This document shows, piece by piece, positions 1 through 64,000 of a stretch of DNA of 64,000 nt. The position numbers and the translations under genes are program-made. Location of the stretch: positions 1 to 64,000 of the forward strand of contig CANJNI010000006.1 of assembly GCA_947475995.1 (NCBI GenBank), given 5' to 3'. Origin of the DNA: Beijerinckiaceae bacterium. GTDB lineage: Bacteria > Pseudomonadota > Alphaproteobacteria > Rhizobiales > Beijerinckiaceae. The notes under the pieces are model-generated. The model saw only the letters and a program-made list of their open reading frames with translations, ran no database searches and was not told the DNA's origin. The stretch's first letter is position 1. Every line of letters begins with the position of its first letter.

Positions 1-78
1 ATCCGCTTCGAGGACAATCTGATCGTCACAAACAGCGGTCTGGAACTCCTGAACAAGCAACCTCGCGAGCTGATCTGA
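1..78 (+). CDS. M24-family metallopeptidase, C-terminal end (partial)
   Basis: Only the last 25 codons lie in the window, running from base 1 to a TGA at 76-78. The peptide starts IRFEDNLIVTNSGLELLN and ends PRELI. This is the usual closing stretch of Xaa-Pro aminopeptidase and creatinase-fold (M24) enzymes, in which an RxED metal-site strand is followed by a short tail ending in a PxELI-like motif. The family removes N-terminal residues before proline or acts on small amidino compounds, so the substrate cannot be told from this fragment. A strong terminator follows 35 bp downstream, so this is the last gene of its transcript. Confidence 0.6.
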   Translation: MRFEDNLIVTNSGLELLNKQPRELI

Positions 79-113
79 GGAGCGTCTCGGCGGTCAGTTG
101 AACTGTCGCTCAA

Positions 114-141
114 GCCGCCGGCGGGTCGCCGGCGGCCTTTT
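114..141 (+). terminator. Rho-independent terminator after the M24 gene
   Basis: GCCGCCGGC (114-122) pairs perfectly with GCCGGCGGC (128-136) across a 5 nt loop. CTTTT follows. The position just after the peptidase stop codon suits termination of that transcript. Confidence 0.85.
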
Positions 142-426
142 ATTGAGCGTTTGAACGGAGTCAGAACGCCCTCACCTCACCTGCAGCTGGACGCTACTTG
201 GAGTTTAAGTTTCGCAGCACGATATGCGACGTCGTCGGCTTCCGCCGCGCTGGCAGCCATGGGACGACTGAAGAATCCGTTGAAAGCCCCGGTGCCGCTT
301 ACGACGACTCGCAGCATATTGGTCCTTTAGATTAGGACGCTTTCCGAGAAGATCACGGCGGTCGATCGCAAGCTTCTCTCATGATATGCTGACAGCCTCG
401 CCAATCGAAGGCTTTCTGGGATTCTT
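142..426. other. Non-coding stretch left of the IS element
   Basis: No open frame here has a plausible start, ribosome site or family resemblance. It ends at the inferred left end of the IS6-family element. It does not contain the missing half of the hemerythrin-like gene cut on the other side of the element, so it was probably brought next to the IS by deletion or rearrangement. Confidence 0.5.
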
Positions 427-1314
427 GGCACTGACATTGTCACTGCTAAAGCTACAGCCCTTACGGTCACCTTTGCCGATCCCGATAAGTCGCGGTCGGG
501 CAGACAGGCATCGTCAACTTGTTGATTGAAGTTCGTGACGAGACAGCTCGTCCGATACTTTCAAGCTGCGGCGACAACGTTCCACCATGTGTTCATCGCC
601 GATGCGCGAAGCGCCCGGTGCGTGGAGGCTGATGTGAGATGGCGCTGGACGTTGAAGGTGTTGTAAACGGCGGCATGGGTTGAGAGAAATCTCTGGGCTG
701 ATCCGGCGCTCTTGAAGCCCTGCATCTTGCACTCCCTTCGTCGGGTTGGCTGATGAGAATTCTCCGCGCGATTGTTTCGCCATCGACCGGTGCGATGCCG
801 CCCCTGGATCCCGAGATCCCGCGCTGCGGCGCCGTAGGAACGCAGGTCGTCAGTGACGAAAATCTCCGGCAGGAAGCCATATTTACGTAGCAGCTTGCGC
901 ATCAAACTCAACGCGGCCTGCTTGCTTCTTCTCGACTGGACCAGCACATCGAGCACCTCGCCTTCAGCGTCAACGGCCCGCCACAAGTAGACCAGACGAC
1001 CATCGATCTTGAGGTATACCTCGTCCAGATGCCAGACCGTGTGAGGCTTCGGCCGGCGTTTGCGCAAATCCGCCGCGATCAACGGCCCGAAATGGTTCAC
1101 CCAGCGCCGAATCGTCTCGTAGGAAACTGTGATGCCGCGTTGGGCCAGTAAATCTTCGACGTCGCGGAAGCTCAATGAGAACCTGAGGTAAAGCCAGACG
1201 GCCTGCTGGATGATCTCGGGCGGGAACCGGTATCCGCTGTAGTTGATTTTCTTCATGCCGTGGAGCTATGGGGTTGCAGCGCAGACCGCAAGGGCTAGTA
1301 GACGTGACAGGGCC
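427..1314 (-). mobile_element. IS6-family insertion sequence
   Basis: The element carries one transposase gene. Its proposed ends share an outer GGCACTG (427-433) and GGCCCTG (complement of 1308-1314), resembling the GGCACTG start of IS26. They also share an inner motif: AGCCCTTACGGTC from 456 and AGCCCTTGCGGTC as the complement ending at 1296. The two inner 21-mers match at 16 positions. At about 888 bp the size suits the family. The 8 bp flanks (GGATTCTT left, CGATGAGC right) are not duplicates, so this copy arrived by cointegrate-type rearrangement or suffered a flanking deletion. The right end lies inside a hemerythrin-like gene. End positions are inferred and could shift by some bases. 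Confidence 0.65.
561..1256 (-). CDS. IS6-family DDE transposase
   Basis: This 231-residue protein looks intact for the IS6 family (about 230-240 residues). It has an N-terminal helix-turn-helix region (about 25-55, with SYETIRRWV) and an RNase-H-like catalytic core. The acidic triad is visible as D78 in WHLDEVY, D136 in VTDDLRSY and E165 in NNRAENSHQ, and the family signature QGFKS follows. It would catalyse replicative cointegrate transposition of the surrounding element. No frameshift or internal stop is seen, so it may be active. The start is an ATG 14 bp inside the proposed inner repeat of the right end. Confidence 0.93.
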   Translation of the reverse strand: MKKINYSGYRFPPEIIQQAVWLYLRFSLSFRDVEDLLAQRGITVSYETIRRWVNHFGPLIAADLRKRRPKPHTVWHLDEVYLKIDGRLVYLWRAVDAEGEVLDVLVQSRRSKQAALSLMRKLLRKYGFLPEIFVTDDLRSYGAAARDLGIQGRHRTGRWRNNRAENSHQPTRRRECKMQGFKSAGSAQRFLSTHAAVYNTFNVQRHLTSASTHRALRASAMNTWWNVVAAA

Positions 1315-1450
1315 CGATGAGCTCCTGACAAATCTGCCGCGCAATCACAGCTTTCCGGCCACGCGCGTTTTCATATTTCTCGAACAGTTCTTCGACCAGA
1401 CGGTGATCGGCCTTCAAAAGGTCAATTGCATTCGTTCCAGACTTTGCCAT
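1315..1450 (-). pseudogene. Hemerythrin-like gene truncated by the IS element
   Basis: From an ATG at 1450 with a GGGGAG ribosome site, 45 codons read in frame before the proposed IS boundary. The peptide begins MAKSGTNAIDLLKADHRLVE and reaches RQICQELI. This is the first helix of a bacterial hemerythrin HHE domain, where the DLLKxDH histidine is one of the di-iron ligands. Intact relatives continue past ELxxH with an EExxFYP motif. Here the frame instead runs into IS sequence and stops at 1295. The missing C-terminal part is not found on the other side of the element. The gene is therefore broken and incomplete, and its protein would not hold a full iron site. Confidence 0.75.
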
Positions 1451-1963
1451 GAATAGCTCCCCACGCGATACCGCGCCTACAACGGTGCAATGCCGCAAAG
1501 GTTCCGTTCCGTATTGAGAGCCAATCCGAACCTCGCGGGTCAGGAATGCGATCACTCTGCGCCCAATGACGCCTCCTCCAAAAATTCAATCGGGTTTGGG
1601 CTCGCCTGGTCAGCCTTTTTCGCCGGCCTGACCGAACCTACGGGGTGTCCACCGACGGGAAACTCGTCGATGGTCGCGGGGCGCTTCGGCTCGGCCCGTG
1701 TAACGAACTTTCTCCTTGGCAGGTCGTTATCAGGCGCGGGCGACGGGTGGCAACCGGTCGCAACGGGGAAGTTGGACGCAGCTTATTTTGCCGGTTTCTG
1801 GCTGCGGCAGCAACGCATCGGTAGGCGTAGCATCTAACCTGTTCCCGCCGCCCGCAGCATCGGGACGGACCTGGCAAGTTAGCTCTGCTCGACCTTTGGC
1901 CGTTTTGGCTCGTCGGCCCCTTGTATAAACGCCGCGCAGGGCGAGCACTCTGGCATACCGAGT
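1451..1963. other. 513 bp stretch without a supported gene
   Basis: This lies between the truncated hemerythrin-like gene and the end of the SLC13-type transporter. Open frames exist on both strands, but none has a ribosome site plus a recognisable protein. The bases next to 1450 hold the leader and promoter of the hemerythrin-like gene. I see no RNA gene or clear terminator. Confidence 0.4.
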
Positions 1964-3736
1964 TCAAAGCGGCCAAAAGAATAGAATCAGCGGGGATCCG
2001 ACAAGGACAACAAGCATCGACAGGGGAAGGCCGAGCCGCCAATAGTCGCCGAAGCGATAGCCTCCCGGGCCCATGACTAGAAGATTGTTCTGGTGACCGA
2101 TTGGCGTCAGGAAATCGCATGCCGCTCCAAGCGCGACAGCCATTAGAAATGGGTCCGGATTGTATCCGAGTGTCTTCGCAAGCTCGGCTGCAAGCGGGCC
2201 AATGACCAAGACAGCGGGAGCGTGGTGCAGAACCGGTGTGGCGATCATCGTTACGACTAAAATCATGGTGAGTGACAACGCGCCGGGCAGCTGGGTGGCA
2301 ATAGCTGCGAGGTGCTGCGCGAGGAGGGTCGTTACGCCGGTTTCTTTCAACCCTTCAGCAAACGAGATCAGGCAGCCGAGCATGACCAGCACAGGACCTT
2401 CTATCGCGTTGTAGGCAGTCTTCAGGGAGATTTGCTTGGTCAGGACGACGAACAGCGCTGCGCCAAAAAAGCCCGCTTCCACCGGCAGTATGTGAGTGAC
2501 GATCGTCAGGATTGCGATTGCGAGGATAGCAACCGACACAACAGCATGGCGACGCTTGCCGAGGCCTATGTTCCGGTCTGCCAATGGTAGACAACCGAGA
2601 TCGCCAAGCGCGGTTTGCAAAGTCGTGGGCGAGGCTTGAAGCACAACAACGTCGCCAACGGCAAATTTGTGCGAACGCAGTCGGCAGGTTACAAGTTTTC
2701 CAGCACGGCTGACAGCGAGGAGGTTCACCTCGTGATTGTGCCGCAGACGCAAGTCTTCCGCGCTTGCGCCGATCAAAACGGACTCCGCTCCAACGATTGC
2801 CTCGACGGCTTCCAATTCGCTATGCTCTCCCTCGCCACCGGGTTTGCTCGCGGGCTCCAGGACGAGACCGCCTTTGTCGATAACGCTCCGGACGATGTCG
2901 GAGCTGGCCTTGACGATCAGCAGATCTCCCTCGAAAAGAGGCCGGCGTCGGGACGGAATGTTCGAGCGTCGATCATTGCGCTCGATCGCGGTGACGATGA
3001 GATCGCCCTCGACCAGATCTTCAACGTCCCCAACGGTCTTCCCTGCAAGAGCGGAATCGGCCTCAACCCGCAGTTCCGTCATGTAGCGTTCGATCTCGAA
3101 TTTGTCCTCATCGTTCGGGCCTGGTGAGCGGTCGTGGGGCAGCAGCCGCCATCCGAACGCCAGGAAGACGAGCGCAATCAAAGTTAGAGGCAGGCCGACC
3201 CACGCATAGTCAAAAAGCTGGAACGGTCGGCCTGTCTCGACTTCCCGGATGGCCGATATCAAAAGATTGGGCGATGTTCCGACTAAAGTCATCGCGCCAC
3301 CAAGCAGCGAAGCGAACGACAAGGGCATCAGATAGAGCGACGGGGATTCCAGATTGCGTCGTGCAGTCTTGATCGCCAGCGGCATGAAGATTCCCAGCGT
3401 GCCGACATTTTTCAGGAAGGCTGATAAGAATCCGACGCAGGCAGCCAGAAGGCCAATGCGGGCGTCCTTTGTCTGTGCGCTCCGCAGCAGAGCCGCCACG
3501 GGCGCATCCAACGCGCCGGATCGAGCAATTGCCTTGCTGACGACCAGGACCGACGCGATCACGATAATGACAGAGTTGGAAAAGCCCTCGAAGGCGTGAG
3601 TTGGCTTCACGACGCCCACACCAATTGCTGCGAATAGCGTAAGGGCTGCGACGACGTCATAACGCCAGCGGTCCCACATGAACAGGCACAGCATGACGCC
3701 GGCAATCCCCAGCGACGCAACTTGATGGAAGGTCAT
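1964..3736 (-). CDS. SLC13-family permease with two TrkA-C domains
   Basis: The protein has 590 residues. Membrane segments occupy about 1-200 and 395-590, and between them is a cytosolic insert (about 215-385) containing two RCK_C/TrkA-C-like repeats (GDLIVTAIERN and later VNLLAVSRAGK). The two halves carry the paired SLC13 hairpin motifs GTSPNLLIS and TPIGHQNNLLV, which form the sodium and anion binding site. This architecture is that of the SAC1/SLC13-TrkA-C group, which is linked to sulfate, dicarboxylate or other anion uptake; the substrate cannot be told here. The start has no strong ribosome site. It is monocistronic and divergent from the gene at 3964. Confidence 0.85.
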   Translation of the reverse strand: MTFHQVASLGIAGVMLCLFMWDRWRYDVVAALTLFAAIGVGVVKPTHAFEGFSNSVIIVIASVLVVSKAIARSGALDAPVAALLRSAQTKDARIGLLAACVGFLSAFLKNVGTLGIFMPLAIKTARRNLESPSLYLMPLSFASLLGGAMTLVGTSPNLLISAIREVETGRPFQLFDYAWVGLPLTLIALVFLAFGWRLLPHDRSPGPNDEDKFEIERYMTELRVEADSALAGKTVGDVEDLVEGDLIVTAIERNDRRSNIPSRRRPLFEGDLLIVKASSDIVRSVIDKGGLVLEPASKPGGEGEHSELEAVEAIVGAESVLIGASAEDLRLRHNHEVNLLAVSRAGKLVTCRLRSHKFAVGDVVVLQASPTTLQTALGDLGCLPLADRNIGLGKRRHAVVSVAILAIAILTIVTHILPVEAGFFGAALFVVLTKQISLKTAYNAIEGPVLVMLGCLISFAEGLKETGVTTLLAQHLAAIATQLPGALSLTMILVVTMIATPVLHHAPAVLVIGPLAAELAKTLGYNPDPFLMAVALGAACDFLTPIGHQNNLLVMGPGGYRFGDYWRLGLPLSMLVVLVGSPLILFFWPL

Positions 3737-3963
3737 AATTCGATCGCGCCCCGGCCCAGCTCAGGCCCGAGGCAAGAACCGGTTCGAAGGTCAAATGTTC
3801 CGGTGCAAGCTATTCAGGACTTTTGTCGCAATTCGCAATCAGGAGCGTCCTTTGGACTACCTGCGGGATTCGGCCATCGGCTGCATCCGCGACGTAAAAC
3901 TCGAATTGCCGGATGCCCGATTTCGCTGCTATGGCTTGGCTGGAATAGGCTCGGGAGAGGCGC

Positions 3964-4959
3964 ATGAAACTGCAATTGAGCATCGCGATGGCTGACAATC
4001 CGCGCACGCGTCCGATCCTCGACGGGCGGATTTCGCCCGATGGAATCGATCTGGTCTGCACGCCGCTCCATGCTTCGGAACTGTTCTGGCGTCAGTTGCG
4101 CTTCGGCGATTTCGACATTTCGGAAATGTCGATGTCTTCGCTGATGGCTGCCGTTGCGGCCGGCGAAGACCGCTGGGTGGGCATCCCGATTTTCACGACA
4201 CGCAAGATGTTTCAGGTCGGTGTGCTGGTGCGGAAGGATCGCGGCATCGAAAAGCCGTCCGATCTGAAGGGCAAGAAGATGGGCGTGCCCGAATATCAGC
4301 AAACCGCTGCGCTGTGGACCCGAGGCTACCTGCAGCATGAATACGATGTGCATCCGCGCGATATGGAATTCTGGATGGAGCGCAATGACGATCACAGTCA
4401 GGGCGCCGCCACCGGTTTCCGCCCGCCCGCAGATGTGAAGCTGTCCTACATTCCCAATGACACCAGCATGGGTGAGATGCTGGTCGAGGGAAAGCTCGAT
4501 GGCGCGCTGCGGTATCTGGCCGGGACCAACAACCTCGTCGATCGCTCCACGATCGATCTCTACAAGCATCCCGACTTCAAGACGCTGTTCCCCGATCCAC
4601 ACGCGGAAGGCGTGCGCTTCTACCAGAAGACCGGAATCTATCCGATCAACCACGGCATGGTCATCAAGCGCTCAATCGCCGAAAAACATCCGTGGGTTTT
4701 GCTCAATATTTTCAAGGCATTCCAGAAGGCTAACGATCTGGCCGAGAAGGCGCGCCGCGAGGCGGTCGAATATCATCTGGAAACCGGACTGCTGCCGCGC
4801 GAGGCCCGCAAGGCGTTGGCGACGCCGCTCGTTCAACATGGCGTCATCGCCAACAGAAAGGTTCTGGAAACGACCGCGCAATGGTCTCACGAGCAGGGAC
4901 TGACGCCGCGCCTCATCGGACTCGACGAACTGTTCGCGCCACAGTTCATGGAGTTCTGA
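3964..4959 (+). CDS. 4,5-dihydroxyphthalate decarboxylase-like / substrate-binding-fold protein
   Basis: This 331-residue protein has no signal peptide. The order of motifs (FDISEMSMSS near 50, VGIPIFTTRKMF near 72, DLKGKKMGVPEY near 100, GVRFYQKTGIYPINHG near 220) matches the Pht5-like family. Those proteins use a periplasmic-binding-protein fold as a cytoplasmic decarboxylase that turns 4,5-dihydroxyphthalate into protocatechuate. Many members are labelled ABC substrate-binding proteins, but absence of a leader argues for a cytosolic enzyme. GGGAGAGG sits 4 nt before the ATG. It converges on the LigB-type dioxygenase, which fits a decarboxylation and ring-cleavage pair. The actual substrate is unproven. 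Confidence 0.7.
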   Translation: MKLQLSIAMADNPRTRPILDGRISPDGIDLVCTPLHASELFWRQLRFGDFDISEMSMSSLMAAVAAGEDRWVGIPIFTTRKMFQVGVLVRKDRGIEKPSDLKGKKMGVPEYQQTAALWTRGYLQHEYDVHPRDMEFWMERNDDHSQGAATGFRPPADVKLSYIPNDTSMGEMLVEGKLDGALRYLAGTNNLVDRSTIDLYKHPDFKTLFPDPHAEGVRFYQKTGIYPINHGMVIKRSIAEKHPWVLLNIFKAFQKANDLAEKARREAVEYHLETGLLPREARKALATPLVQHGVIANRKVLETTAQWSHEQGLTPRLIGLDELFAPQFMEF

Positions 4960-4983
4960 CGGCGCGCAAATCTGCGAGCTGGA

Positions 4984-6006
4984 TTATTCCCAGGTAGCGA
5001 AAGCCATGCCGCAACCTGTTCCGGCTTCCGAACGACAGGACGGGACATAGTCGACCAGGTTCATGCGGAGATTCGTTTCGGACAGGATGCCCGCGACGGT
5101 TATCCAGTTTTTCGTTTCCGAGGTTCCAGACAGGAACATGTTTTCCGGTTCCGCAAAGATGGTTTTCGTGTCGCGGTTCTGGATTGCCGTCAGCATGCGC
5201 CTATCGAAATCTTCGTCCACCACAAAATGGCTGATGCCTCCTGACGCGCATATGGCCACGCGCGTGTCGGCCTTGGGGCCTTTCCACGCTGCGATTGCGC
5301 GCCCGATGGATTGCCCGAACTGGTAGCAGCGTTTCGCGGTTGGGCGGTTCGGCGGAAAATAGGTATTGATCAGGATCGGCACGACCGGCACCGGACGGTC
5401 GCGTACGATGCGGCGATAGATGAAGCCGACCGCATGGCCGACACCGATGACGCCGCGCTCATTCGAACGCTGCTTCATGGACGCTGCGACGTCGAACTCA
5501 TCGCGGATCGACTGTTCGATGATCGCATGGGCCAGATCGGATGGCACCGGGTAAATCTGGTCCTGCGGCGGATGACTGGCCGACATGGCGAGCGCGATGC
5601 CCGGCGATTTCGTCTTGAACTTCTCCGGGTCTATCGCCGAATTCACGACGTTGTCGCCGCAATAAACAGTGAAGGACGGCTGGATGTCCTCGAAGAACCA
5701 TTCATGCTGGTCGTCGCCGACGACCACGATGACATCGGGCGCGACTTCTTCCAGCCGTTCCGCCAACTTCTTCGTTGCCGCATTGTTGCGATCATAGCGG
5801 TCCTGCCGGACTTCCAGGCTCGATTCGTGGAAGAAATCCTTCTCGCTGCGGCGCGCTTCGACGAGGTCGTTGAAATTATAGATCTTGCCGCGAAACGGAT
5901 GTTCGGGATTCTTGCGGTCGTCTGCGGCCCGCAGGTCCCAGCGCTCCGGCGGGGTCGACAGAAGCGGGCCATGGGAAGAACCGAAACCGAAAACGATATT
6001 GGCCAT
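4984..6006 (-). CDS. Class III (LigB-type) extradiol ring-cleavage dioxygenase
   Basis: This 340-residue protein is homologous to the catalytic beta subunit of protocatechuate 4,5-dioxygenase and gallate dioxygenase. Visible residues are H12 in FGSSHGPLL (a family iron ligand), the GDDQHE motif at 97-102, H191 in GVGHAVG (position of the general base) and the ASGGISHF motif at 254-261. Such enzymes use Fe(II) and O2 to open catechol-type rings beside the hydroxyls. No LigA-like alpha subunit is seen. It is the last gene of a minus-strand operon starting at 10275 that also holds a Rieske oxygenase, a VOC protein and an aminotransferase, so it probably cleaves the product of the Rieske enzyme. 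Confidence 0.88.
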   Translation of the reverse strand: MANIVFGFGSSHGPLLSTPPERWDLRAADDRKNPEHPFRGKIYNFNDLVEARRSEKDFFHESSLEVRQDRYDRNNAATKKLAERLEEVAPDVIVVVGDDQHEWFFEDIQPSFTVYCGDNVVNSAIDPEKFKTKSPGIALAMSASHPPQDQIYPVPSDLAHAIIEQSIRDEFDVAASMKQRSNERGVIGVGHAVGFIYRRIVRDRPVPVVPILINTYFPPNRPTAKRCYQFGQSIGRAIAAWKGPKADTRVAICASGGISHFVVDEDFDRRMLTAIQNRDTKTIFAEPENMFLSGTSETKNWITVAGILSETNLRMNLVDYVPSCRSEAGTGCGMAFATWE

Positions 6007-6028
6007 ATGAACCTGACTCCCGAATATC

Positions 6029-7171
6029 CTATGGGGCTTTCGCGCCTGCGCCCGTGTTCCAGTAGCGATCCCATTGCTCGCCCATCTTGGTGTTCAGATC
6101 GCTGGTAAGCAAGGCGTCATCCCGCACACTCAGCTTCTTGCCGGCGATCGTGTTCTGGAACGGCACGAACTGGGGAAGCTGGAGATCCTTGTGGACAGGA
6201 ACGGCAAAGCTCGCAGCATACTGGACGATCTGCGCTTCACGGCTGACCATCCAGTTGATGAACAAACGCGATGCATTCGGGTGCGCTGCCTTCTGCAGCA
6301 TGGCGATCTGTGACAACGTCACAGGCACAGGCTCGGGACAATGATAGGATATGGGAGCCTTCTTGGCCTCGTAGCGTTTGGCGACCCATTCGGGAGACGG
6401 AAGGCTCGCGGCGAAATCACCGGCAGCCGCCAGAGCTGTCAGCGCCGTAAGGCCTTCCTTTCGCTTTTGCGGGCGAACCTGCTCGAACAGCGCTTTCGTG
6501 AAGTCCTCGCCCCATTTCTCTCCGAACTGTCCCCAGAGTCCAAGCAGCCAGGAACTCGGATTATTCGTCAATGCAAGCTTGCCGCCCCTCCAGAAGGGGT
6601 TCGTCACGAGATCGTCCCATGTCTTCGGCAGATCGGACTGCTTCACCAGATCGGTGTTGTAGGACATGCACCGATAGGAAAGCTTGTGGCTCAGATAGGT
6701 GCCGTCCGCAGCTGCATATTCGGTTGCGATGTTCTTGAAGGTGGGAAGGTCGCGCAGATCCGCGAGGGCCTTGGCGCTGTTGTAGTGCGGCATCGCGTCC
6801 GCAATGGCCGTTACGACATCGACCAGCACGCGGCCCTCTTGCAGCGCCATAAGAATCTGCATGCCGCGACCGGCAGTGCCGGCGCGGTCGTATTTCAGGT
6901 TGACGAAAGGATAGCGCTCACGAAAGGGCGCGGTCAGCTCCCGGAATTCACGCGGTTCCCACGTTCCTGAAATCGTGACGTCCTTCTCCTGCCGCGCGCC
7001 GTCGATCCATGCTTTTGGCACGTCGAGTTCCGCGTCGAGCCCGGCAAGCAGGGAGGCGTCGAGCTTCAGGTCGCTCATCGCCTTCTGGGTGGCTTTGGGC
7101 AGTTCGGCGGCAATTGCGTTCCCGGCAAACAGACCCATCGCAACCACTGCGACAGTGAAGGTCTTGGTCAC
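6029..7171 (-). CDS. Ferric-type (FbpA/PotD-like) ABC substrate-binding protein
   Basis: A GTG start at 7171 with AGGAGT 7 nt upstream gives 380 residues; an upstream ATG at 7231 lacks a ribosome site. The N-terminus MTKTFTVAVVAMGLFAGNAIAAE is a Sec signal peptide cleaved at AIA-AE. The mature part has the type II extracellular solute-binding fold: VTISGTWEPREF, then FRERYPFVNLKYDRAGTAGR, then DVVTAIADAMPHY. Members bind metal ions, polyamines or organic acids. It sits inside a catabolic operon between the LigB-type and VOC genes, so an aromatic or organic acid ligand is more likely than iron. The nearest matching permease is at 11243, and no matching ATPase lies in the window. Confidence 0.85.
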   Translation of the reverse strand: MTKTFTVAVVAMGLFAGNAIAAELPKATQKAMSDLKLDASLLAGLDAELDVPKAWIDGARQEKDVTISGTWEPREFRELTAPFRERYPFVNLKYDRAGTAGRGMQILMALQEGRVLVDVVTAIADAMPHYNSAKALADLRDLPTFKNIATEYAAADGTYLSHKLSYRCMSYNTDLVKQSDLPKTWDDLVTNPFWRGGKLALTNNPSSWLLGLWGQFGEKWGEDFTKALFEQVRPQKRKEGLTALTALAAAGDFAASLPSPEWVAKRYEAKKAPISYHCPEPVPVTLSQIAMLQKAAHPNASRLFINWMVSREAQIVQYAASFAVPVHKDLQLPQFVPFQNTIAGKKLSVRDDALLTSDLNTKMGEQWDRYWNTGAGAKAP

Positions 7172-7227
7172 ATCAGACTCCTGTGATCGCGATTGTGGCT
7201 GCGACGCCCAATTGGCAGGACTGCTTA

Positions 7228-7737
7228 TCAATCGGCTTTCAGCACGCGACGGTGGGAGTCGCCACCGTAGAGGCCGAGGTCTTCCCGCCGTCCGGCCTTG
7301 TTGCGTTCCTTCACGGCCTCAGCCTCTTCGCCTGTGGGGAAGCGCGCCTCGATTTCGACGCGGTAATTGTCAGGATCGAGGAAGAACCAGTTCAGGATGC
7401 CGATTTCACGCTTATGGCCGACCGGACCCTCAACCTCGATGCCGCAGGACTTGATATATTCGATGGTCTCTTCCGCCTTGGCGGGATCGACGCGATATGA
7501 CCAGTGGATCGCGTGCGGAATTTCGATCTTCGGCACATCGGGGGGCCACTTGATGATCGAGAGGCCGAAGTCGCCGATGTAGAGCTTCATCAGCGGATTT
7601 TCGGACTTGTCGTTGCGCCATTCCAGCTTTGCGCCGAGGTACTTGGTGTAGAATTCGAGCGTACGGTCGAGATCCTTGACGTAAAAGCCGCTGTGGCTGA
7701 TGCCGGTGATGTTCTGGCGAAGCCGATCCATATCCAT
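7228..7737 (-). CDS. VOC (glyoxalase/bleomycin-resistance superfamily) protein
   Basis: This 169-residue protein shows a VOC beta-alpha-beta-beta-beta pattern: ITGISHSGFYVKDLDRTLEF at the start (metal-site H15) and GILNWFFLDPDNYRVEIEAR near 112-131 (distal acidic ligand). Such proteins act as type I extradiol dioxygenases, isomerases, epimerases or glyoxalase-like lyases using a divalent metal. AGGAG lies 7 nt before the ATG at 7737. It is 45 bp after the Rieske gene and 56 bp before the binding-protein gene. A role on an intermediate made by the Rieske or LigB enzymes is inferred from position. A charged 30-residue C-terminal tail follows the domain. Confidence 0.8.
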   Translation of the reverse strand: MDMDRLRQNITGISHSGFYVKDLDRTLEFYTKYLGAKLEWRNDKSENPLMKLYIGDFGLSIIKWPPDVPKIEIPHAIHWSYRVDPAKAEETIEYIKSCGIEVEGPVGHKREIGILNWFFLDPDNYRVEIEARFPTGEEAEAVKERNKAGRREDLGLYGGDSHRRVLKAD

Positions 7738-7782
7738 GTGCGTCTCCTCAAGTCTGTTATGTCGCGGGCGGGACCCGGCGGT

Positions 7783-9048
7783 TCATTCGGCGGCGTTCTT
7801 CTGCGCCAGCATGCGCCGGCAGAACGAGGGTCCGTCCTCATGGTCCTCGATGAAACCGGATGTGCACAGGAAATCCGCGAAGGGATTGTCGTTCGGATCG
7901 CGAATGACCCACGGGGCAGGGGCCCCGTTCTTCACGTCTTCAATGGCTTTGAGGAGCGCGCGGCGCATGCCGATGATGACAGCGTCGCTCGAACCGAGAT
8001 GTTCCTGCGTCCGGTCCTGGATGACGCCCTGTGTCTCAATGGCGAATGCGTCCTGGGACGGAAAATGCAGGCCCATGCCGCCGAAACTCTCGCCTCGGCG
8101 CATCTCGTTGCGGTCCTGCAGATAGCGGTTTTCCGCGCGCCGGATATGGCGCTTGTCGGGACCGATGTTCTCGTGATGGTTCTTAATCAGGCGTTCCTTG
8201 TCGAGCGGCTGCGAGTGCCGGTAGAAAAACTCGAAACGGCAGTGCGAATGATCGTCAATGGGAACATAGACGCGGCCCTGGTAGCCCATCTCGCCTGCGG
8301 AGGTCGAAGGGGTCGCGCCGTTCGGATAGACGTAATTGTTGACGCGCAGATATTTGCGGCCGTTTGCAGAATTGTGCAGCGCGAAGATGCGCATGCCGTA
8401 AGGCGTCTGTTCGATGTCGATTTCCGGCGGATCGTTGCCGCGCAGGGCAGCGACATCCGCGCCCGAACGCTGGCTCGGCGTGCCGGGAGGACGGCGATGC
8501 AGAAACGTCGTATGTGCAGGGTCGGTGGAGCTTTCCAGTCCCTGCAGCCAGTTGCACATCTGGATGACCCGGAAAGTAAGCCTGTTGGGTTCCGGGCCCA
8601 TCAGGAATTCGAAATCGGGAATGAGCGGCGGTTCGCCCTTGCCCATATAGGCCCAGATGGCGCCGCCCTTCTCCTGCACCGGATAGGCCTTGTGCTTCAG
8701 CCGCTCGCAGAATTTGCGGCCTGCGGGTTCGGCGGGCTGGTCGAGGCAGTTACCATGCCGGTCGAACAGCCAGCCGTGATAGAGGCAGCGCAGGCCGCCA
8801 TCTTCCACGCGCCCGTAGGAGAGATCGGTGGCGCGATGCGGGCAACTGCGGCCGATGAGGCCCAACTCGCCCTTGTCGTCGCGGAACAGCACTAGATCTT
8901 CGCTCATGATGCGCAGGGGAAGCGGGTCGCCGTCGAGAGGCATTTCCTCTGCCGCCGCGACTGGCTGCCAGTAGCTGCGCAGGAACTCGCCGCACGGCGT
9001 ACCGGGGCCCGTCTGCGTCAGAAGATCGTTTCGCGCTTTTGACAGCAT
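7783..9048 (-). CDS. Rieske non-heme iron oxygenase, catalytic subunit
   Basis: This 421-residue protein has an N-terminal Rieske [2Fe-2S] domain with ligands C69, H71, C88 and H91 (CPHRATDL and CLYHGW). The C-terminal catalytic domain carries N166, bridging D176, and mononuclear iron ligands H179 and H184 in DPAHTTFLH. The layout matches the phthalate 4,5-dioxygenase/vanillate demethylase group, which hydroxylates or demethylates aromatic acids with O2 and electrons from a reductase. No reductase or ferredoxin gene is in the window. GGAG precedes the ATG. Neighbours suggest it starts an aromatic pathway that ends in LigB-type cleavage. Exact substrate unknown. Confidence 0.9.
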   Translation of the reverse strand: MLSKARNDLLTQTGPGTPCGEFLRSYWQPVAAAEEMPLDGDPLPLRIMSEDLVLFRDDKGELGLIGRSCPHRATDLSYGRVEDGGLRCLYHGWLFDRHGNCLDQPAEPAGRKFCERLKHKAYPVQEKGGAIWAYMGKGEPPLIPDFEFLMGPEPNRLTFRVIQMCNWLQGLESSTDPAHTTFLHRRPPGTPSQRSGADVAALRGNDPPEIDIEQTPYGMRIFALHNSANGRKYLRVNNYVYPNGATPSTSAGEMGYQGRVYVPIDDHSHCRFEFFYRHSQPLDKERLIKNHHENIGPDKRHIRRAENRYLQDRNEMRRGESFGGMGLHFPSQDAFAIETQGVIQDRTQEHLGSSDAVIIGMRRALLKAIEDVKNGAPAPWVIRDPNDNPFADFLCTSGFIEDHEDGPSFCRRMLAQKNAAE

Positions 9049-9066
9049 TCCGGCAACTCCGTTGGC

Positions 9067-10275
9067 TTAGATGTTCGCGACGAGAATGTTGTCCCGCGCG
9101 GCCCCTTTGCGTACATTGATGAGATGATCGCGCGCAGCCGCGACCCCGCTCGCGCGATGTGGAACGTCTGCAAGCGAAAGCCCCATCTCGACGCCCGCGA
9201 GCGTGCCCATGAGGGTCAGTTCGTTGCACGATCCAAGATGGCCGATGCGGAAAATCTTTCCGGCGACCTTCGACAGGCCGGTGCCGAGGGACATGTCGAA
9301 TTCGTTCAGCACCACTTCCCGGAAGCGATCCGCATTATGGCCCGCCGGCATGATGACGCCGGTCAGCACCGGAGAATAGGCGCGCGGATCGACGCAGTTG
9401 ATTTCAAGTCCCCATGCGCGCACGGCGCTGCGGGTCGCGGCGGCAAGCATCTCGTGACGCCGGAAGACGTTGTCGAGACCTTCCTCGAACAGCATCGCGA
9501 AGGATTCGCGCAAACCCTGCAGCAGGTTCGAGGCAGGTGTGTACGGAAAGAAGCCCTGATGGCTGAGCTTCAGCATTTCGCTCCAGTCCCAGTAGGAGCG
9601 CGGCATCCTGTTTGTCTTCGAGGCCGCAAGGGCTTTTTCCGAAATGGCCATGAGGCCGAGGCCCGGCGGCAGCATCAGGCCCTTCTGCGAGCAGGCGACC
9701 GTGACGTCGGCGCGCCATTCATCGTGCTGCACGTCAATCGAGCCAAGTGAAGAAATTGTGTCGACGAGCAGCAGGCAGGGGTGGCGCGCGCGATCTATTG
9801 CCCGGCGAATGTCCGCGATGTTGCTCGTGACGCCGGTGGACGTCTCGTTGTGCACAACCATCACGGCCTTGATGCGATGCTGGCGATCCTCGTTCAGCTT
9901 CGCCTCGATGGCGGCTGCGTCCGCCGCATGGCGCCAGTCGTTCTCGATGATCTCCGTTTCAACGCCCCAGCGCTGCGCCATCTGCCGCCAGAGCGATGCG
10001 AAATGTCCAGTCTCGGGGACCAGCACCGTGTCGCCGGGAGACAGAGTGTTGACGATCGCGGCTTCCCACGCGCCGGTTCCGGACGAGGGATAGATTGCGA
10101 CCGCGCCGGTCGTATTGAAGACTGTCTGGCAACCGGCCAGCACTTCGCGGCCAAGCCGTCCGAACTCGGGCCCGCGATGGTCGATGACCGGGCGCGCGAT
10201 GGCGTGAAGAATTCGCTCGGGAACGGGACTCGGTCCTGGGATCTGCAAAAAATGCCGACCGGATGTCGCGGACAT
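9067..10275 (-). CDS. PLP-dependent class V aminotransferase (alanine/serine-glyoxylate type)
   Basis: This 402-residue protein has the fold-type I class V pattern: IPGPSPVP near 12, SSGTGAWEAA near 64-73 binding the cofactor phosphate, D172 in LLVDTISSLG contacting the pyridine nitrogen, and K198 in CSQKGLMLPPG forming the Schiff base. Relatives move amino groups between alanine or serine and glyoxylate, or act on purine-derived and sulfonated amino acids. The ATG at 10275 sits 7 nt after GGGAGG; an ATG at 10281 is too close to it, and the longer frame to 10491 overlaps the divergent regulator. It is the first gene of the operon ending at 4984, so the pathway substrate may carry an amino group or yield glyoxylate. 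Confidence 0.88.
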   Translation of the reverse strand: MSATSGRHFLQIPGPSPVPERILHAIARPVIDHRGPEFGRLGREVLAGCQTVFNTTGAVAIYPSSGTGAWEAAIVNTLSPGDTVLVPETGHFASLWRQMAQRWGVETEIIENDWRHAADAAAIEAKLNEDRQHRIKAVMVVHNETSTGVTSNIADIRRAIDRARHPCLLLVDTISSLGSIDVQHDEWRADVTVACSQKGLMLPPGLGLMAISEKALAASKTNRMPRSYWDWSEMLKLSHQGFFPYTPASNLLQGLRESFAMLFEEGLDNVFRRHEMLAAATRSAVRAWGLEINCVDPRAYSPVLTGVIMPAGHNADRFREVVLNEFDMSLGTGLSKVAGKIFRIGHLGSCNELTLMGTLAGVEMGLSLADVPHRASGVAAARDHLINVRKGAARDNILVANI

Positions 10276-10298
10276 TCCCATGCCTCCCAAGAACTCTT

Positions 10299-10360
10299 GC
10301 TTGCGATCAGATAAGCATGCAAAATAATCTCCACGCAAGCGAATTTTAATCCAGCTTGCG
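10299..10360. promoter_or_regulatory. Repeated GCTTGCG/CGCAAGC elements, candidate GntR operator
   Basis: The 111 bp between the divergent aminotransferase and GntR genes holds three copies of one heptamer: GCTTGCG at 10299-10305, CGCAAGC at 10334-10340 and GCTTGCG at 10354-10360. The last two form a perfect inverted repeat with a 13 bp spacer. The position suits autoregulation plus control of the catabolic operon by the GntR protein. No experimental consensus is available, so this is inference. Confidence 0.45.
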
Positions 10361-10386
10361 GTCGAACACGGGAGGGTCGGATCGCT

Positions 10387-11160
10387 TTGTCGCCCGCACA
10401 TCTGAACGCGCAGCTTGATGAAGCCGCCCTCGCGGAAGTCGTCCGCTTTCCCTCGGCTCAGGCGGCGAACGTCGGTGGCGCTTCGCTTCACGACGAGATC
10501 GTCGCCAAACTGCGCAGCTACATTGTCGAGAACAATCTTCCCGAAGGAGCCCGCATTCCGGAACGCCAGCTTTGCGAGATGTTCGGCATTTCACGCACGC
10601 CCATCCGCGAAGCGCTCAAAGTGCTGGCGTCCGAAGGGCTTGTGGATCTGCTTCCCAATCGAGGCTCGCGGGTGCGCAGCCTGAGCGAAGACGACCTGCG
10701 CGATCTTTTCGACCTGATGGGCGGGCTCGAATCCCTGGCCGGACGGCTTGCATGCGAAACCATTACAGATGCAGAGGTCGCCGAGATCGAGGCGCTGCAT
10801 CACGAAATGTATGCCCATTACCTGCGCCGCGATCTGCCGGCATATTTTCGGGTCAACCAGCTCATTCACGAGCGCATCGTCGCGGCGGCGCGCAATCCAG
10901 CGCTTTCGGCGCTCTACTGCGGCCATGCTGGACGTCTGCGCCGCGCCCGTTATGCGGCTAATCTCGCCACCACGCAGGACCGGCTGAGCAAGGCAATGAG
11001 GGAACACGAGGCGATCCTCGATTGCCTCCACAGGCGGGCCGGGCCGGAACTGGCGGACGTACTGTTCCATCATCTGCGCAACAAGCGGGTCGCCATTCTG
11101 GCCCACCAACCCGATGTTCAATCAGCGGTGCGCCGGTCCACGATTCCGGTCGAATCCTGA
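10387..11160 (+). CDS. GntR-family (FCD-domain) transcriptional regulator
   Basis: This 257-residue protein has a winged helix at about 33-100, including IPERQLCEMFGISRTPIREA and the wing VLASEGLVDLLPNRGSRV. An all-helical FCD ligand and metal domain follows (about 110-235), with H146 and further histidines in the usual places. FadR-subfamily members of this type usually repress catabolic genes until an organic acid or CoA ester binds. The start is a TTG with GGAGG 11 nt upstream, and other starts would shorten the disordered N-terminus. It is divergent from the aromatic operon (10275 to 4984) and is followed by the permease at 11243, so it likely controls both. Confidence 0.85.
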   Translation: MSPAHLNAQLDEAALAEVVRFPSAQAANVGGASLHDEIVAKLRSYIVENNLPEGARIPERQLCEMFGISRTPIREALKVLASEGLVDLLPNRGSRVRSLSEDDLRDLFDLMGGLESLAGRLACETITDAEVAEIEALHHEMYAHYLRRDLPAYFRVNQLIHERIVAAARNPALSALYCGHAGRLRRARYAANLATTQDRLSKAMREHEAILDCLHRRAGPELADVLFHHLRNKRVAILAHQPDVQSAVRRSTIPVES

Positions 11161-11242
11161 TGCAAGTCAGTGGTTGCGCGGCCAAAAATGAATGCAAAAT
11201 GATCGCGGATCAGCCTGACGAAGTCTCCGGGAGGGAGCGGGT

Positions 11243-12988
11243 GTGAGCGTTTTGGCTGAAGAAGTTCGCTCGGTGACCGCCCGCCAGAGGGGCTGGGCAA
11301 GGCCGAGCCTGTGGCAGTTCAGCGTCTTCGTCATCGTGGTGATCTCGGTCATCGGGCCGCTCCTGTTCTTGGTGCTGGGCAGTCTCAGCAGCGCGCGGAC
11401 GCCGTCGGAACTCTGGTCGTCGCCCCTGACGCTCGCCAACCACCTGAAAGTGTGGGGCGACGCGGGAGCCTATTCGGTCCTGTGGAACTCCGTCGTGTTC
11501 GCTGCGGGCAGCACCGTCTTCGGACTCGTGACGGCGGTTTCGCTGGCATGGTTCGTGGAGCGCACCGACATGCCCGGCAAGCTGTGGGTCTATGCGACGC
11601 TTCCGCTCACCCTCGCCATGCCGGGAATGCTGCAGGCGATGGCGTGGACGCTGCTGCTCAGCCCGCGCATCGGGTTCATCAACAAGGGGCTGATGGGAGC
11701 GTTCGATCTCCAGCAGGCTCCGTTTAATATCTACAGCATGACGGGCATGATGTTCGTCGAGGGGCTTCGGACCGTACCCACGGCCTTCCTGATGCTCGCG
11801 CCGCTGCTGCGCAGCATGGACCCCGCGCTCGAACAGGCCGCCTATATGAGCGGCGCGAACACGAGATCGGTTTTGCGCCGCATATCGTTGCCGCTTCTCC
11901 TGCCCGGCCTCGCGGCTGTGGCGATCTACCAGTTTACCGGCGCGCTCGAGGAGTTCGAGATCGCAGGAATTCTTGGACTGCCAGCGGATATTTTCGTTTT
12001 CAGCACGAAAATCTACAGCGCCTTGCACGCCACATCTCAATTGCCCGCATATGGCGAAGCCAATGCGCTCGCGCTTCTCTATCTGCTGGTAGCGATTGTG
12101 TCCGTTGCGCTCTACGGGCGTGTGCTGATGCGGGCCGAGCGCTTCGCGGTGGTCGCCGGCAAGGCGTACCGGCCAACCATGCAGCCGCTTGGGCCCTGGC
12201 GCCATGTGGCAGTTGCGGTGACCTGGCTTTACCTTGCGGCCGCCGTCATCATTCCGTTTATCGTGCTGATTTATGTCTCGCTGACGCCTTACGTTCAGCA
12301 GCCGTCATGGCGAGCGCTATCGAACCTGACTCTCGATAATTACGAAGGCCTGCTGCACATCGACTCGCTGGGCCATGTTTTGTGGAACACCTTCCTGTTG
12401 ACGATCGTGGTGGCGACGGCGTCGGTCGTCGCATCGCTGGCGATTTCGCTCGTCGTGGTGCGCTCGAAATTCCCCCTGCGGCGCACGCTGGATCAATTGT
12501 CATTCCTGCCGCATGCGATTCCCGGCATGGTGATGGGCCTCGCGCTCACCTGGGTTTTCCTGCAGGTGGACAAACTCGGTTTCGGCCTGTTCGGATCGCT
12601 GACGTCCGTGATGTTCGCCTTTGTGGTCGGTTACATCTCCTACGGCACGAGAGCCCTCAACGGCGCGATCCTGCAAATCCACAGCGAGCTGGATGAAGCC
12701 GGGAAGATGAGCGGGGCCACATCGCGACAGGTGATCTGGCGCGTCCTTGTTCCGCTGCTGGTTCCGGCCTTTGTGGGCGTCTGGATCTGGTCTGCGCTGC
12801 ACGTCATCCGCTCGGCAGGAAAGCCGCTCGTGCTGACCAGCGGCTCCGAAAACGAGGTTCTGGCTGTCACCATCTGGAACATGTGGGATCAGGGCTACAT
12901 CGAGGCCGTCGGGGCGATCGGGGTGATCCTCATGGTCGTGCTGGCTGTCGCGAGCGTCGCGATGCGCGGCTTCTCGTCACGCAGGTGA
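11243..12988 (+). CDS. Ferric-type ABC transporter permease, two fused transmembrane domains
   Basis: This 581-residue membrane protein contains two homologous BPD transporter domains. Each ends with a coupling-helix EAA-type loop, LEQAAYMSGANTRSVLRRIS near 195 and LDEAGKMSGATSRQVIWRVL near 485. The double-domain layout is that of the FbpB/SfuB ferric and related organic-acid importers. A GTG start follows GGGAGGGAG. The companion binding protein is probably the one at 6029-7171 in the divergent operon. No ATPase of this class is present within 64 kb, so the system needs a subunit encoded elsewhere. It follows the GntR gene by 82 bp and likely shares its transcript. Confidence 0.87.
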   Translation: MSVLAEEVRSVTARQRGWARPSLWQFSVFVIVVISVIGPLLFLVLGSLSSARTPSELWSSPLTLANHLKVWGDAGAYSVLWNSVVFAAGSTVFGLVTAVSLAWFVERTDMPGKLWVYATLPLTLAMPGMLQAMAWTLLLSPRIGFINKGLMGAFDLQQAPFNIYSMTGMMFVEGLRTVPTAFLMLAPLLRSMDPALEQAAYMSGANTRSVLRRISLPLLLPGLAAVAIYQFTGALEEFEIAGILGLPADIFVFSTKIYSALHATSQLPAYGEANALALLYLLVAIVSVALYGRVLMRAERFAVVAGKAYRPTMQPLGPWRHVAVAVTWLYLAAAVIIPFIVLIYVSLTPYVQQPSWRALSNLTLDNYEGLLHIDSLGHVLWNTFLLTIVVATASVVASLAISLVVVRSKFPLRRTLDQLSFLPHAIPGMVMGLALTWVFLQVDKLGFGLFGSLTSVMFAFVVGYISYGTRALNGAILQIHSELDEAGKMSGATSRQVIWRVLVPLLVPAFVGVWIWSALHVIRSAGKPLVLTSGSENEVLAVTIWNMWDQGYIEAVGAIGVILMVVLAVASVAMRGFSSRR

Positions 12989-13023
12989 ATTCCGCTCGGT
13001 CACCGAGCGAAAAGGGCGCGACC

Positions 13024-14118
13024 CTAGCGGCCCTTCAGATATTCTGCGGTATGTTCGCCCAGTCGTGGCACCGGCTTGTCTACCGTCCGTGCGTCGCTGC
13101 CCATCCTGAATCCTGCTCCGACGACCGGAACGGGTCCATTTTCGGTTTCGACTTCAGAGATCAGGCCGCGCCCGGCGACGTGCTCGCCGCTGGCGGTCTC
13201 CTGAATGGTGCGCATGACTCCTGCGGGAATTCCCGCCGCGACGAAGATTGCTTCCCATTCGACGGCGTCGCGCGTGGACAGGCCTTCTTCAATCGCGCGC
13301 ACGAAGTCCTCGGCGTTTTTCTGTCGTGCGGCGTCGGTGGAGAAGCGGTCTTCCTTCAGCAAGTCGGGCTTGCCGATCAGTTCAACCAATTTGGCGAGCC
13401 ATTTGGGGTGCAGGGCGGCGATAAAGAGGCGTCGGTCGCGCGCCTTGTAGCGCGCCATGGTTGGACGCCCGCCGAGCGAATCCGATCCGCCCAGCAAGGC
13501 TGCCGTGACGCTGCCGCAGGCGAGCACATAGGCTGCATCGAGCATGGCGACATCAAGACGTTCGCCCGTTCCGGTCTTCTGACGCTTGAGCAGGGCGGTG
13601 AGAATTCCCGAGAAGGCGACGTAGCCGGTGAAGGGATCCAGAATGCCGACGCCCAGATCCATCGCATCGTCGCGGCCGGACAGATAGGTGTTCGCCAGGC
13701 CCGAAGATGACTGCACGGACCATTCGATCGCCGGCATCGACGCCATTGGACCCGATTGGCCGTAGCCGCTGATGGAGCAGGAAATCAGACGCGGATCATC
13801 CCGGTGGAGCTGGTCCCAGTCGAGCCCCAGCGACGCAGCCGCGCCCGGTCGGAAATTTTCGACCACCACATCTGCCGTGGCGACGAGATCTCGCAAGGAC
13901 GCGCGACCTTCCGGCGTTTTCAGGTCCAGCACGACGGACTTCTTGCCGGCATTCACGGCCGCGAAACGCCCGAAGGGACGCGGCCTGAAATCGTCGCCCG
14001 TGCCGGGTGGTTCGATCTTGATCACCTCTGCGCCCAGGAGAACGAGTTGATGCGTGCACATCGGACCCGCAAGGGCATGTGTCAGGTCTATGACCCGGAT
14101 GCCTTCGAGAACGTTCAT
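13024..14118 (-). CDS. CaiB/BaiF-family CoA-transferase (class III)
   Basis: This 364-residue protein shows the class III layout. It begins LEGIRVIDLTHALAGPMCTH, then has LGAEVIKIEPPGTGDDFR near 28-45 and GKKSVVLDLKTPEGR near 58-72. D161 in GILDPFTGY aligns with the catalytic aspartate that forms the acyl anhydride, and KTGTGERLDVAMLD follows. Such enzymes move CoA between carboxylic acids, as in formyl-CoA, carnitine-CoA or benzylsuccinate-CoA transferases. GGGAAG precedes the ATG. It is the third gene of the operon beginning at 16693, 11 bp after the PrpD-like gene, so it probably activates a pathway acid for CoA-linked breakdown. Confidence 0.88.
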   Translation of the reverse strand: MNVLEGIRVIDLTHALAGPMCTHQLVLLGAEVIKIEPPGTGDDFRPRPFGRFAAVNAGKKSVVLDLKTPEGRASLRDLVATADVVVENFRPGAAASLGLDWDQLHRDDPRLISCSISGYGQSGPMASMPAIEWSVQSSSGLANTYLSGRDDAMDLGVGILDPFTGYVAFSGILTALLKRQKTGTGERLDVAMLDAAYVLACGSVTAALLGGSDSLGGRPTMARYKARDRRLFIAALHPKWLAKLVELIGKPDLLKEDRFSTDAARQKNAEDFVRAIEEGLSTRDAVEWEAIFVAAGIPAGVMRTIQETASGEHVAGRGLISEVETENGPVPVVGAGFRMGSDARTVDKPVPRLGEHTAEYLKGR

Positions 14119-14129
14119 GCGACGCTTCC

Positions 14130-15521
14130 CTAGTTGTTCGGAGCGAGATTTTCCTCCAGCTCGTGCAGGCTGGAGAGGCTTTCAAGCGAGTTGACGAGTT
14201 CGACGATTTTGTCAGCGCGCGCGGCCCCGATGACGGGCGCGGCCAGTTGACGGAACTTCGACACGATGCGCGCCGGGGGAATTTCGTTTCCGGGTCCGCC
14301 GGGGCGTTGCGCGTTGTAGGTTTCCATAACAGCGCCTTCGCTGGTCGTGACGACCAGGCGCGAGGCGTGGCGGAGACTCATTCCGCCATTCTCGATCTCC
14401 GGGTCCAGCTCGAACGAGATACGGGATGCGATGTCGAGAACCGCCGAATCGGCGAGACGCTGCTCGCTGAACTGTTCGACTGAGGCGTCGCCATCAAGCA
14501 AGGTCACCGCAGCCGCGTAGCTGGCGTTCATCTGGGCTGCGACGACATCTGCGGGCTTGTAGGGCCAGCCGACGTTGCTGAGCGCGATCTTTCCCAGACG
14601 AATGTGAAAGCTCTGGAAATTGGCCGGCGTCAGTCCGCGCGCGCGCAATTGCTGCATGCCCAGCACGATGGTCTGGGCGCTGGCGCATGTGGCGAAGATC
14701 TTGAATCCCACGCCCGCGCTCAGCCAGTCCCGTCCCAGATCCCGGGTGATGACGGCGGGATCGCCGTCGCAGCGCATGGTGGACAGGAAACCCCCGAAGG
14801 ATGTTTCGATCACGCCCGATGCGCCGGTGAAGCCGCGCTCCGCCAGCAGCGCTGCGGTGACGCCTGCAGAGGCCGCATGGCCCGCGTGAAATCTTTTAGC
14901 CATTCCGCCGGTGCGGGTCGAATAAAGGCCTGACGCCTGGGTCGCTCCGAGCGCCAGCGCCGACGCCGTGCGCTCCTCGTCGAGACCGAGCATGCGGGCG
15001 GCTGCGGCCGCCGCCGCCACACAGCCGATCGTGCCGGTGGGATGATAACCCGTGAGCCCGTGCGCACGACCCGCCGCCGCGCCAAGGCGGATGCCGGTTT
15101 CATATCCGGCCGCAACGGCTTCAAGAAGTCGAGACGCCGAAAGGTTCCTGGCCTCCGCCAGCGCCAGTGCGGCGGGGAGCACCACGGAACCCGGATGGAT
15201 CTGGCCGGTGAGATGGACGTCGTCGAGCTCGAAACCGTGGATTGCCGTACCGTTCGCCATTGCGGCGGCAGCTGGACCCGCCGTGTGCGGGCTCGCGAAG
15301 ATGAGGCACGAACCGCTCGCCATCTCCAGTGCTGTCTCGGCGGCGATGCGGCTCCACGGCTGCGTGGAACCGAACAGACCGCAGCCCATCGTATCCAGAA
15401 TGGCGAGCTTGAGGTGGTCCCGGACCGCTACGGGCAGATTGGCCGGATCGGGTCCACTCACCCATGCCGCCAGAATATCGGTGATGGGAGGGCCGTCGTA
15501 GGCGGGCGCGTCTACGTTCAT
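14130..15521 (-). CDS. MmgE/PrpD-family protein, first copy
   Basis: The ATG at 15521 overlaps the preceding TGA as TGATG, a sign of translational coupling, and gives 463 residues; an in-frame GTG two codons earlier is the alternative. The sequence has the all-helical MmgE/PrpD N-terminal domain with GTAIHGFELDDVHLTGQIHPG near 92-112 and HPTGTIGCVAAAAAAARMLG near 165. The family includes 2-methylcitrate dehydratase and iminodisuccinate epimerase, so dehydration or epimerisation of a hydroxy-diacid is a reasonable guess. It lies between an enolase-superfamily gene and a CoA-transferase gene. A second PrpD-like gene at 21420 belongs to the facing operon. Confidence 0.85.
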   Translation of the reverse strand: MNVDAPAYDGPPITDILAAWVSGPDPANLPVAVRDHLKLAILDTMGCGLFGSTQPWSRIAAETALEMASGSCLIFASPHTAGPAAAAMANGTAIHGFELDDVHLTGQIHPGSVVLPAALALAEARNLSASRLLEAVAAGYETGIRLGAAAGRAHGLTGYHPTGTIGCVAAAAAAARMLGLDEERTASALALGATQASGLYSTRTGGMAKRFHAGHAASAGVTAALLAERGFTGASGVIETSFGGFLSTMRCDGDPAVITRDLGRDWLSAGVGFKIFATCASAQTIVLGMQQLRARGLTPANFQSFHIRLGKIALSNVGWPYKPADVVAAQMNASYAAAVTLLDGDASVEQFSEQRLADSAVLDIASRISFELDPEIENGGMSLRHASRLVVTTSEGAVMETYNAQRPGGPGNEIPPARIVSKFRQLAAPVIGAARADKIVELVNSLESLSSLHELEENLAPNN

Positions 15522-16693
15522 CAGCACACCACTTCGCGAACAAGCGTCAGACGCTCGATGGCCTTTTCATCCAGCGTGACCCCGAGGCCGGGCCTGTCCG
15601 ACGGGGAGACATGACCATCGACGATCGAATAGGTCGGCTCGGGACAAAGCGGGTCGGGGCCTCTCACGCCGAGGCCGAAGAGGAATTCGCCGGCGGGCAT
15701 GACTTTCGATGGATGCATCGCGGTGTGGAAATGAATGCCCGCCGCAGCTTCAAGCTGAGAAAAGGCCGCGATACCGCCGATATTTACCTTGATGTCGGCA
15801 GCCTCCGCGACGGCGGCCACCTTCCTTGCATTGTGCATGCCGCCGAACTTGTAGAGTTTGATGCAGAAAACATCGACCGCCTGCATGGCGGCGAGCTTGT
15901 GTGCGTCTTCAAGACTCAACAGGCTTTCGTCGGCCATGATCGGCACGCCGCGCGCATCGGCCCTGATAGCAGCCAGACCTGCGAAATTGCCGCGCACGAT
16001 GGGCTGCTCGAGATAATCGACCCGATAATCATAGAGCGCGTGCAGCGCCAGCCGTGCTTCGGAGACGCCCCAGCCGGTGTTGGGATCCATGCCGATCGTA
16101 ATGGCTTCGCCTACCGCCTTGCGAACGGCGATGAAATTCTTCACGTCCTCACGCCATCCCTCCGGATGACCCGCCTTCAGGCACAGGGTGCGAATGCCGT
16201 ATTTGTCGATCGCCAGACGGCATTCGTCGATCATGCCGCTGATCTCGCGATGCATGCCGACGGACCATTCTAGCGGAATGCGATCGTAGCAACGTCCGCC
16301 GAGGAGATTGTAGACAGGCTGGTTCAGGGCCTTGCCCATCGCGTCGTGCAATGCGTGGTCGACGGCGGCGCGAGCCTGCACATTCCCCGGCAGGGTACGG
16401 TCGAACTCGGCGATGATCGCCTCAAGATCAAAAATGCTGCGGCCGATCATGCGCGGCGCGTAGATGTCGCGGATCGCCGCCACCATCCCGGCGCCCGTGT
16501 CGGGCAGGAAATGGCTGGGAGCGATTGGACGGATCTGTCCAAGTCCAACGACTCCGCCGGCGAAGATGCGCACCATCACGGGCTTGCCGAGAAGCGAACC
16601 CATCGCACCCGTGTCGTAGGTTCCGCTGGAACTTAGTCGTTGAATCCGGATCGGCAGATCGGTCACGAAAATTTCGATGCGTTCGATCTTCAA
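15521..16693 (-). CDS. Mandelate racemase/muconate lactonizing enzyme family protein, first copy
   Basis: The preferred start is a TTG at 16693 with GGGAGG 5 nt upstream, giving 390 residues beginning MKIERIEIF; the ATG at 16723 lies before that ribosome site. The enolase-superfamily metal ligands are D203 (GMDPNTGW), E229 (YLEQP) and E256 (MADES). Candidate acid/base lysines are K173 in LCLKAG and K279 in CIKLYK. Members abstract a proton next to a carboxylate, giving racemisation, lactonisation or dehydration. It heads the operon that continues with PrpD and CoA-transferase genes, and it is divergent from an IclR gene across a palindromic operator. Confidence 0.85.
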   Translation of the reverse strand: MKIERIEIFVTDLPIRIQRLSSSGTYDTGAMGSLLGKPVMVRIFAGGVVGLGQIRPIAPSHFLPDTGAGMVAAIRDIYAPRMIGRSIFDLEAIIAEFDRTLPGNVQARAAVDHALHDAMGKALNQPVYNLLGGRCYDRIPLEWSVGMHREISGMIDECRLAIDKYGIRTLCLKAGHPEGWREDVKNFIAVRKAVGEAITIGMDPNTGWGVSEARLALHALYDYRVDYLEQPIVRGNFAGLAAIRADARGVPIMADESLLSLEDAHKLAAMQAVDVFCIKLYKFGGMHNARKVAAVAEAADIKVNIGGIAAFSQLEAAAGIHFHTAMHPSKVMPAGEFLFGLGVRGPDPLCPEPTYSIVDGHVSPSDRPGLGVTLDEKAIERLTLVREVVC

Positions 16694-16751
16694 GCCTGCC
16701 TCCCCGTACGTTGACAGCCTCATAGGACGGCCCGTATAGATTGTCTACAAA

Positions 16752-16777
16752 TGAAAACGATTTTCACTGTGTGAAAA
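16752..16777. promoter_or_regulatory. Double palindromic operator, probable IclR-family site
   Basis: Two perfect palindromes share an arm: TGAAAA-CGA-TTTTCA at 16752-16766 and TTTTCAC-TGT-GTGAAAA at 16761-16777. The array lies 58 bp before the TTG of the enolase-superfamily gene and 14 bp before the preferred GTG start of the IclR gene. IclR-family dimers and tetramers typically bind such AT-rich palindromes between divergent genes. It probably mediates autorepression and ligand control of both transcripts. Confidence 0.75.
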
Positions 16778-16791
16778 TTCAGGGACGCGAC

Positions 16792-17580
16792 GTGCTCGAC
16801 GGAGAGCGATACAAAGTCAATGTGCTGGATCGCGCCGTTGCGGTCCTGAAAGCCTTTGACTCCTCGCACACGAACCTGACCCTCAGCGAGATCGCCGCAA
16901 GGGCCGAACTTCACGTCAGCACCTGCCTGCGGCTTCTCTCCACTTTGCGCGCGCACGGAATGCTCAGGCGGGACGACGACAGTGGACGTTATTCGCTTGG
17001 CTATGAAATTCTTGCGCTGGCGGAAATTGCGCGCGGCAGCGGCGGGCTCGCGGACTGGGCGCGTCCCGTCATGCGAGAACTCTGCGAAGCGTTCGACGAG
17101 ACAGTGGTTCTGAGCGTACGTTCCGGCGATCATCGGATCGACCTTGATCAGGTGATCGGCCAGCAGAACGTCCGGCGCGTCATTTCGCTCGGTGAACGCA
17201 AACCGCTCTATGCGGGCGCCGCCAGTCAGGTGTTGCTATCCGGCTTTTCGGACCGCGGTGTTGACGAATACCTGTCGCGCGTTTCGCTAGCCAAGCTCGC
17301 CGAGCAAACTGTGACGGATGTCGCGGAGCTTCGGCGGCTCCTCGCGCGCATCCGCCGCGACGGGTTTGCCGAAAGCGTCCAGCAGCAAAGCGACACGGGC
17401 GGCGCAGGTGTGGCGGCAGGCATTTTCGACGGTCGCCGCCAGATGGTGGGCGCCATCGGCATCTCGGTGCCGCAATACCGGTTCACGCCGACGTTGCGGG
17501 CCAAACTCGTGCCGGGCGTCATGGCCGCAGCTGACCAGATCTCGCGCATCATCGGCGGACGCGGCCGGTTAACCGCCTAA
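16792..17580 (+). CDS. IclR-family transcriptional regulator
   Basis: The GTG at 16792 has AGGGA 6 nt upstream and gives 262 residues. The longer TTG start at 16741 would place the palindromic operator inside the gene. The N-terminus carries an IclR winged helix: VLDRAVAVLKAF, then LTLSEIAARAELHVSTCLRL, then YSLGYEILALAEIA. The C-terminal effector domain follows with VVLSVRSGDHRIDLDQV and the ligand-pocket region GGAGVAAGIFDGRRQMVGAIG. The family usually represses or activates aromatic and organic-acid catabolism on binding a pathway metabolite. It is followed after 21 bp by the ABC ATPase gene and probably heads that operon. Confidence 0.88.
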   Translation: MLDGERYKVNVLDRAVAVLKAFDSSHTNLTLSEIAARAELHVSTCLRLLSTLRAHGMLRRDDDSGRYSLGYEILALAEIARGSGGLADWARPVMRELCEAFDETVVLSVRSGDHRIDLDQVIGQQNVRRVISLGERKPLYAGAASQVLLSGFSDRGVDEYLSRVSLAKLAEQTVTDVAELRRLLARIRRDGFAESVQQQSDTGGAGVAAGIFDGRRQMVGAIGISVPQYRFTPTLRAKLVPGVMAAADQISRIIGGRGRLTA

Positions 17581-17601
17581 AGATATTTCGGGAGGAAAGA
17601 C

Positions 17602-18432
17602 GTGACAGACACAATGGTCGCCGGGGCGGCTCAGGAGAGCCCGATCATTCGGGCCGAGCACGTCGACCATTATTACGAAGGCCAGAGCGGGTGGATTCAC
17701 GCACTCAGCGATGTTAATCTGGAAATTCCCCGCAAGGAATTTCTCTGCGTCATCGGGCCCAGCGGCTGCGGGAAGAGCACATTCCTGAAAATCGTCGCCG
17801 GTCTGGTGAAGCCAAGCTCCGGAAAAGTGCTGCTGAATGAAGCGCCCATCGCCGGACCCGGGCCGGATCGCGGCATCGTGTTTCAGGAGCCGGCGCTCTT
17901 TGCCTGGCGGACTGTTCTGGAGAATGTCGAGTTCGGTCTCGAGATGCAGAAGATTCCAAAGCCCGAAGCTAGAAAGAGGGCGCAGGGCGTTCTGGAAATC
18001 GTGGGCCTCGGGCACGTAATGAATCTATATCCGTATCAGCTTTCGGGCGGCATGCGGCATCGCGTGGCTGTAGCGCGCGCGTGGGCGCTGCCCAATGCGG
18101 ATCTTCTGCTGATGGACGAGCCTTTCTCGGCCATCGACGCCATCAATCGCATGACGTTGCAAGATTATCTCATCGATACGTGGACGCGCGCCAAGCGGAC
18201 GGTCCTCTATGTGACGCACGACATCGACGAGGCTGTCTACCTCGCCGACCGTATCCTGCTGATGCGTCCGTCGCCTGGCCGCATCGGGCGGTTCTTTCAG
18301 GTCGACATGCCGCGGCCTCGCGATCGCAACAGCGCCGAATTCAATGCGCTGAAAAGCCTCATCACCGAAGAAATGCACAAGTCGGCGGACCCGTCCGAAG
18401 ACAATGAAGCATTGACGGAGCATGCAATATGA
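17602..18432 (+). CDS. NitT/TauT-type ABC transporter ATPase
   Basis: This 276-residue protein has Walker A GPSGCGKST (52-60), the Q-loop in FQEPALF, signature LSGGM, Walker B LLLMDEP and the H-loop in VTHDIDEAV. The family (SsuB/TauB/NrtD-like) energises uptake of sulfonates, nitrate, cyanate, phthalate-like aromatics or thiamine precursors. A GTG start follows GGGAGGAAAG. The signature ends in M-R-H where many relatives have M-R-Q-R. It overlaps the permease start by 4 bp. Two binding proteins follow, so one ATPase and one permease appear to serve both. Confidence 0.9.
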   Translation: MTDTMVAGAAQESPIIRAEHVDHYYEGQSGWIHALSDVNLEIPRKEFLCVIGPSGCGKSTFLKIVAGLVKPSSGKVLLNEAPIAGPGPDRGIVFQEPALFAWRTVLENVEFGLEMQKIPKPEARKRAQGVLEIVGLGHVMNLYPYQLSGGMRHRVAVARAWALPNADLLLMDEPFSAIDAINRMTLQDYLIDTWTRAKRTVLYVTHDIDEAVYLADRILLMRPSPGRIGRFFQVDMPRPRDRNSAEFNALKSLITEEMHKSADPSEDNEALTEHAI

Positions 18433-19334
18433 CGATGCAGGACGCGCCGCATCTTCCCGTCCGGGCCGTGATTCCCAAGACCGTCGCCATCAAGGGCGCT
18501 CGGACGGCCCATGACTTTGCCAAATATGAGAAGACCAAGAAGCGGAAGGTGGCGCTCCGAAAGCTGACGCGCGGCGCCATCGGCATCATCGGCCTGCTGG
18601 TGGTGTGGCACCTGATGTCGGTCGCCTACAATCTCCAGCTCATCCTTCCGACTCCGTTGGCAGTGCTGCGCCGCGTCTTCGCGATGCTGACTCTTGACAG
18701 CACCCGTTGGCTATACGGCCCCAACGTCTATGCGCATCTGCTGGTCAGCTTTCAGCGCGCCATGATCGGATTTGGTCTTGCGGCCGCGCTGGCGATCCCG
18801 CTGGGACTGTTGATCGGCCGGCTGTCCAGCGTGCGGGAATATCTCCAGCCCGTCATCACCGCCTTCTATCCGGTGCCCGGCATCGCATGGATTCCGCTGG
18901 CGATCCTGTGGTTCGGCCTGTCCGACAAGGCAGTCATCTTCGTGGTCTTCATGACGGCCTTCTTCCCGATCTATTACAGCACGGAAGCGGGCGCGAGGCA
19001 GATCAATCCGCTTTTGATCGACGCTGGCCGCTGCTTCGGGGCGAACGGCTTCGGGATGTTCTACCATGTGGTGCTGCCCGCAACGGTTCCGTACATCACC
19101 ACGGGCCTGCGCATCGGGTTGGGCGGTGCGTGGCGCATGATCGTCGCAGGCGAAATGCTCGCCTCGGCGCAGGGCATCGGCTACATGCTGATGGAGGCTC
19201 GTTTCCATTTCCGCGCAGTCGATCTGATGACTGCGATGATCCTGATCAGCATCATCGGCTATCTCACCGAATTGCTGATCGTGCGCCTCATCGAAAAGCG
19301 CACCACGGAAAAGTGGGAAGTGAAGGCAAATTGA
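18429..19334 (+). CDS. NitT/TauT-type ABC transporter permease
   Basis: This 301-residue protein has about six membrane helices after a charged 45-residue N-terminal extension. The family coupling loop is visible around residues 190-215 (INPLLIDAGRCFGANGFGMF followed by HVVLPATVPYITTGLRIG). This is typical of SsuC/TauC permeases that dimerise and pair with two ATPase subunits. The start overlaps the ATPase stop by 4 bp. The substrate is set by the binding proteins encoded next. Confidence 0.9.
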   Translation: MTMQDAPHLPVRAVIPKTVAIKGARTAHDFAKYEKTKKRKVALRKLTRGAIGIIGLLVVWHLMSVAYNLQLILPTPLAVLRRVFAMLTLDSTRWLYGPNVYAHLLVSFQRAMIGFGLAAALAIPLGLLIGRLSSVREYLQPVITAFYPVPGIAWIPLAILWFGLSDKAVIFVVFMTAFFPIYYSTEAGARQINPLLIDAGRCFGANGFGMFYHVVLPATVPYITTGLRIGLGGAWRMIVAGEMLASAQGIGYMLMEARFHFRAVDLMTAMILISIIGYLTELLIVRLIEKRTTEKWEVKAN

Positions 19335-19368
19335 CGTCTGACGCCAATCATCATCAAGGGAGGGGCTC

Positions 19369-20364
19369 GTGAAACTGGTCAAATCGGCGGCGCTCTACAT
19401 GTGCCTCGCCATATCTTCCGTTGCGGGCGCAAGCGCGCAGGACGCACTGCCGGTCCGCATCGGCTGGTTGAAGGCAAGTCTCACGACGATCGCGCAGCCG
19501 ATCGCGGAGCAGGAAGGCCTTTATGCAAAGCGCGGCCTCACCGCGAAAGTGACAGCCGTCACCTCCGGCAACAATGCAACAGGCATCGAATCGCTGCTGC
19601 GCGGCGACTACGACATCTATTTCGGCGCGATGTCCGAGCTTGCGCGTTTGAACGCTGTTGCAGTGGAGCAGGGCGCGCCGCCGCCGCTCGTGGCTGTGGC
19701 GATTGGAACGCCCGGCGCCACGCATCTCGTCGTGCAGAAGGACATGCCGTTCAAGGACGTCGAGGATTTGCGCGGCAAGACGCTCGGCGTCAGTTCGCTT
19801 GGCTCCATTCACGTCGTCATGTTCCGCTACTATCTTGCAAGCCGCAATCTCACGACTGAAAAGCTCGGTCTGAAATTGCTGCGTGTCGCAGGCGGCGACA
19901 TGCCGCCTGCGCTTCTGACGAAGCAGATCGATGGCTTTCTGCATTCACAGCCCACGCCCAGCATCGCGGTGTCGGTCGGCGCAGGTCGAGTGGCCCTGGC
20001 TCCCAATGACATGGGAGATGTAGGGAAATCGCCAACATCCGCCATCATGACCAAGCGCGACTGGGCTGCGAAAAATCCGGAAACCGTGCGCCGCGTGGTG
20101 GCCGCCTTCACCGATGCAAGCAATCTCTTTTCCACCATGCCCAAGGAGCGCCTGATGCAGATCGCCCAGAGCGCGACGGGCAGCGACGTGAAGGAACTGG
20201 AGAACGCGCTTCCTTACGTCGATCCGCGTCTGGTCAAGGATTTCCGCGAAGGCGTCGAGATCTACTGGCGGACCGAAATCGCCGCCATGAAGGAGCGCGG
20301 CGAAGTGATCGACAAGTTCACCCAGTCCGATATGTTCGATCTCAGCTACGCCGCAGCGCGTTGA
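19369..20364 (+). CDS. NMT1/THI5-like ABC substrate-binding protein, first of a pair
   Basis: A GTG start with GGGAGG gives 331 residues. The signal peptide is MKLVKSAALYMCLAISSVAG with likely cleavage after ASA. The mature domain follows the SsuA/THI5 pattern: VRIGWLKASLTTIAQPIAEQ, then EGLYAKRGLTAKV, a GDYDIYFGAMSE strand, and the GSIHVV and SQPTPSIAV ligand-site loops. It is clearly a duplicate of the next gene: both share the VSSLGS hinge, the GGDMPPALL stretch, GFLHSQPTPSIAV and a C-terminal EMSAMKERGEV-like motif. Ligand unknown; a small anionic or aromatic compound handled by the PrpD-like and hydrolase enzymes downstream is inferred. Confidence 0.88.
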   Translation: MKLVKSAALYMCLAISSVAGASAQDALPVRIGWLKASLTTIAQPIAEQEGLYAKRGLTAKVTAVTSGNNATGIESLLRGDYDIYFGAMSELARLNAVAVEQGAPPPLVAVAIGTPGATHLVVQKDMPFKDVEDLRGKTLGVSSLGSIHVVMFRYYLASRNLTTEKLGLKLLRVAGGDMPPALLTKQIDGFLHSQPTPSIAVSVGAGRVALAPNDMGDVGKSPTSAIMTKRDWAAKNPETVRRVVAAFTDASNLFSTMPKERLMQIAQSATGSDVKELENALPYVDPRLVKDFREGVEIYWRTEIAAMKERGEVIDKFTQSDMFDLSYAAAR

Positions 20365-20380
20365 TCAGGGGAGGCTACTC

Positions 20381-21382
20381 ATGGCTCTGAAAAAGCTTAT
20401 CGATCGCAGAAGCATGATGCTTTCCACGGCAGCGCTCGCGCTGGCCGGGACTCCGGCGTTCTCGCAGGAGCTTACGAAGGTTAAAGTCGGCTGGCTTCGT
20501 TCCAGTCTGTCTCTCGTCCTGCATCCGATCGCGATGGACGAAGGCTTCTACAAGAAGAACGGCATCGAGCCGCTGACGAAGACCGTGCGATCCGGGGACG
20601 GATCCATCGGTCCGCAGTCCGTCATGCAGGGCGAACTCGACGTCTATATCGGCGTCATCAGCGATGTGGCCAAGATCAACTCCGAAGCGAACGAGAACGG
20701 CATCCAGCCTCCGCTCGTGGTGGCGGCGCTCGGGTCTCCGGGCGCGACCAATCTGGTGCTCAAGTCTTCGTTGCCGTTCAACGGACTCGACGACATCAAG
20801 GGCCTGCGCATTGGCGTCAGTTCGCTTGGCTCCGCCCATCTGGTGACGTTCCGTCATTATCTGGCCGAGAAGGGCACTACAGTCGAAAAGCTCGGGCTGC
20901 GGCTTGTGGCAGTGGGGGGCGGGGACATGCCGCCCGCGCTCCTGTCGGGGCAGATCGACGGCTTCCTGCACTCGCAGCCAACGCCTTCTATCGCGGTCGC
21001 AACCGGGCAGGCGAAACTTGTTCTTGCGCCGAACCAGATGGGCATTGCGGGAACTTCGCCGAATGTCGGAATTATCGTTTCGCGCAAATGGGCGGCCGCA
21101 AACAAGGCGACATTGACAAGGCTTGTCGCTGCACTTCGTCAAACGAGCGAAGCCTATCCGACAATCCCGAAAGATCGCATCGTGAAGATCGCCGCCGCGC
21201 ATCTGGGCGGCGAGCCTGAACTGATCGCGGCATCCTATGATTCCGTTGATCCGCGTCTCGTTCCCGGTCAACAGGGAGCGGACACGTACTGGTCCGTCGA
21301 GATGTCGGCCATGAAGGAGCGCGGCGAGGTCGGCAAGAACTTTCAGCAGAAGGATCTGTTCGATTTCGGGCTTATTCAGTGA
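20381..21382 (+). CDS. NMT1/THI5-like ABC substrate-binding protein, second of a pair
   Basis: This 333-residue paralogue of the preceding gene starts 16 bp after it with a strong GGGGAGG site. The N-terminus MALKKLIDRRSMMLSTAALA resembles a twin-arginine leader (DRRSMML), with likely cleavage near TPAFSQ. The mature part repeats the first protein's layout, including KVGWLRSSLSLV and GFLHSQPTPSIAV. The different leader suggests a different export route from its partner. Retention of both copies suggests they bind related but different ligands and deliver them to the shared permease. Confidence 0.88.
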   Translation: MALKKLIDRRSMMLSTAALALAGTPAFSQELTKVKVGWLRSSLSLVLHPIAMDEGFYKKNGIEPLTKTVRSGDGSIGPQSVMQGELDVYIGVISDVAKINSEANENGIQPPLVVAALGSPGATNLVLKSSLPFNGLDDIKGLRIGVSSLGSAHLVTFRHYLAEKGTTVEKLGLRLVAVGGGDMPPALLSGQIDGFLHSQPTPSIAVATGQAKLVLAPNQMGIAGTSPNVGIIVSRKWAAANKATLTRLVAALRQTSEAYPTIPKDRIVKIAAAHLGGEPELIAASYDSVDPRLVPGQQGADTYWSVEMSAMKERGEVGKNFQQKDLFDFGLIQ

Positions 21383-21419
21383 CGATAGCTGTTGAACGAT
21401 TTCGTTCGGGAGTGAGGCT

Positions 21420-22808
21420 ATGACAAGTCCTGAAACGCGCCTGCTGGCGCGTTTCACGTCAGGGACGAGCGTTGCAGACATTCCGGGCTTCGCATTGGAA
21501 GCCGCGCAGCGAAGCTTCATCGATGCTGTCGCGGTGATGCTTGCCGCGAGTGGTCTGGGGGAAGGATGCGAGGCCTGCGCAGATGTTGCGCGAGTCTCCG
21601 GCACGGGTCCTTGCGTCGTCATCGGCCATGATTTCCGCAGTTCCGCCGCGATGGCCGCCTTTGCGAACGGGGCCATGGCGCATGCGATGGATTTCGAGGA
21701 CACGCACGACCACGCCATCGCGCATCCACATGCGGCCGCCGTGCCGGCTGCGCTGGCGATGGCTGATATGCTGGGCGATGTGCGGGGCGACGACCTGCTC
21801 GCAGCAATTTCCCTTGCGGGAGATCTTGTGTGCCGCATTGCGGCTTCCTTCACGGTCAATCCGGATAATTTCGGTTGGCACACGACGCCCTGGCTCGGCG
21901 TGTTCGGCGCGGCGACGGCTGCGGGCCGACTGCTTCGGCTTGATGCCGGCCAGATGCTCGACGCATGGTCGCTCGCCATGAGTCAGATGGGATCATTCGG
22001 CGAGTTGAAGAATGCTCCGGCGTCGCATGTCCGGGCTATCCGGGATGGCTTTGCGGCGCAGGCCGGAGTGTTGGGCGCCATGCTGGCGTCCCGCGGCGTG
22101 CGCGGGTACGACGATCCTCTGCAGGGCGGCGCGGGCTTTCTGGCTGGCGTCGCGCGCAATCAATATGAACCGCGAAGTCTGACCGACGGGCTGGGCGAAA
22201 GGTTCATGGGCAGCGAGGTCAGCTTCAAGCCCTGGCCGTCCTGCCGGGGGACGCATGCCTACATTGATGCCTCCCTTCGCCTTGCAAGCCGCATCAAATT
22301 CGAAGCCGGGGACGTCACTCGTATCGATGTCGTGATCAACGAAAAGAACCGGATGCTTTGCGAGCCGCGTTCCTTGAAAGTTCGGCCCGATAACGCCATC
22401 AATGCCAAATTCAGCATTCCGTTTACGACGGCGGCAGCTCTGGTGCGGCGAGATGTGAACATCGAGACCTTTTCGCCGGATATTTTGAAGGATGAGCGCA
22501 TTCTGGCGTTGGCCGAAAAGGTTCATCACCATGTCGATCCAGACATTCCGCTGCGCGACGTGACGCGTGGCAGTGTGACCTTGCACATTGGGGCTGCGTC
22601 AGAGACGGAACAGATCGTGCATGCCCTGGGTCACCCGCTTTGTCCGATGACGCCGGAATCTCTCGAACGCAAGTTCAATGATTGCGTGCAACATGCGAAG
22701 GCTCCCCCCAGTGCGGCCGCAAGACAGGATTTGTGGAAAGCCCTCTCCGAAATTCGCGCATGCGCGGATGTGAGGTCTGCGACGCGGCTCCTGCTTGGGG
22801 GCACGTGA
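21420..22808 (+). CDS. MmgE/PrpD-family protein, second copy
   Basis: This 462-residue protein has GGGAGTGAGG upstream of its ATG. The N-terminal helical domain contains FANGAMAHAMDFEDTHDHAI near 80-100 (conserved aspartate and histidines). WHTTPWLGVFGAATAAGRLL follows near 155, and the small C-terminal domain follows PWPSCRGTHAYIDASL near 270. Family reactions are dehydration (2-methylcitrate), decarboxylation (cis-aconitate) or epimerisation. It is distinct from the copy at 14130, with different motif details. It is cotranscribed with the ABC system and a formamidase-like hydrolase under the IclR gene, so it probably acts on the imported compound after hydrolysis. Confidence 0.85.
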   Translation: MTSPETRLLARFTSGTSVADIPGFALEAAQRSFIDAVAVMLAASGLGEGCEACADVARVSGTGPCVVIGHDFRSSAAMAAFANGAMAHAMDFEDTHDHAIAHPHAAAVPAALAMADMLGDVRGDDLLAAISLAGDLVCRIAASFTVNPDNFGWHTTPWLGVFGAATAAGRLLRLDAGQMLDAWSLAMSQMGSFGELKNAPASHVRAIRDGFAAQAGVLGAMLASRGVRGYDDPLQGGAGFLAGVARNQYEPRSLTDGLGERFMGSEVSFKPWPSCRGTHAYIDASLRLASRIKFEAGDVTRIDVVINEKNRMLCEPRSLKVRPDNAINAKFSIPFTTAAALVRRDVNIETFSPDILKDERILALAEKVHHHVDPDIPLRDVTRGSVTLHIGAASETEQIVHALGHPLCPMTPESLERKFNDCVQHAKAPPSAAARQDLWKALSEIRACADVRSATRLLLGGT

Positions 22809-22848
22809 TCACATGCGGTCAGCGATCACGAACTTCCGGAGCTAATCG

Positions 22849-23682
22849 GTGACGGCGATTGATCTTGACCACGAATATGACAACCGGGGGCGAGTGCCCG
22901 AACATCCCGTTATTTTGGCCGGTTGGGCGCGGGACGCGGCGGAGTTTCGTCGCCAAGCACGCGGAGAACTCCAAGTGCCCTATGGCCCGGGCTCCCGTCA
23001 GCGCCTCGATCTGTTTTATCCATCCGGCGCGGTGCGCGGCGCAGTCATGTTCATTCACGGGGGCTACTGGCAGTCACTCGGGAAAGACTCTCTGAGCCAC
23101 ATGGCGAAGGGTCTTGTCGAGCCCGGCATTGCTGTTGCAATGCCGGGCTATGATCTTTGTCCGCAAGTCCGGGTCGCGGAGATTGTTGAGCAGATTGCAG
23201 CAGCAGCCGTAACAGCTTCAAGGAAGCTGCAAACCCCGATGGTGGTCGCCGGACATTCAGCGGGCGGGCATCTTGCGGCGGAAATGATGCTGCGTGATTG
23301 GTCGGGGCTGGAGCACGAGATGGGCTTTGATCCCTTTCCGGCCGCCTATCCTGTCTCCGGTTTGTTTGATCTTCGGCCGCTTCTTCAAACGCGGGTCAAT
23401 ATCGCCTTGCAGATGGACCAGGAAGAAGCGATGCGACTGAGTCCGGTTCTGCGCATTCCGGCCCGCCGCAAAAGGATTCTGGCAGTTGTGGGGAGCGCAG
23501 AATCGTCTGAATACCATCGGCAGAGCAGCGAGTTCTGCGAGGCCTGGAGTTCCGGGGGGATGGAGGCTTCCTGCGAGTTCGTGGCGGGCGCCAACCACTT
23601 TACCATCATCGCCCCCTTAGCCGATCCTGCAAGCCGAATGGTCGCGCAGGTTCTGGATCTGGCGGCGCCGGAACGCTCTTGA
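22849..23682 (+). CDS. Alpha/beta hydrolase, arylformamidase-like
   Basis: This 277-residue protein has a GTG start with CGGAG upstream. The oxyanion-hole motif HGGYW (70-74) and nucleophile elbow GHSAGG with S137 are those of kynurenine-formamidase and related alpha/beta hydrolases. The terminal catalytic histidine is probably in GANHFTI near 250. These enzymes hydrolyse N-formyl, ester or lactone bonds in the cytoplasm. It is the last gene of the IclR-headed operon. An amide or ester substrate brought in by the NitT/TauT system is inferred. Confidence 0.85.
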   Translation: MTAIDLDHEYDNRGRVPEHPVILAGWARDAAEFRRQARGELQVPYGPGSRQRLDLFYPSGAVRGAVMFIHGGYWQSLGKDSLSHMAKGLVEPGIAVAMPGYDLCPQVRVAEIVEQIAAAAVTASRKLQTPMVVAGHSAGGHLAAEMMLRDWSGLEHEMGFDPFPAAYPVSGLFDLRPLLQTRVNIALQMDQEEAMRLSPVLRIPARRKRILAVVGSAESSEYHRQSSEFCEAWSSGGMEASCEFVAGANHFTIIAPLADPASRMVAQVLDLAAPERS

Positions 23683-23719
23683 TCAGGATCTAAGCACGAG
23701 TGGCGGCAGGGTTGTCGGG

Positions 23720-24088
23720 TTATCCGCCTGTGCGAGAAATACCAGCCTTCTTGTTCAATGCCGACTGTATGCAGCGTTCGAGGTCGGACGACCGAAAGGG
23801 CTTTTGCAGAATGTCGATCGATGACCATTCAGGCGCAATCGCGTTGCCATAGCCGGTCGCAAAAATGAACGGGACGCCTTGCTCCTTCAATTGCTGCGCG
23901 ATCCCGTAACTGGATTTGCCGTCGAGGTTCACATCCAGAATTGCGAGATCGAAACCGCCCGAGGCCACCAGACTCGCGGCCGCGCTGACTGATTTCGCTG
24001 GGCCGATCACCTCGTGTCCCATGTCAGCCAGCATGTCTTCCAGCAGCATGGAAACCATCATCTCGTCTTCGACGATCAGGATAATCAT
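23720..24088 (-). CDS. Single-domain response regulator
   Basis: This 122-residue receiver domain has no output domain. E7 and D8 form the acidic pocket, D52 in LAILDVNLDG is the phospho-acceptor, and T78 and K96 (in LQKPF) complete the active site. It begins 6 bp after the kinase stop codon and is surely its partner. Stand-alone receivers beside HWE kinases often act as phosphate sinks, shuttle phosphate to another regulator such as PhyR, or control taxis. Nothing in the window shows which applies here. Confidence 0.9.
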   Translation of the reverse strand: MIILIVEDEMMVSMLLEDMLADMGHEVIGPAKSVSAAASLVASGGFDLAILDVNLDGKSSYGIAQQLKEQGVPFIFATGYGNAIAPEWSSIDILQKPFRSSDLERCIQSALNKKAGISRTGG

Positions 24089-24094
24089 GATGGT

Positions 24095-26368
24095 TCAGTC
24101 CGCGAGAACCGGGAGGGGAGCTATGATCTTGCAGCGTGCGCCTTGCGGGGGAAAATCGAGCGACACCTCCCCGCCAAGCTCCGCTGCAAGACTTCGCTGC
24201 ACGAGGCGAGAGCCAAATCCCGAACGGGATGGCGGACGCACGGGCGGGCCGTCGCGTTCGCACCAGTGAATGACGATCTGCCGATCCTTGGCGGTGTGGT
24301 CGGTATCCCATTGCACTGCTACCGAACCCGCCTCGTTCGAAAGCGCGCCGTATTTCGAGGCATTTGTCGCAAGTTCATGGAACGCCATCGACAACGCAAG
24401 CGCATGGCGGGGCGAAAGGTAGACATCCTGTCCGGCGATCGAGATGCGATCGCTGGCGGCGAAGGGCCTTAGAGCGCTGGTGACAATCTGCAACAAGCCG
24501 GCGCCCTGCCAGGTCTGTTTGGTCAGAAGGTCATGCGCCGCCGACAAGGCAAGAAGTCTCGATTCGATCAGATCACGGATCGGCCCGCGGACATCGGCGT
24601 TGCGCAGCGTTTGAGCCACGATGGACTGAACCGAGGCCAGCGTATTTTTCACGCGGTGATTGAGTTCGTCGACGAGTAGCTTCTGCCGCTCCAACGCGTG
24701 ACGCCTTTCGGTCACGTCGAGCATGACGCCCACAATCCTAGTGGGCTCCGCGCCCTGCGAGGTTTTGATTTCCGCGCGCAACAGCAGGGAGCAGACCCGA
24801 CCATCCTGACGGCGATAGCCATATTCAACTTCGAAGAACGCATCGTTCCGATGCAATGCTTCGAGGGCGACCTGCTGCACGCGCGCCTGCTCGCCTGGCA
24901 GGTAGCCGACCGCCATCTGTTCAAGCGTCGGGTTGGATTCTTCGGGAAATCCCAGCAGCCTGTTCAATTCGGGCGAGCCGATGAAGCTCCTGTCCTCCAG
25001 GTCATACTCGAAGACGGCCATGCGTCCCGCATCCAGAGCGAGTCGCAATCTGGACTCGCTGTTGCCGAGCGCTTCAAGAGTTCTTCGTCGCTCGGTGATG
25101 TCCTGAATGGTTCCGACATAGCGAACCGCACGGGAAACGCCGCCCGATTCCTCGAACAATGCTTCACCGTGCGCTATTACCCATTTTTCCGTTCCGTCTC
25201 TCAGCCGCAAGCGGTATTCATATGGAATATTCTCGCGAAGAGCAGGATCGAGCGCGCGTCTTGCTAGTTCGGACGTACGGGGCAGATCCTCCGCATGCGT
25301 GACACGTCGAACGTCCTCGAACGAAACAGGCTGTTCCGGCGGAAAACCACAGATCTGCCGGGCTCTGTCAGAATAGACGAATGTGTTGTTCTTGATGTCC
25401 CAATCCCAGATGCCGAGCGCAGCGGCCTGTGTTGCAATCTCGAGCCGGGTTTCACTTTCGGTCAGGCGCTGTTCGGCCGCGACACGGTCGGTGATGTCGA
25501 GATTGACTCCGATCAGGCCGCAGAAAACGCCGCCGGAGTAGCGCGGCTGAGCGCTTGTTTCGAGTGTGCGAAGCTCCCCACCGGCGTTGTAATAGCGGCC
25601 GCAGACCGTGGCGGGCGTTTGATCCTGCAGCGCCTTCCCGATGGCAGCAAGAATTCTCGCGCTGTCTTCCGGGTGCATCGAGGTCTGCCAGTTGAACGAT
25701 TGCAGATCGTTCTCCTTGACGCCCCAAAACTCGCGCAGCTTGCGATTCAAGTGCTGGCACGCGCCGCTTTCATCGCTCAGCCAGATCATGACCGGCGCGT
25801 CTTCGGACATTTCCTTCAGACGCGCTCTGGATTCCCGCAACTGGTCTTCCGAGCTCTGCCGTTCTATCGCGAAGCCGAGTTGACGCGCGATAGACAATGC
25901 TGCCTGACGTTCCTCGTCGGAGTAGATGTGGGGGCGTTCATGATAGGCCATGAACTTGCCGACCACGCGCCCCTTGCATGTCAGCGGTATGAAGGCGAGG
26001 CTTTCTATGCGTTCCCGCGCCAGACACCTTGCGAGATCTTGTCCGAAGCCATATGTGGCTGCGTCCCTCACATAAATAGGTTCGGCGTCTGTCTCGCCCG
26101 CTTTCCAGGGGGAATGGCCGGTGACGTCGCTTCGATACTGGTCTGAAAGCCCACGCCAGGCGCGGAACTGACAGACGTCAGCATCGTCAAACAGGAGAAT
26201 GGACGCTCGCCCACAATTGAGAGCATCACAGATCGCGTCGATAGCGGCGTCTAAAACGTCTGCAGGCGATGATGCGCGATAGAGTCGGTCGGTGAGCGTG
26301 TACAGGGTCTCAAGCCGGGAGACCTGATCCGGCGTCGCAGGGTTCAAGCTTTCGAGGATGGGCATCAT
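24095..26368 (-). CDS. GAF/multi-PAS HWE-type sensor histidine kinase
   Basis: This 757-residue cytoplasmic protein has no membrane segment. The order is GAF (about 15-175), three PAS/PAC units (about 185-305, 315-440, 450-560) and an HWE kinase core (565-757). The core shows phospho-histidine H571 in DELNHRVKNT, the N-box HELATNASKYGAL (H664 E665) and the W-x-E motif WCERDG (702-704) that defines the HWE subclass. Three PAS units plus GAF suggest sensing of light, redox state or small ligands. It is cotranscribed with the receiver at 23720. The 290 bp upstream carries no gene. Confidence 0.92.
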   Translation of the reverse strand: MMPILESLNPATPDQVSRLETLYTLTDRLYRASSPADVLDAAIDAICDALNCGRASILLFDDADVCQFRAWRGLSDQYRSDVTGHSPWKAGETDAEPIYVRDAATYGFGQDLARCLARERIESLAFIPLTCKGRVVGKFMAYHERPHIYSDEERQAALSIARQLGFAIERQSSEDQLRESRARLKEMSEDAPVMIWLSDESGACQHLNRKLREFWGVKENDLQSFNWQTSMHPEDSARILAAIGKALQDQTPATVCGRYYNAGGELRTLETSAQPRYSGGVFCGLIGVNLDITDRVAAEQRLTESETRLEIATQAAALGIWDWDIKNNTFVYSDRARQICGFPPEQPVSFEDVRRVTHAEDLPRTSELARRALDPALRENIPYEYRLRLRDGTEKWVIAHGEALFEESGGVSRAVRYVGTIQDITERRRTLEALGNSESRLRLALDAGRMAVFEYDLEDRSFIGSPELNRLLGFPEESNPTLEQMAVGYLPGEQARVQQVALEALHRNDAFFEVEYGYRRQDGRVCSLLLRAEIKTSQGAEPTRIVGVMLDVTERRHALERQKLLVDELNHRVKNTLASVQSIVAQTLRNADVRGPIRDLIESRLLALSAAHDLLTKQTWQGAGLLQIVTSALRPFAASDRISIAGQDVYLSPRHALALSMAFHELATNASKYGALSNEAGSVAVQWDTDHTAKDRQIVIHWCERDGPPVRPPSRSGFGSRLVQRSLAAELGGEVSLDFPPQGARCKIIAPLPVLAD

Positions 26369-26658
26369 GGAAGCATGACTGCAAGGCAGGGTTGTTTCAC
26401 ATCTGTATTATGCGTTGTTCCCACTGATGCAATCTATTTCGACGGTCCAGTTTCAGCTTGGAACAAGCAACGCAAGAAGAATCCATTCGGCGTCGCGATC
26501 AAGGTGCGGACTCTACTCCGTACCAAAGAGCCATGCTTGAGCTTGTGCGGGTCCACGCAGCGAAGCTTTGACGGATTGCATCTTTTTTGGCGCGTGTTCC
26601 CTCTCTATGTGCGCTTGGCGCTTGCCGGGCGTGTTCCTCTGCAGTGTCGCCGCTTCGA

Positions 26659-28395
26659 CTATCTGGCGGCTACTCCGTAGCGTCTTGCGACGACGTAGAA
26701 GAGCCCGGAGACGACAGCCATGAAGGCCGTCCATGTAACGCCCATTGCGGCGAGCTTCGGCAGGGAACCGTCGGCCCACAGATCGAAGATCGTCACCGCC
26801 ACCACGCGCGTCTCGGGACCGGACAGCAGGATCAGCAGCGACGTGGCCTTGGTGGCGCTGAGGAATACGTAGAGCCAGCAGGTAATCAGTGCGGGCGCAA
26901 GCAGTGGCGCAACGATTCGTCTGAAAATGGCGAACTTGCTCGCGCCTGAAATGGAGGCGGCTTCTTCAAGATCGGTGTGAATCTGAAGCATGCCCGCGTA
27001 GGAATATCGCATTCCGTAGGGGAGATAGCGCATGGCGGATGCATAGATCAGCGACGACATGGCGCCGTAGATGGCGAAAGGCGCGGCGAGAAAAATCTGC
27101 AGAAGCGCAACGCCGAGGACGATCGATGGAAAGATTAGCGGCGTGGTGGCAATCTGGTCGAGAATCCACGCACCCTTGTGACGTCGCACCGAGAGCCACG
27201 CGAACAGTGCAGTGGAGAAGCTTACGAGAGTCGCGGTTCCAACACCCAGAATCATCGTATTGACGAGCGTATCGCGGAGCAGTTCCGCAGTGAAAAGTCC
27301 CTTGAAGTTTGCCAGCGTCAGCATGCCAACCGCCCGCATGCTGAAAGGCTGATAGAAAGGCAGCAGCGAGGCCCAGATGACAATGGCGATGGGCGCAACG
27401 ATGATCACGAAGAACAGCAGCACCAGAACGGCGGCGGCAAGGTAGCGCCATTTGCCCAGATGCAGCAGACGCGGACGGTAGCCCTTGCCGGTGATGGTCT
27501 GGAAGCGTCCCGCATGGGCCGAGAGCCGATTGTAGAAGGCCAGAAGCACCGCAACGATGACCAGCAGCGCCACCGAATAAGCGCCAGCCTGACCATAGTT
27601 CGGCGGACTGTCCACCTGCGTGGCGCGGTAAATGTCCGTGGTCAGCAAGGGCAAACCGGCAGGTCGTCCGATCAGCGCGGGCGTCTCGAAGCTCTCGAAG
27701 GCACGGATGAAGATGAGAATGAACAGCGCCGAAATGCCGGGGATCGCCAGCATCAATGTGACACGGCGGAAGGTTTGCCAGCCGGAAGCGCCGCTCATGG
27801 TGGCTGCTTCCTCGAATGAAGCGTCCATCGAACGGAACACCGCAGCGAGCAGAAGGAATGCCAGCGGGGCAAAGTCGATGCCCTCGACGATGATCATCCC
27901 CCACATCGTGTAGACATTGACGGCCTGAGGAATGCCGAAAAGAGCCTCGATGATCTGGTTGACCGGACCGGTCTTGCCGAGAAGAAGAACGAACGCGGCA
28001 GTGTAAAGGACGCTGGGAATGCCGAGAGAGACAATCGAGATGAGAAACACATATTGCCGCAGCGGCGTGTCGGTGCGTTCAACGATCCAGGCCTGAAGCG
28101 CGCCGAGGCTGATGGCGACGCTTGCGGCGCCTACGGCATAGATGCTGGTGTTCCAAAGATTGCGGCCGAAGCGCGGATTGGCCACAAGGTCCGTGTAGAA
28201 CCGGAACGTGAAGTCGCGGAATGATCCGTCCGGATTGGTCGTGTGAAGGCTCGACATCACCAGAAAGATGATTGGCGGCAGCATGACGCAAAGCATCAGG
28301 CCGATGAGCAGCAGCACCAGCGGGGAATAGCCGAAAAGTCCGCCGGGGCGACCGGCGGACACGGGGCTCGAAGGCTTCAAGGAAAGGTCCGTCAC
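26659..28395 (-). CDS. Ferric-type ABC transporter permease, two fused domains, second copy
   Basis: The GTG at 28395 lies 10 bp after the upstream stop and gives 578 residues; the longer frame would overlap the enolase-superfamily gene. There are two BPD permease domains. Their coupling loops read EEAATMSGASGWQTFRRVTL and LEEAASISGASKFAIFRRIV, a double-domain FbpB-like layout as in the permease at 11243. Two tandem binding proteins (29568 and 30652) precede it in the same operon and an enolase-superfamily enzyme separates them. No matching ATPase is present. The likely cargo is an organic acid used by that enzyme, though iron or polyamines cannot be ruled out. Confidence 0.87.
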   Translation of the reverse strand: MTDLSLKPSSPVSAGRPGGLFGYSPLVLLLIGLMLCVMLPPIIFLVMSSLHTTNPDGSFRDFTFRFYTDLVANPRFGRNLWNTSIYAVGAASVAISLGALQAWIVERTDTPLRQYVFLISIVSLGIPSVLYTAAFVLLLGKTGPVNQIIEALFGIPQAVNVYTMWGMIIVEGIDFAPLAFLLLAAVFRSMDASFEEAATMSGASGWQTFRRVTLMLAIPGISALFILIFIRAFESFETPALIGRPAGLPLLTTDIYRATQVDSPPNYGQAGAYSVALLVIVAVLLAFYNRLSAHAGRFQTITGKGYRPRLLHLGKWRYLAAAVLVLLFFVIIVAPIAIVIWASLLPFYQPFSMRAVGMLTLANFKGLFTAELLRDTLVNTMILGVGTATLVSFSTALFAWLSVRRHKGAWILDQIATTPLIFPSIVLGVALLQIFLAAPFAIYGAMSSLIYASAMRYLPYGMRYSYAGMLQIHTDLEEAASISGASKFAIFRRIVAPLLAPALITCWLYVFLSATKATSLLILLSGPETRVVAVTIFDLWADGSLPKLAAMGVTWTAFMAVVSGLFYVVARRYGVAAR

Positions 28396-28405
28396 GCGGT
28401 TTTCT

Positions 28406-29515
28406 TTACACGCGGTACTTTGCGAGCTTTTTCTCGTCGATCTTCGCGCCGAAGCCATGCGCTTCGGGCACGTAGACGTGACCCTTTTCGTAGCGGAGGT
28501 CCCCGTCGAAGACGTCATCCGCCAGATGGCGGTAGAAGCCTGTCTCGGACGGGATGTTCTGCAGGCTCTTGAACGCCGACCAGACATGGATCATCGGCAG
28601 GGTGCCGATCCGGGATTCCGTGTTGGTTCCGATCACGGCCTGAAGACCGGCCATCTCACAGAAATTGATGAGCTGGAGAGCCTGCGTCATGCCGGTCTTG
28701 TTGATCTTCACGCTCACCGCCCCGATGGCGCTGATCCGCGCGAGATTGTAAACGTCCACCGGCGTTTCGAACCAGCCGTCAGCCAGGATAGGAAGCGGCA
28801 GAGCCTTGGCGAGATTCGCCATGTCGCTGATGGACACGAACCGGCAGGGGTCCTCCACCATCTTGACGTCGTAATCGGCAAAATGCGGGAAGACGCGGCG
28901 GGCCTCTCCTTCGGTGTAGACGCGGTTGGCGTCGGCGTAGAGGAAGATCTTGTCGCCCACCGCGCGGCGGATTTCGCGCATGACCTCGACATCTTCCATC
29001 GAGCGCTTCCAGGTTTTCACCTTGAAGCCCAGCATGCCCTGTTCCTCGACGCCCTTAGCGGCGTCTTTGGCCATCTCCATTACGGAGGTGTATCCGAATA
29101 CGATGGAGCTGATCGGTACGGGCTTGGGGGTGCTGCCGCCCAGCAGACGCCAGACGGGCTGTTGCAACAACTTGCCCTTGAGATCCCACAACGCATTGTC
29201 CACGAGCGCCTTGGCGAAGCGGCAGCGCTTGATCTTGGCCATCTTGTGCAGGATTTCGTCGTGGCTCATCGGGTCCATGCCCATGAGAATAGGCTTGAAA
29301 TAATTTTCGATCTGATAGGCGACTGTCTTGATGTCCTCGCCGCCGGACTGTTCGGCGCGTGCGCAGCATTCGGCGATGCCGACCGCTCCGTCCTTTGTGG
29401 TGACCCGCAACAGCACGAACACGCCCATCGTGTCGCGAGTGCTCGCGTAGCGAACCTCGACCGTGTAGGGGATATGCAGGCAGAATGCTTCGACGCGTGC
29501 GATCGTGTCGGTCAA
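28406..29515 (-). CDS. Mandelate racemase/muconate lactonizing enzyme family protein, second copy
   Basis: The start is a TTG with GGAGG 5 nt upstream, giving 369 residues. It has a classical KxK motif, K165-V-K167 in GFKVKTW. Metal ligands are D195 (ADANRVY), E221 (MVEDPC) and D246 (LADGWF), and K270 and K273 lie in SVKINKTG. This set is typical of muconate-lactonizing and sugar-acid dehydratase relatives that abstract an alpha proton of a carboxylate with Mg2+ help. It follows two binding-protein genes and precedes their permease, so the substrate is probably the transported acid. It is clearly different from the copy at 15521, which lacks the KxK pair. Confidence 0.88.
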   Translation of the reverse strand: MTDTIARVEAFCLHIPYTVEVRYASTRDTMGVFVLLRVTTKDGAVGIAECCARAEQSGGEDIKTVAYQIENYFKPILMGMDPMSHDEILHKMAKIKRCRFAKALVDNALWDLKGKLLQQPVWRLLGGSTPKPVPISSIVFGYTSVMEMAKDAAKGVEEQGMLGFKVKTWKRSMEDVEVMREIRRAVGDKIFLYADANRVYTEGEARRVFPHFADYDVKMVEDPCRFVSISDMANLAKALPLPILADGWFETPVDVYNLARISAIGAVSVKINKTGMTQALQLINFCEMAGLQAVIGTNTESRIGTLPMIHVWSAFKSLQNIPSETGFYRHLADDVFDGDLRYEKGHVYVPEAHGFGAKIDEKKLAKYRV

Positions 29516-29567
29516 CGTTTCCTCCGGACTTGGTAATGGTTTGCGAGATGGGCGGGCGTTCGAGCCG

Positions 29568-30632
29568 CTATTCGAACAGTCTCTGGTAGAGTTTCATTGT
29601 GTCGGGCTGCATGTTGGCGAGTTCTGTCTCGTCTACAAGAAATTTTTTCAAACCGTGCGTCTTCGGCAGGTAGGGCGCCATCTCGGGAGCAGGCGCAACG
29701 TCGGGATGCGTCGGATAGTAGCCGGCGTCCCGAATGATCGTTTGCGCCTCGCGGTCGAGCAGGAAGTCCATCAGCAGCATCGCTGCATGGGGGTGCGGGG
29801 CGGTCTTGGCCAGCATGAGGGGGCTGGCCGTGTAGGGCACGGGGTCCACCATGGCGACATTGACCGGCGCGCCTTTTTTGACGGCTTCGCCGACGTGGCT
29901 GAGGAACGGGTGAATCATCAGCTTGTGTTCGCCCGAGACCATCATGCTGAAAACGGTGCGAGAGCTTTCGGTGCGGCCGATGACCTTCTGCTTCGAGAGC
30001 TTTTCGAGCCAGTCCGCGGCCTTCTGGTCGCCCCATTGCATTCGCAGGAAGCTGATGAAGAACGGCATGCCGCTCGATCCTGCATTGACCACGATGTGGC
30101 CCTTCCATTTCGGATCGAGAAGATCGTCATATGATTTCGGCGCTTCTGCGGGTTTCACCTGATCGGTGTTGTAGGCCGCCAGGCCGAAATAATAGAAAAC
30201 AAAGGGCGCCCAGTAGCCATCCGGGTCCTTGTCCTCGGCCGGATAGACCTCGAGCGTCGGCGAATGGAATGACTGGATCGCGCCCGCCTTTTTCAGATCG
30301 ACGACCGCGCTCGACGTTATGAGATCGCTCTTGTTGTTGCGCGCCCGGAATTCCGCCAGAACGCGCTGCAACGCCTTGGTGCTGTCGGTGCGCACGCGGT
30401 TCACCTTGATGAACGGGTAGCGCTTTGTGAAGGCGTCGATCAGCGGCTTCGCATTGTCCTCGTTGAAGCTGCCGAGCCATAGGAGCTCGGCCTCGCGGCG
30501 CGCGCCCTCTTCCAGCGTCTTCTGCCGATCAGGCCCCTTCAGATTGGCCACTTGTTCGACCGTGAGGTCTGCGGCCTGCGCCGAGAAGGCAAATGTCAGC
30601 GAGAACAGGAAGGCGAATGCGGATTTCATCAT
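29568..30632 (-). CDS. Ferric-type ABC substrate-binding protein, tandem copy A
   Basis: The protein has 354 residues. The signal peptide is MMKSAFAFLFSLTFAFSAQA, cleaved before ADLTV. The mature protein matches type II extracellular solute-binding proteins (WLGSFNEDNAKPLIDAFTKR, then RVRTDSTKALQRVL, then DREAQTIIRDAGYYP near the C-terminus). It is a close duplicate of the next upstream gene: same length, same hinge motif DLLDPKW, and matching C-terminal ends TMKLYQRLFE and TALFQKLFE. Its ribosome site is weak, so translation may depend on the upstream gene 19 bp away. Confidence 0.87.
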   Translation of the reverse strand: MMKSAFAFLFSLTFAFSAQAADLTVEQVANLKGPDRQKTLEEGARREAELLWLGSFNEDNAKPLIDAFTKRYPFIKVNRVRTDSTKALQRVLAEFRARNNKSDLITSSAVVDLKKAGAIQSFHSPTLEVYPAEDKDPDGYWAPFVFYYFGLAAYNTDQVKPAEAPKSYDDLLDPKWKGHIVVNAGSSGMPFFISFLRMQWGDQKAADWLEKLSKQKVIGRTESSRTVFSMMVSGEHKLMIHPFLSHVGEAVKKGAPVNVAMVDPVPYTASPLMLAKTAPHPHAAMLLMDFLLDREAQTIIRDAGYYPTHPDVAPAPEMAPYLPKTHGLKKFLVDETELANMQPDTMKLYQRLFE

Positions 30633-30651
30633 TGCGGTTTTACCTGCCGGA

Positions 30652-31716
30652 CTATTCGAAAAGCTTCTGAAAGAGCGCTGTCGTTTCGGGCATCATCTGC
30701 CCGAGCTTCGTGTCGTCCACAATGTATTTGGAAATGCCGCGTTCCTTGGGAGAATAGGGCTTGAGGGCGTCGGACGGCGCGACATTCGGGTTGGCCGGGA
30801 AATATCCGGCGTCCCGCAACATGCCCTGCGCCTCGCGGTCGAGCAGGTAATCGATCAGCAGCATGGCCGCATGGGGGTGCGGAGCCGTCTTGGCCAGCAG
30901 CACAGGCGTGGAGCTGACCGGCGCCGGGTCGGCAATCAGCACCTCCAGAGGCGCGCCCTTGCGAACGAGTTCGCCCACATGGGTGAGAAAAGGATTGATC
31001 ATGATCTTGTGCTCGCCCGACGCCACCATGCCGAGCACGGTGCGAGCGCTTTCAGTGCGTCCGACAATCTTCTGCTTTGCCAGCTTCTCCAGATAGTCCC
31101 TGGCCTTCTGGTCCCCCCAGCTCATGCGCAGGAAGCTCGCAAAGAAAAGCGCACCGCTGGCGCTGCTGGCGAAAGTCATCTGTCCCCGCCATTTGGGGTC
31201 CAGCAGATCCTCATAGCTCTTTGGAGCGTCGGCAGCCTTCACCTGATTGGTATTGTAGGCGGCGAGGCCGTAATTGACGAAATAGAGCGGGGCCGCAAAG
31301 CCGTCCGGATCGCGGTCTTCCGGGGCGAACTGGTCTAGGACCGGCGAGCGGAAGGCCTGAACCGCGCCTGCTTCCCGCAGTTCTACCACGGCGTTCGAGG
31401 TGATCAGATCAGTGCGCGACTGGCGTGCGCGCAGTTCCGCCAGAACGCGCTGCAGCGCCTTGGTGCTGTCCGTGCGGACACGGTTGACCTTGATGAACGG
31501 ATAGCGCTTGCCAAATCCCTCCAGTATGGGCTTGGCGTTTTCCTCATTGAAGCTGCCGACCCAGAGAAGCTCGCCCTCCTTGCGGGCCCCCTCCTCAAGA
31601 CTCTTCAGGCGATCCGGACCCGTCAGTTTCGCGATTTCCTCAACGGTTGCCGAAGTGGCCGGAAAAGTGAGCGAAAGTGTAAGCGTCGCCCAAAGCGCAA
31701 TGCCCATGGCCTTCAT
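30652..31716 (-). CDS. Ferric-type ABC substrate-binding protein, tandem copy B
   Basis: The ATG at 31716 gives 354 residues with GAGGGG 10 nt upstream; an ATG at 31752 is possible but would spoil the leader. The signal peptide MKAMGIALWATLTLSLTFPA has likely cleavage after TSA. The motifs parallel copy A throughout: FNEENAKPILEGFGKR, RVRTDSTKALQRVL, DLLDPKWRG and DREAQGMLRDAGYFP. It is the first gene of the operon 31716 to 26659. Tandem duplication followed by divergence suggests that the two copies now bind different members of a compound class. Confidence 0.87.
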   Translation of the reverse strand: MKAMGIALWATLTLSLTFPATSATVEEIAKLTGPDRLKSLEEGARKEGELLWVGSFNEENAKPILEGFGKRYPFIKVNRVRTDSTKALQRVLAELRARQSRTDLITSNAVVELREAGAVQAFRSPVLDQFAPEDRDPDGFAAPLYFVNYGLAAYNTNQVKAADAPKSYEDLLDPKWRGQMTFASSASGALFFASFLRMSWGDQKARDYLEKLAKQKIVGRTESARTVLGMVASGEHKIMINPFLTHVGELVRKGAPLEVLIADPAPVSSTPVLLAKTAPHPHAAMLLIDYLLDREAQGMLRDAGYFPANPNVAPSDALKPYSPKERGISKYIVDDTKLGQMMPETTALFQKLFE

Positions 31717-32219
31717 CTGGTCGTTTCCCCTCGGGCGCTGCAGTGCCCACACGGGAGTTTAGAAGTTTTCGGGCGATTTCGAAAGATGGCGCCGGCATTT
31801 ATCCCGGCCGGCGGCTTTTTGGATTTTGCGCCGCAGCAATCTGTGTTGCAGGTGGAGGACGGGCCCCTCGCCAAGGCGCCGTCAATTCGTCCCTGGCGCC
31901 TCGGACGGCGCCAAAAAGGTGGAAAGGGCGAAGACATTACCCATCAAGAGTCAATCACGAACATACTCTTCGTTTCGCTACCCTATCCTGCTTTGCGTGC
32001 CGAGCCTGTGAAATTCAGCGTCTAGTTACCTCGCTGCACCGGGCGCGCTGCCGGATGAAAAGCCATTGCGTCGAGGCCCACTGCATCCCTGCTGTGACAA
32101 AAAGGCCGAACCGCGCCATTGACAATTCGGCCGTGCGCGCATTTCCTTACGAGATAAAGAATGACGAAAATCAGACGCTCGCCCGCATGGCAGAGCGCCG
32201 GGGAAACGCTGGAGGCTCG
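31717..32219. other. 503 bp intergenic region with an inverted repeat
   Basis: This region lies between divergent operons and should hold both promoters. It contains a perfect 9 bp inverted repeat, GGCGCCGTC at 31875-31883 and GACGGCGCC at 31904-31912, with a 20 bp spacer. A TTGACA hexamer near 32119 has no convincing minus-ten partner at 17 bp. An open plus-strand frame extends upstream from the gene at 32220, but it lacks a start signal and its peptide looks non-coding. No riboswitch consensus was recognised. Confidence 0.45.
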
Positions 32220-32750
32220 ATGTTGTGGAATTTTTTCCGCGAGTTCGAGCAGGGTGATTTTTCGAGCTGGGTGCGCGAAGGCAATTTCATCGCGGAGCCA
32301 TTCTCGACCTATTACACCTTGCTCGGTTTGCACTCGATCGGAATGGCGGCGATCGTCGGCGTCACCTGGATGCTCGGTTCCCGCATCTTCGGCTTCCAGA
32401 CCGGTATATCGCTCCGCAATGTAGGTGGCCTGTTTCGCCTTGCCTGGTGGGGTTTCTGGCTGAATCTTTTCAGCGGCATGGTCCTGCTGGCGGCCCAGCC
32501 CCGGCGCGAGATGATGACCGGCATGTTCTGGCTGAAGATCGCCGCCATCGTGCTCGCCGTCTGGGTCATTCGCGTCCTGCAGAAGGGCCTTTCGGAAATT
32601 CGCACCGTTCCGGACCCTCGCGGCGGAGGCGTCATCGAGGTCGTCCCACAATCCATTCGGCTGCAGGCCTTTGTGATCGTGGTCCTGTGGCTTGTCGCCA
32701 TCGTGGCGGGTCGGCTCATCGGCTATACCCAACCGCCGCCGCCAATGTGA
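32220..32750 (+). CDS. Four-helix membrane protein, DUF6644-like, first of a pair
   Basis: The ATG at 32220 has GGAGG 4 nt upstream, giving 176 residues. About four membrane helices are visible, with H38 in the first helix (LLGLHSIGM) and a second group of small and aromatic residues in FRLAWWGFWLNLFSG. A cytoplasmic loop of about 30 residues containing VPDPRGGG precedes the last helix. Together with the next gene it resembles paired DUF6644-type proteins, in which conserved intramembrane histidines suggest heme b binding. That ligand role is inference. It heads a string that continues with a cytochrome c and metal-transport genes. Confidence 0.6.
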   Translation: MLWNFFREFEQGDFSSWVREGNFIAEPFSTYYTLLGLHSIGMAAIVGVTWMLGSRIFGFQTGISLRNVGGLFRLAWWGFWLNLFSGMVLLAAQPRREMMTGMFWLKIAAIVLAVWVIRVLQKGLSEIRTVPDPRGGGVIEVVPQSIRLQAFVIVVLWLVAIVAGRLIGYTQPPPPM

Positions 32751-32798
32751 TCCTGAATCCGTCGCGCGAGTTACGAAAATAAATCAGGGAAGAAACGC

Positions 32799-33299
32799 AT
32801 GGAATTCGATCCGTCCGTGATCGCGTGGTTCAAGGCGGCGTGGCCCGGTCCGCTCGTGCGCACCAGCGGTTGGCTGTTTCCGTTCGGCGAGGTCATTCAC
32901 TTCATCGGCCTCTGCCTGCTGTTCGGCTCGCTCATCTTCATCGACCTGCGCCTCATGGGCTGGTTCAAGGAACTATCGGTCAAGGCAGTGCTGGCTCTCG
33001 TGCCCTACGCGATGATCGGCCTGACGATGAATATGTTGTCGGGCTGGCTTTTCTTCACGAGCGCGCCAGACACCTATCTCGAAAATCCGGCGTTTATCGT
33101 GAAGATGATTCTGGTGTTGCTCGCGACTGCGAATGCGGTTTTCTTCACGCTTTACGAACAACGGAAGGTCGCCATGATCGGGCCGGGTGAATCCGCACCC
33201 CGCATGGCGCAGATTCTTGCGGGCTCATCGCTCGGATTGTGGCTGTTGATCCTGTTGATCGGACGCTGGCTGCCGATCTTCACCGTCGGCACGAACTGA
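32799..33299 (+). CDS. Four-helix membrane protein, DUF6644-like, second of a pair
   Basis: This 166-residue protein has four predicted membrane helices. The first reads GEVIHFIGLCLLFGSLIFID followed by LRLMGW, the family's conserved histidine-containing helix and short positively charged turn. AGGGAAG precedes the ATG. With the gene at 32220 it could form a two-subunit cytochrome b-like module that passes electrons to the cytochrome c encoded next. No motif proves heme binding. Confidence 0.65.
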   Translation: MEFDPSVIAWFKAAWPGPLVRTSGWLFPFGEVIHFIGLCLLFGSLIFIDLRLMGWFKELSVKAVLALVPYAMIGLTMNMLSGWLFFTSAPDTYLENPAFIVKMILVLLATANAVFFTLYEQRKVAMIGPGESAPRMAQILAGSSLGLWLLILLIGRWLPIFTVGTN

Positions 33300-33308
33300 G
33301 CGTCGCCC

Positions 33309-33725
33309 ATGCCGGTGAAAATGCGACGCGCTGCTTTCCTGTTTCTGGTCGCACCCCTGTTTCCGCAGGCTTCTTTCGCACAGCAGCAGGCCGGCGATCT
33401 TGCCAACGGCGCTGATGTATTTGCGAAGCAGTGCGCGCCGTGCCACGGACTTGGGGTTGATTTCAAGACGGGATTGGCCGGGCCTCCACTCAACGGGATT
33501 ATCGGAAAGAAGTCGGCCCAGGCGCCGGGCTTCAACTACAGCCCCCAGATGCGCAGCGCGCGACTGACATGGGACGCGCCCATGCTGGCGCGCTATCTGA
33601 AATCACCCAAGGGCACAATTCCCGGCACGCGCATGCTGTTCAATGGTCTGGCAAGTCCAAAGGACATTGCAGACGTGATCGCACTGCTCGAAACCTACAA
33701 CGATAATGGCGCGCGCGCGCAATAG
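33309..33725 (+). CDS. Class I c-type cytochrome, periplasmic
   Basis: This 138-residue protein has the signal peptide MPVKMRRAAFLFLVAPLFPQ, ending near SFAQ. One heme site is seen, C42-A-P-C45-H46, and a likely distal ligand M109 in PGTRMLFNGL, so this is a class I mono-heme cytochrome of the c-550/c2 type. It begins 9 bp after the second membrane protein gene. Position suggests it accepts electrons from that pair or supplies them to a periplasmic partner. The start could also be the ATG four codons later. Confidence 0.88.
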   Translation: MPVKMRRAAFLFLVAPLFPQASFAQQQAGDLANGADVFAKQCAPCHGLGVDFKTGLAGPPLNGIIGKKSAQAPGFNYSPQMRSARLTWDAPMLARYLKSPKGTIPGTRMLFNGLASPKDIADVIALLETYNDNGARAQ

Positions 33726-33740
33726 AGGTCTGGAGGAGAC

Positions 33741-33983
33741 ATGGTCTTCGGGTTCGAACTCATCGGCGTCGGCGTATTGCTGATCGGCATATTCGCCTAC
33801 ATTACCCTCGTATTGCAGCCGAAATGGTATCCTGCCGAACTCGGCGGCAAGGTCGCAGCGGCATCTGGCGCACCGATACCGCATGCGGTGCTGGGCTGGA
33901 TGCTCGCCATTCTGTTTTTTGCCGGCGTATTTCTTGTAGCCGGGGGCAGCGTCGAGATCGGGATTCTTCGCAGCCGGGGCTGA
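33741..33983 (+). CDS. Small two-helix membrane protein
   Basis: This 80-residue protein starts 15 bp after the cytochrome c gene with GGAGGAG upstream of the ATG. It has two membrane helices (about 3-26 and 48-72) joined by a loop containing KWYPAELGGK. No family was recognised. Tight spacing makes it part of the same unit as the two histidine-bearing membrane proteins and the cytochrome, perhaps as a small stabilising subunit. Confidence 0.65.
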   Translation: MVFGFELIGVGVLLIGIFAYITLVLQPKWYPAELGGKVAAASGAPIPHAVLGWMLAILFFAGVFLVAGGSVEIGILRSRG

Positions 33984-34101
33984 GGTTGGCTGACTTAAAT
34001 CCTTGCCCCCCAATTGTGCAGCAAAGGAAGCCGTCAAAGCCCAAAGATCCTCGGCAGGCTTGCTAGAGCGTCGAAGGTGGGGCACATTCCGTTAGAATAA
34101 T

Positions 34102-34118
34102 GTCCATAAAATGTGGAC
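34102..34118. promoter_or_regulatory. Short inverted repeat before the metal-uptake genes
   Basis: GTCCA at 34102-34106 and TGGAC at 34114-34118 flank TAAAATG, 20 bp before the start at 34138. An AT-rich TAGAATAATG lies just upstream. It is a plausible operator for a metalloregulator controlling the genes to 39381, but no known Fur, Zur or Mur consensus is matched. Confidence 0.25.
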
Positions 34119-34137
34119 GCCGGGGAGGAGATGCTTC

Positions 34138-34467
34138 ATGGGGCTGCGAAGCGCCAGCATTTGCATTTGCATCGCGACCGCCATGGCGATTGGGCCTTCG
34201 GGGCTCGCCCATGCACATGATCCGATCCTGTCCTGCTTTGAGAATTCAAACGGATCAGTCACCTGCGAGGCCGGATACAGCGACGGGGCTTCCGCTTCCG
34301 GTCAATTGATTCGCGTAATGCTCGCAAACAAGCGCCTCGTGCTTGAAGACAAGTTTGCACGCAATAGCGCATTCACCTTCAAGCGGCCGGCGGGCGATTT
34401 CATCGTGGAATTTATAGGCGACGCAGCCCATCGGGCCACGTTCGACAGCGAAGATCTCGGCAAATAA
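34138..34467 (+). CDS. Small periplasmic protein, NikL-like
   Basis: The ATG at 34138 follows GGGAGGAG and gives 109 residues. The signal peptide ends near SGLAHA. The mature part begins HDPILSCFENSNGSV and ends with FKRPAGDFIVEFIGDAAHRA, a beta-rich layout like the small NikL-type proteins that sit beside DUF4198/NikK proteins in nickel and cobalt uptake operons. Histidines occur at the mature N-terminus and in AAHRA. The next gene is DUF4198, which supports this reading. The metal is not shown. It is 12 bp from the next gene. Confidence 0.55.
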   Translation: MGLRSASICICIATAMAIGPSGLAHAHDPILSCFENSNGSVTCEAGYSDGASASGQLIRVMLANKRLVLEDKFARNSAFTFKRPAGDFIVEFIGDAAHRATFDSEDLGK

Positions 34468-34479
34468 CCAGAGGCTAAC

Positions 34480-35328
34480 ATGGCATTGCGCATCTCGAAA
34501 TTTGCATTTGCACTCGGAATGGCCGGCGGTCTCTTTCTTTCGGCGTCAAACTCTTTCGCGCATTTCCAGATGCTGTTCCCCGGCGAGTCCCTGCGCATGG
34601 CCAACAGCGGCGCAATGGATTTGACTGCCATATTCACCCATGTGTTCAACGGCGGCCCATCCATGCAGATGGGCCAGCCGCGCGCGCTCTATCTGCTCAA
34701 ACAGCGCGGCGACGAAGGAAAGCCCGAGAAAGTCGATCTGCTGAAGCGGCTTGAGAAATTTGACTGGCTGGGCGACGGCAAGGAATCCGTAACCGCGTGG
34801 AAAGTTCCTATGGCGGCGAGCGAGCTGCGCTCGCTGGGCGACTATGTGTTCGTACTTGAACCCGAGCCCTTTCTGGAGGCTTCGGAGGACAAGTATATAC
34901 AGCAATTCACCAAGACGGTCGTGAATGTCGGCGGTATGCCGGGCAACTGGGAAAAGGTTGTCGGCTTGCCTGCAGAAATTCGCCCGCTCAACAAGCCCTA
35001 TGCGAACTGGACGGGCGGTGTATTCCGGGGCGTGGTTCTGTCACAGGGGAAGCCCGCGCCATTCGCGGAAGTCGAAGTGGAATTCGTCAATCGCAAGCCC
35101 GATCTTGCGGCTCGGGCATGGAGCGGCGATGCGCAGTTCAAGCCGGCGCATCCGGCGCTGGGCGCGATGAGCATTCGGGCCGATGCGCAGGGCAATATTG
35201 CCATTGGTCTGCCCAAGGCAGGTTGGTGGGGCATCGCGGCGCTCGATGTCGGTCCGACGAAGAAATTCAAGGGCAAGAAGCTGTCGCAAGACGCCGTCTT
35301 GTGGGTTCAGGTCAGCGATCCGAAGTGA
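34480..35328 (+). CDS. DUF4198 (NikK-like) periplasmic protein
   Basis: This 282-residue protein has a signal peptide ending at SNSFA, so that the mature protein starts near HFQMLFPGES. An N-terminal histidine directly after cleavage is typical of the DUF4198/NikK group, where it can coordinate metal. Two beta-sandwich parts are suggested: FTHVFNGGPSMQMG and the C-terminal FRGVVLSQGKPAPFAEVEVE, with ALGAMSIRADAQGNIAIGLP and GWWGI closing. Relatives accompany cobalt, nickel and other divalent cation importers. Here it stands before a ZnuABC-type system instead of an ECF transporter. Confidence 0.7.
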   Translation: MALRISKFAFALGMAGGLFLSASNSFAHFQMLFPGESLRMANSGAMDLTAIFTHVFNGGPSMQMGQPRALYLLKQRGDEGKPEKVDLLKRLEKFDWLGDGKESVTAWKVPMAASELRSLGDYVFVLEPEPFLEASEDKYIQQFTKTVVNVGGMPGNWEKVVGLPAEIRPLNKPYANWTGGVFRGVVLSQGKPAPFAEVEVEFVNRKPDLAARAWSGDAQFKPAHPALGAMSIRADAQGNIAIGLPKAGWWGIAALDVGPTKKFKGKKLSQDAVLWVQVSDPK

Positions 35329-35335
35329 GACAGTC

Positions 35336-35956
35336 TTGACGACCGTCACAATCGTTCCAGAGCAAAAGAAGCGAAGGCTGGAAACACTGGCCGTTTCGGC
35401 TGTGACGACGATTGTGGTGCTCGCGGCGGCACTCTGGGGAGCAACGCGCGATGCTAATGCACGTCTTCCACAATTGCTGGAGTGGCAAGTGAATTCGCTG
35501 ACCTCGTTGAACGAGGACGATCAGGCCATTCATTCGGCCCTCGTCGTAGCCGGGGAAGAAATCGGTTATCTCAATCAGGATTTCGGCGACTGGCCAAAAG
35601 CGCAAGAGCTGGATGAGCTTCTCATCGCTCCATTCTACAAGGATCAGTTCTGGAGCCAGCATGGGGAACTCAACTGGGATCTGATACGCGCCGCTGACTA
35701 CAACCATGGCGGCGATACGGGCTATCTCGGGAACGGCGGCAAGCAGACGGGCCAGTCGGCCTTTCTGCTTCTATTCCGCCACCGGCATGTGGGCGCGACC
35801 TATGCGAACCAGATCGATGTCTGGATACATCGCGATCCCGCCGCGAGCCGACCGACAGAAACCAAGGCGGAGTCGCTTGTGGCTGCGGGCTGGCGTCAGG
35901 TTGTCATGTACAGCGGCGCCGATGAACTCGAGCGCCTGAAGGGGAAAGCCCCATGA
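35336..35956 (+). CDS. Membrane-anchored DUF6162-like protein
   Basis: The TTG at 35336 gives 206 residues; the longer frame would run through the DUF4198 gene. A membrane anchor at about 17-38 (AVSAVTTIVVLAAALWGATR) puts the rest in the periplasm. It includes AGEEIGYLNQDFGDWP, a WSQHGELNWDLIRAADYNHGG stretch rich in W and H, and LFRHRHVGATYANQIDVWIHRDP. The histidines could bind metal. The resemblance to DUF6162 proteins found beside zinc/manganese ABC operons is from memory and is not certain. Its stop overlaps the start of the binding-protein gene by 4 bp. Confidence 0.6.
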   Translation: MTTVTIVPEQKKRRLETLAVSAVTTIVVLAAALWGATRDANARLPQLLEWQVNSLTSLNEDDQAIHSALVVAGEEIGYLNQDFGDWPKAQELDELLIAPFYKDQFWSQHGELNWDLIRAADYNHGGDTGYLGNGGKQTGQSAFLLLFRHRHVGATYANQIDVWIHRDPAASRPTETKAESLVAAGWRQVVMYSGADELERLKGKAP

Positions 35957-36852
35957 GTCGAAAGTTCGCGACTCTCCTTTCGCTGCTTGTGTGCGCTTTT
36001 TTCGGTCTTGCTGGTCAAGCTTTCGCGCAAAAGAAGCTTCGGGTCGGGGTGACGCTGCATCCCTATTACAGCTTTGTCGCCAATATTGTCGGCGATCGTA
36101 TGGAGATCGTGCCGGTCATTCCGGGCGAGGTGAATCCGCACGGCTACGAGCCCGGCCCCGACGACATCAAGCGGGCCTCCACACTCGACGCTCTCGTGGT
36201 GAATGGAATCGGCCACGACGAATTCATCTTCAAGATTGTCGAGGCGGCCGGCCGCAAGGACAACTTGCCGATGATCTACGCCAATGCGTCGGTCGCACTC
36301 ATTCCCATCGGGGGAGAGCGCAATGGGGAAAAGATCGTCAATCCGCACACGTTCGTCTCGACCAACGGCGCGATTCAGCAAGTATATGAAATCGCCCGGC
36401 GGCTCGGCGAGATCGATCCGCCGAATGCGACTTTCTACCGGAACAATGGCCGCGATTACGGGACGCGCATCCGCAGGCTCCGCGCCGATTTCATGCAGCG
36501 TATCGCCAGCCACGGTAAAGACTTCCGCGCTGCAACGATGCACGCGGGATATGACTATCTCTTTCAGGAATTCGGCTTGCGGGTGGCGGCGGTGATCGAG
36601 CCGCGCCACGGCGTTTCGCCCACCGCGCGGCAGCTGGCGCAAACGCTCGAAGACATCAGGGCTGCGAAGGTGCAGGTTTTGTTCGCCGAGCAATATTTTG
36701 GAGGCAATCTGGCCGAGACCGTTCGTCGCGAAACGGGCGTTCGGGTCTATACGCTTTCGCATATCACGGACGGACCCTTCACGGCGGACAAGTTCGAACG
36801 TGAGATGCGCGAGAATATCGACACGCTCGCTCGCGCGCTGGAAGAACAGTGA
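35953..36852 (+). CDS. ZnuA/TroA-family metal-binding protein with full ligand set
   Basis: This 299-residue protein has a leader ending near GQAFA. The cluster A-I fold is clear, with metal-ligand positions H63 (NPHGYEPGP), H132 (NPHTFVS) and H197 (TMHAGYDY). The fourth position is probably an acidic residue in the VLFAEQYFGG loop. The long histidine-rich loop typical of zinc-specific ZnuA is absent, which leaves Mn2+, Fe2+ or Zn2+ as candidates. It would deliver metal to the permease at 37526. Both flanking genes overlap it. Confidence 0.88.
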   Translation: MSRKFATLLSLLVCAFFGLAGQAFAQKKLRVGVTLHPYYSFVANIVGDRMEIVPVIPGEVNPHGYEPGPDDIKRASTLDALVVNGIGHDEFIFKIVEAAGRKDNLPMIYANASVALIPIGGERNGEKIVNPHTFVSTNGAIQQVYEIARRLGEIDPPNATFYRNNGRDYGTRIRRLRADFMQRIASHGKDFRAATMHAGYDYLFQEFGLRVAAVIEPRHGVSPTARQLAQTLEDIRAAKVQVLFAEQYFGGNLAETVRRETGVRVYTLSHITDGPFTADKFEREMRENIDTLARALEEQ

Positions 36853-37529
36853 TGGCGGGTCCGGGACTGCGATTCGACAAGGTCAGCGTGAGACTCGGAG
36901 GGACCGAGATCCTGTCGAACGTGAGTTTCGATGTCGCGCCATCGAGCATTCATTGCATCACCGGCCCGAATGGGGGCGGCAAGACAACCCTGATGCGCGC
37001 GCTTCTCGGGCAGGTTCCGTTCGACGGCACCATCACGATGGAAGGCCCGGCGAAGCCGGTCATCGGCTATGCGCCGCAGTCGCTCGACATCGATCGCAAT
37101 CTCCCCTTCACCGTGGAAGATGTGCTGGCGGTGATGTTGCAGCGACGCCCCGCCTTCATGGGTCGCTCCGCAAGCCTGAAGCGGCATCAGGACGCATTGC
37201 TTGCGCGGCTGGGTCTGGGCGCCAAGGCGCGGCGTTTGTTCGGCCATCTCTCCGGCGGCGAGAGACAGCGTCTGCTTTTCGCGCAGGCGCTGTTGCCCGC
37301 GCCGGACGTTCTGCTCATCGACGAAGCGACGGCGAATATGGATGAAGATGTCGTTCGCCTCATTGAAGAGATGGTGCGGGAACTTTCCGCATCAGGCGTA
37401 ACGGTCCTGTGGATCAATCATGATGCCGCACAGGTCAATCGCATGGCCGACCGGGTGACCGAGATCGCCCGGAAGGTTCTGTCGGACAGGGCGGCGAATG
37501 CTTCCAGGGTGTTGGAGCCGAGCGCATGA
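36852..37529 (+). CDS. ZnuC-like metal ABC transporter ATPase
   Basis: The ATG at 36852 overlaps the previous TGA by one base, giving 225 residues; a GTG one codon upstream is the alternative. Walker A is GPNGGGKT (38-45), the signature is LSGGERQR and Walker B is VLLIDEA; the H-loop is INHDAAQ. Family members drive uptake of Zn, Mn or Fe. An unusual third glycine replaces the more common serine or alanine of the Walker A loop, though this occurs in relatives. It is translationally coupled to its neighbours. Confidence 0.9.
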   Translation: MAGPGLRFDKVSVRLGGTEILSNVSFDVAPSSIHCITGPNGGGKTTLMRALLGQVPFDGTITMEGPAKPVIGYAPQSLDIDRNLPFTVEDVLAVMLQRRPAFMGRSASLKRHQDALLARLGLGAKARRLFGHLSGGERQRLLFAQALLPAPDVLLIDEATANMDEDVVRLIEEMVRELSASGVTVLWINHDAAQVNRMADRVTEIARKVLSDRAANASRVLEPSA

Positions 37530-38428
37530 CGGACCTTTACGGGTTCATCCGGTCGCTTTTCGAAGGCATGGCCAATGCGGGTCTGCTGCCCAATGTGTTT
37601 CATTTCCAGTTCGTCGGGAATGCGGTCATTGCCGCGCTTGTGATAGGGCCGCTTCTGGGAATGCTGGGCTCGATGGTTGTCATCAAACGCATGGCGTTCT
37701 TCAGCCAGGCAATCGGCAATGCGGCGCTGACAGGCGTCAGTATCGGGGTTCTGATAGGAGAGTCGAACAGCTCGACTTACGTATCGACCTTTGCGTTCTG
37801 TTTTGTTTTCGGCCTTGTGCTGCGATATGCGCAGCAACGTACAAGTCTTTCGAACGATGTGCTGATCGGCGTGTTTCTCTCCATTTCGCTCGCGATCGGC
37901 GCATCGCTGCTGCTTTTCGTTTCGGCGCGCACAAACACACATGTGCTGGAAAACATCCTGTTCGGTTCCATTCTGACCGTAGGCCCGCGGGACCTCGACA
38001 TCCTGCTCGGGGTGGCGCTGGTGGCTTTCGTCTTCGGAGGCGTCTTCTACAACAGGATCATTCTGGCGAGTTTCAGCCCCAGTCTTGCTGAAGCGCGTGG
38101 CGTGCCGGTGCGCGCAGTCGAATATGTGTTTGTCATTCTGATCACGCTGGTGACGGTCGCCTGCGTGAAGATCGTCGGGGCTGTTCTGGTGGAGGCCCTG
38201 CTGGTGATTCCTGCCGCTGCGTCCCGCAATATCAGCAGGTCATTGCGCGGTTTTGTCGGATGGGGCGTCGTGTTCGCGACGCTCTCCTGCCTCGTGGGGA
38301 TCGTGGCGCCGATGCACTACAACATTCCGGTTCCCTCGGGCGGCGCCATCATCCTGGTCGCAGCGGCGCTTTTTCTGGCGACGACATTGCTGCGCAATGT
38401 GCATCCCGCGTTCAGGAGCGCCGCATGA
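37526..38428 (+). CDS. ZnuB-like metal ABC transporter permease
   Basis: This 300-residue protein has eight or nine hydrophobic helices. The family's MVVIKRMAFFSQAIGNAALTG stretch near 51-71 and the later GAVLVEALLVIPAAASRNIS match ABC-3 (ZnuB/MntB/TroC) permeases. It overlaps the ATPase stop by 4 bp and the next gene's start by 4 bp. With 35953 and 36852 it makes a complete cation importer. Confidence 0.9.
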   Translation: MTDLYGFIRSLFEGMANAGLLPNVFHFQFVGNAVIAALVIGPLLGMLGSMVVIKRMAFFSQAIGNAALTGVSIGVLIGESNSSTYVSTFAFCFVFGLVLRYAQQRTSLSNDVLIGVFLSISLAIGASLLLFVSARTNTHVLENILFGSILTVGPRDLDILLGVALVAFVFGGVFYNRIILASFSPSLAEARGVPVRAVEYVFVILITLVTVACVKIVGAVLVEALLVIPAAASRNISRSLRGFVGWGVVFATLSCLVGIVAPMHYNIPVPSGGAIILVAAALFLATTLLRNVHPAFRSAA

Positions 38429-39381
38429 TCCGGTTCGTCGCGGTCATTGTCCTTTTGATGTGCGGCCAAGCAGGAGCCGCCGAAGTGCGTGTTGCTGCTG
38501 CCATCGCGCCGGTCTGGTCGATTGTCGATGCTCTGGCTCAGGGGACGTCCATCCGGGCCATTGCGACGCCCGAGAAGCTGCCCGGCATGGGCCAGCTCGA
38601 ACGCGCAATGACGCGTCAATCTGCGGCCATCGGGGCGCGTCTCGCGCAGGTCGATGCAGTCGTCACTCTCTCAAGCGTCTGGGCGGAAGATCCGCTCTAT
38701 CGGGAAGCCCGGGCAGCCAACCTGCGCGTTGTCCAGATTGATGCGGGACGGGCATTGGGCAAGGGCGGCGGTAGCGTCATGTTGATGAATGCTCCCGCCA
38801 ATCAGGTGCCGTGGCGAAAGGCCGCGTCGGCGACAGGCGTTTCGCCGTGGGTCTGGTTCAGCAGCGGAAATGTCGTCCGCATGGCTGAGATCATCGCTGC
38901 CGATCTGGTTCGGCTCGCCCCTGATGACGCCGCAACGATCAACGCAAATCTATCGGGGCTCCAGCGGGAGGCTCTCGCACTACGTGCGGAGTACGAACAG
39001 AAATTTCTGGAAGATGCGGATCAGCCGATCTTCGTTTTGACGGATCGGTTTGCCTATCTTTTTCAGGAGTTTGGCATCTTTGCCGACGGCGCATTGCTGG
39101 ATGACGATATCCGCTGGACGGATCAGGATCTCTCCGGTGTCGAGGAAATGTTGAGGCAGCGCGACATAAAGGTTGCGGTGCATCATTGGCGTCCGGATGA
39201 CCGGATCGTCGAAGCGATCAGGAGGGGCGGCGCCGAACTGCTCATTCTCGATGACGGAGAACATTCAGACGGAAGCGCCGCCGCGCCGCCTCAGCCAAAT
39301 GCGTGGCGTTTGATTTTAAAGACCAATCTGGATGCGCTGCATGCGGCGTTGCAGACAGCAAAGGCGAAGCAAGAACGATAG
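38425..39381 (+). CDS. ZnuA/TroA-like protein lacking the metal-ligand histidines
   Basis: The ATG at 38425 overlaps the permease stop, giving 318 residues with a leader ending GQAGA. The fold is recognisable as cluster A-I: VRVAAAIAPVWSIVDALAQG at the N-terminus and DRFAYLFQEFGIFADG mirroring HAGYDYLFQEFGL of the partner at 35953. The first ligand region reads ATPEKLPGMGQLER with no histidine, and the third ligand histidine is replaced by aspartate (LTDRFAY). It may bind a metal chelate, act as an accessory or regulatory subunit, or use acidic ligands. It is the last gene of the coupled string. Confidence 0.75.
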   Translation: MIRFVAVIVLLMCGQAGAAEVRVAAAIAPVWSIVDALAQGTSIRAIATPEKLPGMGQLERAMTRQSAAIGARLAQVDAVVTLSSVWAEDPLYREARAANLRVVQIDAGRALGKGGGSVMLMNAPANQVPWRKAASATGVSPWVWFSSGNVVRMAEIIAADLVRLAPDDAATINANLSGLQREALALRAEYEQKFLEDADQPIFVLTDRFAYLFQEFGIFADGALLDDDIRWTDQDLSGVEEMLRQRDIKVAVHHWRPDDRIVEAIRRGGAELLILDDGEHSDGSAAAPPQPNAWRLILKTNLDALHAALQTAKAKQER

Positions 39382-39443
39382 ACGTTGCGAGCCAGCAGGA
39401 ACTTGTCTAGCTTGTATCTATAACAATGTATGGGGAGGTGCTG

Positions 39444-41654
39444 ATGAATTTGCTGAAAATCCGTCTTGCGTCGGGAGCTGCGCTTGCGCTGCTTTGCGCC
39501 GCGGGTTCTGCCTATGGGCAGTCTGCTCTCAAGATCGAGGTGCTTTCGTCGCGTCCTGAACTGGTCAGCGGCGGCGATGCGCTGGTGAAGATCACCGGCG
39601 CCGATGCAGCACCGAACGTCACCGTCGGCGGTGCAGATGTGTCCGGCGTTTTCAAGGGAAGCGCCGGCGCCGGATGGGTCGGGGTGGTTGCAGGCCTCAA
39701 GGATGGCGCGAACCAGCTCGTCGCAAAGGCCGGCGGCAAGGAAGGCAATCTGACCCTTGTCAATCACCCGATCAATGGAGCGCTCTTCGCCGGGCCGCAG
39801 CAGGTTCCGTTCGTCTGTGAAAACGAAACTCACAAGCTCGCATCCGCCAAGGATGACAGCTGCGCTGCGCCCTCCAAGGTCGAGTATTTCTATCGCAACA
39901 AGGGCGGCGAATGGAAAGCCTTCAACCCGACTGCCGCGCGTCCCAATGACATCGGCACGACCAAGACCACGGAAGGCAAGGAAGTTCCGCTGATTGTCAG
40001 GCAGGAGAAGGGCGTCATCAACCGCTCTGCCTATCTGATCAATATCCTGCACGATCCGGCGGCCGGTCCTCTGCCGACCCCGGCCGCCAAGTCGGACGCG
40101 TCGGGCTGGAACGGCAAGGCGATTTTCAGCTTCGGCGGCGGCGTGCAGTCGAACTATCACATGGGCCGCAACCTCGGCGGCATGACCGGAACCGACAACA
40201 AGTTCTTCATCGAAGACATGGGCGGCGGCTTGTCCGACACGTTCGTGATGCGCGGCTATGCGGTGCTGGCCGGCTCGCTCAACGTGATGGGCAGCAACAA
40301 CGACACAGTGAAGTCCGCTGAAACGCTTGCGAAGATCAAGGAGTATTTCTCCGAGCAGTTCGGCGCTCCGGCCTTCACGATCGGTCACGGCGCTTCGGGC
40401 GGTTCGATGCAGCAGCATCTGATCGGCAACGCCTATCCGGGACTGCTCGACGGCATCATGCCCGCGCGTTCCTACCCGGACGTGATGACCTTCCTGCAGC
40501 CGCTCTACGATTGCGAGCTCGTCGCGAAGGCGATGGAAGATCCCAAATGGACGCGCGCCCAGAAGGAAGCTGTTTCCGGCAAGTACTGGGGCTATTGCGT
40601 CAGTAACGGCACACGCTATCCGAACGCACGCCCCAACTGGTGCGACGCCGTGGTTGCGGACGCGGTCGCGAACGACCCGGCGCTGAAGCAGAAGGGGATT
40701 CGCTGCACGTTCCAGGACAATCTGGTCAACATCTTCGGCAAGGACCCGAAGAATGGCTTTGCCCGCAATCCGTTCGACAATGTCGGCGTTCAGTACGGCC
40801 TCAAGGCCCTGAACGAAGGCAAGATCAACATGGATCAGTTCATCGAGATCAACCAGAAGATCGGTGGCCTTGATGTCGACGGCAAGGTCGTTGCAGCTCG
40901 TCAGGTCGGAGATCCTCTCGCCCTGCGCCGCGCCTACCAGACCGGTCAGGTCAATCTCGGCGATGGCGGTCTTGCGTCCATTCCGATCATCGACATCCGC
41001 TCCTATGTGGATGGCGATCCTGCCAAAGTAGGTGATCCGAATATCGACGTTCATGACGGCTATCACAGCGCGGTCATGCGCGCGCGCCTGCTCAAGTACA
41101 ACGGCAATGCGAACAATCACGCCATGCTGACCGTGGCGAGCCTTGGCCGCGTTCAGCTCGATACGCGTGGCGCAGCCTCGACCTATGGCACGCCGCTGAC
41201 CCGGATTTCGGCCGAAGGGCTCGACATCATGGATAAATGGCTGACCGCCATCGCCAGGGACACCAGCGACAAGCCGCAGGCCCAGAAGGTTGCGGCTGCT
41301 CGCCCGGCTGAACTTGTGGATGCATGCTATCCTACCAAGTTCGGCGCCCTCGTCGGTGAAATCGATAAGGTCACCGACAAGGCGCAGTGCGACAAGGTGT
41401 TCCCGTTTGCGGCCGATGCGCGTCTGGCAGCAGGCGGTCCTGCCACCAACGACGTCTTCAAGTGTCAGCTCAAGCCTGTTGCGGCGTCCGATTACAAGAC
41501 GGCGCCGTCGGCTGATCAGCTTGCCAAACTGAAGCAGGCCTTCCCTGAAGGCGTCTGCGACTATAGCAAGCCGGGCGTCGAGCAGGTGAAGATTGCCGGC
41601 ACATGGCATGTGTTCAAGGGCGACGGCGAGTTCGTGACGCTCAGCCAGCGCTGA
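39444..41654 (+). CDS. Secreted DUF6351-like putative hydrolase
   Basis: The ATG at 39444 has GGGGAGG 5 nt upstream, giving 736 residues. The leader ends near GSAYG. An N-terminal beta-rich domain (about 25-115) precedes a large alpha/beta part with a serine-hydrolase elbow GHGASGG (S318) and later candidates D and H in DVHDGYH. Several cysteines in the mature part suggest disulfides. The protein resembles DUF6351 members, which are distantly like 3-hydroxybutyrate oligomer hydrolases. The natural substrate is unknown. A strong terminator follows, so it may form its own transcript. Confidence 0.7.
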   Translation: MNLLKIRLASGAALALLCAAGSAYGQSALKIEVLSSRPELVSGGDALVKITGADAAPNVTVGGADVSGVFKGSAGAGWVGVVAGLKDGANQLVAKAGGKEGNLTLVNHPINGALFAGPQQVPFVCENETHKLASAKDDSCAAPSKVEYFYRNKGGEWKAFNPTAARPNDIGTTKTTEGKEVPLIVRQEKGVINRSAYLINILHDPAAGPLPTPAAKSDASGWNGKAIFSFGGGVQSNYHMGRNLGGMTGTDNKFFIEDMGGGLSDTFVMRGYAVLAGSLNVMGSNNDTVKSAETLAKIKEYFSEQFGAPAFTIGHGASGGSMQQHLIGNAYPGLLDGIMPARSYPDVMTFLQPLYDCELVAKAMEDPKWTRAQKEAVSGKYWGYCVSNGTRYPNARPNWCDAVVADAVANDPALKQKGIRCTFQDNLVNIFGKDPKNGFARNPFDNVGVQYGLKALNEGKINMDQFIEINQKIGGLDVDGKVVAARQVGDPLALRRAYQTGQVNLGDGGLASIPIIDIRSYVDGDPAKVGDPNIDVHDGYHSAVMRARLLKYNGNANNHAMLTVASLGRVQLDTRGAASTYGTPLTRISAEGLDIMDKWLTAIARDTSDKPQAQKVAAARPAELVDACYPTKFGALVGEIDKVTDKAQCDKVFPFAADARLAAGGPATNDVFKCQLKPVAASDYKTAPSADQLAKLKQAFPEGVCDYSKPGVEQVKIAGTWHVFKGDGEFVTLSQR

Positions 41655-41675
41655 CAACTGGCTCACGCATGATCG

Positions 41676-41709
41676 CGCCGCCGTCCTCGAAAGGACGGCG
41701 GCGTTTTTT
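41676..41709 (+). terminator. Rho-independent terminator after the DUF6351-like gene
   Basis: CGCCGCCGTCC (41676-41686) pairs perfectly with GGACGGCGGCG (41693-41703) across a TCGAAA loop. TTTTTT follows at 41704-41709. Confidence 0.95.
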
Positions 41710-41764
41710 ATCTCAATCTTCGGCGGCTTCCATCGATTGCAAGCCGCCACGAATGGAGATGCGG

Positions 41765-42274
41765 ATGTTCAAGAGGCGGTTTGGACACGCTTTTCTGGCA
41801 ACTGTTGTTGCCATCGCTTCGTTGACCGGCGCGCCTCGTGCTCAGGAGACGGGTCTGACCGGGGCCGACAAGGCAGCCGACATCGTACAGGCCCGCCAAT
41901 TGTTGATGGATGCCGCCGAAGAGCACATCATGTTCATTGATGCGGTCAGTGCGGGTAAGGACCTCGCATTAAGCGACATGAAGTCGCGGGCCTACCAGCT
42001 CAACATCCTGTTGCTGGCATTTCCGCATTTGTTTCCGCCGCAGACAACGCCCGCTGCCGGTGACCGGGACGGAGCCTTCCAGACCAATGCGACTGACGCG
42101 GTGTGGAAGGACTTTCCTGCCTTTTATCAGGCAGCTCAGGATTTTGCTGCCGTGGCGCTTGATGCAAGCCAGGCGAAGGACATAGGGGCGTTCCGTGTTT
42201 ACGGCGCCCAACTAAGGGCAGGCTGCGATTCCTGCCATCAGGCCTATATGACGCCTGTCGAACAGCCAAAATGA
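41765..42274 (+). CDS. Cytochrome c' -like periplasmic protein
   Basis: This 169-residue protein starts at an ATG 6 nt after GGAG; in-frame ATGs at 41753 and 41759 are alternatives. The leader ends near APRAQ. The mature part is helical with a single heme-binding site, C154-D-S-C157-H158, very close to the C-terminus (HQAYMTPVEQPK). A C-terminal CxxCH on a four-helix bundle is the hallmark of cytochrome c' (class II). Those proteins bind NO and have a five-coordinate heme. It lies between the DUF6351-like gene, from which a terminator separates it, and other exported proteins. Confidence 0.82.
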   Translation: MFKRRFGHAFLATVVAIASLTGAPRAQETGLTGADKAADIVQARQLLMDAAEEHIMFIDAVSAGKDLALSDMKSRAYQLNILLLAFPHLFPPQTTPAAGDRDGAFQTNATDAVWKDFPAFYQAAQDFAAVALDASQAKDIGAFRVYGAQLRAGCDSCHQAYMTPVEQPK

Positions 42275-42297
42275 CATAAGTGCATCATGCATCGCTA

Positions 42298-42325
42298 TTG
42301 ACCGCTCGCGCATGAGTGCTAATCT
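42298..42325 (+). promoter_or_regulatory. Sigma-70-like promoter candidate
   Basis: TTGACC at 42298-42303 and TAATCT at 42320-42325 are separated by 16 bp, placing a start about 115 bp before the gene at 42446. It is a sequence match only. Confidence 0.45.
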
Positions 42326-42445
42326 CGACTCACAATAAATACTTGCCGTCACTGAAGTGATCGTAGCAATGAATCTCGCCGGCGATTGCCGACGCGATGG
42401 GGGATGAAACAGCGCAAATCGGCGTTCAGCCGGTCGGGAGGACTA

Positions 42446-43399
42446 ATGTCTGCAAGCTTTGTCAAATCAGCACTGCGCCTGCTCGCTGCGGGCGCCGCCG
42501 TCGCTGCGGCCACATTTGTTGGAGCCGGATCGTCCTATGCGCAGGGTCCGTGCCCTCAGTGCGGTCCTCAGGTTCAGATCAAGGATGTCGACAAGGCGAT
42601 AGGCGAGGCCGCGCAAAGCATGGGCCTCGTGCGCGCCATCCTCCAGACCATCGGCCAGATGAACAATTACGAATATGTCGCCAATGGCTCATGGGTGGAT
42701 CTTGAGGCTGCGACGCTCGGACAGCCGCAACCGGTCAGCAAGATCGTATGGAATGTCCACCAGCAACTCTGGGCGTCGCGGATGCAGGTGTCCGGCGTAG
42801 CGGCGCATCGCGTCGTGAAGGGCAATCGCGCCTGGGACGAGACCTGGTTTGAAGAAAAGGGCAAGGCCGGGACGGTCAAGAAAATCCGAACCAATCCTGC
42901 CGACGGCGCCGCCAAACTGCGCGCCCAACTCGTCTGGCTGGAACCCCATGCGTTCCTCAGCCATGTGGCGTTCGCGGCCAACAAGAAGTGCCTGCTGACT
43001 GAAGCCAAGGCCTGCGAAACCAAATGGTCGAAGGGCGAGGAGAACGGTCTCACCACATTGTCGGTCGAAATCAATGGCGTGACCTACAAGGGGACGCTGG
43101 ACGCCAAGAAGCGGATTGGGTCTATCGAGGCGAAGCTCGATTTGCCGAGCGGAGCAGGCAAGACCGTCGTGGCGAAATACACGCAGTGGCGCGCCGGCGA
43201 AACGGACACGAATGATCCGAAGGATCGCGCCGCACAGGGTCCGAAGGCGCTCGACAAGTTCCACAACGGCCTTTACTGGCCCGAAAAGGTGGTCTGGGAA
43301 CTCGACGGCCAGAAGGTGCTGGATCTGACCGTGACCGAAGGCTGGGGCAATCCGTACACCATTTATCCGGAGCCCGAACTCCTCGCGAAGGCGCAGTGA
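42446..43399 (+). CDS. Conserved exported protein of unknown function
   Basis: The ATG at 42446 follows GGGAGG, giving 317 residues. The signal peptide is MSASFVKSALRLLAAGAAVA with likely cleavage before QGPCPQC. The mature N-terminus carries a CPQC pair, and more cysteines occur in KKCLLTEAKACETKW. Much of the protein is tryptophan-rich and beta-like, for example WNVHQQLWASRMQV, WDETWFEEKG and YWPEKVVWELDG. I do not recognise a family. It is followed by two more exported proteins in one transcript ending at 44832. Confidence 0.75.
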   Translation: MSASFVKSALRLLAAGAAVAAATFVGAGSSYAQGPCPQCGPQVQIKDVDKAIGEAAQSMGLVRAILQTIGQMNNYEYVANGSWVDLEAATLGQPQPVSKIVWNVHQQLWASRMQVSGVAAHRVVKGNRAWDETWFEEKGKAGTVKKIRTNPADGAAKLRAQLVWLEPHAFLSHVAFAANKKCLLTEAKACETKWSKGEENGLTTLSVEINGVTYKGTLDAKKRIGSIEAKLDLPSGAGKTVVAKYTQWRAGETDTNDPKDRAAQGPKALDKFHNGLYWPEKVVWELDGQKVLDLTVTEGWGNPYTIYPEPELLAKAQ

Positions 43400-43448
43400 T
43401 TTACAATTTGTGGAAGCCGGAAAGGGCTTCCTTTCAAGGAGACCGAAA

Positions 43449-43865
43449 ATGAAAAAGATCTTTGTTTTTGGCGCGATGCTGGCGACGACCCTGGCTTTTG
43501 CTTCGGGTTCCCAGGCGCATCACGCCGTGCAGGCTCAGTTCGATGTGTCCAAGAACGTCATCTTCAAGGGCAAGCTGATCAAGGTCGACTGGCAGAATCC
43601 TCATGCCTGGTTCCACTTTGAAGTGACCAAGCCGGATGGCTCCGTCGAGACCTGGTCGACCGAAACCGTCGGTCCCAACGGACTGCGTCGGCTTGGCCTG
43701 AGCGACCGTCGCCTGTTCCAGATCGGCGAGACCTATACGGTGGACATTTGTCCTGATCGCTCGGGCGCGAAACTTGGTTTCACCAACGCCTTTACCTTCC
43801 CGGACGGCAAGTTCATCAAGGTGGGCTTCCCGGAAAACCCGAATGGCGAGATCCCCAACAAGTAA
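43449..43865 (+). CDS. Exported DUF6152-like protein
   Basis: AAGGAG sits 7 nt before the ATG, giving 138 residues. The leader ends at SGSQAHH, so the mature protein starts with a double histidine. The short beta-barrel-like domain reads VIFKGKLIKVDWQNPHAWFH, then VETWSTETVGPNGLRRLG and GETYTVDICPDRSGAK. The KVDWxNPH motif is typical of DUF6152 proteins, which often neighbour other exported proteins like the next gene. A metal or ligand role for the histidines is possible. Function unknown. Confidence 0.75.
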   Translation: MKKIFVFGAMLATTLAFASGSQAHHAVQAQFDVSKNVIFKGKLIKVDWQNPHAWFHFEVTKPDGSVETWSTETVGPNGLRRLGLSDRRLFQIGETYTVDICPDRSGAKLGFTNAFTFPDGKFIKVGFPENPNGEIPNK

Positions 43866-43898
43866 GGCGATCGTCAAAACAATATCAGGGAGGAATAA

Positions 43899-44759
43899 AT
43901 GCGCGGATCAATCGCGAGTGTGAAAACGTTGGGCGTTGCGATCGTGGCCCTGCTGACGGCAGCGACAGCGAGCCTTGCCCAGAACCCGCCGAACCGTCCA
44001 AATCTCAACGGGATCTGGATTCCGGGCGCTCCGCCGCCGCCGCCGAAGTCGGCCCTTTGCGGCGAAAAGGTAGACGCATTCGCCAACGACGCGGTCGAGC
44101 GTTTCTCTGCTGGCGGCGCGAAGGGTGGCGAGAAGTGGATCACCTTCGAGCAGGATTGCGGCGTCCAGCACCGCGGTCGTGTCAGCAAGCCGACCTACAA
44201 GCCGCAGTTCTGGGAAGAAGTCCGCATGCGCGATATCTACGCCAATGCGGGCGGCGAGTATGAGAAATATGCCGACCCGCAATGGCTGAACGTTCCGCTT
44301 GGTGTGCCGCGCCTGCTGCAGCCCAACCAGATCGTTCAGGTCGGCGAGCAGATGTTCTTCCTGTACGAGAACCAGAACCAGTTTCGCTCGATCCCGACGG
44401 ACTGCCGCGAACACGATCCCGTGCTGAAGTATGATCAAACCGTCAATGGTCTGGCGGTGGGTTGCTGGCAAGGCGATGTTCTGACCGTGACCTCGATGGG
44501 ATTCACGGACCAGACCTGGCTCGACTGGCCCGGCTACCTTCATTCCAACGAAATGGTCGTGAAGGAAATCTTCAAGCGCGAAGGCGACATCCTGATCTAT
44601 GACTGCATCGTCGAAGATCCAGTCATGTTCATGGAACCCTGGCAGATGCCGCAGATCCGGCTCAACCTGAACAAGACGCCCGGAGCGCAGCTCATGCAGG
44701 ACGTGCCGTACAACGACCGTTCGCTCGGCAAGCTTTCCGATCCGAGCTATCGGGGCTGA
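43899..44759 (+). CDS. Conserved exported protein, partner of the DUF6152-like protein
   Basis: This 286-residue protein has GGGAGG before the ATG and a leader ending near ASLAQ. The mature start NPPNRPNLNGIWIPGAPPPP includes the LNGIW motif seen in many DUF6152-linked exported proteins. Later motifs are RDIYANAGGEYEKYADPQWL and a tryptophan-rich WQGDVLTVTSMGFTDQTWLD. Four cysteines may form disulfides. No enzyme active site was recognised. A terminator follows 43 bp downstream. Confidence 0.7.
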   Translation: MRGSIASVKTLGVAIVALLTAATASLAQNPPNRPNLNGIWIPGAPPPPPKSALCGEKVDAFANDAVERFSAGGAKGGEKWITFEQDCGVQHRGRVSKPTYKPQFWEEVRMRDIYANAGGEYEKYADPQWLNVPLGVPRLLQPNQIVQVGEQMFFLYENQNQFRSIPTDCREHDPVLKYDQTVNGLAVGCWQGDVLTVTSMGFTDQTWLDWPGYLHSNEMVVKEIFKREGDILIYDCIVEDPVMFMEPWQMPQIRLNLNKTPGAQLMQDVPYNDRSLGKLSDPSYRG

Positions 44760-44801
44760 TCCGGAGGGCGCCGATCGCGTCCTTCTGCCTGACATCCAAC
44801 C

Positions 44802-44832
44802 GCGCGCGGCCTCAACGCCGCGCGCCTTCTTT
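44802..44832 (+). terminator. Rho-independent terminator
   Basis: GCGCGCGGC (44802-44810) pairs with GCCGCGCGC (44817-44825) across CTCAAC. CTTCTTT follows. It ends the transcript of exported proteins from 42446 to 44759. Confidence 0.8.
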
Positions 44833-44875
44833 GTCGCATCGCGCTAAGCCGACCGCAGCACCTGAAAGGCGCATC

Positions 44876-45031
44876 ATGGAAGCAGGCATCATGCTCATCT
44901 ATCAGGGACTGGCGCTGCTGGTCGCTGTTATGATGGCCGTCGTGGTCTGGCGTGAAAGCGACTGGCGCACCCAGTTTTTCGCAGCCCTGATTTTCATTCC
45001 ATTTGTGCTGCGCGCGGTGGGGGTCAAGTAA
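44876..45031 (+). CDS. Small single-pass or two-helix membrane protein
   Basis: The ATG at 44876 has AAAGG 6 nt upstream, giving 51 residues; an ATG at 44891 is an alternative. Two short hydrophobic stretches (about 5-24 and 33-48) flank WRESDWRTQ. Its TAA overlaps the next ATG by one base (TAATG), so the two are coupled. A role in anchoring or exporting the next protein is possible. No family recognised. Confidence 0.6.
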   Translation: MEAGIMLIYQGLALLVAVMMAVVVWRESDWRTQFFAALIFIPFVLRAVGVK

Positions 45032-46161
45032 TGTCGATGGCCAACAAGAAATCGGCGCTGCTGCTGTCGGTGGCGGCTGTCGTGGTGAGCGTGACGTCGG
45101 GCTGGATATTCCAGTCCATGCATGAGGATGAGCCGATCGTTTCGGGCGCGGGCGTCACGGCGCGACGTATGCTCAGCGAATTTGAGGGAAATCTGAAAGG
45201 CAGTCCGGGCGACACGCCTGTTTTCGAGATCGGTTCCGACAAGGCAGGCGGAACCATAACGATATTGGGCGGCACGCACCCTCAGGAAATCGCCGGGATG
45301 ATGGCGGCGGTGCTGCTGGTCGAAAACGCCAGGGCGACGCAGGGCAAGCTGGTCGTGGTTCCGCAGTCGAACCGCAGCGGCTTCACTCACACCGACCCTA
45401 TGGAAGCCTATCTGCACTCCTACGAGGTCGATACGCCCGGAGGGAAGCGGTGGTTCCGGGTTGGAATGCGTCTGGCGAATCCGGTCCATCAATGGCCTGA
45501 TCCGGATATCTTCATTCATTATCCCAGCCGTGAAGGAATGGTGGGACACGAGACCCGTAATCTCAACCGCAACCATCCCGGCAAGAAGGAAGGCTGGCTG
45601 GTCGGGCGCGTGAGCTACGCGCTGACGCAACTTGCCAAAACATCGTCGCTCATCTTCGACCTGCATGAAGCGCAGCCTGAATATCCAGTGATCAACAAGC
45701 TCGTGTCGCACGAGAACGCCTTCGAGGTTTCTGCGACCGCGCAGGCCATGCTGCAATCCCGGCGGATTCCGATGGGCCTTGAAAAGTCGCCGAAGAATCT
45801 GCACGGCTTGAGCCATCGCGAGTTCGGCGATCATGCAAAGGCTCTCGCGATTCTGGCAGAATCCGCCAACCCGGCGATGGGCAGGTTCCGGGGACGCACG
45901 AGCGAGGAACTCGTGGTGGGCGGCAAGGACGCGAACTATGTGCGCGCTGCGCAGCTCGGGCGCTTGTTCGTGCGCTTTGATGAGCAGGGCTGGCCGCTCA
46001 ACGTGCGCGTGGCGCGTCATCTGGCGGCGATCGAGGAAGTCATCAACGCCTATAACGAGCTCAACCCGGACAAGCCGGTGATCATAGAGAACATGCCGAA
46101 GTACCGGGATGTTGTTGAAAAAGGTCTGGGGCCTTTCCTGAAACCGCCCCCGAAGGCCTGA
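45031..46161 (+). CDS. Membrane-anchored succinylglutamate desuccinylase/aspartoacylase-like protein
   Basis: This 376-residue protein has an N-terminal anchor or uncleaved leader (about 8-27). The M14-type zinc site is present: H83 and E86 in GGTHPQE and H212 in FDLHEAQP. The ETRNLNRNHPG segment near 174-184 gives the family's substrate-carboxylate contacts. AstE/AspA enzymes deacylate N-acyl amino acids, while periplasmic relatives can be carboxypeptidases. The location outside the cytoplasm suggests cleavage of an external amide such as a peptide or acyl-glutamate. It converges with the TRAP permease gene across a palindromic terminator. Confidence 0.82.
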   Translation: MSMANKKSALLLSVAAVVVSVTSGWIFQSMHEDEPIVSGAGVTARRMLSEFEGNLKGSPGDTPVFEIGSDKAGGTITILGGTHPQEIAGMMAAVLLVENARATQGKLVVVPQSNRSGFTHTDPMEAYLHSYEVDTPGGKRWFRVGMRLANPVHQWPDPDIFIHYPSREGMVGHETRNLNRNHPGKKEGWLVGRVSYALTQLAKTSSLIFDLHEAQPEYPVINKLVSHENAFEVSATAQAMLQSRRIPMGLEKSPKNLHGLSHREFGDHAKALAILAESANPAMGRFRGRTSEELVVGGKDANYVRAAQLGRLFVRFDEQGWPLNVRVARHLAAIEEVINAYNELNPDKPVIIENMPKYRDVVEKGLGPFLKPPPKA

Positions 46162-46175
46162 TCCTTCTTTTCCCG

Positions 46176-46217
46176 AACAAAAGGGCCGCTACTCCCGGGA
46201 GTAGCGGCCCTTTTGTT
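46176..46217. terminator. Perfect 42 nt palindrome, bidirectional terminator
   Basis: Every base from 46176 to 46196 pairs with 46217 down to 46197, a 21 bp perfect inverted repeat with no built-in loop, centred on CCCGGG. The arms end in AACAAAAGGG and CCCTTTTGTT, so each direction leaves a T-rich tail. It lies between convergent genes ending at 46161 and 46245 and most likely terminates both. Confidence 0.93.
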
Positions 46218-46244
46218 TTGTCGTGACGCCTTGGGGCTCCCGGA

Positions 46245-47522
46245 TCAGGTGATGATTCCGGACAGCTGCCTGGCGAAGAAGATCATTACGAACGCCGTCG
46301 CCACAAGCACAAGCAATGGCGGCCATGCGCGTCGGAAGACCTGTCCGACCGTACCGCCGCCGACCACATAGCAGGACAGCGCGGCTGCAATCGATGTCGG
46401 CGGAACGAATTCAGCCAGGGCAGCCAGTCCGGACAGCGCAGATACGTTGATGATCATGTCCTGCGCGATGAGCCAGAACGCGGCCGGAACACCGAGAACG
46501 TCGGCCACCACCATCGATGTGAGAGGGCCGCCCAGCAGCGGCATCCCGACCAGAAGTCCCGGATAGATCCATGGCGAGCCGAGCGACATCGTGCTCACGA
46601 CAAGCCAGCCGCGCACGCCCGTCAAGGTCATGATCTGGACGATGATGCCGACCGCCACCAGCACTGCTCCGAGCAGAAGCGGCGTGCCGGTGAAAGTGGA
46701 GTAGAGCACCTCCTTGATGCGCGGCCCCTTGACGCGAGGCAGCATCACAAGGCCACCGATGATCAGCACCAGGGGACTCGACGGATCGGGAAGCTGCTCG
46801 GGGAAGATGCGGACCGCCAGCCAGATTGCGACCATGAGGATGAACGGCAAAAGACCGAGGAGGGCTGCGCCCGCGTTGAAGGGACCCGTCATTTCCGCCG
46901 CTTTTTCCGTAGGACGAGCGCCGGTTGAAAACCAGATGACGCCCGCAATGGCCATCGGCAACGAGAGGAACAGGAGCGCTCTTGTGACGCCCGTCCAGGG
47001 CATATTCACGCCGTCTGCGAGCAGCATGGCCGGAACATTGACCGGCGGCGCGATCATGCCGGCGGTTGCCGTGACGGCGATGAAAGCTGCAATCGACGCA
47101 TCCGCAAAACCAAGTCGTCTCAATGCCGGGACGGCGATGACGCCGGCCGACAGAACCGCGACTCCCGAGAGGCCGACGAACATGCCCACCACGAAGATCG
47201 GCAATCCGACCATCGTCAGCACAAGGGCGACACGGCCGCCTCCGGCGTTGACGATTCCGTCGGAAGCCGCATCAGCAGCGCCGCTGACGCGCATCATATG
47301 TCCGAAGAACGTCCCGGCGAAGAGCGCCAGAATCAGATTGATGAATCCGAAACCGCCTTCCACGAGGTGCCGGTACGGGAAGCCGAAGTCGCCGATCAAA
47401 GCCGCGACTGCGGCGACGAGGATGAAGACGGCCGGAAGCGTCCAGCGAAGCGCGATATGCAGCAAGAGAAAAAGCGCAATCGAAACGCCGAATATTATAG
47501 CCGGATGGAGTCCGAGCGTCAT
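46245..47522 (-). CDS. TRAP-type transporter large permease (DctM-like), orphan
   Basis: This 425-residue protein has about 12 membrane helices. It shows DctM features: a glycine-rich LVLTMVGLPIFVVGMFVGLS region, the GMIAPPVNVPAMLLADGVN substrate and sodium-site hairpin near 165-185, and the mirrored AEFVPPTSIAAALSCYV near 370. GGGGGG lies 5 nt before the ATG. No DctP binding protein or DctQ small permease is nearby, so it cannot be a standard TRAP system unless partners are elsewhere. It follows the poly-gamma-glutamate genes by 27 bp on the same strand and is probably cotranscribed. Confidence 0.82.
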   Translation of the reverse strand: MTLGLHPAIIFGVSIALFLLLHIALRWTLPAVFILVAAVAALIGDFGFPYRHLVEGGFGFINLILALFAGTFFGHMMRVSGAADAASDGIVNAGGGRVALVLTMVGLPIFVVGMFVGLSGVAVLSAGVIAVPALRRLGFADASIAAFIAVTATAGMIAPPVNVPAMLLADGVNMPWTGVTRALLFLSLPMAIAGVIWFSTGARPTEKAAEMTGPFNAGAALLGLLPFILMVAIWLAVRIFPEQLPDPSSPLVLIIGGLVMLPRVKGPRIKEVLYSTFTGTPLLLGAVLVAVGIIVQIMTLTGVRGWLVVSTMSLGSPWIYPGLLVGMPLLGGPLTSMVVADVLGVPAAFWLIAQDMIINVSALSGLAALAEFVPPTSIAAALSCYVVGGGTVGQVFRRAWPPLLVLVATAFVMIFFARQLSGIIT

Positions 47523-47549
47523 TCAATCCCCCCGAAAATGCGGCCCTTT

Positions 47550-48581
47550 TCAGTTTGGGCCGTTCTTCATTGAGCCATAGACCGATGGATTGTTGCCCGG
47601 CGCCGGAAGCGGCACGGGATCGAACGGCAATCCGAATTCGACCGCAAGTCTCCTGAAGTTGATGACATTTAACATCGGAGTTCCGTTTTCCGCCAGTCTA
47701 AATGCCAGTCCGGGCACTCCATCGTGACAAGAAACCGCACGTGTGAGGCCGGGTGGCAACTCGTAAGATTCCCGGCACGTTCCAAGGCCGATGATCGCAC
47801 CGCCGACATTGACCACGACGGCGGCTTTCGCTCCTGCGGGCAAAGCGCGATCCACTCGCGTCATCAGTTCATCGACGAGTGCAGACCAGGGACGCTTTTC
47901 AACGAGTTCAACGCCGTGGCGCTGGGCGGCCTGGGCCAACGCCAGGCGGCCCTCGCGGTCCATCGACGCGCCGGTCGCGCCTTCGCCGCCGATGACGGCC
48001 GCGATCGGGGATGAGCGCAAGATGCCCTTCTGGCGCAGCAACGTCAGCATATCCAGCCAGTTGAAGTCGGGATCGTTCGCGCCGTACATGGACGAACTGA
48101 GCGATGCGATGATGAAGGGCTTCAGCCCAAGCGATTCCGCCGCCGCGATCGCGGCCACATTGCCGCCCACGAAAGAACCCGACGTGATCATCACGACGGG
48201 CGCGCCGCGCGGCAGGTCAAGCGACGACAGCAGCCGAACGAGCACTGCGGCCAGATCGGGGTTTGTGGCTGTTCGCTTCGAACCGATGTCGCCGAGCGTC
48301 GTGGTGATGGACGTATATTCGTGTCCGATCATGCCGGTCTGGTTGGGGTCGATGGCGGGCGGTTGCATCAAGCCGCGCGCTTCCTTCTCGGCGCGGATGA
48401 TCTGGCTTGCGTGCTGCATGGTGCGCGCGGCAGTCAGCATGGGGGAAAATTCGCGGTGGATGGTCCGACGGGAGAGATGGTCCGCCAGCATCGCCGCGCC
48501 GCTTGCCGCAATGGCCGCCAAAGCGAGCGTTATATATTTGCGACGACCCCGTAAGAGCGGACGCTCGGCCTGCGCGCTCAC
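47550..48581 (-). CDS. Poly-gamma-glutamate system protein (TIGR04332-like)
   Basis: The GTG start overlaps the pgsC-like stop by 4 bp, giving 343 residues. One N-terminal membrane helix (about 17-34) precedes an extracytoplasmic domain with TITTTLGDIGSKRTATNPDL, an ITSGSFVGGNVAAIAAAESLG nucleotide-like loop, and GGEGATGASMDREGR. The same order of genes with PgsB and PgsC relatives is what marks the TIGR04332 group, thought to replace CapA/PgsA in some polyglutamate systems. The exact activity is unknown. Assignment rests on remembered family features plus context. Confidence 0.72.
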   Translation of the reverse strand: MSAQAERPLLRGRRKYITLALAAIAASGAAMLADHLSRRTIHREFSPMLTAARTMQHASQIIRAEKEARGLMQPPAIDPNQTGMIGHEYTSITTTLGDIGSKRTATNPDLAAVLVRLLSSLDLPRGAPVVMITSGSFVGGNVAAIAAAESLGLKPFIIASLSSSMYGANDPDFNWLDMLTLLRQKGILRSSPIAAVIGGEGATGASMDREGRLALAQAAQRHGVELVEKRPWSALVDELMTRVDRALPAGAKAAVVVNVGGAIIGLGTCRESYELPPGLTRAVSCHDGVPGLAFRLAENGTPMLNVINFRRLAVEFGLPFDPVPLPAPGNNPSVYGSMKNGPN

Positions 48582-49012
48582 CAGCGCACCGCCAGAATCA
48601 CCAGAAGGCGGGTGATGGGCGCGGCAATTGCCAGCGCCAGAAGCGTCGGCCAGACGCCCTGCCGGTCAAACTGGTTCGCCAGCAATCCCGGCACAACGAA
48701 GCCCAGACTAGCCCATTCTAGATTGGCGGGCGCAAGCGCAGGGGTCGCCCATTGCGCTCCGATGCTGATCGTCATTCCGCTCAGAACAGCCACCGCAAAG
48801 CGGCGGCTGCCGAACAGCATCAAACGCGTGGAGAGCAGGCGCACGAAACCGAAAGCGAGCAGCGAGGCCGCGAGAAATCCGAGCAGCGGAACAGGGCGGT
48901 CGAGCAGCAGCGCCACATATCCCGGCACCACGATGCCGCCGGCGGTGAGGCCGACGATTTCCGTCACCAGCAGGCTGATGACGACGCCGATGACCAGAGA
49001 GGCCGTCAGCAC
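48578..49012 (-). CDS. pgsC: PgsC/CapC-family poly-gamma-glutamate synthesis membrane protein
   Basis: The GTG start at 49012 overlaps the end of the pgsB-like gene by 7 bp, giving 144 residues. Four hydrophobic helices and the motifs LVTEIVGLTAGGIVVPGYVA (18-37) and GFVVPGLLANQFDRQG near 113 are characteristic of CapC/PgsC. With PgsB it forms the membrane complex that makes and exports poly-gamma-glutamate. The short loop of charged residues is conserved. Overlap on both sides implies translational coupling. Confidence 0.88.
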   Translation of the reverse strand: MLTASLVIGVVISLLVTEIVGLTAGGIVVPGYVALLLDRPVPLLGFLAASLLAFGFVRLLSTRLMLFGSRRFAVAVLSGMTISIGAQWATPALAPANLEWASLGFVVPGLLANQFDRQGVWPTLLALAIAAPITRLLVILAVRW

Positions 49013-50175
49013 GCGACGGCCCGCCTTCTGATTTCATCCGCGAAGTCTGCGCCCATGCCCCGGTAGTTTCCGATTCCCCAGACAACAGCGCCGCTTTTGA
49101 CGTGGCGCGAGATTTCGTCGAGCGCGCCGGATGCGTCTCGCGCACGCAAGCTGACCGCATTCAGACCCAGTCGTTTCGCCAGTCGTCGCGCCAGCGGATC
49201 GCCAGCCAACACGATTTCAGGACGCTCCGGCAATGATGCGAAGAATTGAAGAAAGGCCAATGTCCGCAGGGGTCTGTCACGTCGCGCATTCAACAGCACG
49301 ATCCGCTCGCCCGAGTCAGTGGAGGCGCCCCACAGGCGGCTCAAGGACGTGACGTCGTTGCAGGCAAATGCATTGGCGATGTGGCAAGAGCCTGCGGGAG
49401 TCGCGATTTCCGTCGTGGTGAAATGTCCCGGATCAGGAAACGCGCAGGCGATCGCCGCCTCTGCGCTCTGCGTGGAAATTCCGTGGCCCTCGCAAACCGC
49501 CAGTGCCAGCGCGCGATTTGCTGAGTCAGGGTCGAGGCCAGTGGCGGTCACCGTCGTCACAGCACAGTTCAATGCGCGTGCGCGGGCGAGCAGCGCCGGG
49601 TCAGCAGCTTCATTGGTCATGTATACGCGGCCGCCCGCCGGAAGAGCCCACTTGATCGCGTCGGCCATTGCGTCTGGCGCATCGCCCAGTTCTTCCTGAT
49701 GATCGGGCCGCAAATTGGTGATCACCAATGTCGTCGCCCTGATCAGATGGCGCTCGCTGGCGTCGATCATTTCGGGGCGGATCGCCATGCATTCCACAAC
49801 AAGCGCCTTGGCCTGCAGCCTTGCCGCCTCTTTCACGAGCCGCATCTGCTCGACGATTGCTGCGGGCCCACGTCGGGGAAAAACCCGGTCCGTCCCGTCG
49901 GGATCGATGAAGCGCGGCTCGGAGCCTGTCGTCTTCGCCAGCGTCTTCACATCGCCTGAGCGCAGCCCGGCTGCGATCATGCGCGTGACGGTGGATTTGC
50001 CGCGCGTGCCTGCGATGTGAATGCGGATCGGAATCGTCGCCAGCCTGCGACGATGCATGGCGGATTGCAGCCAGAGCCATCCCAGCAAAATGACCAGCGC
50101 AAGGAGCGCAACGGCAAAAAGGCGCGCATCACGGAGATGCGCGCCCGAAGCCGCGAGTCCCAGCCAGCCGGTCAT
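49006..50175 (-). CDS. pgsB: PgsB/CapB-family poly-gamma-glutamate synthase
   Basis: This 389-residue protein has an N-terminal membrane helix (about 18-37). The Mur-ligase-like ATP loop is GTRGKST (56-62). The family features ECMAIRPEM near 128 and ITNLRPDHQEELG near 152 follow. CapB/PgsB activates the gamma-carboxylate of glutamate with ATP and joins residues to build a gamma-linked polymer. It sits 7 bp after the DUF6305-like gene and overlaps pgsC. Without a recognised CapA/PgsA or depolymerase CapD, the polymer could be short, released or modified. Confidence 0.9.
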   Translation of the reverse strand: MTGWLGLAASGAHLRDARLFAVALLALVILLGWLWLQSAMHRRRLATIPIRIHIAGTRGKSTVTRMIAAGLRSGDVKTLAKTTGSEPRFIDPDGTDRVFPRRGPAAIVEQMRLVKEAARLQAKALVVECMAIRPEMIDASERHLIRATTLVITNLRPDHQEELGDAPDAMADAIKWALPAGGRVYMTNEAADPALLARARALNCAVTTVTATGLDPDSANRALALAVCEGHGISTQSAEAAIACAFPDPGHFTTTEIATPAGSCHIANAFACNDVTSLSRLWGASTDSGERIVLLNARRDRPLRTLAFLQFFASLPERPEIVLAGDPLARRLAKRLGLNAVSLRARDASGALDEISRHVKSGAVVWGIGNYRGMGADFADEIRRRAVAC

Positions 50176-50182
50176 TTGTGCG

Positions 50183-50767
50183 TCAGGCGCCCGCGAACAT
50201 TTCCTTCAGGGGATCGCGCAGTTCCACCACGTTCTCGATGACCGTGATCGGAATGTTGTTCTCCTTGGCGATCTTGGCGAAAAGTCCGTCGCCGTCGCTA
50301 TCAGGCCGCACGATCAGCCGATGCGCACGGGGCGCGGCGAGTTCGATCAGTTGATTGGAGAGGGCATCGCGCCGCTCCTCGCCACCCATATGAAGCACGA
50401 CGATAAAGAGATTGCGCTTCTTGGCCTCATCCAGCAGATGCGTGGTGCGGGCCAGTTCGTCCTTGATGGTGATGCCGGCATCGCCGAAGCCCTTGAGGCT
50501 GGCGCCGACCGCCAGCAAAACCGCCTTGACGCTGGCGAGGGCCGGCGGTTCGGCGTGGGCGTCATATTCGAATGCAATGCCGGCGCGCTTGACGGCGAGC
50601 TGAACCTGAAAGGCGTCGAGGCTCTGGCCGATGGACGTCACCAGAACCGGCGCTGCGGGCTTGGGCTTTTCCTGAGCGAAAGTCCGGCCCGTCATGCCCG
50701 CAATCGCTGCGCCGCTCGTGATGGCCAGAGCGGTGCGGCGCGTAATGGATGGATTTGCCTTTTTCAT
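50183..50767 (-). CDS. Exported DUF6305-like protein
   Basis: This 194-residue protein starts with MKKANPSITRRTALAITSGA, a twin-arginine style leader (TRRTAL), probably cleaved near TFAQ. AGAGGA precedes the ATG. The mature domain has a Rossmann-like pattern: PVLVTSIGQSLDAFQVQLAV, then ASVKAVLLAVGASLKGFG, then NLFIVVLHMGGEERRDALSN. The match to DUF6305, a family that I recall beside polyglutamate genes, is moderate. It is the first gene of the pgs-like unit, and Tat export would suggest that it folds or binds a cofactor in the cytoplasm. Confidence 0.65.
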   Translation of the reverse strand: MKKANPSITRRTALAITSGAAIAGMTGRTFAQEKPKPAAPVLVTSIGQSLDAFQVQLAVKRAGIAFEYDAHAEPPALASVKAVLLAVGASLKGFGDAGITIKDELARTTHLLDEAKKRNLFIVVLHMGGEERRDALSNQLIELAAPRAHRLIVRPDSDGDGLFAKIAKENNIPITVIENVVELRDPLKEMFAGA

Positions 50768-50905
50768 CGCAATTTCCTCTTCTGGGGCCGGGTTGCTATG
50801 CGAAGAACGCCCGTTCAGCGGCGACGCTGTCGGACCATCTCCTCCCTGTATTTCCTCCGGATCGATCTTACGTCCTGCGGGCGGAATTTGTCCAGAACCA
50901 GCTCG

Positions 50906-51595
50906 TCAGGGAGAGAACTTCTCGACCACGGCGTCGTCCAGACGGTACCCTGCTTCAGCAAGCTCGGTCTCGGCGCGAAGCACCCGGAGGCGACCGGTCA
51001 CCGTTACGGGATAAAGCAAGCCTTGATCGGGGCGATAATCACCAGGATCAGCGACATGGACGATCTGATTTGATGATGGCGGCGGCACATGGATGCATGC
51101 GCCCACATAGGGAACCAGAAGAAACTCGCTCATGCGTCCGCTTTCGAACGTAAGCGGCGCGACAAATCCGGAAAGACGGATGGTCTGTCCGTCCATCTGC
51201 TCCTGCAGTGCGCCGCCGCGCGGCTGCAACGCCCGCAGGTTACCTAACCCGCCGAAAGCATCGGAGACGCGACGTGGCGGTGAACGCAGATCCCCGACTG
51301 CGCCCAGTTGCGCCGCAAGACCCGGCGGGTCGAACGACGTGGACGAAAGAGGCTCGCCGTTGCGGCCCAAAATGTCGCCGTGCCCGACCACGCCGGTCGC
51401 CGGCGCACCATCGAGCGAGCGCGTCATGGCAGAGCGAGCCGCGTCCGGAACAAGATCGCTCCAGCTGATGTCGCGCGGCGTTCCCAGACGCTGCAGTCGC
51501 TCCGCGTCGATCGAGCGGCCCGGCCAGAAGTTCCAGCCTGCGAGCGCACCCAGCGCGGCAACCAATCCGGCCAGTGCTGTGCGGCGAGCAATCAT
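50906..51595 (-). CDS. DUF3299-family exported protein
   Basis: The ATG at 51595 overlaps the permease stop by 4 bp, giving 229 residues with a leader MIARRTALAGLVAALGALAG. The DUF3299 domain lies in the C-terminal half: IRLSGFVAPLTFESGRMSEF followed by LLVPYVGACIHVPPPSSNQI, with the conserved cysteine and histidine in GACIHVPPP that could bind a metal. The domain usually occurs beside MacB-like ABC exporters, as here. The N-terminal part (about 30-115) is poorly conserved. Function unknown; a periplasmic partner of the ABC pair is inferred. Confidence 0.8.
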   Translation of the reverse strand: MIARRTALAGLVAALGALAGWNFWPGRSIDAERLQRLGTPRDISWSDLVPDAARSAMTRSLDGAPATGVVGHGDILGRNGEPLSSTSFDPPGLAAQLGAVGDLRSPPRRVSDAFGGLGNLRALQPRGGALQEQMDGQTIRLSGFVAPLTFESGRMSEFLLVPYVGACIHVPPPSSNQIVHVADPGDYRPDQGLLYPVTVTGRLRVLRAETELAEAGYRLDDAVVEKFSP

Positions 51596-52851
51596 GCGGG
51601 TGCCGCCAGACCGTCGGCGACGGACAGACGATAGGCCCGCATCGCCGGGATAAGCCCTGCAAGCGCGCCCGACAGGGCTGCCGCAATGATCCAGAGAAGA
51701 TCGTCCGGCGACGGCGACACGGTCCCGATGGATAACCCAAACAGCCGGTCGACATGGGAGCGTCCTGCCCACAGGGTCGCGTACACGGCAAGCATTCCGG
51801 CCGCCGCGCCGGACGTCGCCAGAAAGACTGCTTCCGCCAGCATCAATCCGCCGATATGAAACGGGCTTGCCCCTACTGCGCGCAAAATCGCCATTTCTTT
51901 CCGGCGTGACTCCAGACTGGCCAATATGGCGGCCGCCATCCCGGCCAACGCAACCGCGACGACGCATAGGGAAACCAGACGCAATGCCGCCTCGAAGGGA
52001 CGGGTCAAGCCAATGAGTTCCTGCATCACGACGCCCGGCATGATCGCCGTCAAAGGCTCGTCTGGCCATTCGTTGATCGCACGCATCAATGACAGCGCAT
52101 GAAACTTGGACCGCAGTCCAACCATGACGGCTGTGACTCTTTGCTGATCGGGTCTTCCGGCGCGCGCTCCGCCAGTCGAAATACCGGTTGCGTCAGTCGG
52201 TCTGGCGCCGCCTTGCCAGTCGCGATGCAAGGCTTCGATCGCTTGCAGGCTTATCAGAACGGCTTGATCAATCGGGGTTCCGGTCGGCTGCAAAATGCCG
52301 GCGATTCTGAAGGGCTTGTCATCATGCGTCAGGAATGATGTCTGGCCTGTTCCGTGTCCGATGACGATTTTCGCGCCCACGTCATATCCGAGCCTTGCGG
52401 CGACTTCGGACCCCAGCGTCGCGTCGAACAGATCGCCATTAGTCTTGCCGTGGGCGAGCACGAGCTTGCGTCCATCCCGATAGGCGTAATGATCCAGGAA
52501 GCCTTTGTCTGTGCCGACAACCGGAAAGCCGCGATGCGCGTCCCCAAGCGAGATCGGTTCCGCCCATGCCACTTCGGGGCGTTGCCGCAGAAGTTCAACG
52601 ACGTTCATGGACAGCAGGCCCTGAGGCTGGCCCGAATAAAAGACCGTCTGCAGCAGCAGTTCGACCCCGCCGCCGCGCGGCCCGATGATCAGGTCTGTTC
52701 CCGAAATCGTCGAAAGGAAGCTGGTGCGCGCCGCGACCCGCAATTTTTCCACCGCGATCAGCAACGCGAAGCTGGAAGCGATCGCCAGAATGATCAGGCC
52801 CGTCGCAAAACGTCGTGTGGCAATGCTCTTGACCGGCAGCAGCCAGATCAT
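51592..52851 (-). CDS. FtsX/MacB-type ABC transporter permease
   Basis: This 419-residue protein has one N-terminal helix (about 15-35), a large periplasmic domain (about 40-280) and three C-terminal helices. That is the mechanotransmission layout of MacB/LolC/FtsX proteins. The cytoplasmic ESRRKEMAILRAVGASPFHIGG loop near 310 is the family's coupling motif. Such transporters move lipoproteins, peptides or toxins using energy from the ATPase encoded just upstream (4 bp overlap). It also overlaps the DUF3299 gene, so the three form one unit. Confidence 0.88.
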   Translation of the reverse strand: MIWLLPVKSIATRRFATGLIILAIASSFALLIAVEKLRVAARTSFLSTISGTDLIIGPRGGGVELLLQTVFYSGQPQGLLSMNVVELLRQRPEVAWAEPISLGDAHRGFPVVGTDKGFLDHYAYRDGRKLVLAHGKTNGDLFDATLGSEVAARLGYDVGAKIVIGHGTGQTSFLTHDDKPFRIAGILQPTGTPIDQAVLISLQAIEALHRDWQGGARPTDATGISTGGARAGRPDQQRVTAVMVGLRSKFHALSLMRAINEWPDEPLTAIMPGVVMQELIGLTRPFEAALRLVSLCVVAVALAGMAAAILASLESRRKEMAILRAVGASPFHIGGLMLAEAVFLATSGAAAGMLAVYATLWAGRSHVDRLFGLSIGTVSPSPDDLLWIIAAALSGALAGLIPAMRAYRLSVADGLAAPA

Positions 52852-53558
52852 GCGGCTTCATCCCGTGCGACGATGTCCCGCATATGCAAGACGCGGTCGA
52901 ACAGCGGCTCAAAGCCTTCATCGTGGCTCGCCAGCACCACGCTTGTTCCGCAACGCGCCGACTCGGCAAGAAGCACGGAGAGGAAAGCATCCCGCAAGTC
53001 GCGGTCGAGCGCAGAGGTTGGTTCGTCGGCCACCACGAGGGCCGGAGAGCCGATGAGCGCACGAGCCGCCGCAACACGCTGCTGCTGGCCGATGCTGAGT
53101 TCATCGCTCCTGGCGTCCGCGATGCCCGCGTGGTCGAGGGCGAGCCGCTCAAGCAGGTCCAGCGCTTCGCGCCGCTGCGCTGCAGTCGGGCCGATCCGTC
53201 GCGCCCGCCCTGATGCAAAACTCAGGGGAAGAAGAACGTTTTCGATGGCGGATAGATAGGGGATTAGCTGAAGCGACTGAAAGATCACTCCGATCGACTC
53301 GCCGCGCATGCGGTCGCGGGCTGATGGCGAAAGGGATTCAATCTGCTTTCCGGCAATCCGGACGCCGCCGGCCGCCGGGACTGCAGCCCCGCAGATCAGC
53401 GCAAGAAGTGTAGATTTGCCGCTGCCCGAAGGTCCCTTCAGCAGCAGCTTTTCGCCGCGCTCCACCCGAAGGTGTGGAACGGACAGATAAAAACCTCGCT
53501 CATGTCGCCATGAATAGCGGAGGTTCTCGATCAAAACCGCAGGCGGTGGCTGGTCCAT
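52848..53558 (-). CDS. LolD/MacB-type ABC transporter ATPase
   Basis: This 236-residue protein has Walker A GPSGSGKST near 42-50, a Q-loop in IFQSLQLIPYLS, a signature LSIGQQQR where most relatives have LSGGQxQR, Walker B VVADEPTSALD and the H-loop ASHDEGF. The altered signature (I for the first G) also occurs in some LolD-like proteins. It is the first gene of the unit 53558 to 50906, which may continue into the pgs-like genes after a 138 bp gap. Its ribosome site is weak. Confidence 0.88.
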   Translation of the reverse strand: MDQPPPAVLIENLRYSWRHERGFYLSVPHLRVERGEKLLLKGPSGSGKSTLLALICGAAVPAAGGVRIAGKQIESLSPSARDRMRGESIGVIFQSLQLIPYLSAIENVLLPLSFASGRARRIGPTAAQRREALDLLERLALDHAGIADARSDELSIGQQQRVAAARALIGSPALVVADEPTSALDRDLRDAFLSVLLAESARCGTSVVLASHDEGFEPLFDRVLHMRDIVARDEAA

Positions 53559-53647
53559 GCATGAGTTTTAACCAGCCATGACGGCGACTGCAACGAACTC
53601 CATGTCGCGAGGCCCACAAGGGCGCGTACGCCGGGAGATTTCTCTGC

Positions 53648-54430
53648 TCAATACGAGCGTCGGCGCGGCGCGAGGTTGCCGGCGGCTTCGGAGAGGCTGA
53701 CGCCGGAGAGTGTGGCCTCGTCGCGCAGAATATCGAGGATGCGTTTCTGATTGGCGACGATGCGCTCGGTCGGCCCACCGATGCCGAGCGCCAACGGGCG
53801 GTCGTGACTGGAATCCGGCAACAGGGTCGCGATCACGGAGGAATTGGGATCAAGGCTGTCGGTCGCGCAGACGTAGCCTTGCTGGCGGCATTTCTCGATG
53901 CGCTTCAGGAGGGTTTCAAGCGGCATTTCCTTCCGATCGATGAGACCGCGCGAAACGGAGCGACGCCATAGGCGCTCGATGCGGTCCGTGCGGGTGGCGC
54001 TTAGCAGCATCCAGCCTACACCCGACTTCAGGAGCGGTCGGAGCTGCTTGCGGCGGGTCCGCTGTGCGCGGCCGTCCAGCACATAGAGATACTGGACATG
54101 TAGATCGTTGCGTGCGCCGAGCAGGATCTTCTCGCCAAACCGTGTGCGAAGCCGTTCCAGCTCGGACAGCGCATCCTTGCGCTTGAGCAGCGCTCCGCTC
54201 ACCCAGTCCCCAAGCAAGGCCAGGCGGGTGGTGGGAAAATACGTTTTGGAATCGGGGTCGAAGCTCAGGCAGCCGACGCTGCAGAGCGTCTTGAGCAAAT
54301 CGGCGAGACTGGAGGTCGGCCAGTCATATTCCTGCGCAAGATCGCGCATCGACAGCGGACGTTTCACCTTCGCAAAATGGCTCAGGATGTCGAATGCGCG
54401 GGCGACGGATCTGACGGTCTTGTCTGTCAT
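53648..54430 (-). CDS. IclR-family transcriptional regulator, second copy
   Basis: This 260-residue protein has an N-terminal winged helix: TVRSVARAFDILSHFAKVKR, LSMRDLAQEYDWPTSSLADL and TYFPTTRLALLGDW. An IclR effector domain follows with ARNDLHVQYLYVLDG, KSGVGWMLLSATR and QQGYVCATDSLDPNSSVIAT. The basic tail APRRRSY is unusual. Likely targets are neighbouring operons such as the tripartite transporter cassette at 57166, but the mechanosensitive-channel gene lies between. An imperfect inverted repeat at 54466-54493 upstream of the start is a possible autoregulatory site. Confidence 0.85.
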   Translation of the reverse strand: MTDKTVRSVARAFDILSHFAKVKRPLSMRDLAQEYDWPTSSLADLLKTLCSVGCLSFDPDSKTYFPTTRLALLGDWVSGALLKRKDALSELERLRTRFGEKILLGARNDLHVQYLYVLDGRAQRTRRKQLRPLLKSGVGWMLLSATRTDRIERLWRRSVSRGLIDRKEMPLETLLKRIEKCRQQGYVCATDSLDPNSSVIATLLPDSSHDRPLALGIGGPTERIVANQKRILDILRDEATLSGVSLSEAAGNLAPRRRSY

Positions 54431-54494
54431 TTCTGGAAGGCTGCCGGGAGCCGAAAACTCATCTGATCCTCTCCACTCCTTGTGTGGAAGGATT

Positions 54495-54528
54495 AGGGCC
54501 TTGCCCCGACCATGTCCAGAAAGGCCCT
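54495..54528 (-). terminator. Weak hairpin after the MscS-type channel gene
   Basis: AGGGCCTT (54495-54502) and AAGGCCCT (54521-54528) form an 8 bp stem with an 18 nt loop, 4 bp downstream of the channel gene's stop. No T-run follows, so it could be a transcript stabiliser instead of a terminator. Confidence 0.3.
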
Positions 54529-54532
54529 GCGC

Positions 54533-56911
54533 TCAAGCCTCGGCTGTGCGCCCTGCGCTGAATTCGTTGGCCGCCGCGAGGCGCACGCCCTGCGAGCGGA
54601 AGGCTTCCAGAGCGAAGACGTACAGGTCGGATCTGGTGGACGCCATGGCGTTGATGGAATCGCAGATCGCATTGAGCACGATCTCGATGCCAAGCTCCGA
54701 CACTTTCGCCACGAGCACTTTGGGCGGCGGCGTCTTCACGATGTTGGGGTGCAGTGATGCGAGATCCGTCAGGGTCTGCATCGTGTTTCGCAGGTCGGTA
54801 TCCAGCGCAACCGTCAGGTTGATGCTGATGCGGTGCGTGTAATCGTTGAAGGACCGGTTCTTGACAATGGAGGAAACAATGTCGGAATTCGGGACGATCA
54901 CCGTTGAGTTCTCGCCCAGCAGCAGCTCCGTCGCCCTGACATTGATGCGCTGGACCTTGCCTTCTTCTCCCTTCACGACGATCACATCGCCGACCCGGAT
55001 AGGGCGTTCGGCCAGCACGATGAGTCCGGCGACAAAGTTCGATACGACCTGCTGAAGGCCGAAGCCGATGCCGACCGAGAGGGCGCTGGCCACCAGCGCC
55101 ACGTTCTGCAACTGGACGCCGGCCTGCGTGAGCGCGATGGTGAGCGCGATCAGAAAACCGATATAGCCCGCAACGGTCTTGAGCGAGTGGCGCACCCCCT
55201 GGTTGATCCCGGTGCGGGGCAGGAGTTGCCCCTCAAGCCAGCCGACAAACATGCGCGTCGCCGCCAGCCCTGCGGTGAACAGGATCAGCCCGATGCCAGC
55301 CGCGCCGATCCAGCCGCGCAGGTCGCCGAAGCGCACGCCGAAAAAGACGTCGTCGAACGGGTTGATGTTGCCGAACTCAACGCCCCACGGACTCAACAGG
55401 ACCAGTACCGTCAGAACGATCATCGACAATCGCAGTGCGCCCGCGAGCATCGTGCCGGCCAGATCCACCGTCTCGTTCTTGACGCCAAGCGCGTGCGCAA
55501 TGCGGTGGTTGCCGGCGCTGCCGGGCGCCAGCGCATCCTGAAAGATCGCGTCGATCACCACGTAAAGAATGGCCGCGAAGCACATGATGGCAATCGAAGC
55601 CAGCGCGCGTCCGACCATGAATGAGGAAAGTGCGATGTAGCCGAATGCCAGCGTGACCACGATCGCAAGCGCAAGCAGCCAGAAGATCGGGCGCAGGAGA
55701 TGCACCGGCGCACCAATCAGACCAGCCTCGCCGGGGTCAGGGCTTTTCCGCACCGGCATCAAATAGGAGACGCCGCCGGCGAGCAGGGAGGCGCTTGCGG
55801 TGAAACCGGTCACCACGATGGTCAAGGAAACAGCCGCGGTGATCTGCTGCAGGACGCCGAGCGCGCAGATGCCGACCATATAGGCCAGCAGCACCGTATC
55901 GAAGAAGCGGGTCAGCCTCGTGGCGTATTCGTCGTCCATGCGGACCAGTCGGTACTGGGGCTTGCCGGGCGAGAATGTCGCGTAGACGGCTCCGGTGGTC
56001 GCGCCATAGACCAGCGCCGCCGCGCAAGTGCCGAAGATCAATGCGTCGAAATCCGCGGGGGCGATGTCGAAACGGTCGACCACAATCCAGACTACAAGCG
56101 CGATGATGGCGAACGGCGCGAGCCGCATGGAGAAAACGGCGACCGCATGAGCGGCGATCGCGGAGCGCATGGGAGCGCCGGATGCGGCCGAAACCGCGCG
56201 CTGATGGCCGAGCAGCAGGCGGCGCCGCAGCCAGATCGTCGAAGCCGCGATGAGCGCCACGCAGAGAGCCAGAATTCCCAACGCACCCCAGGTGCCGCGA
56301 CGCTCCATCACATAGGAATTGAAGCTCCAGAGCCCCTCGGCGCGGCGGCGGAAATCCGGCCATCCGTCGTTGACGACGCGCGCCCAGAGCGAAGGCGAGA
56401 TGAAACTGTCCTGATGAACGAACAGGCGGGAGTTGAAGAGATCCCGCCGCGCATCGGTCAGTTCCTTCCAGAGCTGATCGGCCTGCACCAGAAGGGCGCG
56501 CGCGGTGCGGCTATCCCGGTCCAAGGCATCGACGAGAGCCTGCGCGTCCTTGCGATCGTCGTTTGCCTCCGGCGGCGCGCCCGCAGCCGGGGCGGGTCCG
56601 AATTCGGCCAGCCGCTCACGGGCTGCGGACAGGCGTTCCTGAACCCCGTCCACGACGCCTTTGATATCGTCGCGAACCGGGTCGAGCCGGTCGCGCAATT
56701 CAAGAAGCCCGTTGAAGCTGGTCTTCTGGGACTCTCGCTCGACATTGATGACGGTGATTTGTCCCCGTGCGCCATCGAGCCGCTGCGCCTCCTCAGGCGT
56801 CAATCCCTGCGCGCGAGCCGCCGACGGAAAGAGTGCGGCGAGAACCATGAGCAGAACAGCGAAAGCCGGTAGCAGGAGGCGCGGGGCGGCCTGAAGTTTG
56901 TCGGGGCGCAA
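54533..56911 (-). CDS. Large MscS-family mechanosensitive channel with DUF3772-like domain
   Basis: A TTG at 56911 with AGAGGA 7 nt upstream gives 792 residues and a clean leader ending near AARAQG; the ATG at 57016 has no leader or ribosome site. A helical periplasmic domain (about 40-200, rich in heptads) precedes about ten membrane helices. The pore and MscS core follow: SVGIGFGLQQVVSNFVAGLI, then RPIRVGDVIVVKGEEGKVQR, then NSTVIVPNSDIVSSIVKN. The channel opens on membrane tension to release solutes. It is divergent from the gene at 57166 and unrelated to its catabolic neighbours. Confidence 0.87.
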   Translation of the reverse strand: MRPDKLQAAPRLLLPAFAVLLMVLAALFPSAARAQGLTPEEAQRLDGARGQITVINVERESQKTSFNGLLELRDRLDPVRDDIKGVVDGVQERLSAARERLAEFGPAPAAGAPPEANDDRKDAQALVDALDRDSRTARALLVQADQLWKELTDARRDLFNSRLFVHQDSFISPSLWARVVNDGWPDFRRRAEGLWSFNSYVMERRGTWGALGILALCVALIAASTIWLRRRLLLGHQRAVSAASGAPMRSAIAAHAVAVFSMRLAPFAIIALVVWIVVDRFDIAPADFDALIFGTCAAALVYGATTGAVYATFSPGKPQYRLVRMDDEYATRLTRFFDTVLLAYMVGICALGVLQQITAAVSLTIVVTGFTASASLLAGGVSYLMPVRKSPDPGEAGLIGAPVHLLRPIFWLLALAIVVTLAFGYIALSSFMVGRALASIAIMCFAAILYVVIDAIFQDALAPGSAGNHRIAHALGVKNETVDLAGTMLAGALRLSMIVLTVLVLLSPWGVEFGNINPFDDVFFGVRFGDLRGWIGAAGIGLILFTAGLAATRMFVGWLEGQLLPRTGINQGVRHSLKTVAGYIGFLIALTIALTQAGVQLQNVALVASALSVGIGFGLQQVVSNFVAGLIVLAERPIRVGDVIVVKGEEGKVQRINVRATELLLGENSTVIVPNSDIVSSIVKNRSFNDYTHRISINLTVALDTDLRNTMQTLTDLASLHPNIVKTPPPKVLVAKVSELGIEIVLNAICDSINAMASTRSDLYVFALEAFRSQGVRLAAANEFSAGRTAEA

Positions 56912-57165
56912 CAGACGATCCTCTGGTCCGATTCGGAATTTGGTGCATCCTAGCTGCCGCCAAGCCTGAGGGCCAATTGAGCGCCCTCGACGCCGTTTCG
57001 GCGCCCGGCCAGACACGTCGTTGATCTTATAGAGGGTTATGGCTTTTCAATCATGCCCGGACAGGAACTCCGGGCCTATTCTGCCCCAACAGACCGGCGG
57101 ATGGCGATGCGGCTGGCAGCGATGCCGGCAAGCGTCGTCCTGTCGTGGCCGCAGATGAGGAAGCG

Positions 57166-57582
57166 ATGTTCAAATATCTCCATCATGTTCACTACGCGGT
57201 CGAAAACCTCGACGCGATGGTCGAATATCTGGAAAAGAATTTCGACATGAAGCCGGAGCGCATCGAGATCAGCAAGGGCAATCACCCTGCGAAAGAAGCC
57301 GTCTATCACGCCGGCATCACTGAAATTCAGGTGACCGAACCGCTCGACACGACCTCAGCTCTCGCGAAGCATCTCGCCAAGCATGGACCGGGCGTCTACC
57401 ACGTCGCTTTCGGCGTGAAGAACATCGAGAATCTTTTTCACCGCGCGATCCAGAACGGCAATCACATGCGCCGTCAAAAGGTCAGCGTCGCCCCGCGCGG
57501 CTACAAGACGGTCAATATCGAAAAGACATCGTCGCACGGCGTGGGCTTCCAGTTCATCGAAGACCCTGAACACGACGTTTGA
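57166..57582 (+). CDS. VOC-superfamily protein, methylmalonyl-CoA epimerase-like
   Basis: The ATG at 57166 follows GAGGA and gives 138 residues. It has two VOC repeats: MFKYLHHVHYAVENLDAMVE at the start (metal-site H7) and GPGVYHVAFGVKNIENLFHR near 84-103. The C-terminal SHGVGFQFIEDP supplies the last acidic ligand. The pattern is closest to methylmalonyl-CoA epimerase and related lactoylglutathione-lyase-like proteins. It is the first gene of a plus-strand cassette including an amidohydrolase and a tripartite transporter, so an epimerase or lyase step on the imported acid is inferred. Confidence 0.8.
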   Translation: MFKYLHHVHYAVENLDAMVEYLEKNFDMKPERIEISKGNHPAKEAVYHAGITEIQVTEPLDTTSALAKHLAKHGPGVYHVAFGVKNIENLFHRAIQNGNHMRRQKVSVAPRGYKTVNIEKTSSHGVGFQFIEDPEHDV

Positions 57583-57621
57583 GTCCGGGCGCCGTCAAGC
57601 CGCCGTTGGAGGTATTTTCGA

Positions 57622-58419
57622 ATGCTGATCGTCGACTCGCATGTCCATATCGGAGTCAACTGGGGCGAACCCGCCGATGTGATGATTTACCAGATGGACG
57701 CCAACAAGGTCGCCCATGCGGTGTTGGTCGCCCATAACGGCAATTACGACAATTCCTACCTGTTCGACTCCGTCAAGGAATATGAGGGTCGCTTCACGGT
57801 TGTCGGCATGGTGGATCTGAACGCCGTCGATTGTATTGCGGCGCTCGAAGCGTTGCGCAAGCAGGGCGGCGCCGGCATCCGCATCAACCTGCGCAAGGAA
57901 AACGAGTGGTCGCCGGACAATGCGGCCTTCAAGGCGGCAGGTGATCTGGGCCTCGTCATCAGCGTCATCGGCAAGGCCGAGAATTTCGCATCCGATGCTT
58001 TCCGCAAGCTGCTCGACAATTTTCCCGGCACTCACTTCTGTCTCGAACATCTGTGCCGCAGCCCTGGCGGGGATGTGGCCAAGCCGCCCTACGATGTGTT
58101 CGAGAAGGCGCTGGAATGCGCCCGATGGAAAAATACGAGCATCAAGGTTCCGGGTCTCGGCGAGATTGTCGGCAAGCCGCACATCCTGCCGAAGGGCTAC
58201 CCGTGGGGTAACGACATTCCGCCGCATTACGAGATGGCTTTTAAAGCCTTCGGTCCCAAGCGGATGATGTGGGGATCAAACTTCCCGCCGAGCGCCGCTA
58301 AGGAAGGTTATCGCAACGCCCTCGAAGGCGTGCGCAAGATGCCGATGTTCCAGAACGGCGATGATCTCGCCTGGGTCATGGGCAAGACGGCCGCCAAACT
58401 CTGGGGCTTCCCGGTTTAG
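57622..58419 (+). CDS. Amidohydrolase (PF04909-type metal-dependent hydrolase)
   Basis: This 265-residue protein has GGAGG 9 nt before the ATG. It begins MLIVDSHVHIGVN with the DxHxH metal motif (H7, H9). It contains GAGIRINLRKENEW near 85, NFPGTHFCLEHLCRS near 135 and a C-terminal MMWGSNFPPS with the conserved acidic position replaced by N. In the family (2-pyrone-4,6-dicarboxylate lactonase, ACMS decarboxylase) this position is usually D in GSDxP, so the change to GSNFP may alter metal binding. It lies 39 bp after the VOC gene. A lactone or ring-cleavage product is a likely substrate. Confidence 0.82.
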   Translation: MLIVDSHVHIGVNWGEPADVMIYQMDANKVAHAVLVAHNGNYDNSYLFDSVKEYEGRFTVVGMVDLNAVDCIAALEALRKQGGAGIRINLRKENEWSPDNAAFKAAGDLGLVISVIGKAENFASDAFRKLLDNFPGTHFCLEHLCRSPGGDVAKPPYDVFEKALECARWKNTSIKVPGLGEIVGKPHILPKGYPWGNDIPPHYEMAFKAFGPKRMMWGSNFPPSAAKEGYRNALEGVRKMPMFQNGDDLAWVMGKTAAKLWGFPV

Positions 58420-58447
58420 TCAACACATGTACGCGGGGTCGAACGCC

Positions 58448-59419
58448 ATGCTGAAAACATTCGTCGCAACCTCCGTGGCATGCTTGCTGGCTCTTGGCGG
58501 CGTTGCGCTCGCGCAGGAATATCCGTCCCGGCCGGTTCATTTCGTCGTTGGCTTCGGGGCCGGCGGTCCCGATACGACGGCGCGCATTCTGGCGGCGCAG
58601 CTGGCGGCGCAGACGGGTGGAAAGCGTTTTCTCGTCGAGAACAAGCCCGGCTCAAGCGGACAGATCGGGGCGGAATTCGTCGCCAAGGCCGCGCCGGACG
58701 GCTACACGCTTCTGGTCACGACAGCGTCTATCGCGAGTCTGCCGAGCCTGCAAAAGCGGCTGCCGTTCGATGTGATCAAGAGCTTTACGCCGATTTCCCA
58801 GATTGCGTCGTCGGAAGCCTCTTTCCTGCTCGTCAATCCGAACCTGCCGGTAAAGACCCTGCAGGAACTGATGGCCTATGGACGCGATCCGAAAAACAAG
58901 CTGACCTATGCGTCCACCGGCATCGGCACCGGATCGCATCTGCGGATGGCGCTGTTCGCAAAGGCAAACAATGTTCCGATGCTGCATGTGCCGTTCAAGA
59001 GCCCTGGCGAGGCCGCTGTTTCGGTGATCGGCGGCGAAACCAATGCGCTGTTCCTCACGTCGACGGCTGCGCTGCCGTTGATCAAGGCCGGCAAGGCACG
59101 CGCGCTCGCCTATGACTATCCGACGCGCGCGGACTTCATGCCGGACGTGCCGACCATGAAGGAAGGCGGTTCCGCGCCGACAGATCTCGATTCAGGTTGG
59201 CATGGCATCATGGGACCGGCAAATCTTCCCGAACCGGTTTTCAAATGGCTCGAGACCGAAATTCGCAAGGCGTTGGCGGTTCCCGAAATTCGGGAAAAGC
59301 TCATCAACCTGGGCCTGTCCCCGGTCGGCAGCTCAAGCGAAGAGTTCGGAAAGACCCTCGAGGCCGCCGTCAAGGGCATGGGCGACGCCGCGCGCGCGGC
59401 CGGAATCGAGCCGAGATAA
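58448..59419 (+). CDS. Tripartite tricarboxylate transporter binding protein (TctC/Bug family)
   Basis: The ATG at 58448 gives 323 residues with the leader MLKTFVATSVACLLALGGVA cleaved near ALA; ATG 58427 is an alternative. The mature start EYPSRPVHFVVGFGAGGPDT is the Bug signature. VENKPGSSGQIGAEFVAKAAPDGYTLL near 65-95 and LTYASTGIGTGSHL near 155 line the ligand cleft. Bug proteins bind carboxylates via water-bridged contacts. It is directly followed by TctB and TctA genes, so this is a complete TTT system. Confidence 0.92.
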   Translation: MLKTFVATSVACLLALGGVALAQEYPSRPVHFVVGFGAGGPDTTARILAAQLAAQTGGKRFLVENKPGSSGQIGAEFVAKAAPDGYTLLVTTASIASLPSLQKRLPFDVIKSFTPISQIASSEASFLLVNPNLPVKTLQELMAYGRDPKNKLTYASTGIGTGSHLRMALFAKANNVPMLHVPFKSPGEAAVSVIGGETNALFLTSTAALPLIKAGKARALAYDYPTRADFMPDVPTMKEGGSAPTDLDSGWHGIMGPANLPEPVFKWLETEIRKALAVPEIREKLINLGLSPVGSSSEEFGKTLEAAVKGMGDAARAAGIEPR

Positions 59420-59447
59420 AGTTGCATATCAAAATCGCCGGAGAAAT

Positions 59448-59906
59448 ATGATGCTGTCGCGCGTCAATGCGCCGAAGGATATTCTGGCCGGCGTCATCTT
59501 CATCGTCTTCGGCCTCGCAACATTCTTCAAGGCCCGTGACTACGAGATTGGTTCCGCCCTCGACATGGGACCGGGCTATTTTCCAGCGGCCGTCGGCCTC
59601 CTGCTCGCCTTTCTGGGCTGCGCCGGAATTCTGCGCGGCCTCCTGCAGAAAACTGCTGATCCGATTACGCCGCATCGACTTGGTCCGCTCGTGCTGATTT
59701 TCGTCGGCATCATGGTGTTCTCGTTTCTGATCGAAACGGCAGGGCTGGTGATTGCATCTGCTGCTCTGATCGCCATCACCTGTGCGCAGCGCATAAGGGA
59801 ACATCCCCTCGAGGTCCTGGCGACCTACGTTCTGCTCACGGGCTTTGTGGCATTTGTTTTCATCTATCTGTTCGAAATGCAGTTGCGCCTGTTCTGGTGG
59901 CAGTGA
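59448..59906 (+). CDS. Tripartite tricarboxylate transporter small permease (TctB)
   Basis: This 152-residue protein has four membrane helices. GGAG precedes tandem ATG codons at 59448 and 59451; the second has better spacing. The motif DMGPGYFPAAVGLLLAFLG near 42-60 is typical of TctB. It pairs with TctA encoded 15 bp downstream to make the membrane part of the carboxylate importer. Confidence 0.9.
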   Translation: MMLSRVNAPKDILAGVIFIVFGLATFFKARDYEIGSALDMGPGYFPAAVGLLLAFLGCAGILRGLLQKTADPITPHRLGPLVLIFVGIMVFSFLIETAGLVIASAALIAITCAQRIREHPLEVLATYVLLTGFVAFVFIYLFEMQLRLFWWQ

Positions 59907-59921
59907 GGGGTCGGCGCTTCC

Positions 59922-61436
59922 ATGGATGTTTTGAATAATATTCTGCACGGGTTCAGCGTCGCGCTGACGCCCACAAACCTCTTGTTCTGCTGGATCGGCG
60001 CGGTGCTCGGCACCGTGGTTGGCGTGTTGCCCGGCATCAATGTGCTGACGACTTTCGCCATCCTGTTGCCCATCACGTTCAAGATCGATCCCACTGCGGC
60101 GATCGTGATGCTTTCGGGCGTCTACTACGGCGCGCACCATTCGCTTTCGACCACGTCGATCATGCTGAACATGCCGGGCGAGCCGTCGGGGATCGTGATC
60201 TGTTTCGACGGCTATCCGATGGCCCGGCAGGGCAGGGCGGGTCCGGCGCTGGCGATTGCGGCTTTGTCGTCATTTTTCGCCGGAACGGTCGGGGTGTTCA
60301 TCATCGCGTTTTTCGCGCCGGCCCTGTCGGACGCTTCGCTCTGGTTTCAGGCGCCCGAATACACGGCTGTCTGTATTCTTGCGCTGGTCGGCGCATCGGT
60401 GGTGACCAGCAAGTCGAAGATCAATACGCTCGGCATGGCGGCGATCGGGCTGATCCTTGGCACTGTCGGAACCGACCTCCATACCGGCGTTCCGCGCTTT
60501 ACGTTCGACTCGCTTCATCTCGACGGCGGCCTCGATTTCGTGCCCTTCGCGGCGGGCCTCTTCGCCTTTGTGGAGATTGCATTCCGGCTGGGGTCCTACG
60601 AGACGCAGGTCCAGATCAAGACGAAGCTGCGCGACGTCATTCCGCGCTGGCCGGACATCAAGGCTGCAACGATGCCGACCATCCGCGGCACCGCGCTCGG
60701 CGCCGCGATGGGCGTGTTGCCCGGCACAGGTCCGTTCATCGCTTCCTACTCCGCCTATGCGCTCGAAACGCGCGTTGCGAAAGATCCCTCGCGGTTCGGA
60801 AAGGGCGCGATTGAAGGCGTTGCGGCGCCCGAGGCAGCCAATAATGCGTCGGCCTTCACGCATTATATTCCAATGCTGACGCTCGGCATTCCGGCCGGAG
60901 CGGTGTTTGCAATGCTCATGGGCGCACTGATGATGCATGGCATCCGGCCGGGGCCTGACATCATGACCGCGCATGCGGACCTGTTCTGGGGCCTGATCGC
61001 CAGCATGTGGCTGGGCAATCTGATGCTGCTGGTGCTCAACCTGCCGTTGATCGGAATCTGGATCAAGCTTCTCGAAACGCCCTACCAGTTCATTTATCCT
61101 ACGATCTTGCTGCTCACCTGTATCGGTTGCTACGCTGTCCACAATGACGTGTTCAACATCCAGGTGGCGGCCTTCGTGCTGCTCGGCGGATATGTGCTCG
61201 AAAAGCTCGACTGTAGTCCGGGGCCTGTGATCATCGCGATGATCCTCGGGCCAATTCTGGAAGAAAACGTCCGCCGTGCGCTGCTGATCTCCGGCGGGGA
61301 TGCATCAGTGTTCGTGCGCCGTCCGATCAGCGCGGCCTTCCTGTTGCTGACTGCGGTGTTGATCGTCACCTATGTGCTGCCTGCGTTCCGGCGCAAGGCG
61401 CAACCGGCGAAAGCCGCCGTACTGGAAACAGATTGA
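59922..61436 (+). CDS. Tripartite tricarboxylate transporter large permease (TctA)
   Basis: This 504-residue protein has about 12 membrane helices and GAGGGG before its ATG. TctA signatures are visible: GAVLGTVVGVLPGINVLTTF near 27-46, YYGAHHSLSTTSIMLNMPGE near 68-87, and the second-half mirror GTALGAAMGVLPGTGPFIAS near 258. It carries the sodium-coupled translocation path for the carboxylate delivered by the binding protein at 58448. Its stop overlaps an in-frame leader of the next gene's longer frame, but the true next start is 44 bp downstream. Confidence 0.92.
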   Translation: MDVLNNILHGFSVALTPTNLLFCWIGAVLGTVVGVLPGINVLTTFAILLPITFKIDPTAAIVMLSGVYYGAHHSLSTTSIMLNMPGEPSGIVICFDGYPMARQGRAGPALAIAALSSFFAGTVGVFIIAFFAPALSDASLWFQAPEYTAVCILALVGASVVTSKSKINTLGMAAIGLILGTVGTDLHTGVPRFTFDSLHLDGGLDFVPFAAGLFAFVEIAFRLGSYETQVQIKTKLRDVIPRWPDIKAATMPTIRGTALGAAMGVLPGTGPFIASYSAYALETRVAKDPSRFGKGAIEGVAAPEAANNASAFTHYIPMLTLGIPAGAVFAMLMGALMMHGIRPGPDIMTAHADLFWGLIASMWLGNLMLLVLNLPLIGIWIKLLETPYQFIYPTILLLTCIGCYAVHNDVFNIQVAAFVLLGGYVLEKLDCSPGPVIIAMILGPILEENVRRALLISGGDASVFVRRPISAAFLLLTAVLIVTYVLPAFRRKAQPAKAAVLETD

Positions 61437-61480
61437 GCCATTCCATCCAGGCCCGCCCGGCGGGCAAAAAGGAGACTGCC

Positions 61481-62389
61481 ATGCTGCTGCCCGAGGGCCT
61501 CAATCCCGGTTCCTACACGCCCTTCACGCCCGACAACAAGCTGAACGAAAAGCTGCTGGGCGAGGAATTGCAGCGCGTCGTGCGCGGTTCCGGCGGCCTG
61601 CATGGACCGGCGGGACACAGCGAATTCGCCAGCCTCACCTTCGATGAATGGAAGGGCTGGACCAATGTGCTGGTCGATGTGGCGCATCGCAACAACATCA
61701 AGGCGTGGTCGTTCTTCGGCGCCGAGAGTTTCGAAAAGACGATGCCGTTCGCGCACCATGCTCTGAAAGCAGGGGCCGACGGACTTTTCGTGATCGCGCC
61801 CTACTTCAATCTCTATTCGCAGGAAGCTGCTTTCCAGTACTACAAGGATTTTGCGGCGGAGTTCCCTGGAACGCCGATCGTGTTCTATCCTTCCCACCAG
61901 ACCGGCAATCATTTCACTCCTCAGACGATCGCGCGCATTGCGGAAATTCCCAACATCGTCGGCATGAAGCTGAATGGCGATGCGCCGTATGACGAATTCA
62001 GCCGGACAGTCCTGCTGACGAAAGACATGCCGGACTTCCGCTGGATCGCGGGCGGCCTCAACGTCCTTTATCCGCTCATGATGGGCATCCAGATGAAGGC
62101 CAGTTGCAGCCCCATGTCGAATTTCGCGCATGAGTGGAGCCTCAACTTCTGGAACGCCTATCAGCAGAAGGACTGGCCCTCGGTCGAGAAGTGGCAGAAG
62201 AAACTGGCCAAGATCGCTGCCGTGATGAATGTTGCGGGCGACCGGCACATTGGCGCGCGGGCGGGCCACAAGGCCGCTCTGGCCCTGATGGGTCGGCCTG
62301 TCGGCCTGCCGCGCCGGCCGGGAATTCCGGCGAGCGAAGAGCACATCGCCCGCATCCGGAAAGTCTTCGAGGAAGAAGGCTTGCTCTGA
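61481..62389 (+). CDS. DapA-family (class I aldolase) lyase/synthase
   Basis: The ATG at 61481 has AAGGAG 6 nt upstream, giving 302 residues. The TIM-barrel residues are present: Y136 in IVFYPSHQTG and Schiff-base K163 in GMKLNGD, matching Y133 and K161 of E. coli DapA. The usual GTTGE loop is replaced by GPAGHSEF near 42-49, so pyruvate condensation with aspartate semialdehyde is unlikely. Relatives include N-acetylneuraminate lyase, KDG aldolase, and hydratase-aldolases of aromatic degradation. As the last gene of the TTT cassette it probably splits or dehydrates the imported acid. Confidence 0.85.
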   Translation: MLLPEGLNPGSYTPFTPDNKLNEKLLGEELQRVVRGSGGLHGPAGHSEFASLTFDEWKGWTNVLVDVAHRNNIKAWSFFGAESFEKTMPFAHHALKAGADGLFVIAPYFNLYSQEAAFQYYKDFAAEFPGTPIVFYPSHQTGNHFTPQTIARIAEIPNIVGMKLNGDAPYDEFSRTVLLTKDMPDFRWIAGGLNVLYPLMMGIQMKASCSPMSNFAHEWSLNFWNAYQQKDWPSVEKWQKKLAKIAAVMNVAGDRHIGARAGHKAALALMGRPVGLPRRPGIPASEEHIARIRKVFEEEGLL

Positions 62390-62407
62390 CGCAAGGCCGG
62401 CTCGGCT

Positions 62408-62428
62408 CTCCCGTCATGGGGACGGGAG
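62408..62428. terminator. Hairpin between convergent genes
   Basis: CTCCCGTC (62408-62415) and GACGGGAG (62421-62428) form an 8 bp stem with a 5 nt loop between the convergent genes ending at 62389 and 62443. No T-run is present, so termination strength is uncertain. Confidence 0.45.
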
Positions 62429-62442
62429 CACTGTTGCGGGAT

Positions 62443-63489
62443 TCATTTGGCTGCCAGGAGTTCCTTGATCTTCGCGAGTTGATCCGGTGGCGTCGACCAA
62501 AGTCCGTTGACCAGCGTCGTGACTTCCTGGCCCGACAGAAACTCGACATCGTCGCCGAGCCTTGCAAGGTCGGCGATATAGTCCGGGTCCCTGGAGATGG
62601 CCGCAAAGGCCTCGCGTAACGCTGCCAGACGGTCTTCAGGTATGCTGGGCGGCGCCGCGAAAGGCCGACCGAACTCGAGCTGCGCCAGCATGAATCGAAC
62701 AATCGCCGAAGCTTCGGGGTCCTTGACGACTTCGAGCACCGTCGGAACGTTCGGAATTTCCGTGTTTCGGGTGAAACCGAACAGCACGAGATGGTGCATC
62801 AGACCCTGTTCGAACCATTGCTTTGCTGCGCCGCGTTTGGTGGTGCTGTAGCCTGCGGCTCGGCCTTCCGCCTCTCCGCGCTCCAGTGCGATCATCTCGT
62901 CCTGCGGTCCCTGATATCCATAGACCATGCGGAATTTCGCTCCGGCAAGCTTGTTGAGCATCACCGGGAATATGGCGTTGCCGCTGCCGGCGCTGGGAGC
63001 CGTGAGGATGATCTCGCGCTTCTGCGCATCGGCAAACGTCACGGGCTGCTTGCCGTAAGTGAAGACAGTGTAGATGTTCTTCGCCATGCTGCCGAGATTG
63101 TTGATCGTGCGAGGATCGAAATTCACCTTCGCGTCGCCCGTCAGCGTATCGGTGTAGTTGTTTCGCTGTAGCGTGCTGATGTACGAGCCGTCTCTCGGGG
63201 CCGTGTGCTGCAATTCCGTCGCCACCAGCAGTCCGCCCGCGCCGGGCTTGTTGCGAACGACAACGGCCGGGTGGCCCGGCAGGTATTTGGTCAGGTAGGG
63301 AGCAATGCCGCGGGCGAAGGCGTCCGACGATCCGCCCGATGCCGCGCCGACCACAAGATTGAGCGGATTGCGCCGATAGAACTCCTCAACGGTCTGGGCG
63401 CTGGACCCGGATGCGGTCGTGACGCAGGAGGCGAGCAGTACCGTCCACTTCGCGAGGTTGGAGAGTCTGACATTACGCTTCCGATGCAT
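62443..63489 (-). CDS. Orphan TctC/Bug-family substrate-binding protein
   Basis: The ATG at 63489 has GGAGG 5 nt upstream, giving 348 residues; an upstream ATG at 63537 has no ribosome site. The leader ends near ASGSSA. The mature domain follows the Bug layout in diverged form: RRNPLNLVVGAASGGSSDAF, then PAVVVRNKPGAGGLLVATEL and LTAPSAGSGNAIFPVMLNKL. No TctA or TctB lies beside it, so it may share the permease of the convergent cassette, work with a distant one, or act as a sensor. It is clearly diverged from the copy at 58448. Confidence 0.87.
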   Translation of the reverse strand: MHRKRNVRLSNLAKWTVLLASCVTTASGSSAQTVEEFYRRNPLNLVVGAASGGSSDAFARGIAPYLTKYLPGHPAVVVRNKPGAGGLLVATELQHTAPRDGSYISTLQRNNYTDTLTGDAKVNFDPRTINNLGSMAKNIYTVFTYGKQPVTFADAQKREIILTAPSAGSGNAIFPVMLNKLAGAKFRMVYGYQGPQDEMIALERGEAEGRAAGYSTTKRGAAKQWFEQGLMHHLVLFGFTRNTEIPNVPTVLEVVKDPEASAIVRFMLAQLEFGRPFAAPPSIPEDRLAALREAFAAISRDPDYIADLARLGDDVEFLSGQEVTTLVNGLWSTPPDQLAKIKELLAAK

Positions 63490-63703
63490 GCGAACCTCCG
63501 GCTGACGTGTTTCATGGAATGTTAGACGCCGCCGCACCGGTTTCGCCAGTCGTGAATCGAAGAGGCGTCATAAATTTAGCGGAAGGCGACCTTGGGCTTG
63601 TCCGCAGGTCGAACTGCTCAGGCAATCTATCAGCAGCCGTTGTTTTCTTATGTCGCCCGCATTGGCGGCCCGTGCGATTCTTCGGAAAATAAGCGGGGGC
63701 AAG

Positions 63704-64000
63704 ATGGTTCTTCAGGTTCGGCGCGTCGTCACGGGTCATGACAAGAACGGCAAGGCGGTGGTGGCGATCGACGAGATGGTCGATTACGCCCGTTCGCTGC
63801 GCCCCGGACATTCGGCCTTTGTGGCCTGGGCGACCGATGGCCATCCGATCGACAATGCGGACCCTGAAGACGGCCGTTTCAAGAAAGTCGTTAATGGCGA
63901 TCCGGGCAGCACCATTTTGCGGGTTGTCGAATATGGACCGGGCGTCGCATCGCGTCGGCACCGGACCGACAGCGTCGATTACGCCATCGTTCTCAAGGGT
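63704..64000 (+). CDS. Cupin-domain protein, N-terminal part (partial)
   Basis: The first 99 codons lie in the window, from an ATG with GGGGG 5 nt upstream; the gene runs off the edge. The peptide starts MVLQVRRVVTGHDKNGKAVV and has TILRVVEYGPGVASRRHRTD followed by SVDYAIVLKG. This is the usual N-terminal part of small RmlC-like cupins (about 150-180 residues) found beside aromatic catabolic genes, in which the RHRTDSVDY-like strand supplies the first metal histidine. No catalytic role can be assigned. Confidence 0.75.
   Translation, partial: MVLQVRRVVTGHDKNGKAVVAIDEMVDYARSLRPGHSAFVAWATDGHPIDNADPEDGRFKKVVNGDPGSTILRVVEYGPGVASRRHRTDSVDYAIVLKG

Follow-up and report, generated by a model that had tools for sequence, protein, structure and literature searches.

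Does a set of membrane and cytochrome genes that directly precedes a metal ABC importer form one uptake system with it and, if so, for which metal? We asked this of positions 32220–39381 of a 64,000-nt stretch of Beijerinckiaceae DNA, the whole of which we call the window. All genes of the string (A–K, + strand) were confirmed, including every component that an earlier note had listed: a membrane pair, a cytochrome c, a small membrane protein, NikL-like, DUF4198 and DUF6162 proteins, binding proteins, an ATPase and a permease. The best explanation, to which we assign a probability only slightly above one half (∼0.52), is an Fpv-type reductive importer of ferrous iron with a different electron module.

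The string falls into two parts. In the first, A (32220–32750) and B (32799–33299) encode paralogous four-helix membrane proteins, DUF6644-like and DUF6644/DUF2214-like, respectively. They are followed by C (33309–33725), an optional cytochrome c with a CxxCH motif that we read as class I from its relatives, and by D (33741–33983), a small protein with two hydrophobic stretches and no match in Pfam or NCBIfam. The second part starts with E (34138–34467; a longer ATG frame opens at 34111), a small NikL-like protein with a hydrophobic N-terminus, and continues with F (DUF4198; 34480–35328) and G (DUF6162, TTG start, one hydrophobic N-terminal stretch; 35336–35956), both of which scored over the Pfam cut-off. 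The substrate-binding protein H (35953–36852), the ABC ATPase I (GTG start; 36849–37529), the ABC-3 permease J (37526–38428) and a second, divergent ZnuA-family binding protein K (38425–39381) complete it. Gaps measured 48 nt (A–B), 9 nt (B–C), 15 nt (C–D), 12 nt (E–F) and 7 nt (F–G), and each junction from G to K was a 4-nt overlap. The D–E gap measured 154 nt, or 127 nt with the longer E start. The terminator scan listed no + strand site within this gap, and no sigma-70-like site was listed in 31700–43500.

The second part closely resembles a known transporter. The order E-G-H-I-J-K equals fpvJ-K-C-D-E-F in loci L022, L023 and L029, which we take to be Pseudomonas fpv loci, with the DUF4198 gene as an insertion. 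H, I, J and K matched FpvC, FpvD, FpvE and FpvF in order, with identities of 48–50% for H and 52% for J. Position and tblastn identified E as the FpvJ counterpart (29–33% identity, E-values of 4e-11 or better) and G as that of FpvK (25–28%, 1.5e-7 or better). Searches against the PDB gave a best E of 0.028 for F, which we took as chance; for E the matches, with E-values as low as 1.3e-5, were to artificial repeat proteins, and as no stretch passed we attributed them to composition.

Crucially, H carries conserved histidines at positions 63, 88, 132, 197, 219 and 270. These six places were defined by chain 6r6k, the closest solved relative, whose deposited variant has Gly there; we take chains of this type to be FpvC, and the six histidines presumably bind metal. 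All six were present in H of the window and in 34 of 35 loci (two contigs appear twice in this count), the remaining locus showing five because the contig end cuts off the rest. As a control, the host genome's own ZnuA, encoded elsewhere and a better match to PF01297 (2e-93), has only three. The ZnuA-ZnuC-ZnuB identity proposed earlier therefore gave way to an FpvC-like one, and a zinc importer (ZnuABC) reading was set aside, the ZnuA-type metal site and family score not being found. Since the transporter is FpvC/D/E/F-like, the uptake part is of an already known kind, and calling the system undescribed no longer holds for it.

We then considered how regularly the membrane pair accompanies this importer. 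Of 387 genomes of the family, the four that have the importer marker are also the four with D and with close homologs of A; they may share a single acquisition. A DUF6644-type pair lay immediately 5′ of the importer in all 16 named Pseudomonas loci, as well as in L021, and in each of the 16 the pair's stop codon overlapped the candidate importer start (TGATG). We examined 11 genomes that have an importer of this type, and each carried such a pair (nine over the Pfam cut-off). In the phylum, any DUF6644 match was found in 22 of 299 genomes, and in none of the seven having only PepSY-type importers. A tree of H split PepSY-type from DUF6644-type importers with support of 96/99. The linkage of pair and importer exceeds chance, which bears out the idea that the two belong together. 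The earlier note had named separate occurrence in most genomes as a refuting outcome: pair and importer were on different contigs in five of the 11 genomes, although none of the 11 lacked the pair. Nor is one operon spanning A–D and E–K general: the two parts are ∼7 kb apart in genome G010 and divergent in G035, where separate regulation is therefore possible. DUF6644-type pairs were also found away from importers, and in G005 A–D precede a different ABC system with LolD/FtsX-like genes.

Which protein, then, would supply the electrons? By tblastn (1e-3), FpvG was absent from the locus: among the window and loci L018–L100 it matched only L022, L023 and L029, where it adjoins the importer (PepSY_TM tested on L022). 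In the relatives L024–L027, the electron slot is filled by PepSY-type, DUF2271 and DUF4198 genes (families tested on L024). In the window, we infer, a heterodimer of A and B acts as the reductase. The host genome also encodes two PepSY_TM proteins, on contigs C8 and C1 and none on the window's contig C6, and at least one was present in 10 of the 11 genomes examined, so that A–B is not the sole candidate.

Predicted structure models gave four long helices each for A and B. Both scored below the DUF6644 cut-off of 27 (PF20349; A, 14.6 bits, E 0.039; B, 26.6 bits, E 7.6e-6), whereas the Pseudomonas partner proteins reached 82.7 and 37.5 bits. The alignment revealed one invariant histidine per subunit, H38 in A and H34 in B, in the same column, together with an invariant Lys and Arg. 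A diheme reductase needs more histidines than this. Neither protein matched a PepSY or b561 family in Pfam, and Foldseek against the PDB returned nothing under E 1 for either; cytochrome c oxidase subunits, CcmC and a designed heme bundle appeared in its lists at noise level. A profile of B against PDB sequences gave a best E of 0.25, to an uncharacterised protein. Heme in the membrane pair, as previously suggested, thus found no structural support.

These features leave room for a leading rival, which we nevertheless consider unlikely: A–B could be a CopD-like metal-handling pair, no electron carrier, with the metal moving through A–B and the ABC importer without reduction. In line with this, the Pseudomonas partner P1 of L033 matched CopD (PF05425) with E 9.6e-7, at 29.6 bits against a cut-off of 32.1, as well as DUF2269; the single invariant His with Lys and Arg and the lack of a structural match to any cytochrome would fit too, and the PepSY_TM proteins elsewhere in the genome could perform a reduction. 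However, the pair occupies the very slot before the importer where relatives have PepSY-type proteins, and a cytochrome c gene was present in three of five close modules. That it was missing from the other two weakens the earlier proposal of metal reduction before import in its cytochrome part; the proposal gains from a known member of this importer kind, which works after periplasmic iron reduction (excerpts of PMC6954188).

The metal carried would be iron, which fits best among those named beforehand (iron, copper and manganese). Going by the names ZnuA, NikL and DUF4198, the importer might instead move another divalent metal (zinc, manganese or nickel/cobalt), which we regard as quite unlikely. 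E is indeed NikL-like (28.3 bits, below the NCBIfam cut-off), but the FpvJ counterpart of L022 is equally so (28.2 bits), and the name is therefore no pointer to nickel here. Nor does the string have the membrane and energising parts NikM/NikQ/NikO of a NikKLMQO nickel/cobalt ECF importer, the permease being of the ABC-3 family and the binding proteins of the ZnuA family. The best NCBIfam matches of H and I were AztC and AztA, below cut-offs, as were the zinc and manganese equivalog scores. Zinc is suggested by G005, since the window homologs of its LolD/FtsX-like genes adjoin a DUF3299-like frame, an arrangement resembling PA4064–PA4066, which we take to be zinc-responsive. Furthermore, the Caulobacter DUF4198 gene CC3061 drops to 0.41 in a zur mutant, according to an excerpt of PMC4176598. 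Against all this stand the six FpvC-type histidines of H.

Simple operator scans were negative. Upstream of the 16 Pseudomonas clusters, they detected no Fur-box-like site (best 10–12 of 19, equal to background) and no Zur consensus; a Fur scan of the gaps in the window and L084 gave nothing, and IRO and ICE patterns had no match in the seven gaps scanned. TonB receptor matches (PF00593) were absent from the window's contig and present on C41, C2 and C39 of the host genome. The negative Fur, IRO and ICE scans and the missing receptor weigh against the Fpv-type reading.

The conserved neighbourhood continues downstream. L (39426–41654, +), of the tannase-like family DUF6351, starts 44 nt after K and also follows K in loci L018 and L019. 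Just 3′ of it is a terminator-like hairpin of 13 pairs with a T tail (41675–41704, +), one of 17 such sites against 12.1 in shuffles, a count near chance in itself. The transcription unit may extend past K, through L, up to this hairpin. There follow, all on the + strand, M (cytochrome c′, PF01322; 41738–42274), also 3′ of L in two same-genus genomes; N (42446–43399), a conserved neighbour that matches no Pfam or NCBIfam family; the DUF6152 protein O (43446–43865), with homologs in the Pseudomonas clusters and in L040, L044 and L045; and, immediately 3′ of O, a homolog of protein X (26–30% identity; 43899–44756). In Pseudomonas, the leader of the DUF6152 gene was noticed to contain a Crc-like motif. 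A very improbable reading is that the cluster serves to consume organic matter such as a polyphenol or a metal-chelating ester, with hydrolase, porin and DUF6152 as its core and metal import secondary: hydrolase families adjoin the clusters of both lineages (Abhydrolase_10 in the case of Pseudomonas, DUF6351 in that of the window), a gene with a below-cut-off match to the porin family Alginate_exp lies upstream in 16/16 Pseudomonas loci and L021, and the contig has no TonB receptor match, but the importer block occurs without these genes in the stretches of L032 and L050 examined, and its core matches metal transporters.

If the Fpv-type reductive importer is the right reading, a ferric complex would enter the periplasm, where the A–B heterodimer, aided by D and any cytochrome c, would pass electrons to it; this direction of electron flow is the one we favour. 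H, with its six histidines, would capture the freed Fe2+, which the I–J ATPase-permease would then import; K might retain the ligand or hand over the complex, like FpvF, and E, F and G could dock the pieces together. More tentatively, DUF6644 pairs could form a class of membrane metal reductase not yet described, in which two paralogous four-helix subunits, with one His each from the same helix position, share one heme on the side of the periplasm and pass electrons to Fpv-type importers. The latter would then be a modular superfamily, able to exchange at least three kinds of electron module. What stands as one pyoverdine-specific pathway would widen into a family of importers coupled to reduction, with a constant core and a changing electron module. 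This would give DUF6644 and DUF6162, which are named in no paper of the collection searched, a first testable role, and would help to explain how bacteria that lack a siderophore receptor at the locus might obtain iron from weak organic complexes.

Among known systems, ZnuABC and AztABCD share the PF01297, ABC_tran and ABC-3 families with the window importer, which differs from them in its six-His site and in zinc/manganese equivalog scores below cut-offs. FoxB, FsrB and FrcB are membrane ferric reductases that deliver Fe2+ at the periplasmic side of the membrane, FsrB and FrcB being alphaproteobacterial; FoxB is di-heme, and FrcB diheme going by a cited title (excerpts of PMC8891985 and PMC10760861). 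The proposed role of A–B is likewise to provide periplasmic Fe2+, but these are single-protein reductases, and A and B match neither PepSY nor b561 families. The PepSY-DUF2271-DUF4198 clusters of Caulobacter and Alteromonas have the DUF4198 gene in common with the window. Genes of this type are under Fur control in Caulobacter and respond to iron in Alteromonas, and the Caulobacter cluster table lists ApbE and a flavoprotein next to them and no FpvC-type importer (excerpts of PMC3751524, PMC12004947 and PMC7190382). Their electron module is PepSY-type with DUF2271, whereas the window contig has no PepSY match. An E-(G)-H-I-J-K block was present in L024–L028 (in L026, G was unreported by tblastn, yet Pfam DUF6162 matched), following PepSY/DUF2271/DUF4198 genes in L024–L027, where, as we read it, the module adjoins TonB receptor or TonB energiser genes.

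The closest relative is FpvGHJKCDEF of Pseudomonas aeruginosa, in which reduction frees iron from pyoverdine and FpvC can bind ferrous iron (excerpts of PMC6954188). The papers found on FpvC, FpvD and FpvJ do not mention DUF4198, which is inserted in the window. In place of FpvG, the window has the DUF6644-like pair, the small membrane protein and the cytochrome c, and its contig has no TonB receptor match; what it keeps are the J, K, C, D, E and F counterparts in order, together with the six FpvC-type histidines.

Genes A–K, which the earlier note had placed as one string at 32220–39381, were all found on the plus strand, separated by short gaps and with a 4-nt overlap at each junction from G through K. 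Pfam and NCBIfam supported the assignments of C (cytochrome c), F (DUF4198), G (DUF6162), H and K (PF01297), I (ABC ATPase) and J (ABC-3 permease); the matches of the membrane proteins A (32220–32750) and B (32799–33299) to DUF6644, and of E to NikL, fell below the family cut-offs. Just upstream of A, on the minus strand (29568–31752), lie two similar, adjacent genes for SBP_bac_6 solute-binding proteins.

By comparing genes A–O with 12 loci around DUF6162 genes using tblastn, we observed homologs in the order E-G-H-I-J-K in L022, L023 and L029, which we take for Pseudomonas loci (identity 48–50% for H, 48–51% for I, 52% for J and 31–33% for K). Since this order agrees with fpvGHJKCDEF, as given in PMC6954188, we call the block the fpv operon. 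An FpvG-like protein is encoded upstream of the importer genes in all three loci (PepSY_TM tested on L022). The best solved relatives of H were 6ru4, 6r3z, 6r44, 6r5s and 6r6k, presumably FpvC structures, and the L022 counterpart of H matched the same entries (E 7e-157). At six places, equivalent to positions 63, 88, 132, 197, 219 and 270 of H, chain 6r6k carries Gly and the other two sequences compared carry His. The window keeps all six His, as do 34 of 35 loci (among which L018/L030 and L019/L031 each represent one contig twice); the remaining locus, L044, ends at a contig edge after five. A separate ZnuA elsewhere in the source genome (4.1 Mb assembly) has three of the six. On these sequence grounds H is FpvC-type, and its earlier designation as ZnuA was not upheld.

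In a tblastn search (1e-3) of the window and loci L018–L100, FpvG matched in L022, L023 and L029 only. In L024–L027, whose genomes we call vibrio-like, its slot holds PepSY_TM_like_2, DUF2271 and DUF4198 (four loci viewed; families tested on L024), by our reading near a TonB receptor in L024 and L026 and near TonB energiser genes in L025 and L027. A DUF6644-type pair stands directly before G in L021 and in 16 of 16 named Pseudomonas loci, themselves part of 23 loci from a contig scan. In the 16 named loci, the stop codon of the second membrane gene overlaps a candidate start of G by one base, in the sequence TGATG, and pair and importer are therefore probably translated as one unit there. PepSY-type importers also split from DUF6644-type ones in a maximum-likelihood tree of H (support 96/99; 23 rows, namely 22 selected importer rows and a ZnuA row too long to root the tree).

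Within the family, the DUF6162 marker (profile A1) was detected in 4 of 387 genomes, the same four that carry D and A homologs of at least 55% identity, whereas 51 others have only distant A relatives (≤34%, E 2e-8 or worse). Among 61 relatives, A and B homologs (≥55%) were again found in the four marker-bearing genomes, which may share a single acquisition by descent. Membrane module and importer are co-directional in the window, divergent in the same-genus genome G035 (two contig ends sharing an exact 149-base overlap) and on one contig in same-genus G010, with the module ∼7 kb past the importer cluster. In G005, A–D lie on a separate short contig and are followed by a LolD/FtsX-type ABC system. 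That linkage was retained despite rearrangement argues for joint function of module and importer.

Looking beyond the family, we compared 11 genomes that carry such an importer: the source genome G000, together with G035, G010, G005, G344 and the genomes of L032, L033, L040, L044, L045 and L050. Of the 16 named Pseudomonas, just one is in this set. Every one of the 11 contains a DUF6644-type pair (9 of 11 with Pfam DUF6644 alone above cut-off; in G361 the second member came from tblastn only), against a background of 22 of 299 phylum genomes with any DUF6644 hit and 0 of the 7 genomes there in which every DUF6162 locus is of the PepSY or fpv kind. The association is real, conserved and non-random. 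As for the gene-order conservation that the earlier note had proposed to check, pair and importer are linked in five of the 11 genomes (G000, G035, G010, G344 and G362; G005 is undecidable from its contigs), but the order varies, and the two lie on different contigs in another five (G357–G361, draft assemblies in which a contig-end link is possible).

A and B are paralogs with one invariant His each, H38 in A (17 A-type sequences) and H34 in B (20 B-type sequences). When the two sets are aligned together, both residues share a column, in which 54 of 55 rows have His; we read the sole exception, L094:5649, as a wrong-frame hit. Both structure models were confident (pLDDT 93 and 86), and the loop charges would put the His close to the periplasmic side. 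Foldseek with either model gave no match under E 1, so heme in the pair, which the earlier note had proposed to check, lacks structural support. Close modules occur with the cytochrome (A-B-C-D; window, L084, L087) and without it (A-B-D; L085, L086). Further DUF6644-type pairs were found away from any importer in G005 (L088), G000 (L089) and G035 (L094), each stretch holding a relative (24–27%) of window 4984–6006, whose product we assume to be dioxygenase-like; the family of pairs therefore occurs in other settings as well.

Our best reading is reduction-coupled import of ferrous iron, for which A–B would supply the electrons. We keep open the rival reading of A–B as a metal-handling membrane pair, one Pseudomonas member of which scores close to CopD. 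Other reductases are at hand, since PepSY_TM proteins are encoded elsewhere in 10 of the 11 genomes, including G000. Iron is the best reading of the metal because of FpvC homology and the iron-controlled DUF4198/DUF2271/PepSY clusters of other bacteria, which are under Fur control in Caulobacter and respond to iron in Alteromonas (PMC3751524, PMC12004947, PMC7190382). Pointing away from iron, the same Caulobacter DUF4198 gene is also down in a zur mutant (PMC4176598). Upstream of the 16 Pseudomonas clusters, a search turned up no Fur-like site. Class I cytochromes c are usually high-potential, and such a potential would suit weakly held ferric iron (such as citrate or polyphenol complexes) better than strong siderophores; this idea would agree with the neighbouring hydrolase and porin-like genes and with the lack of a TonB receptor (no PF00593 match on the window's contig). 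In several of the 16 Pseudomonas loci (L033–L052), a CATAAGAAC-like sequence is repeated in the leader of the DUF6152 gene; it resembles a catabolite-repression (Crc) motif, which would hint at control by carbon instead of iron.

K is followed by the genes L (DUF6351), M (cytochrome c'), N (no family) and O (DUF6152) in the window and likewise in two genomes of the same genus (L018, L019), and an X-like protein is encoded 3' of O in the window (43899–44756), L030 and L031. Upstream of the Pseudomonas membrane pair lie a porin-like gene (minus strand; Alginate_exp match below cut-off), DUF6152 (in three loci detected only at a looser E-value), X and an Abhydrolase_10 protein. In uncultured proteobacteria (L040, L044, L045), HupE/UreJ_2 (tested on L040) and a conserved no-family protein precede DUF6152, X and E-F-G, a further group of accessory genes with an importer of this type. 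The content of window 45031–50175 suggests a cluster of the poly-gamma-glutamate type, with genes for CapC, for DctM-like membrane and Mur-ligase-like proteins and for one weakly similar to AstE/AspA; in G010 (L086), two genes from this cluster sit between importer and A-B-D module. Also downstream of the gene cluster, on the minus strand (50909–53567), are what we presume to be a LolD-type ATPase, an FtsX-type permease and a DUF3299-like frame. Homologs of the LolD- and FtsX-type genes (46% identity) directly follow A-B-C-D in G005 (L102:1721–3318), and the module may therefore also serve another metal-linked ABC system.

The uptake part is of a known kind, Fpv, with the E-G-H-I-J-K order shared between the window and the Pseudomonas fpv operon of L022, L023 and L029. 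Unlike these loci, where FpvG lies upstream, the window gave no tblastn match to FpvG. In the same slot, the vibrio-like loci L024–L027 have PepSY_TM_like_2, DUF2271 and DUF4198, whereas the named Pseudomonas loci have a DUF6644-type pair instead; the proposed electron module is new to Fpv-type uptake.
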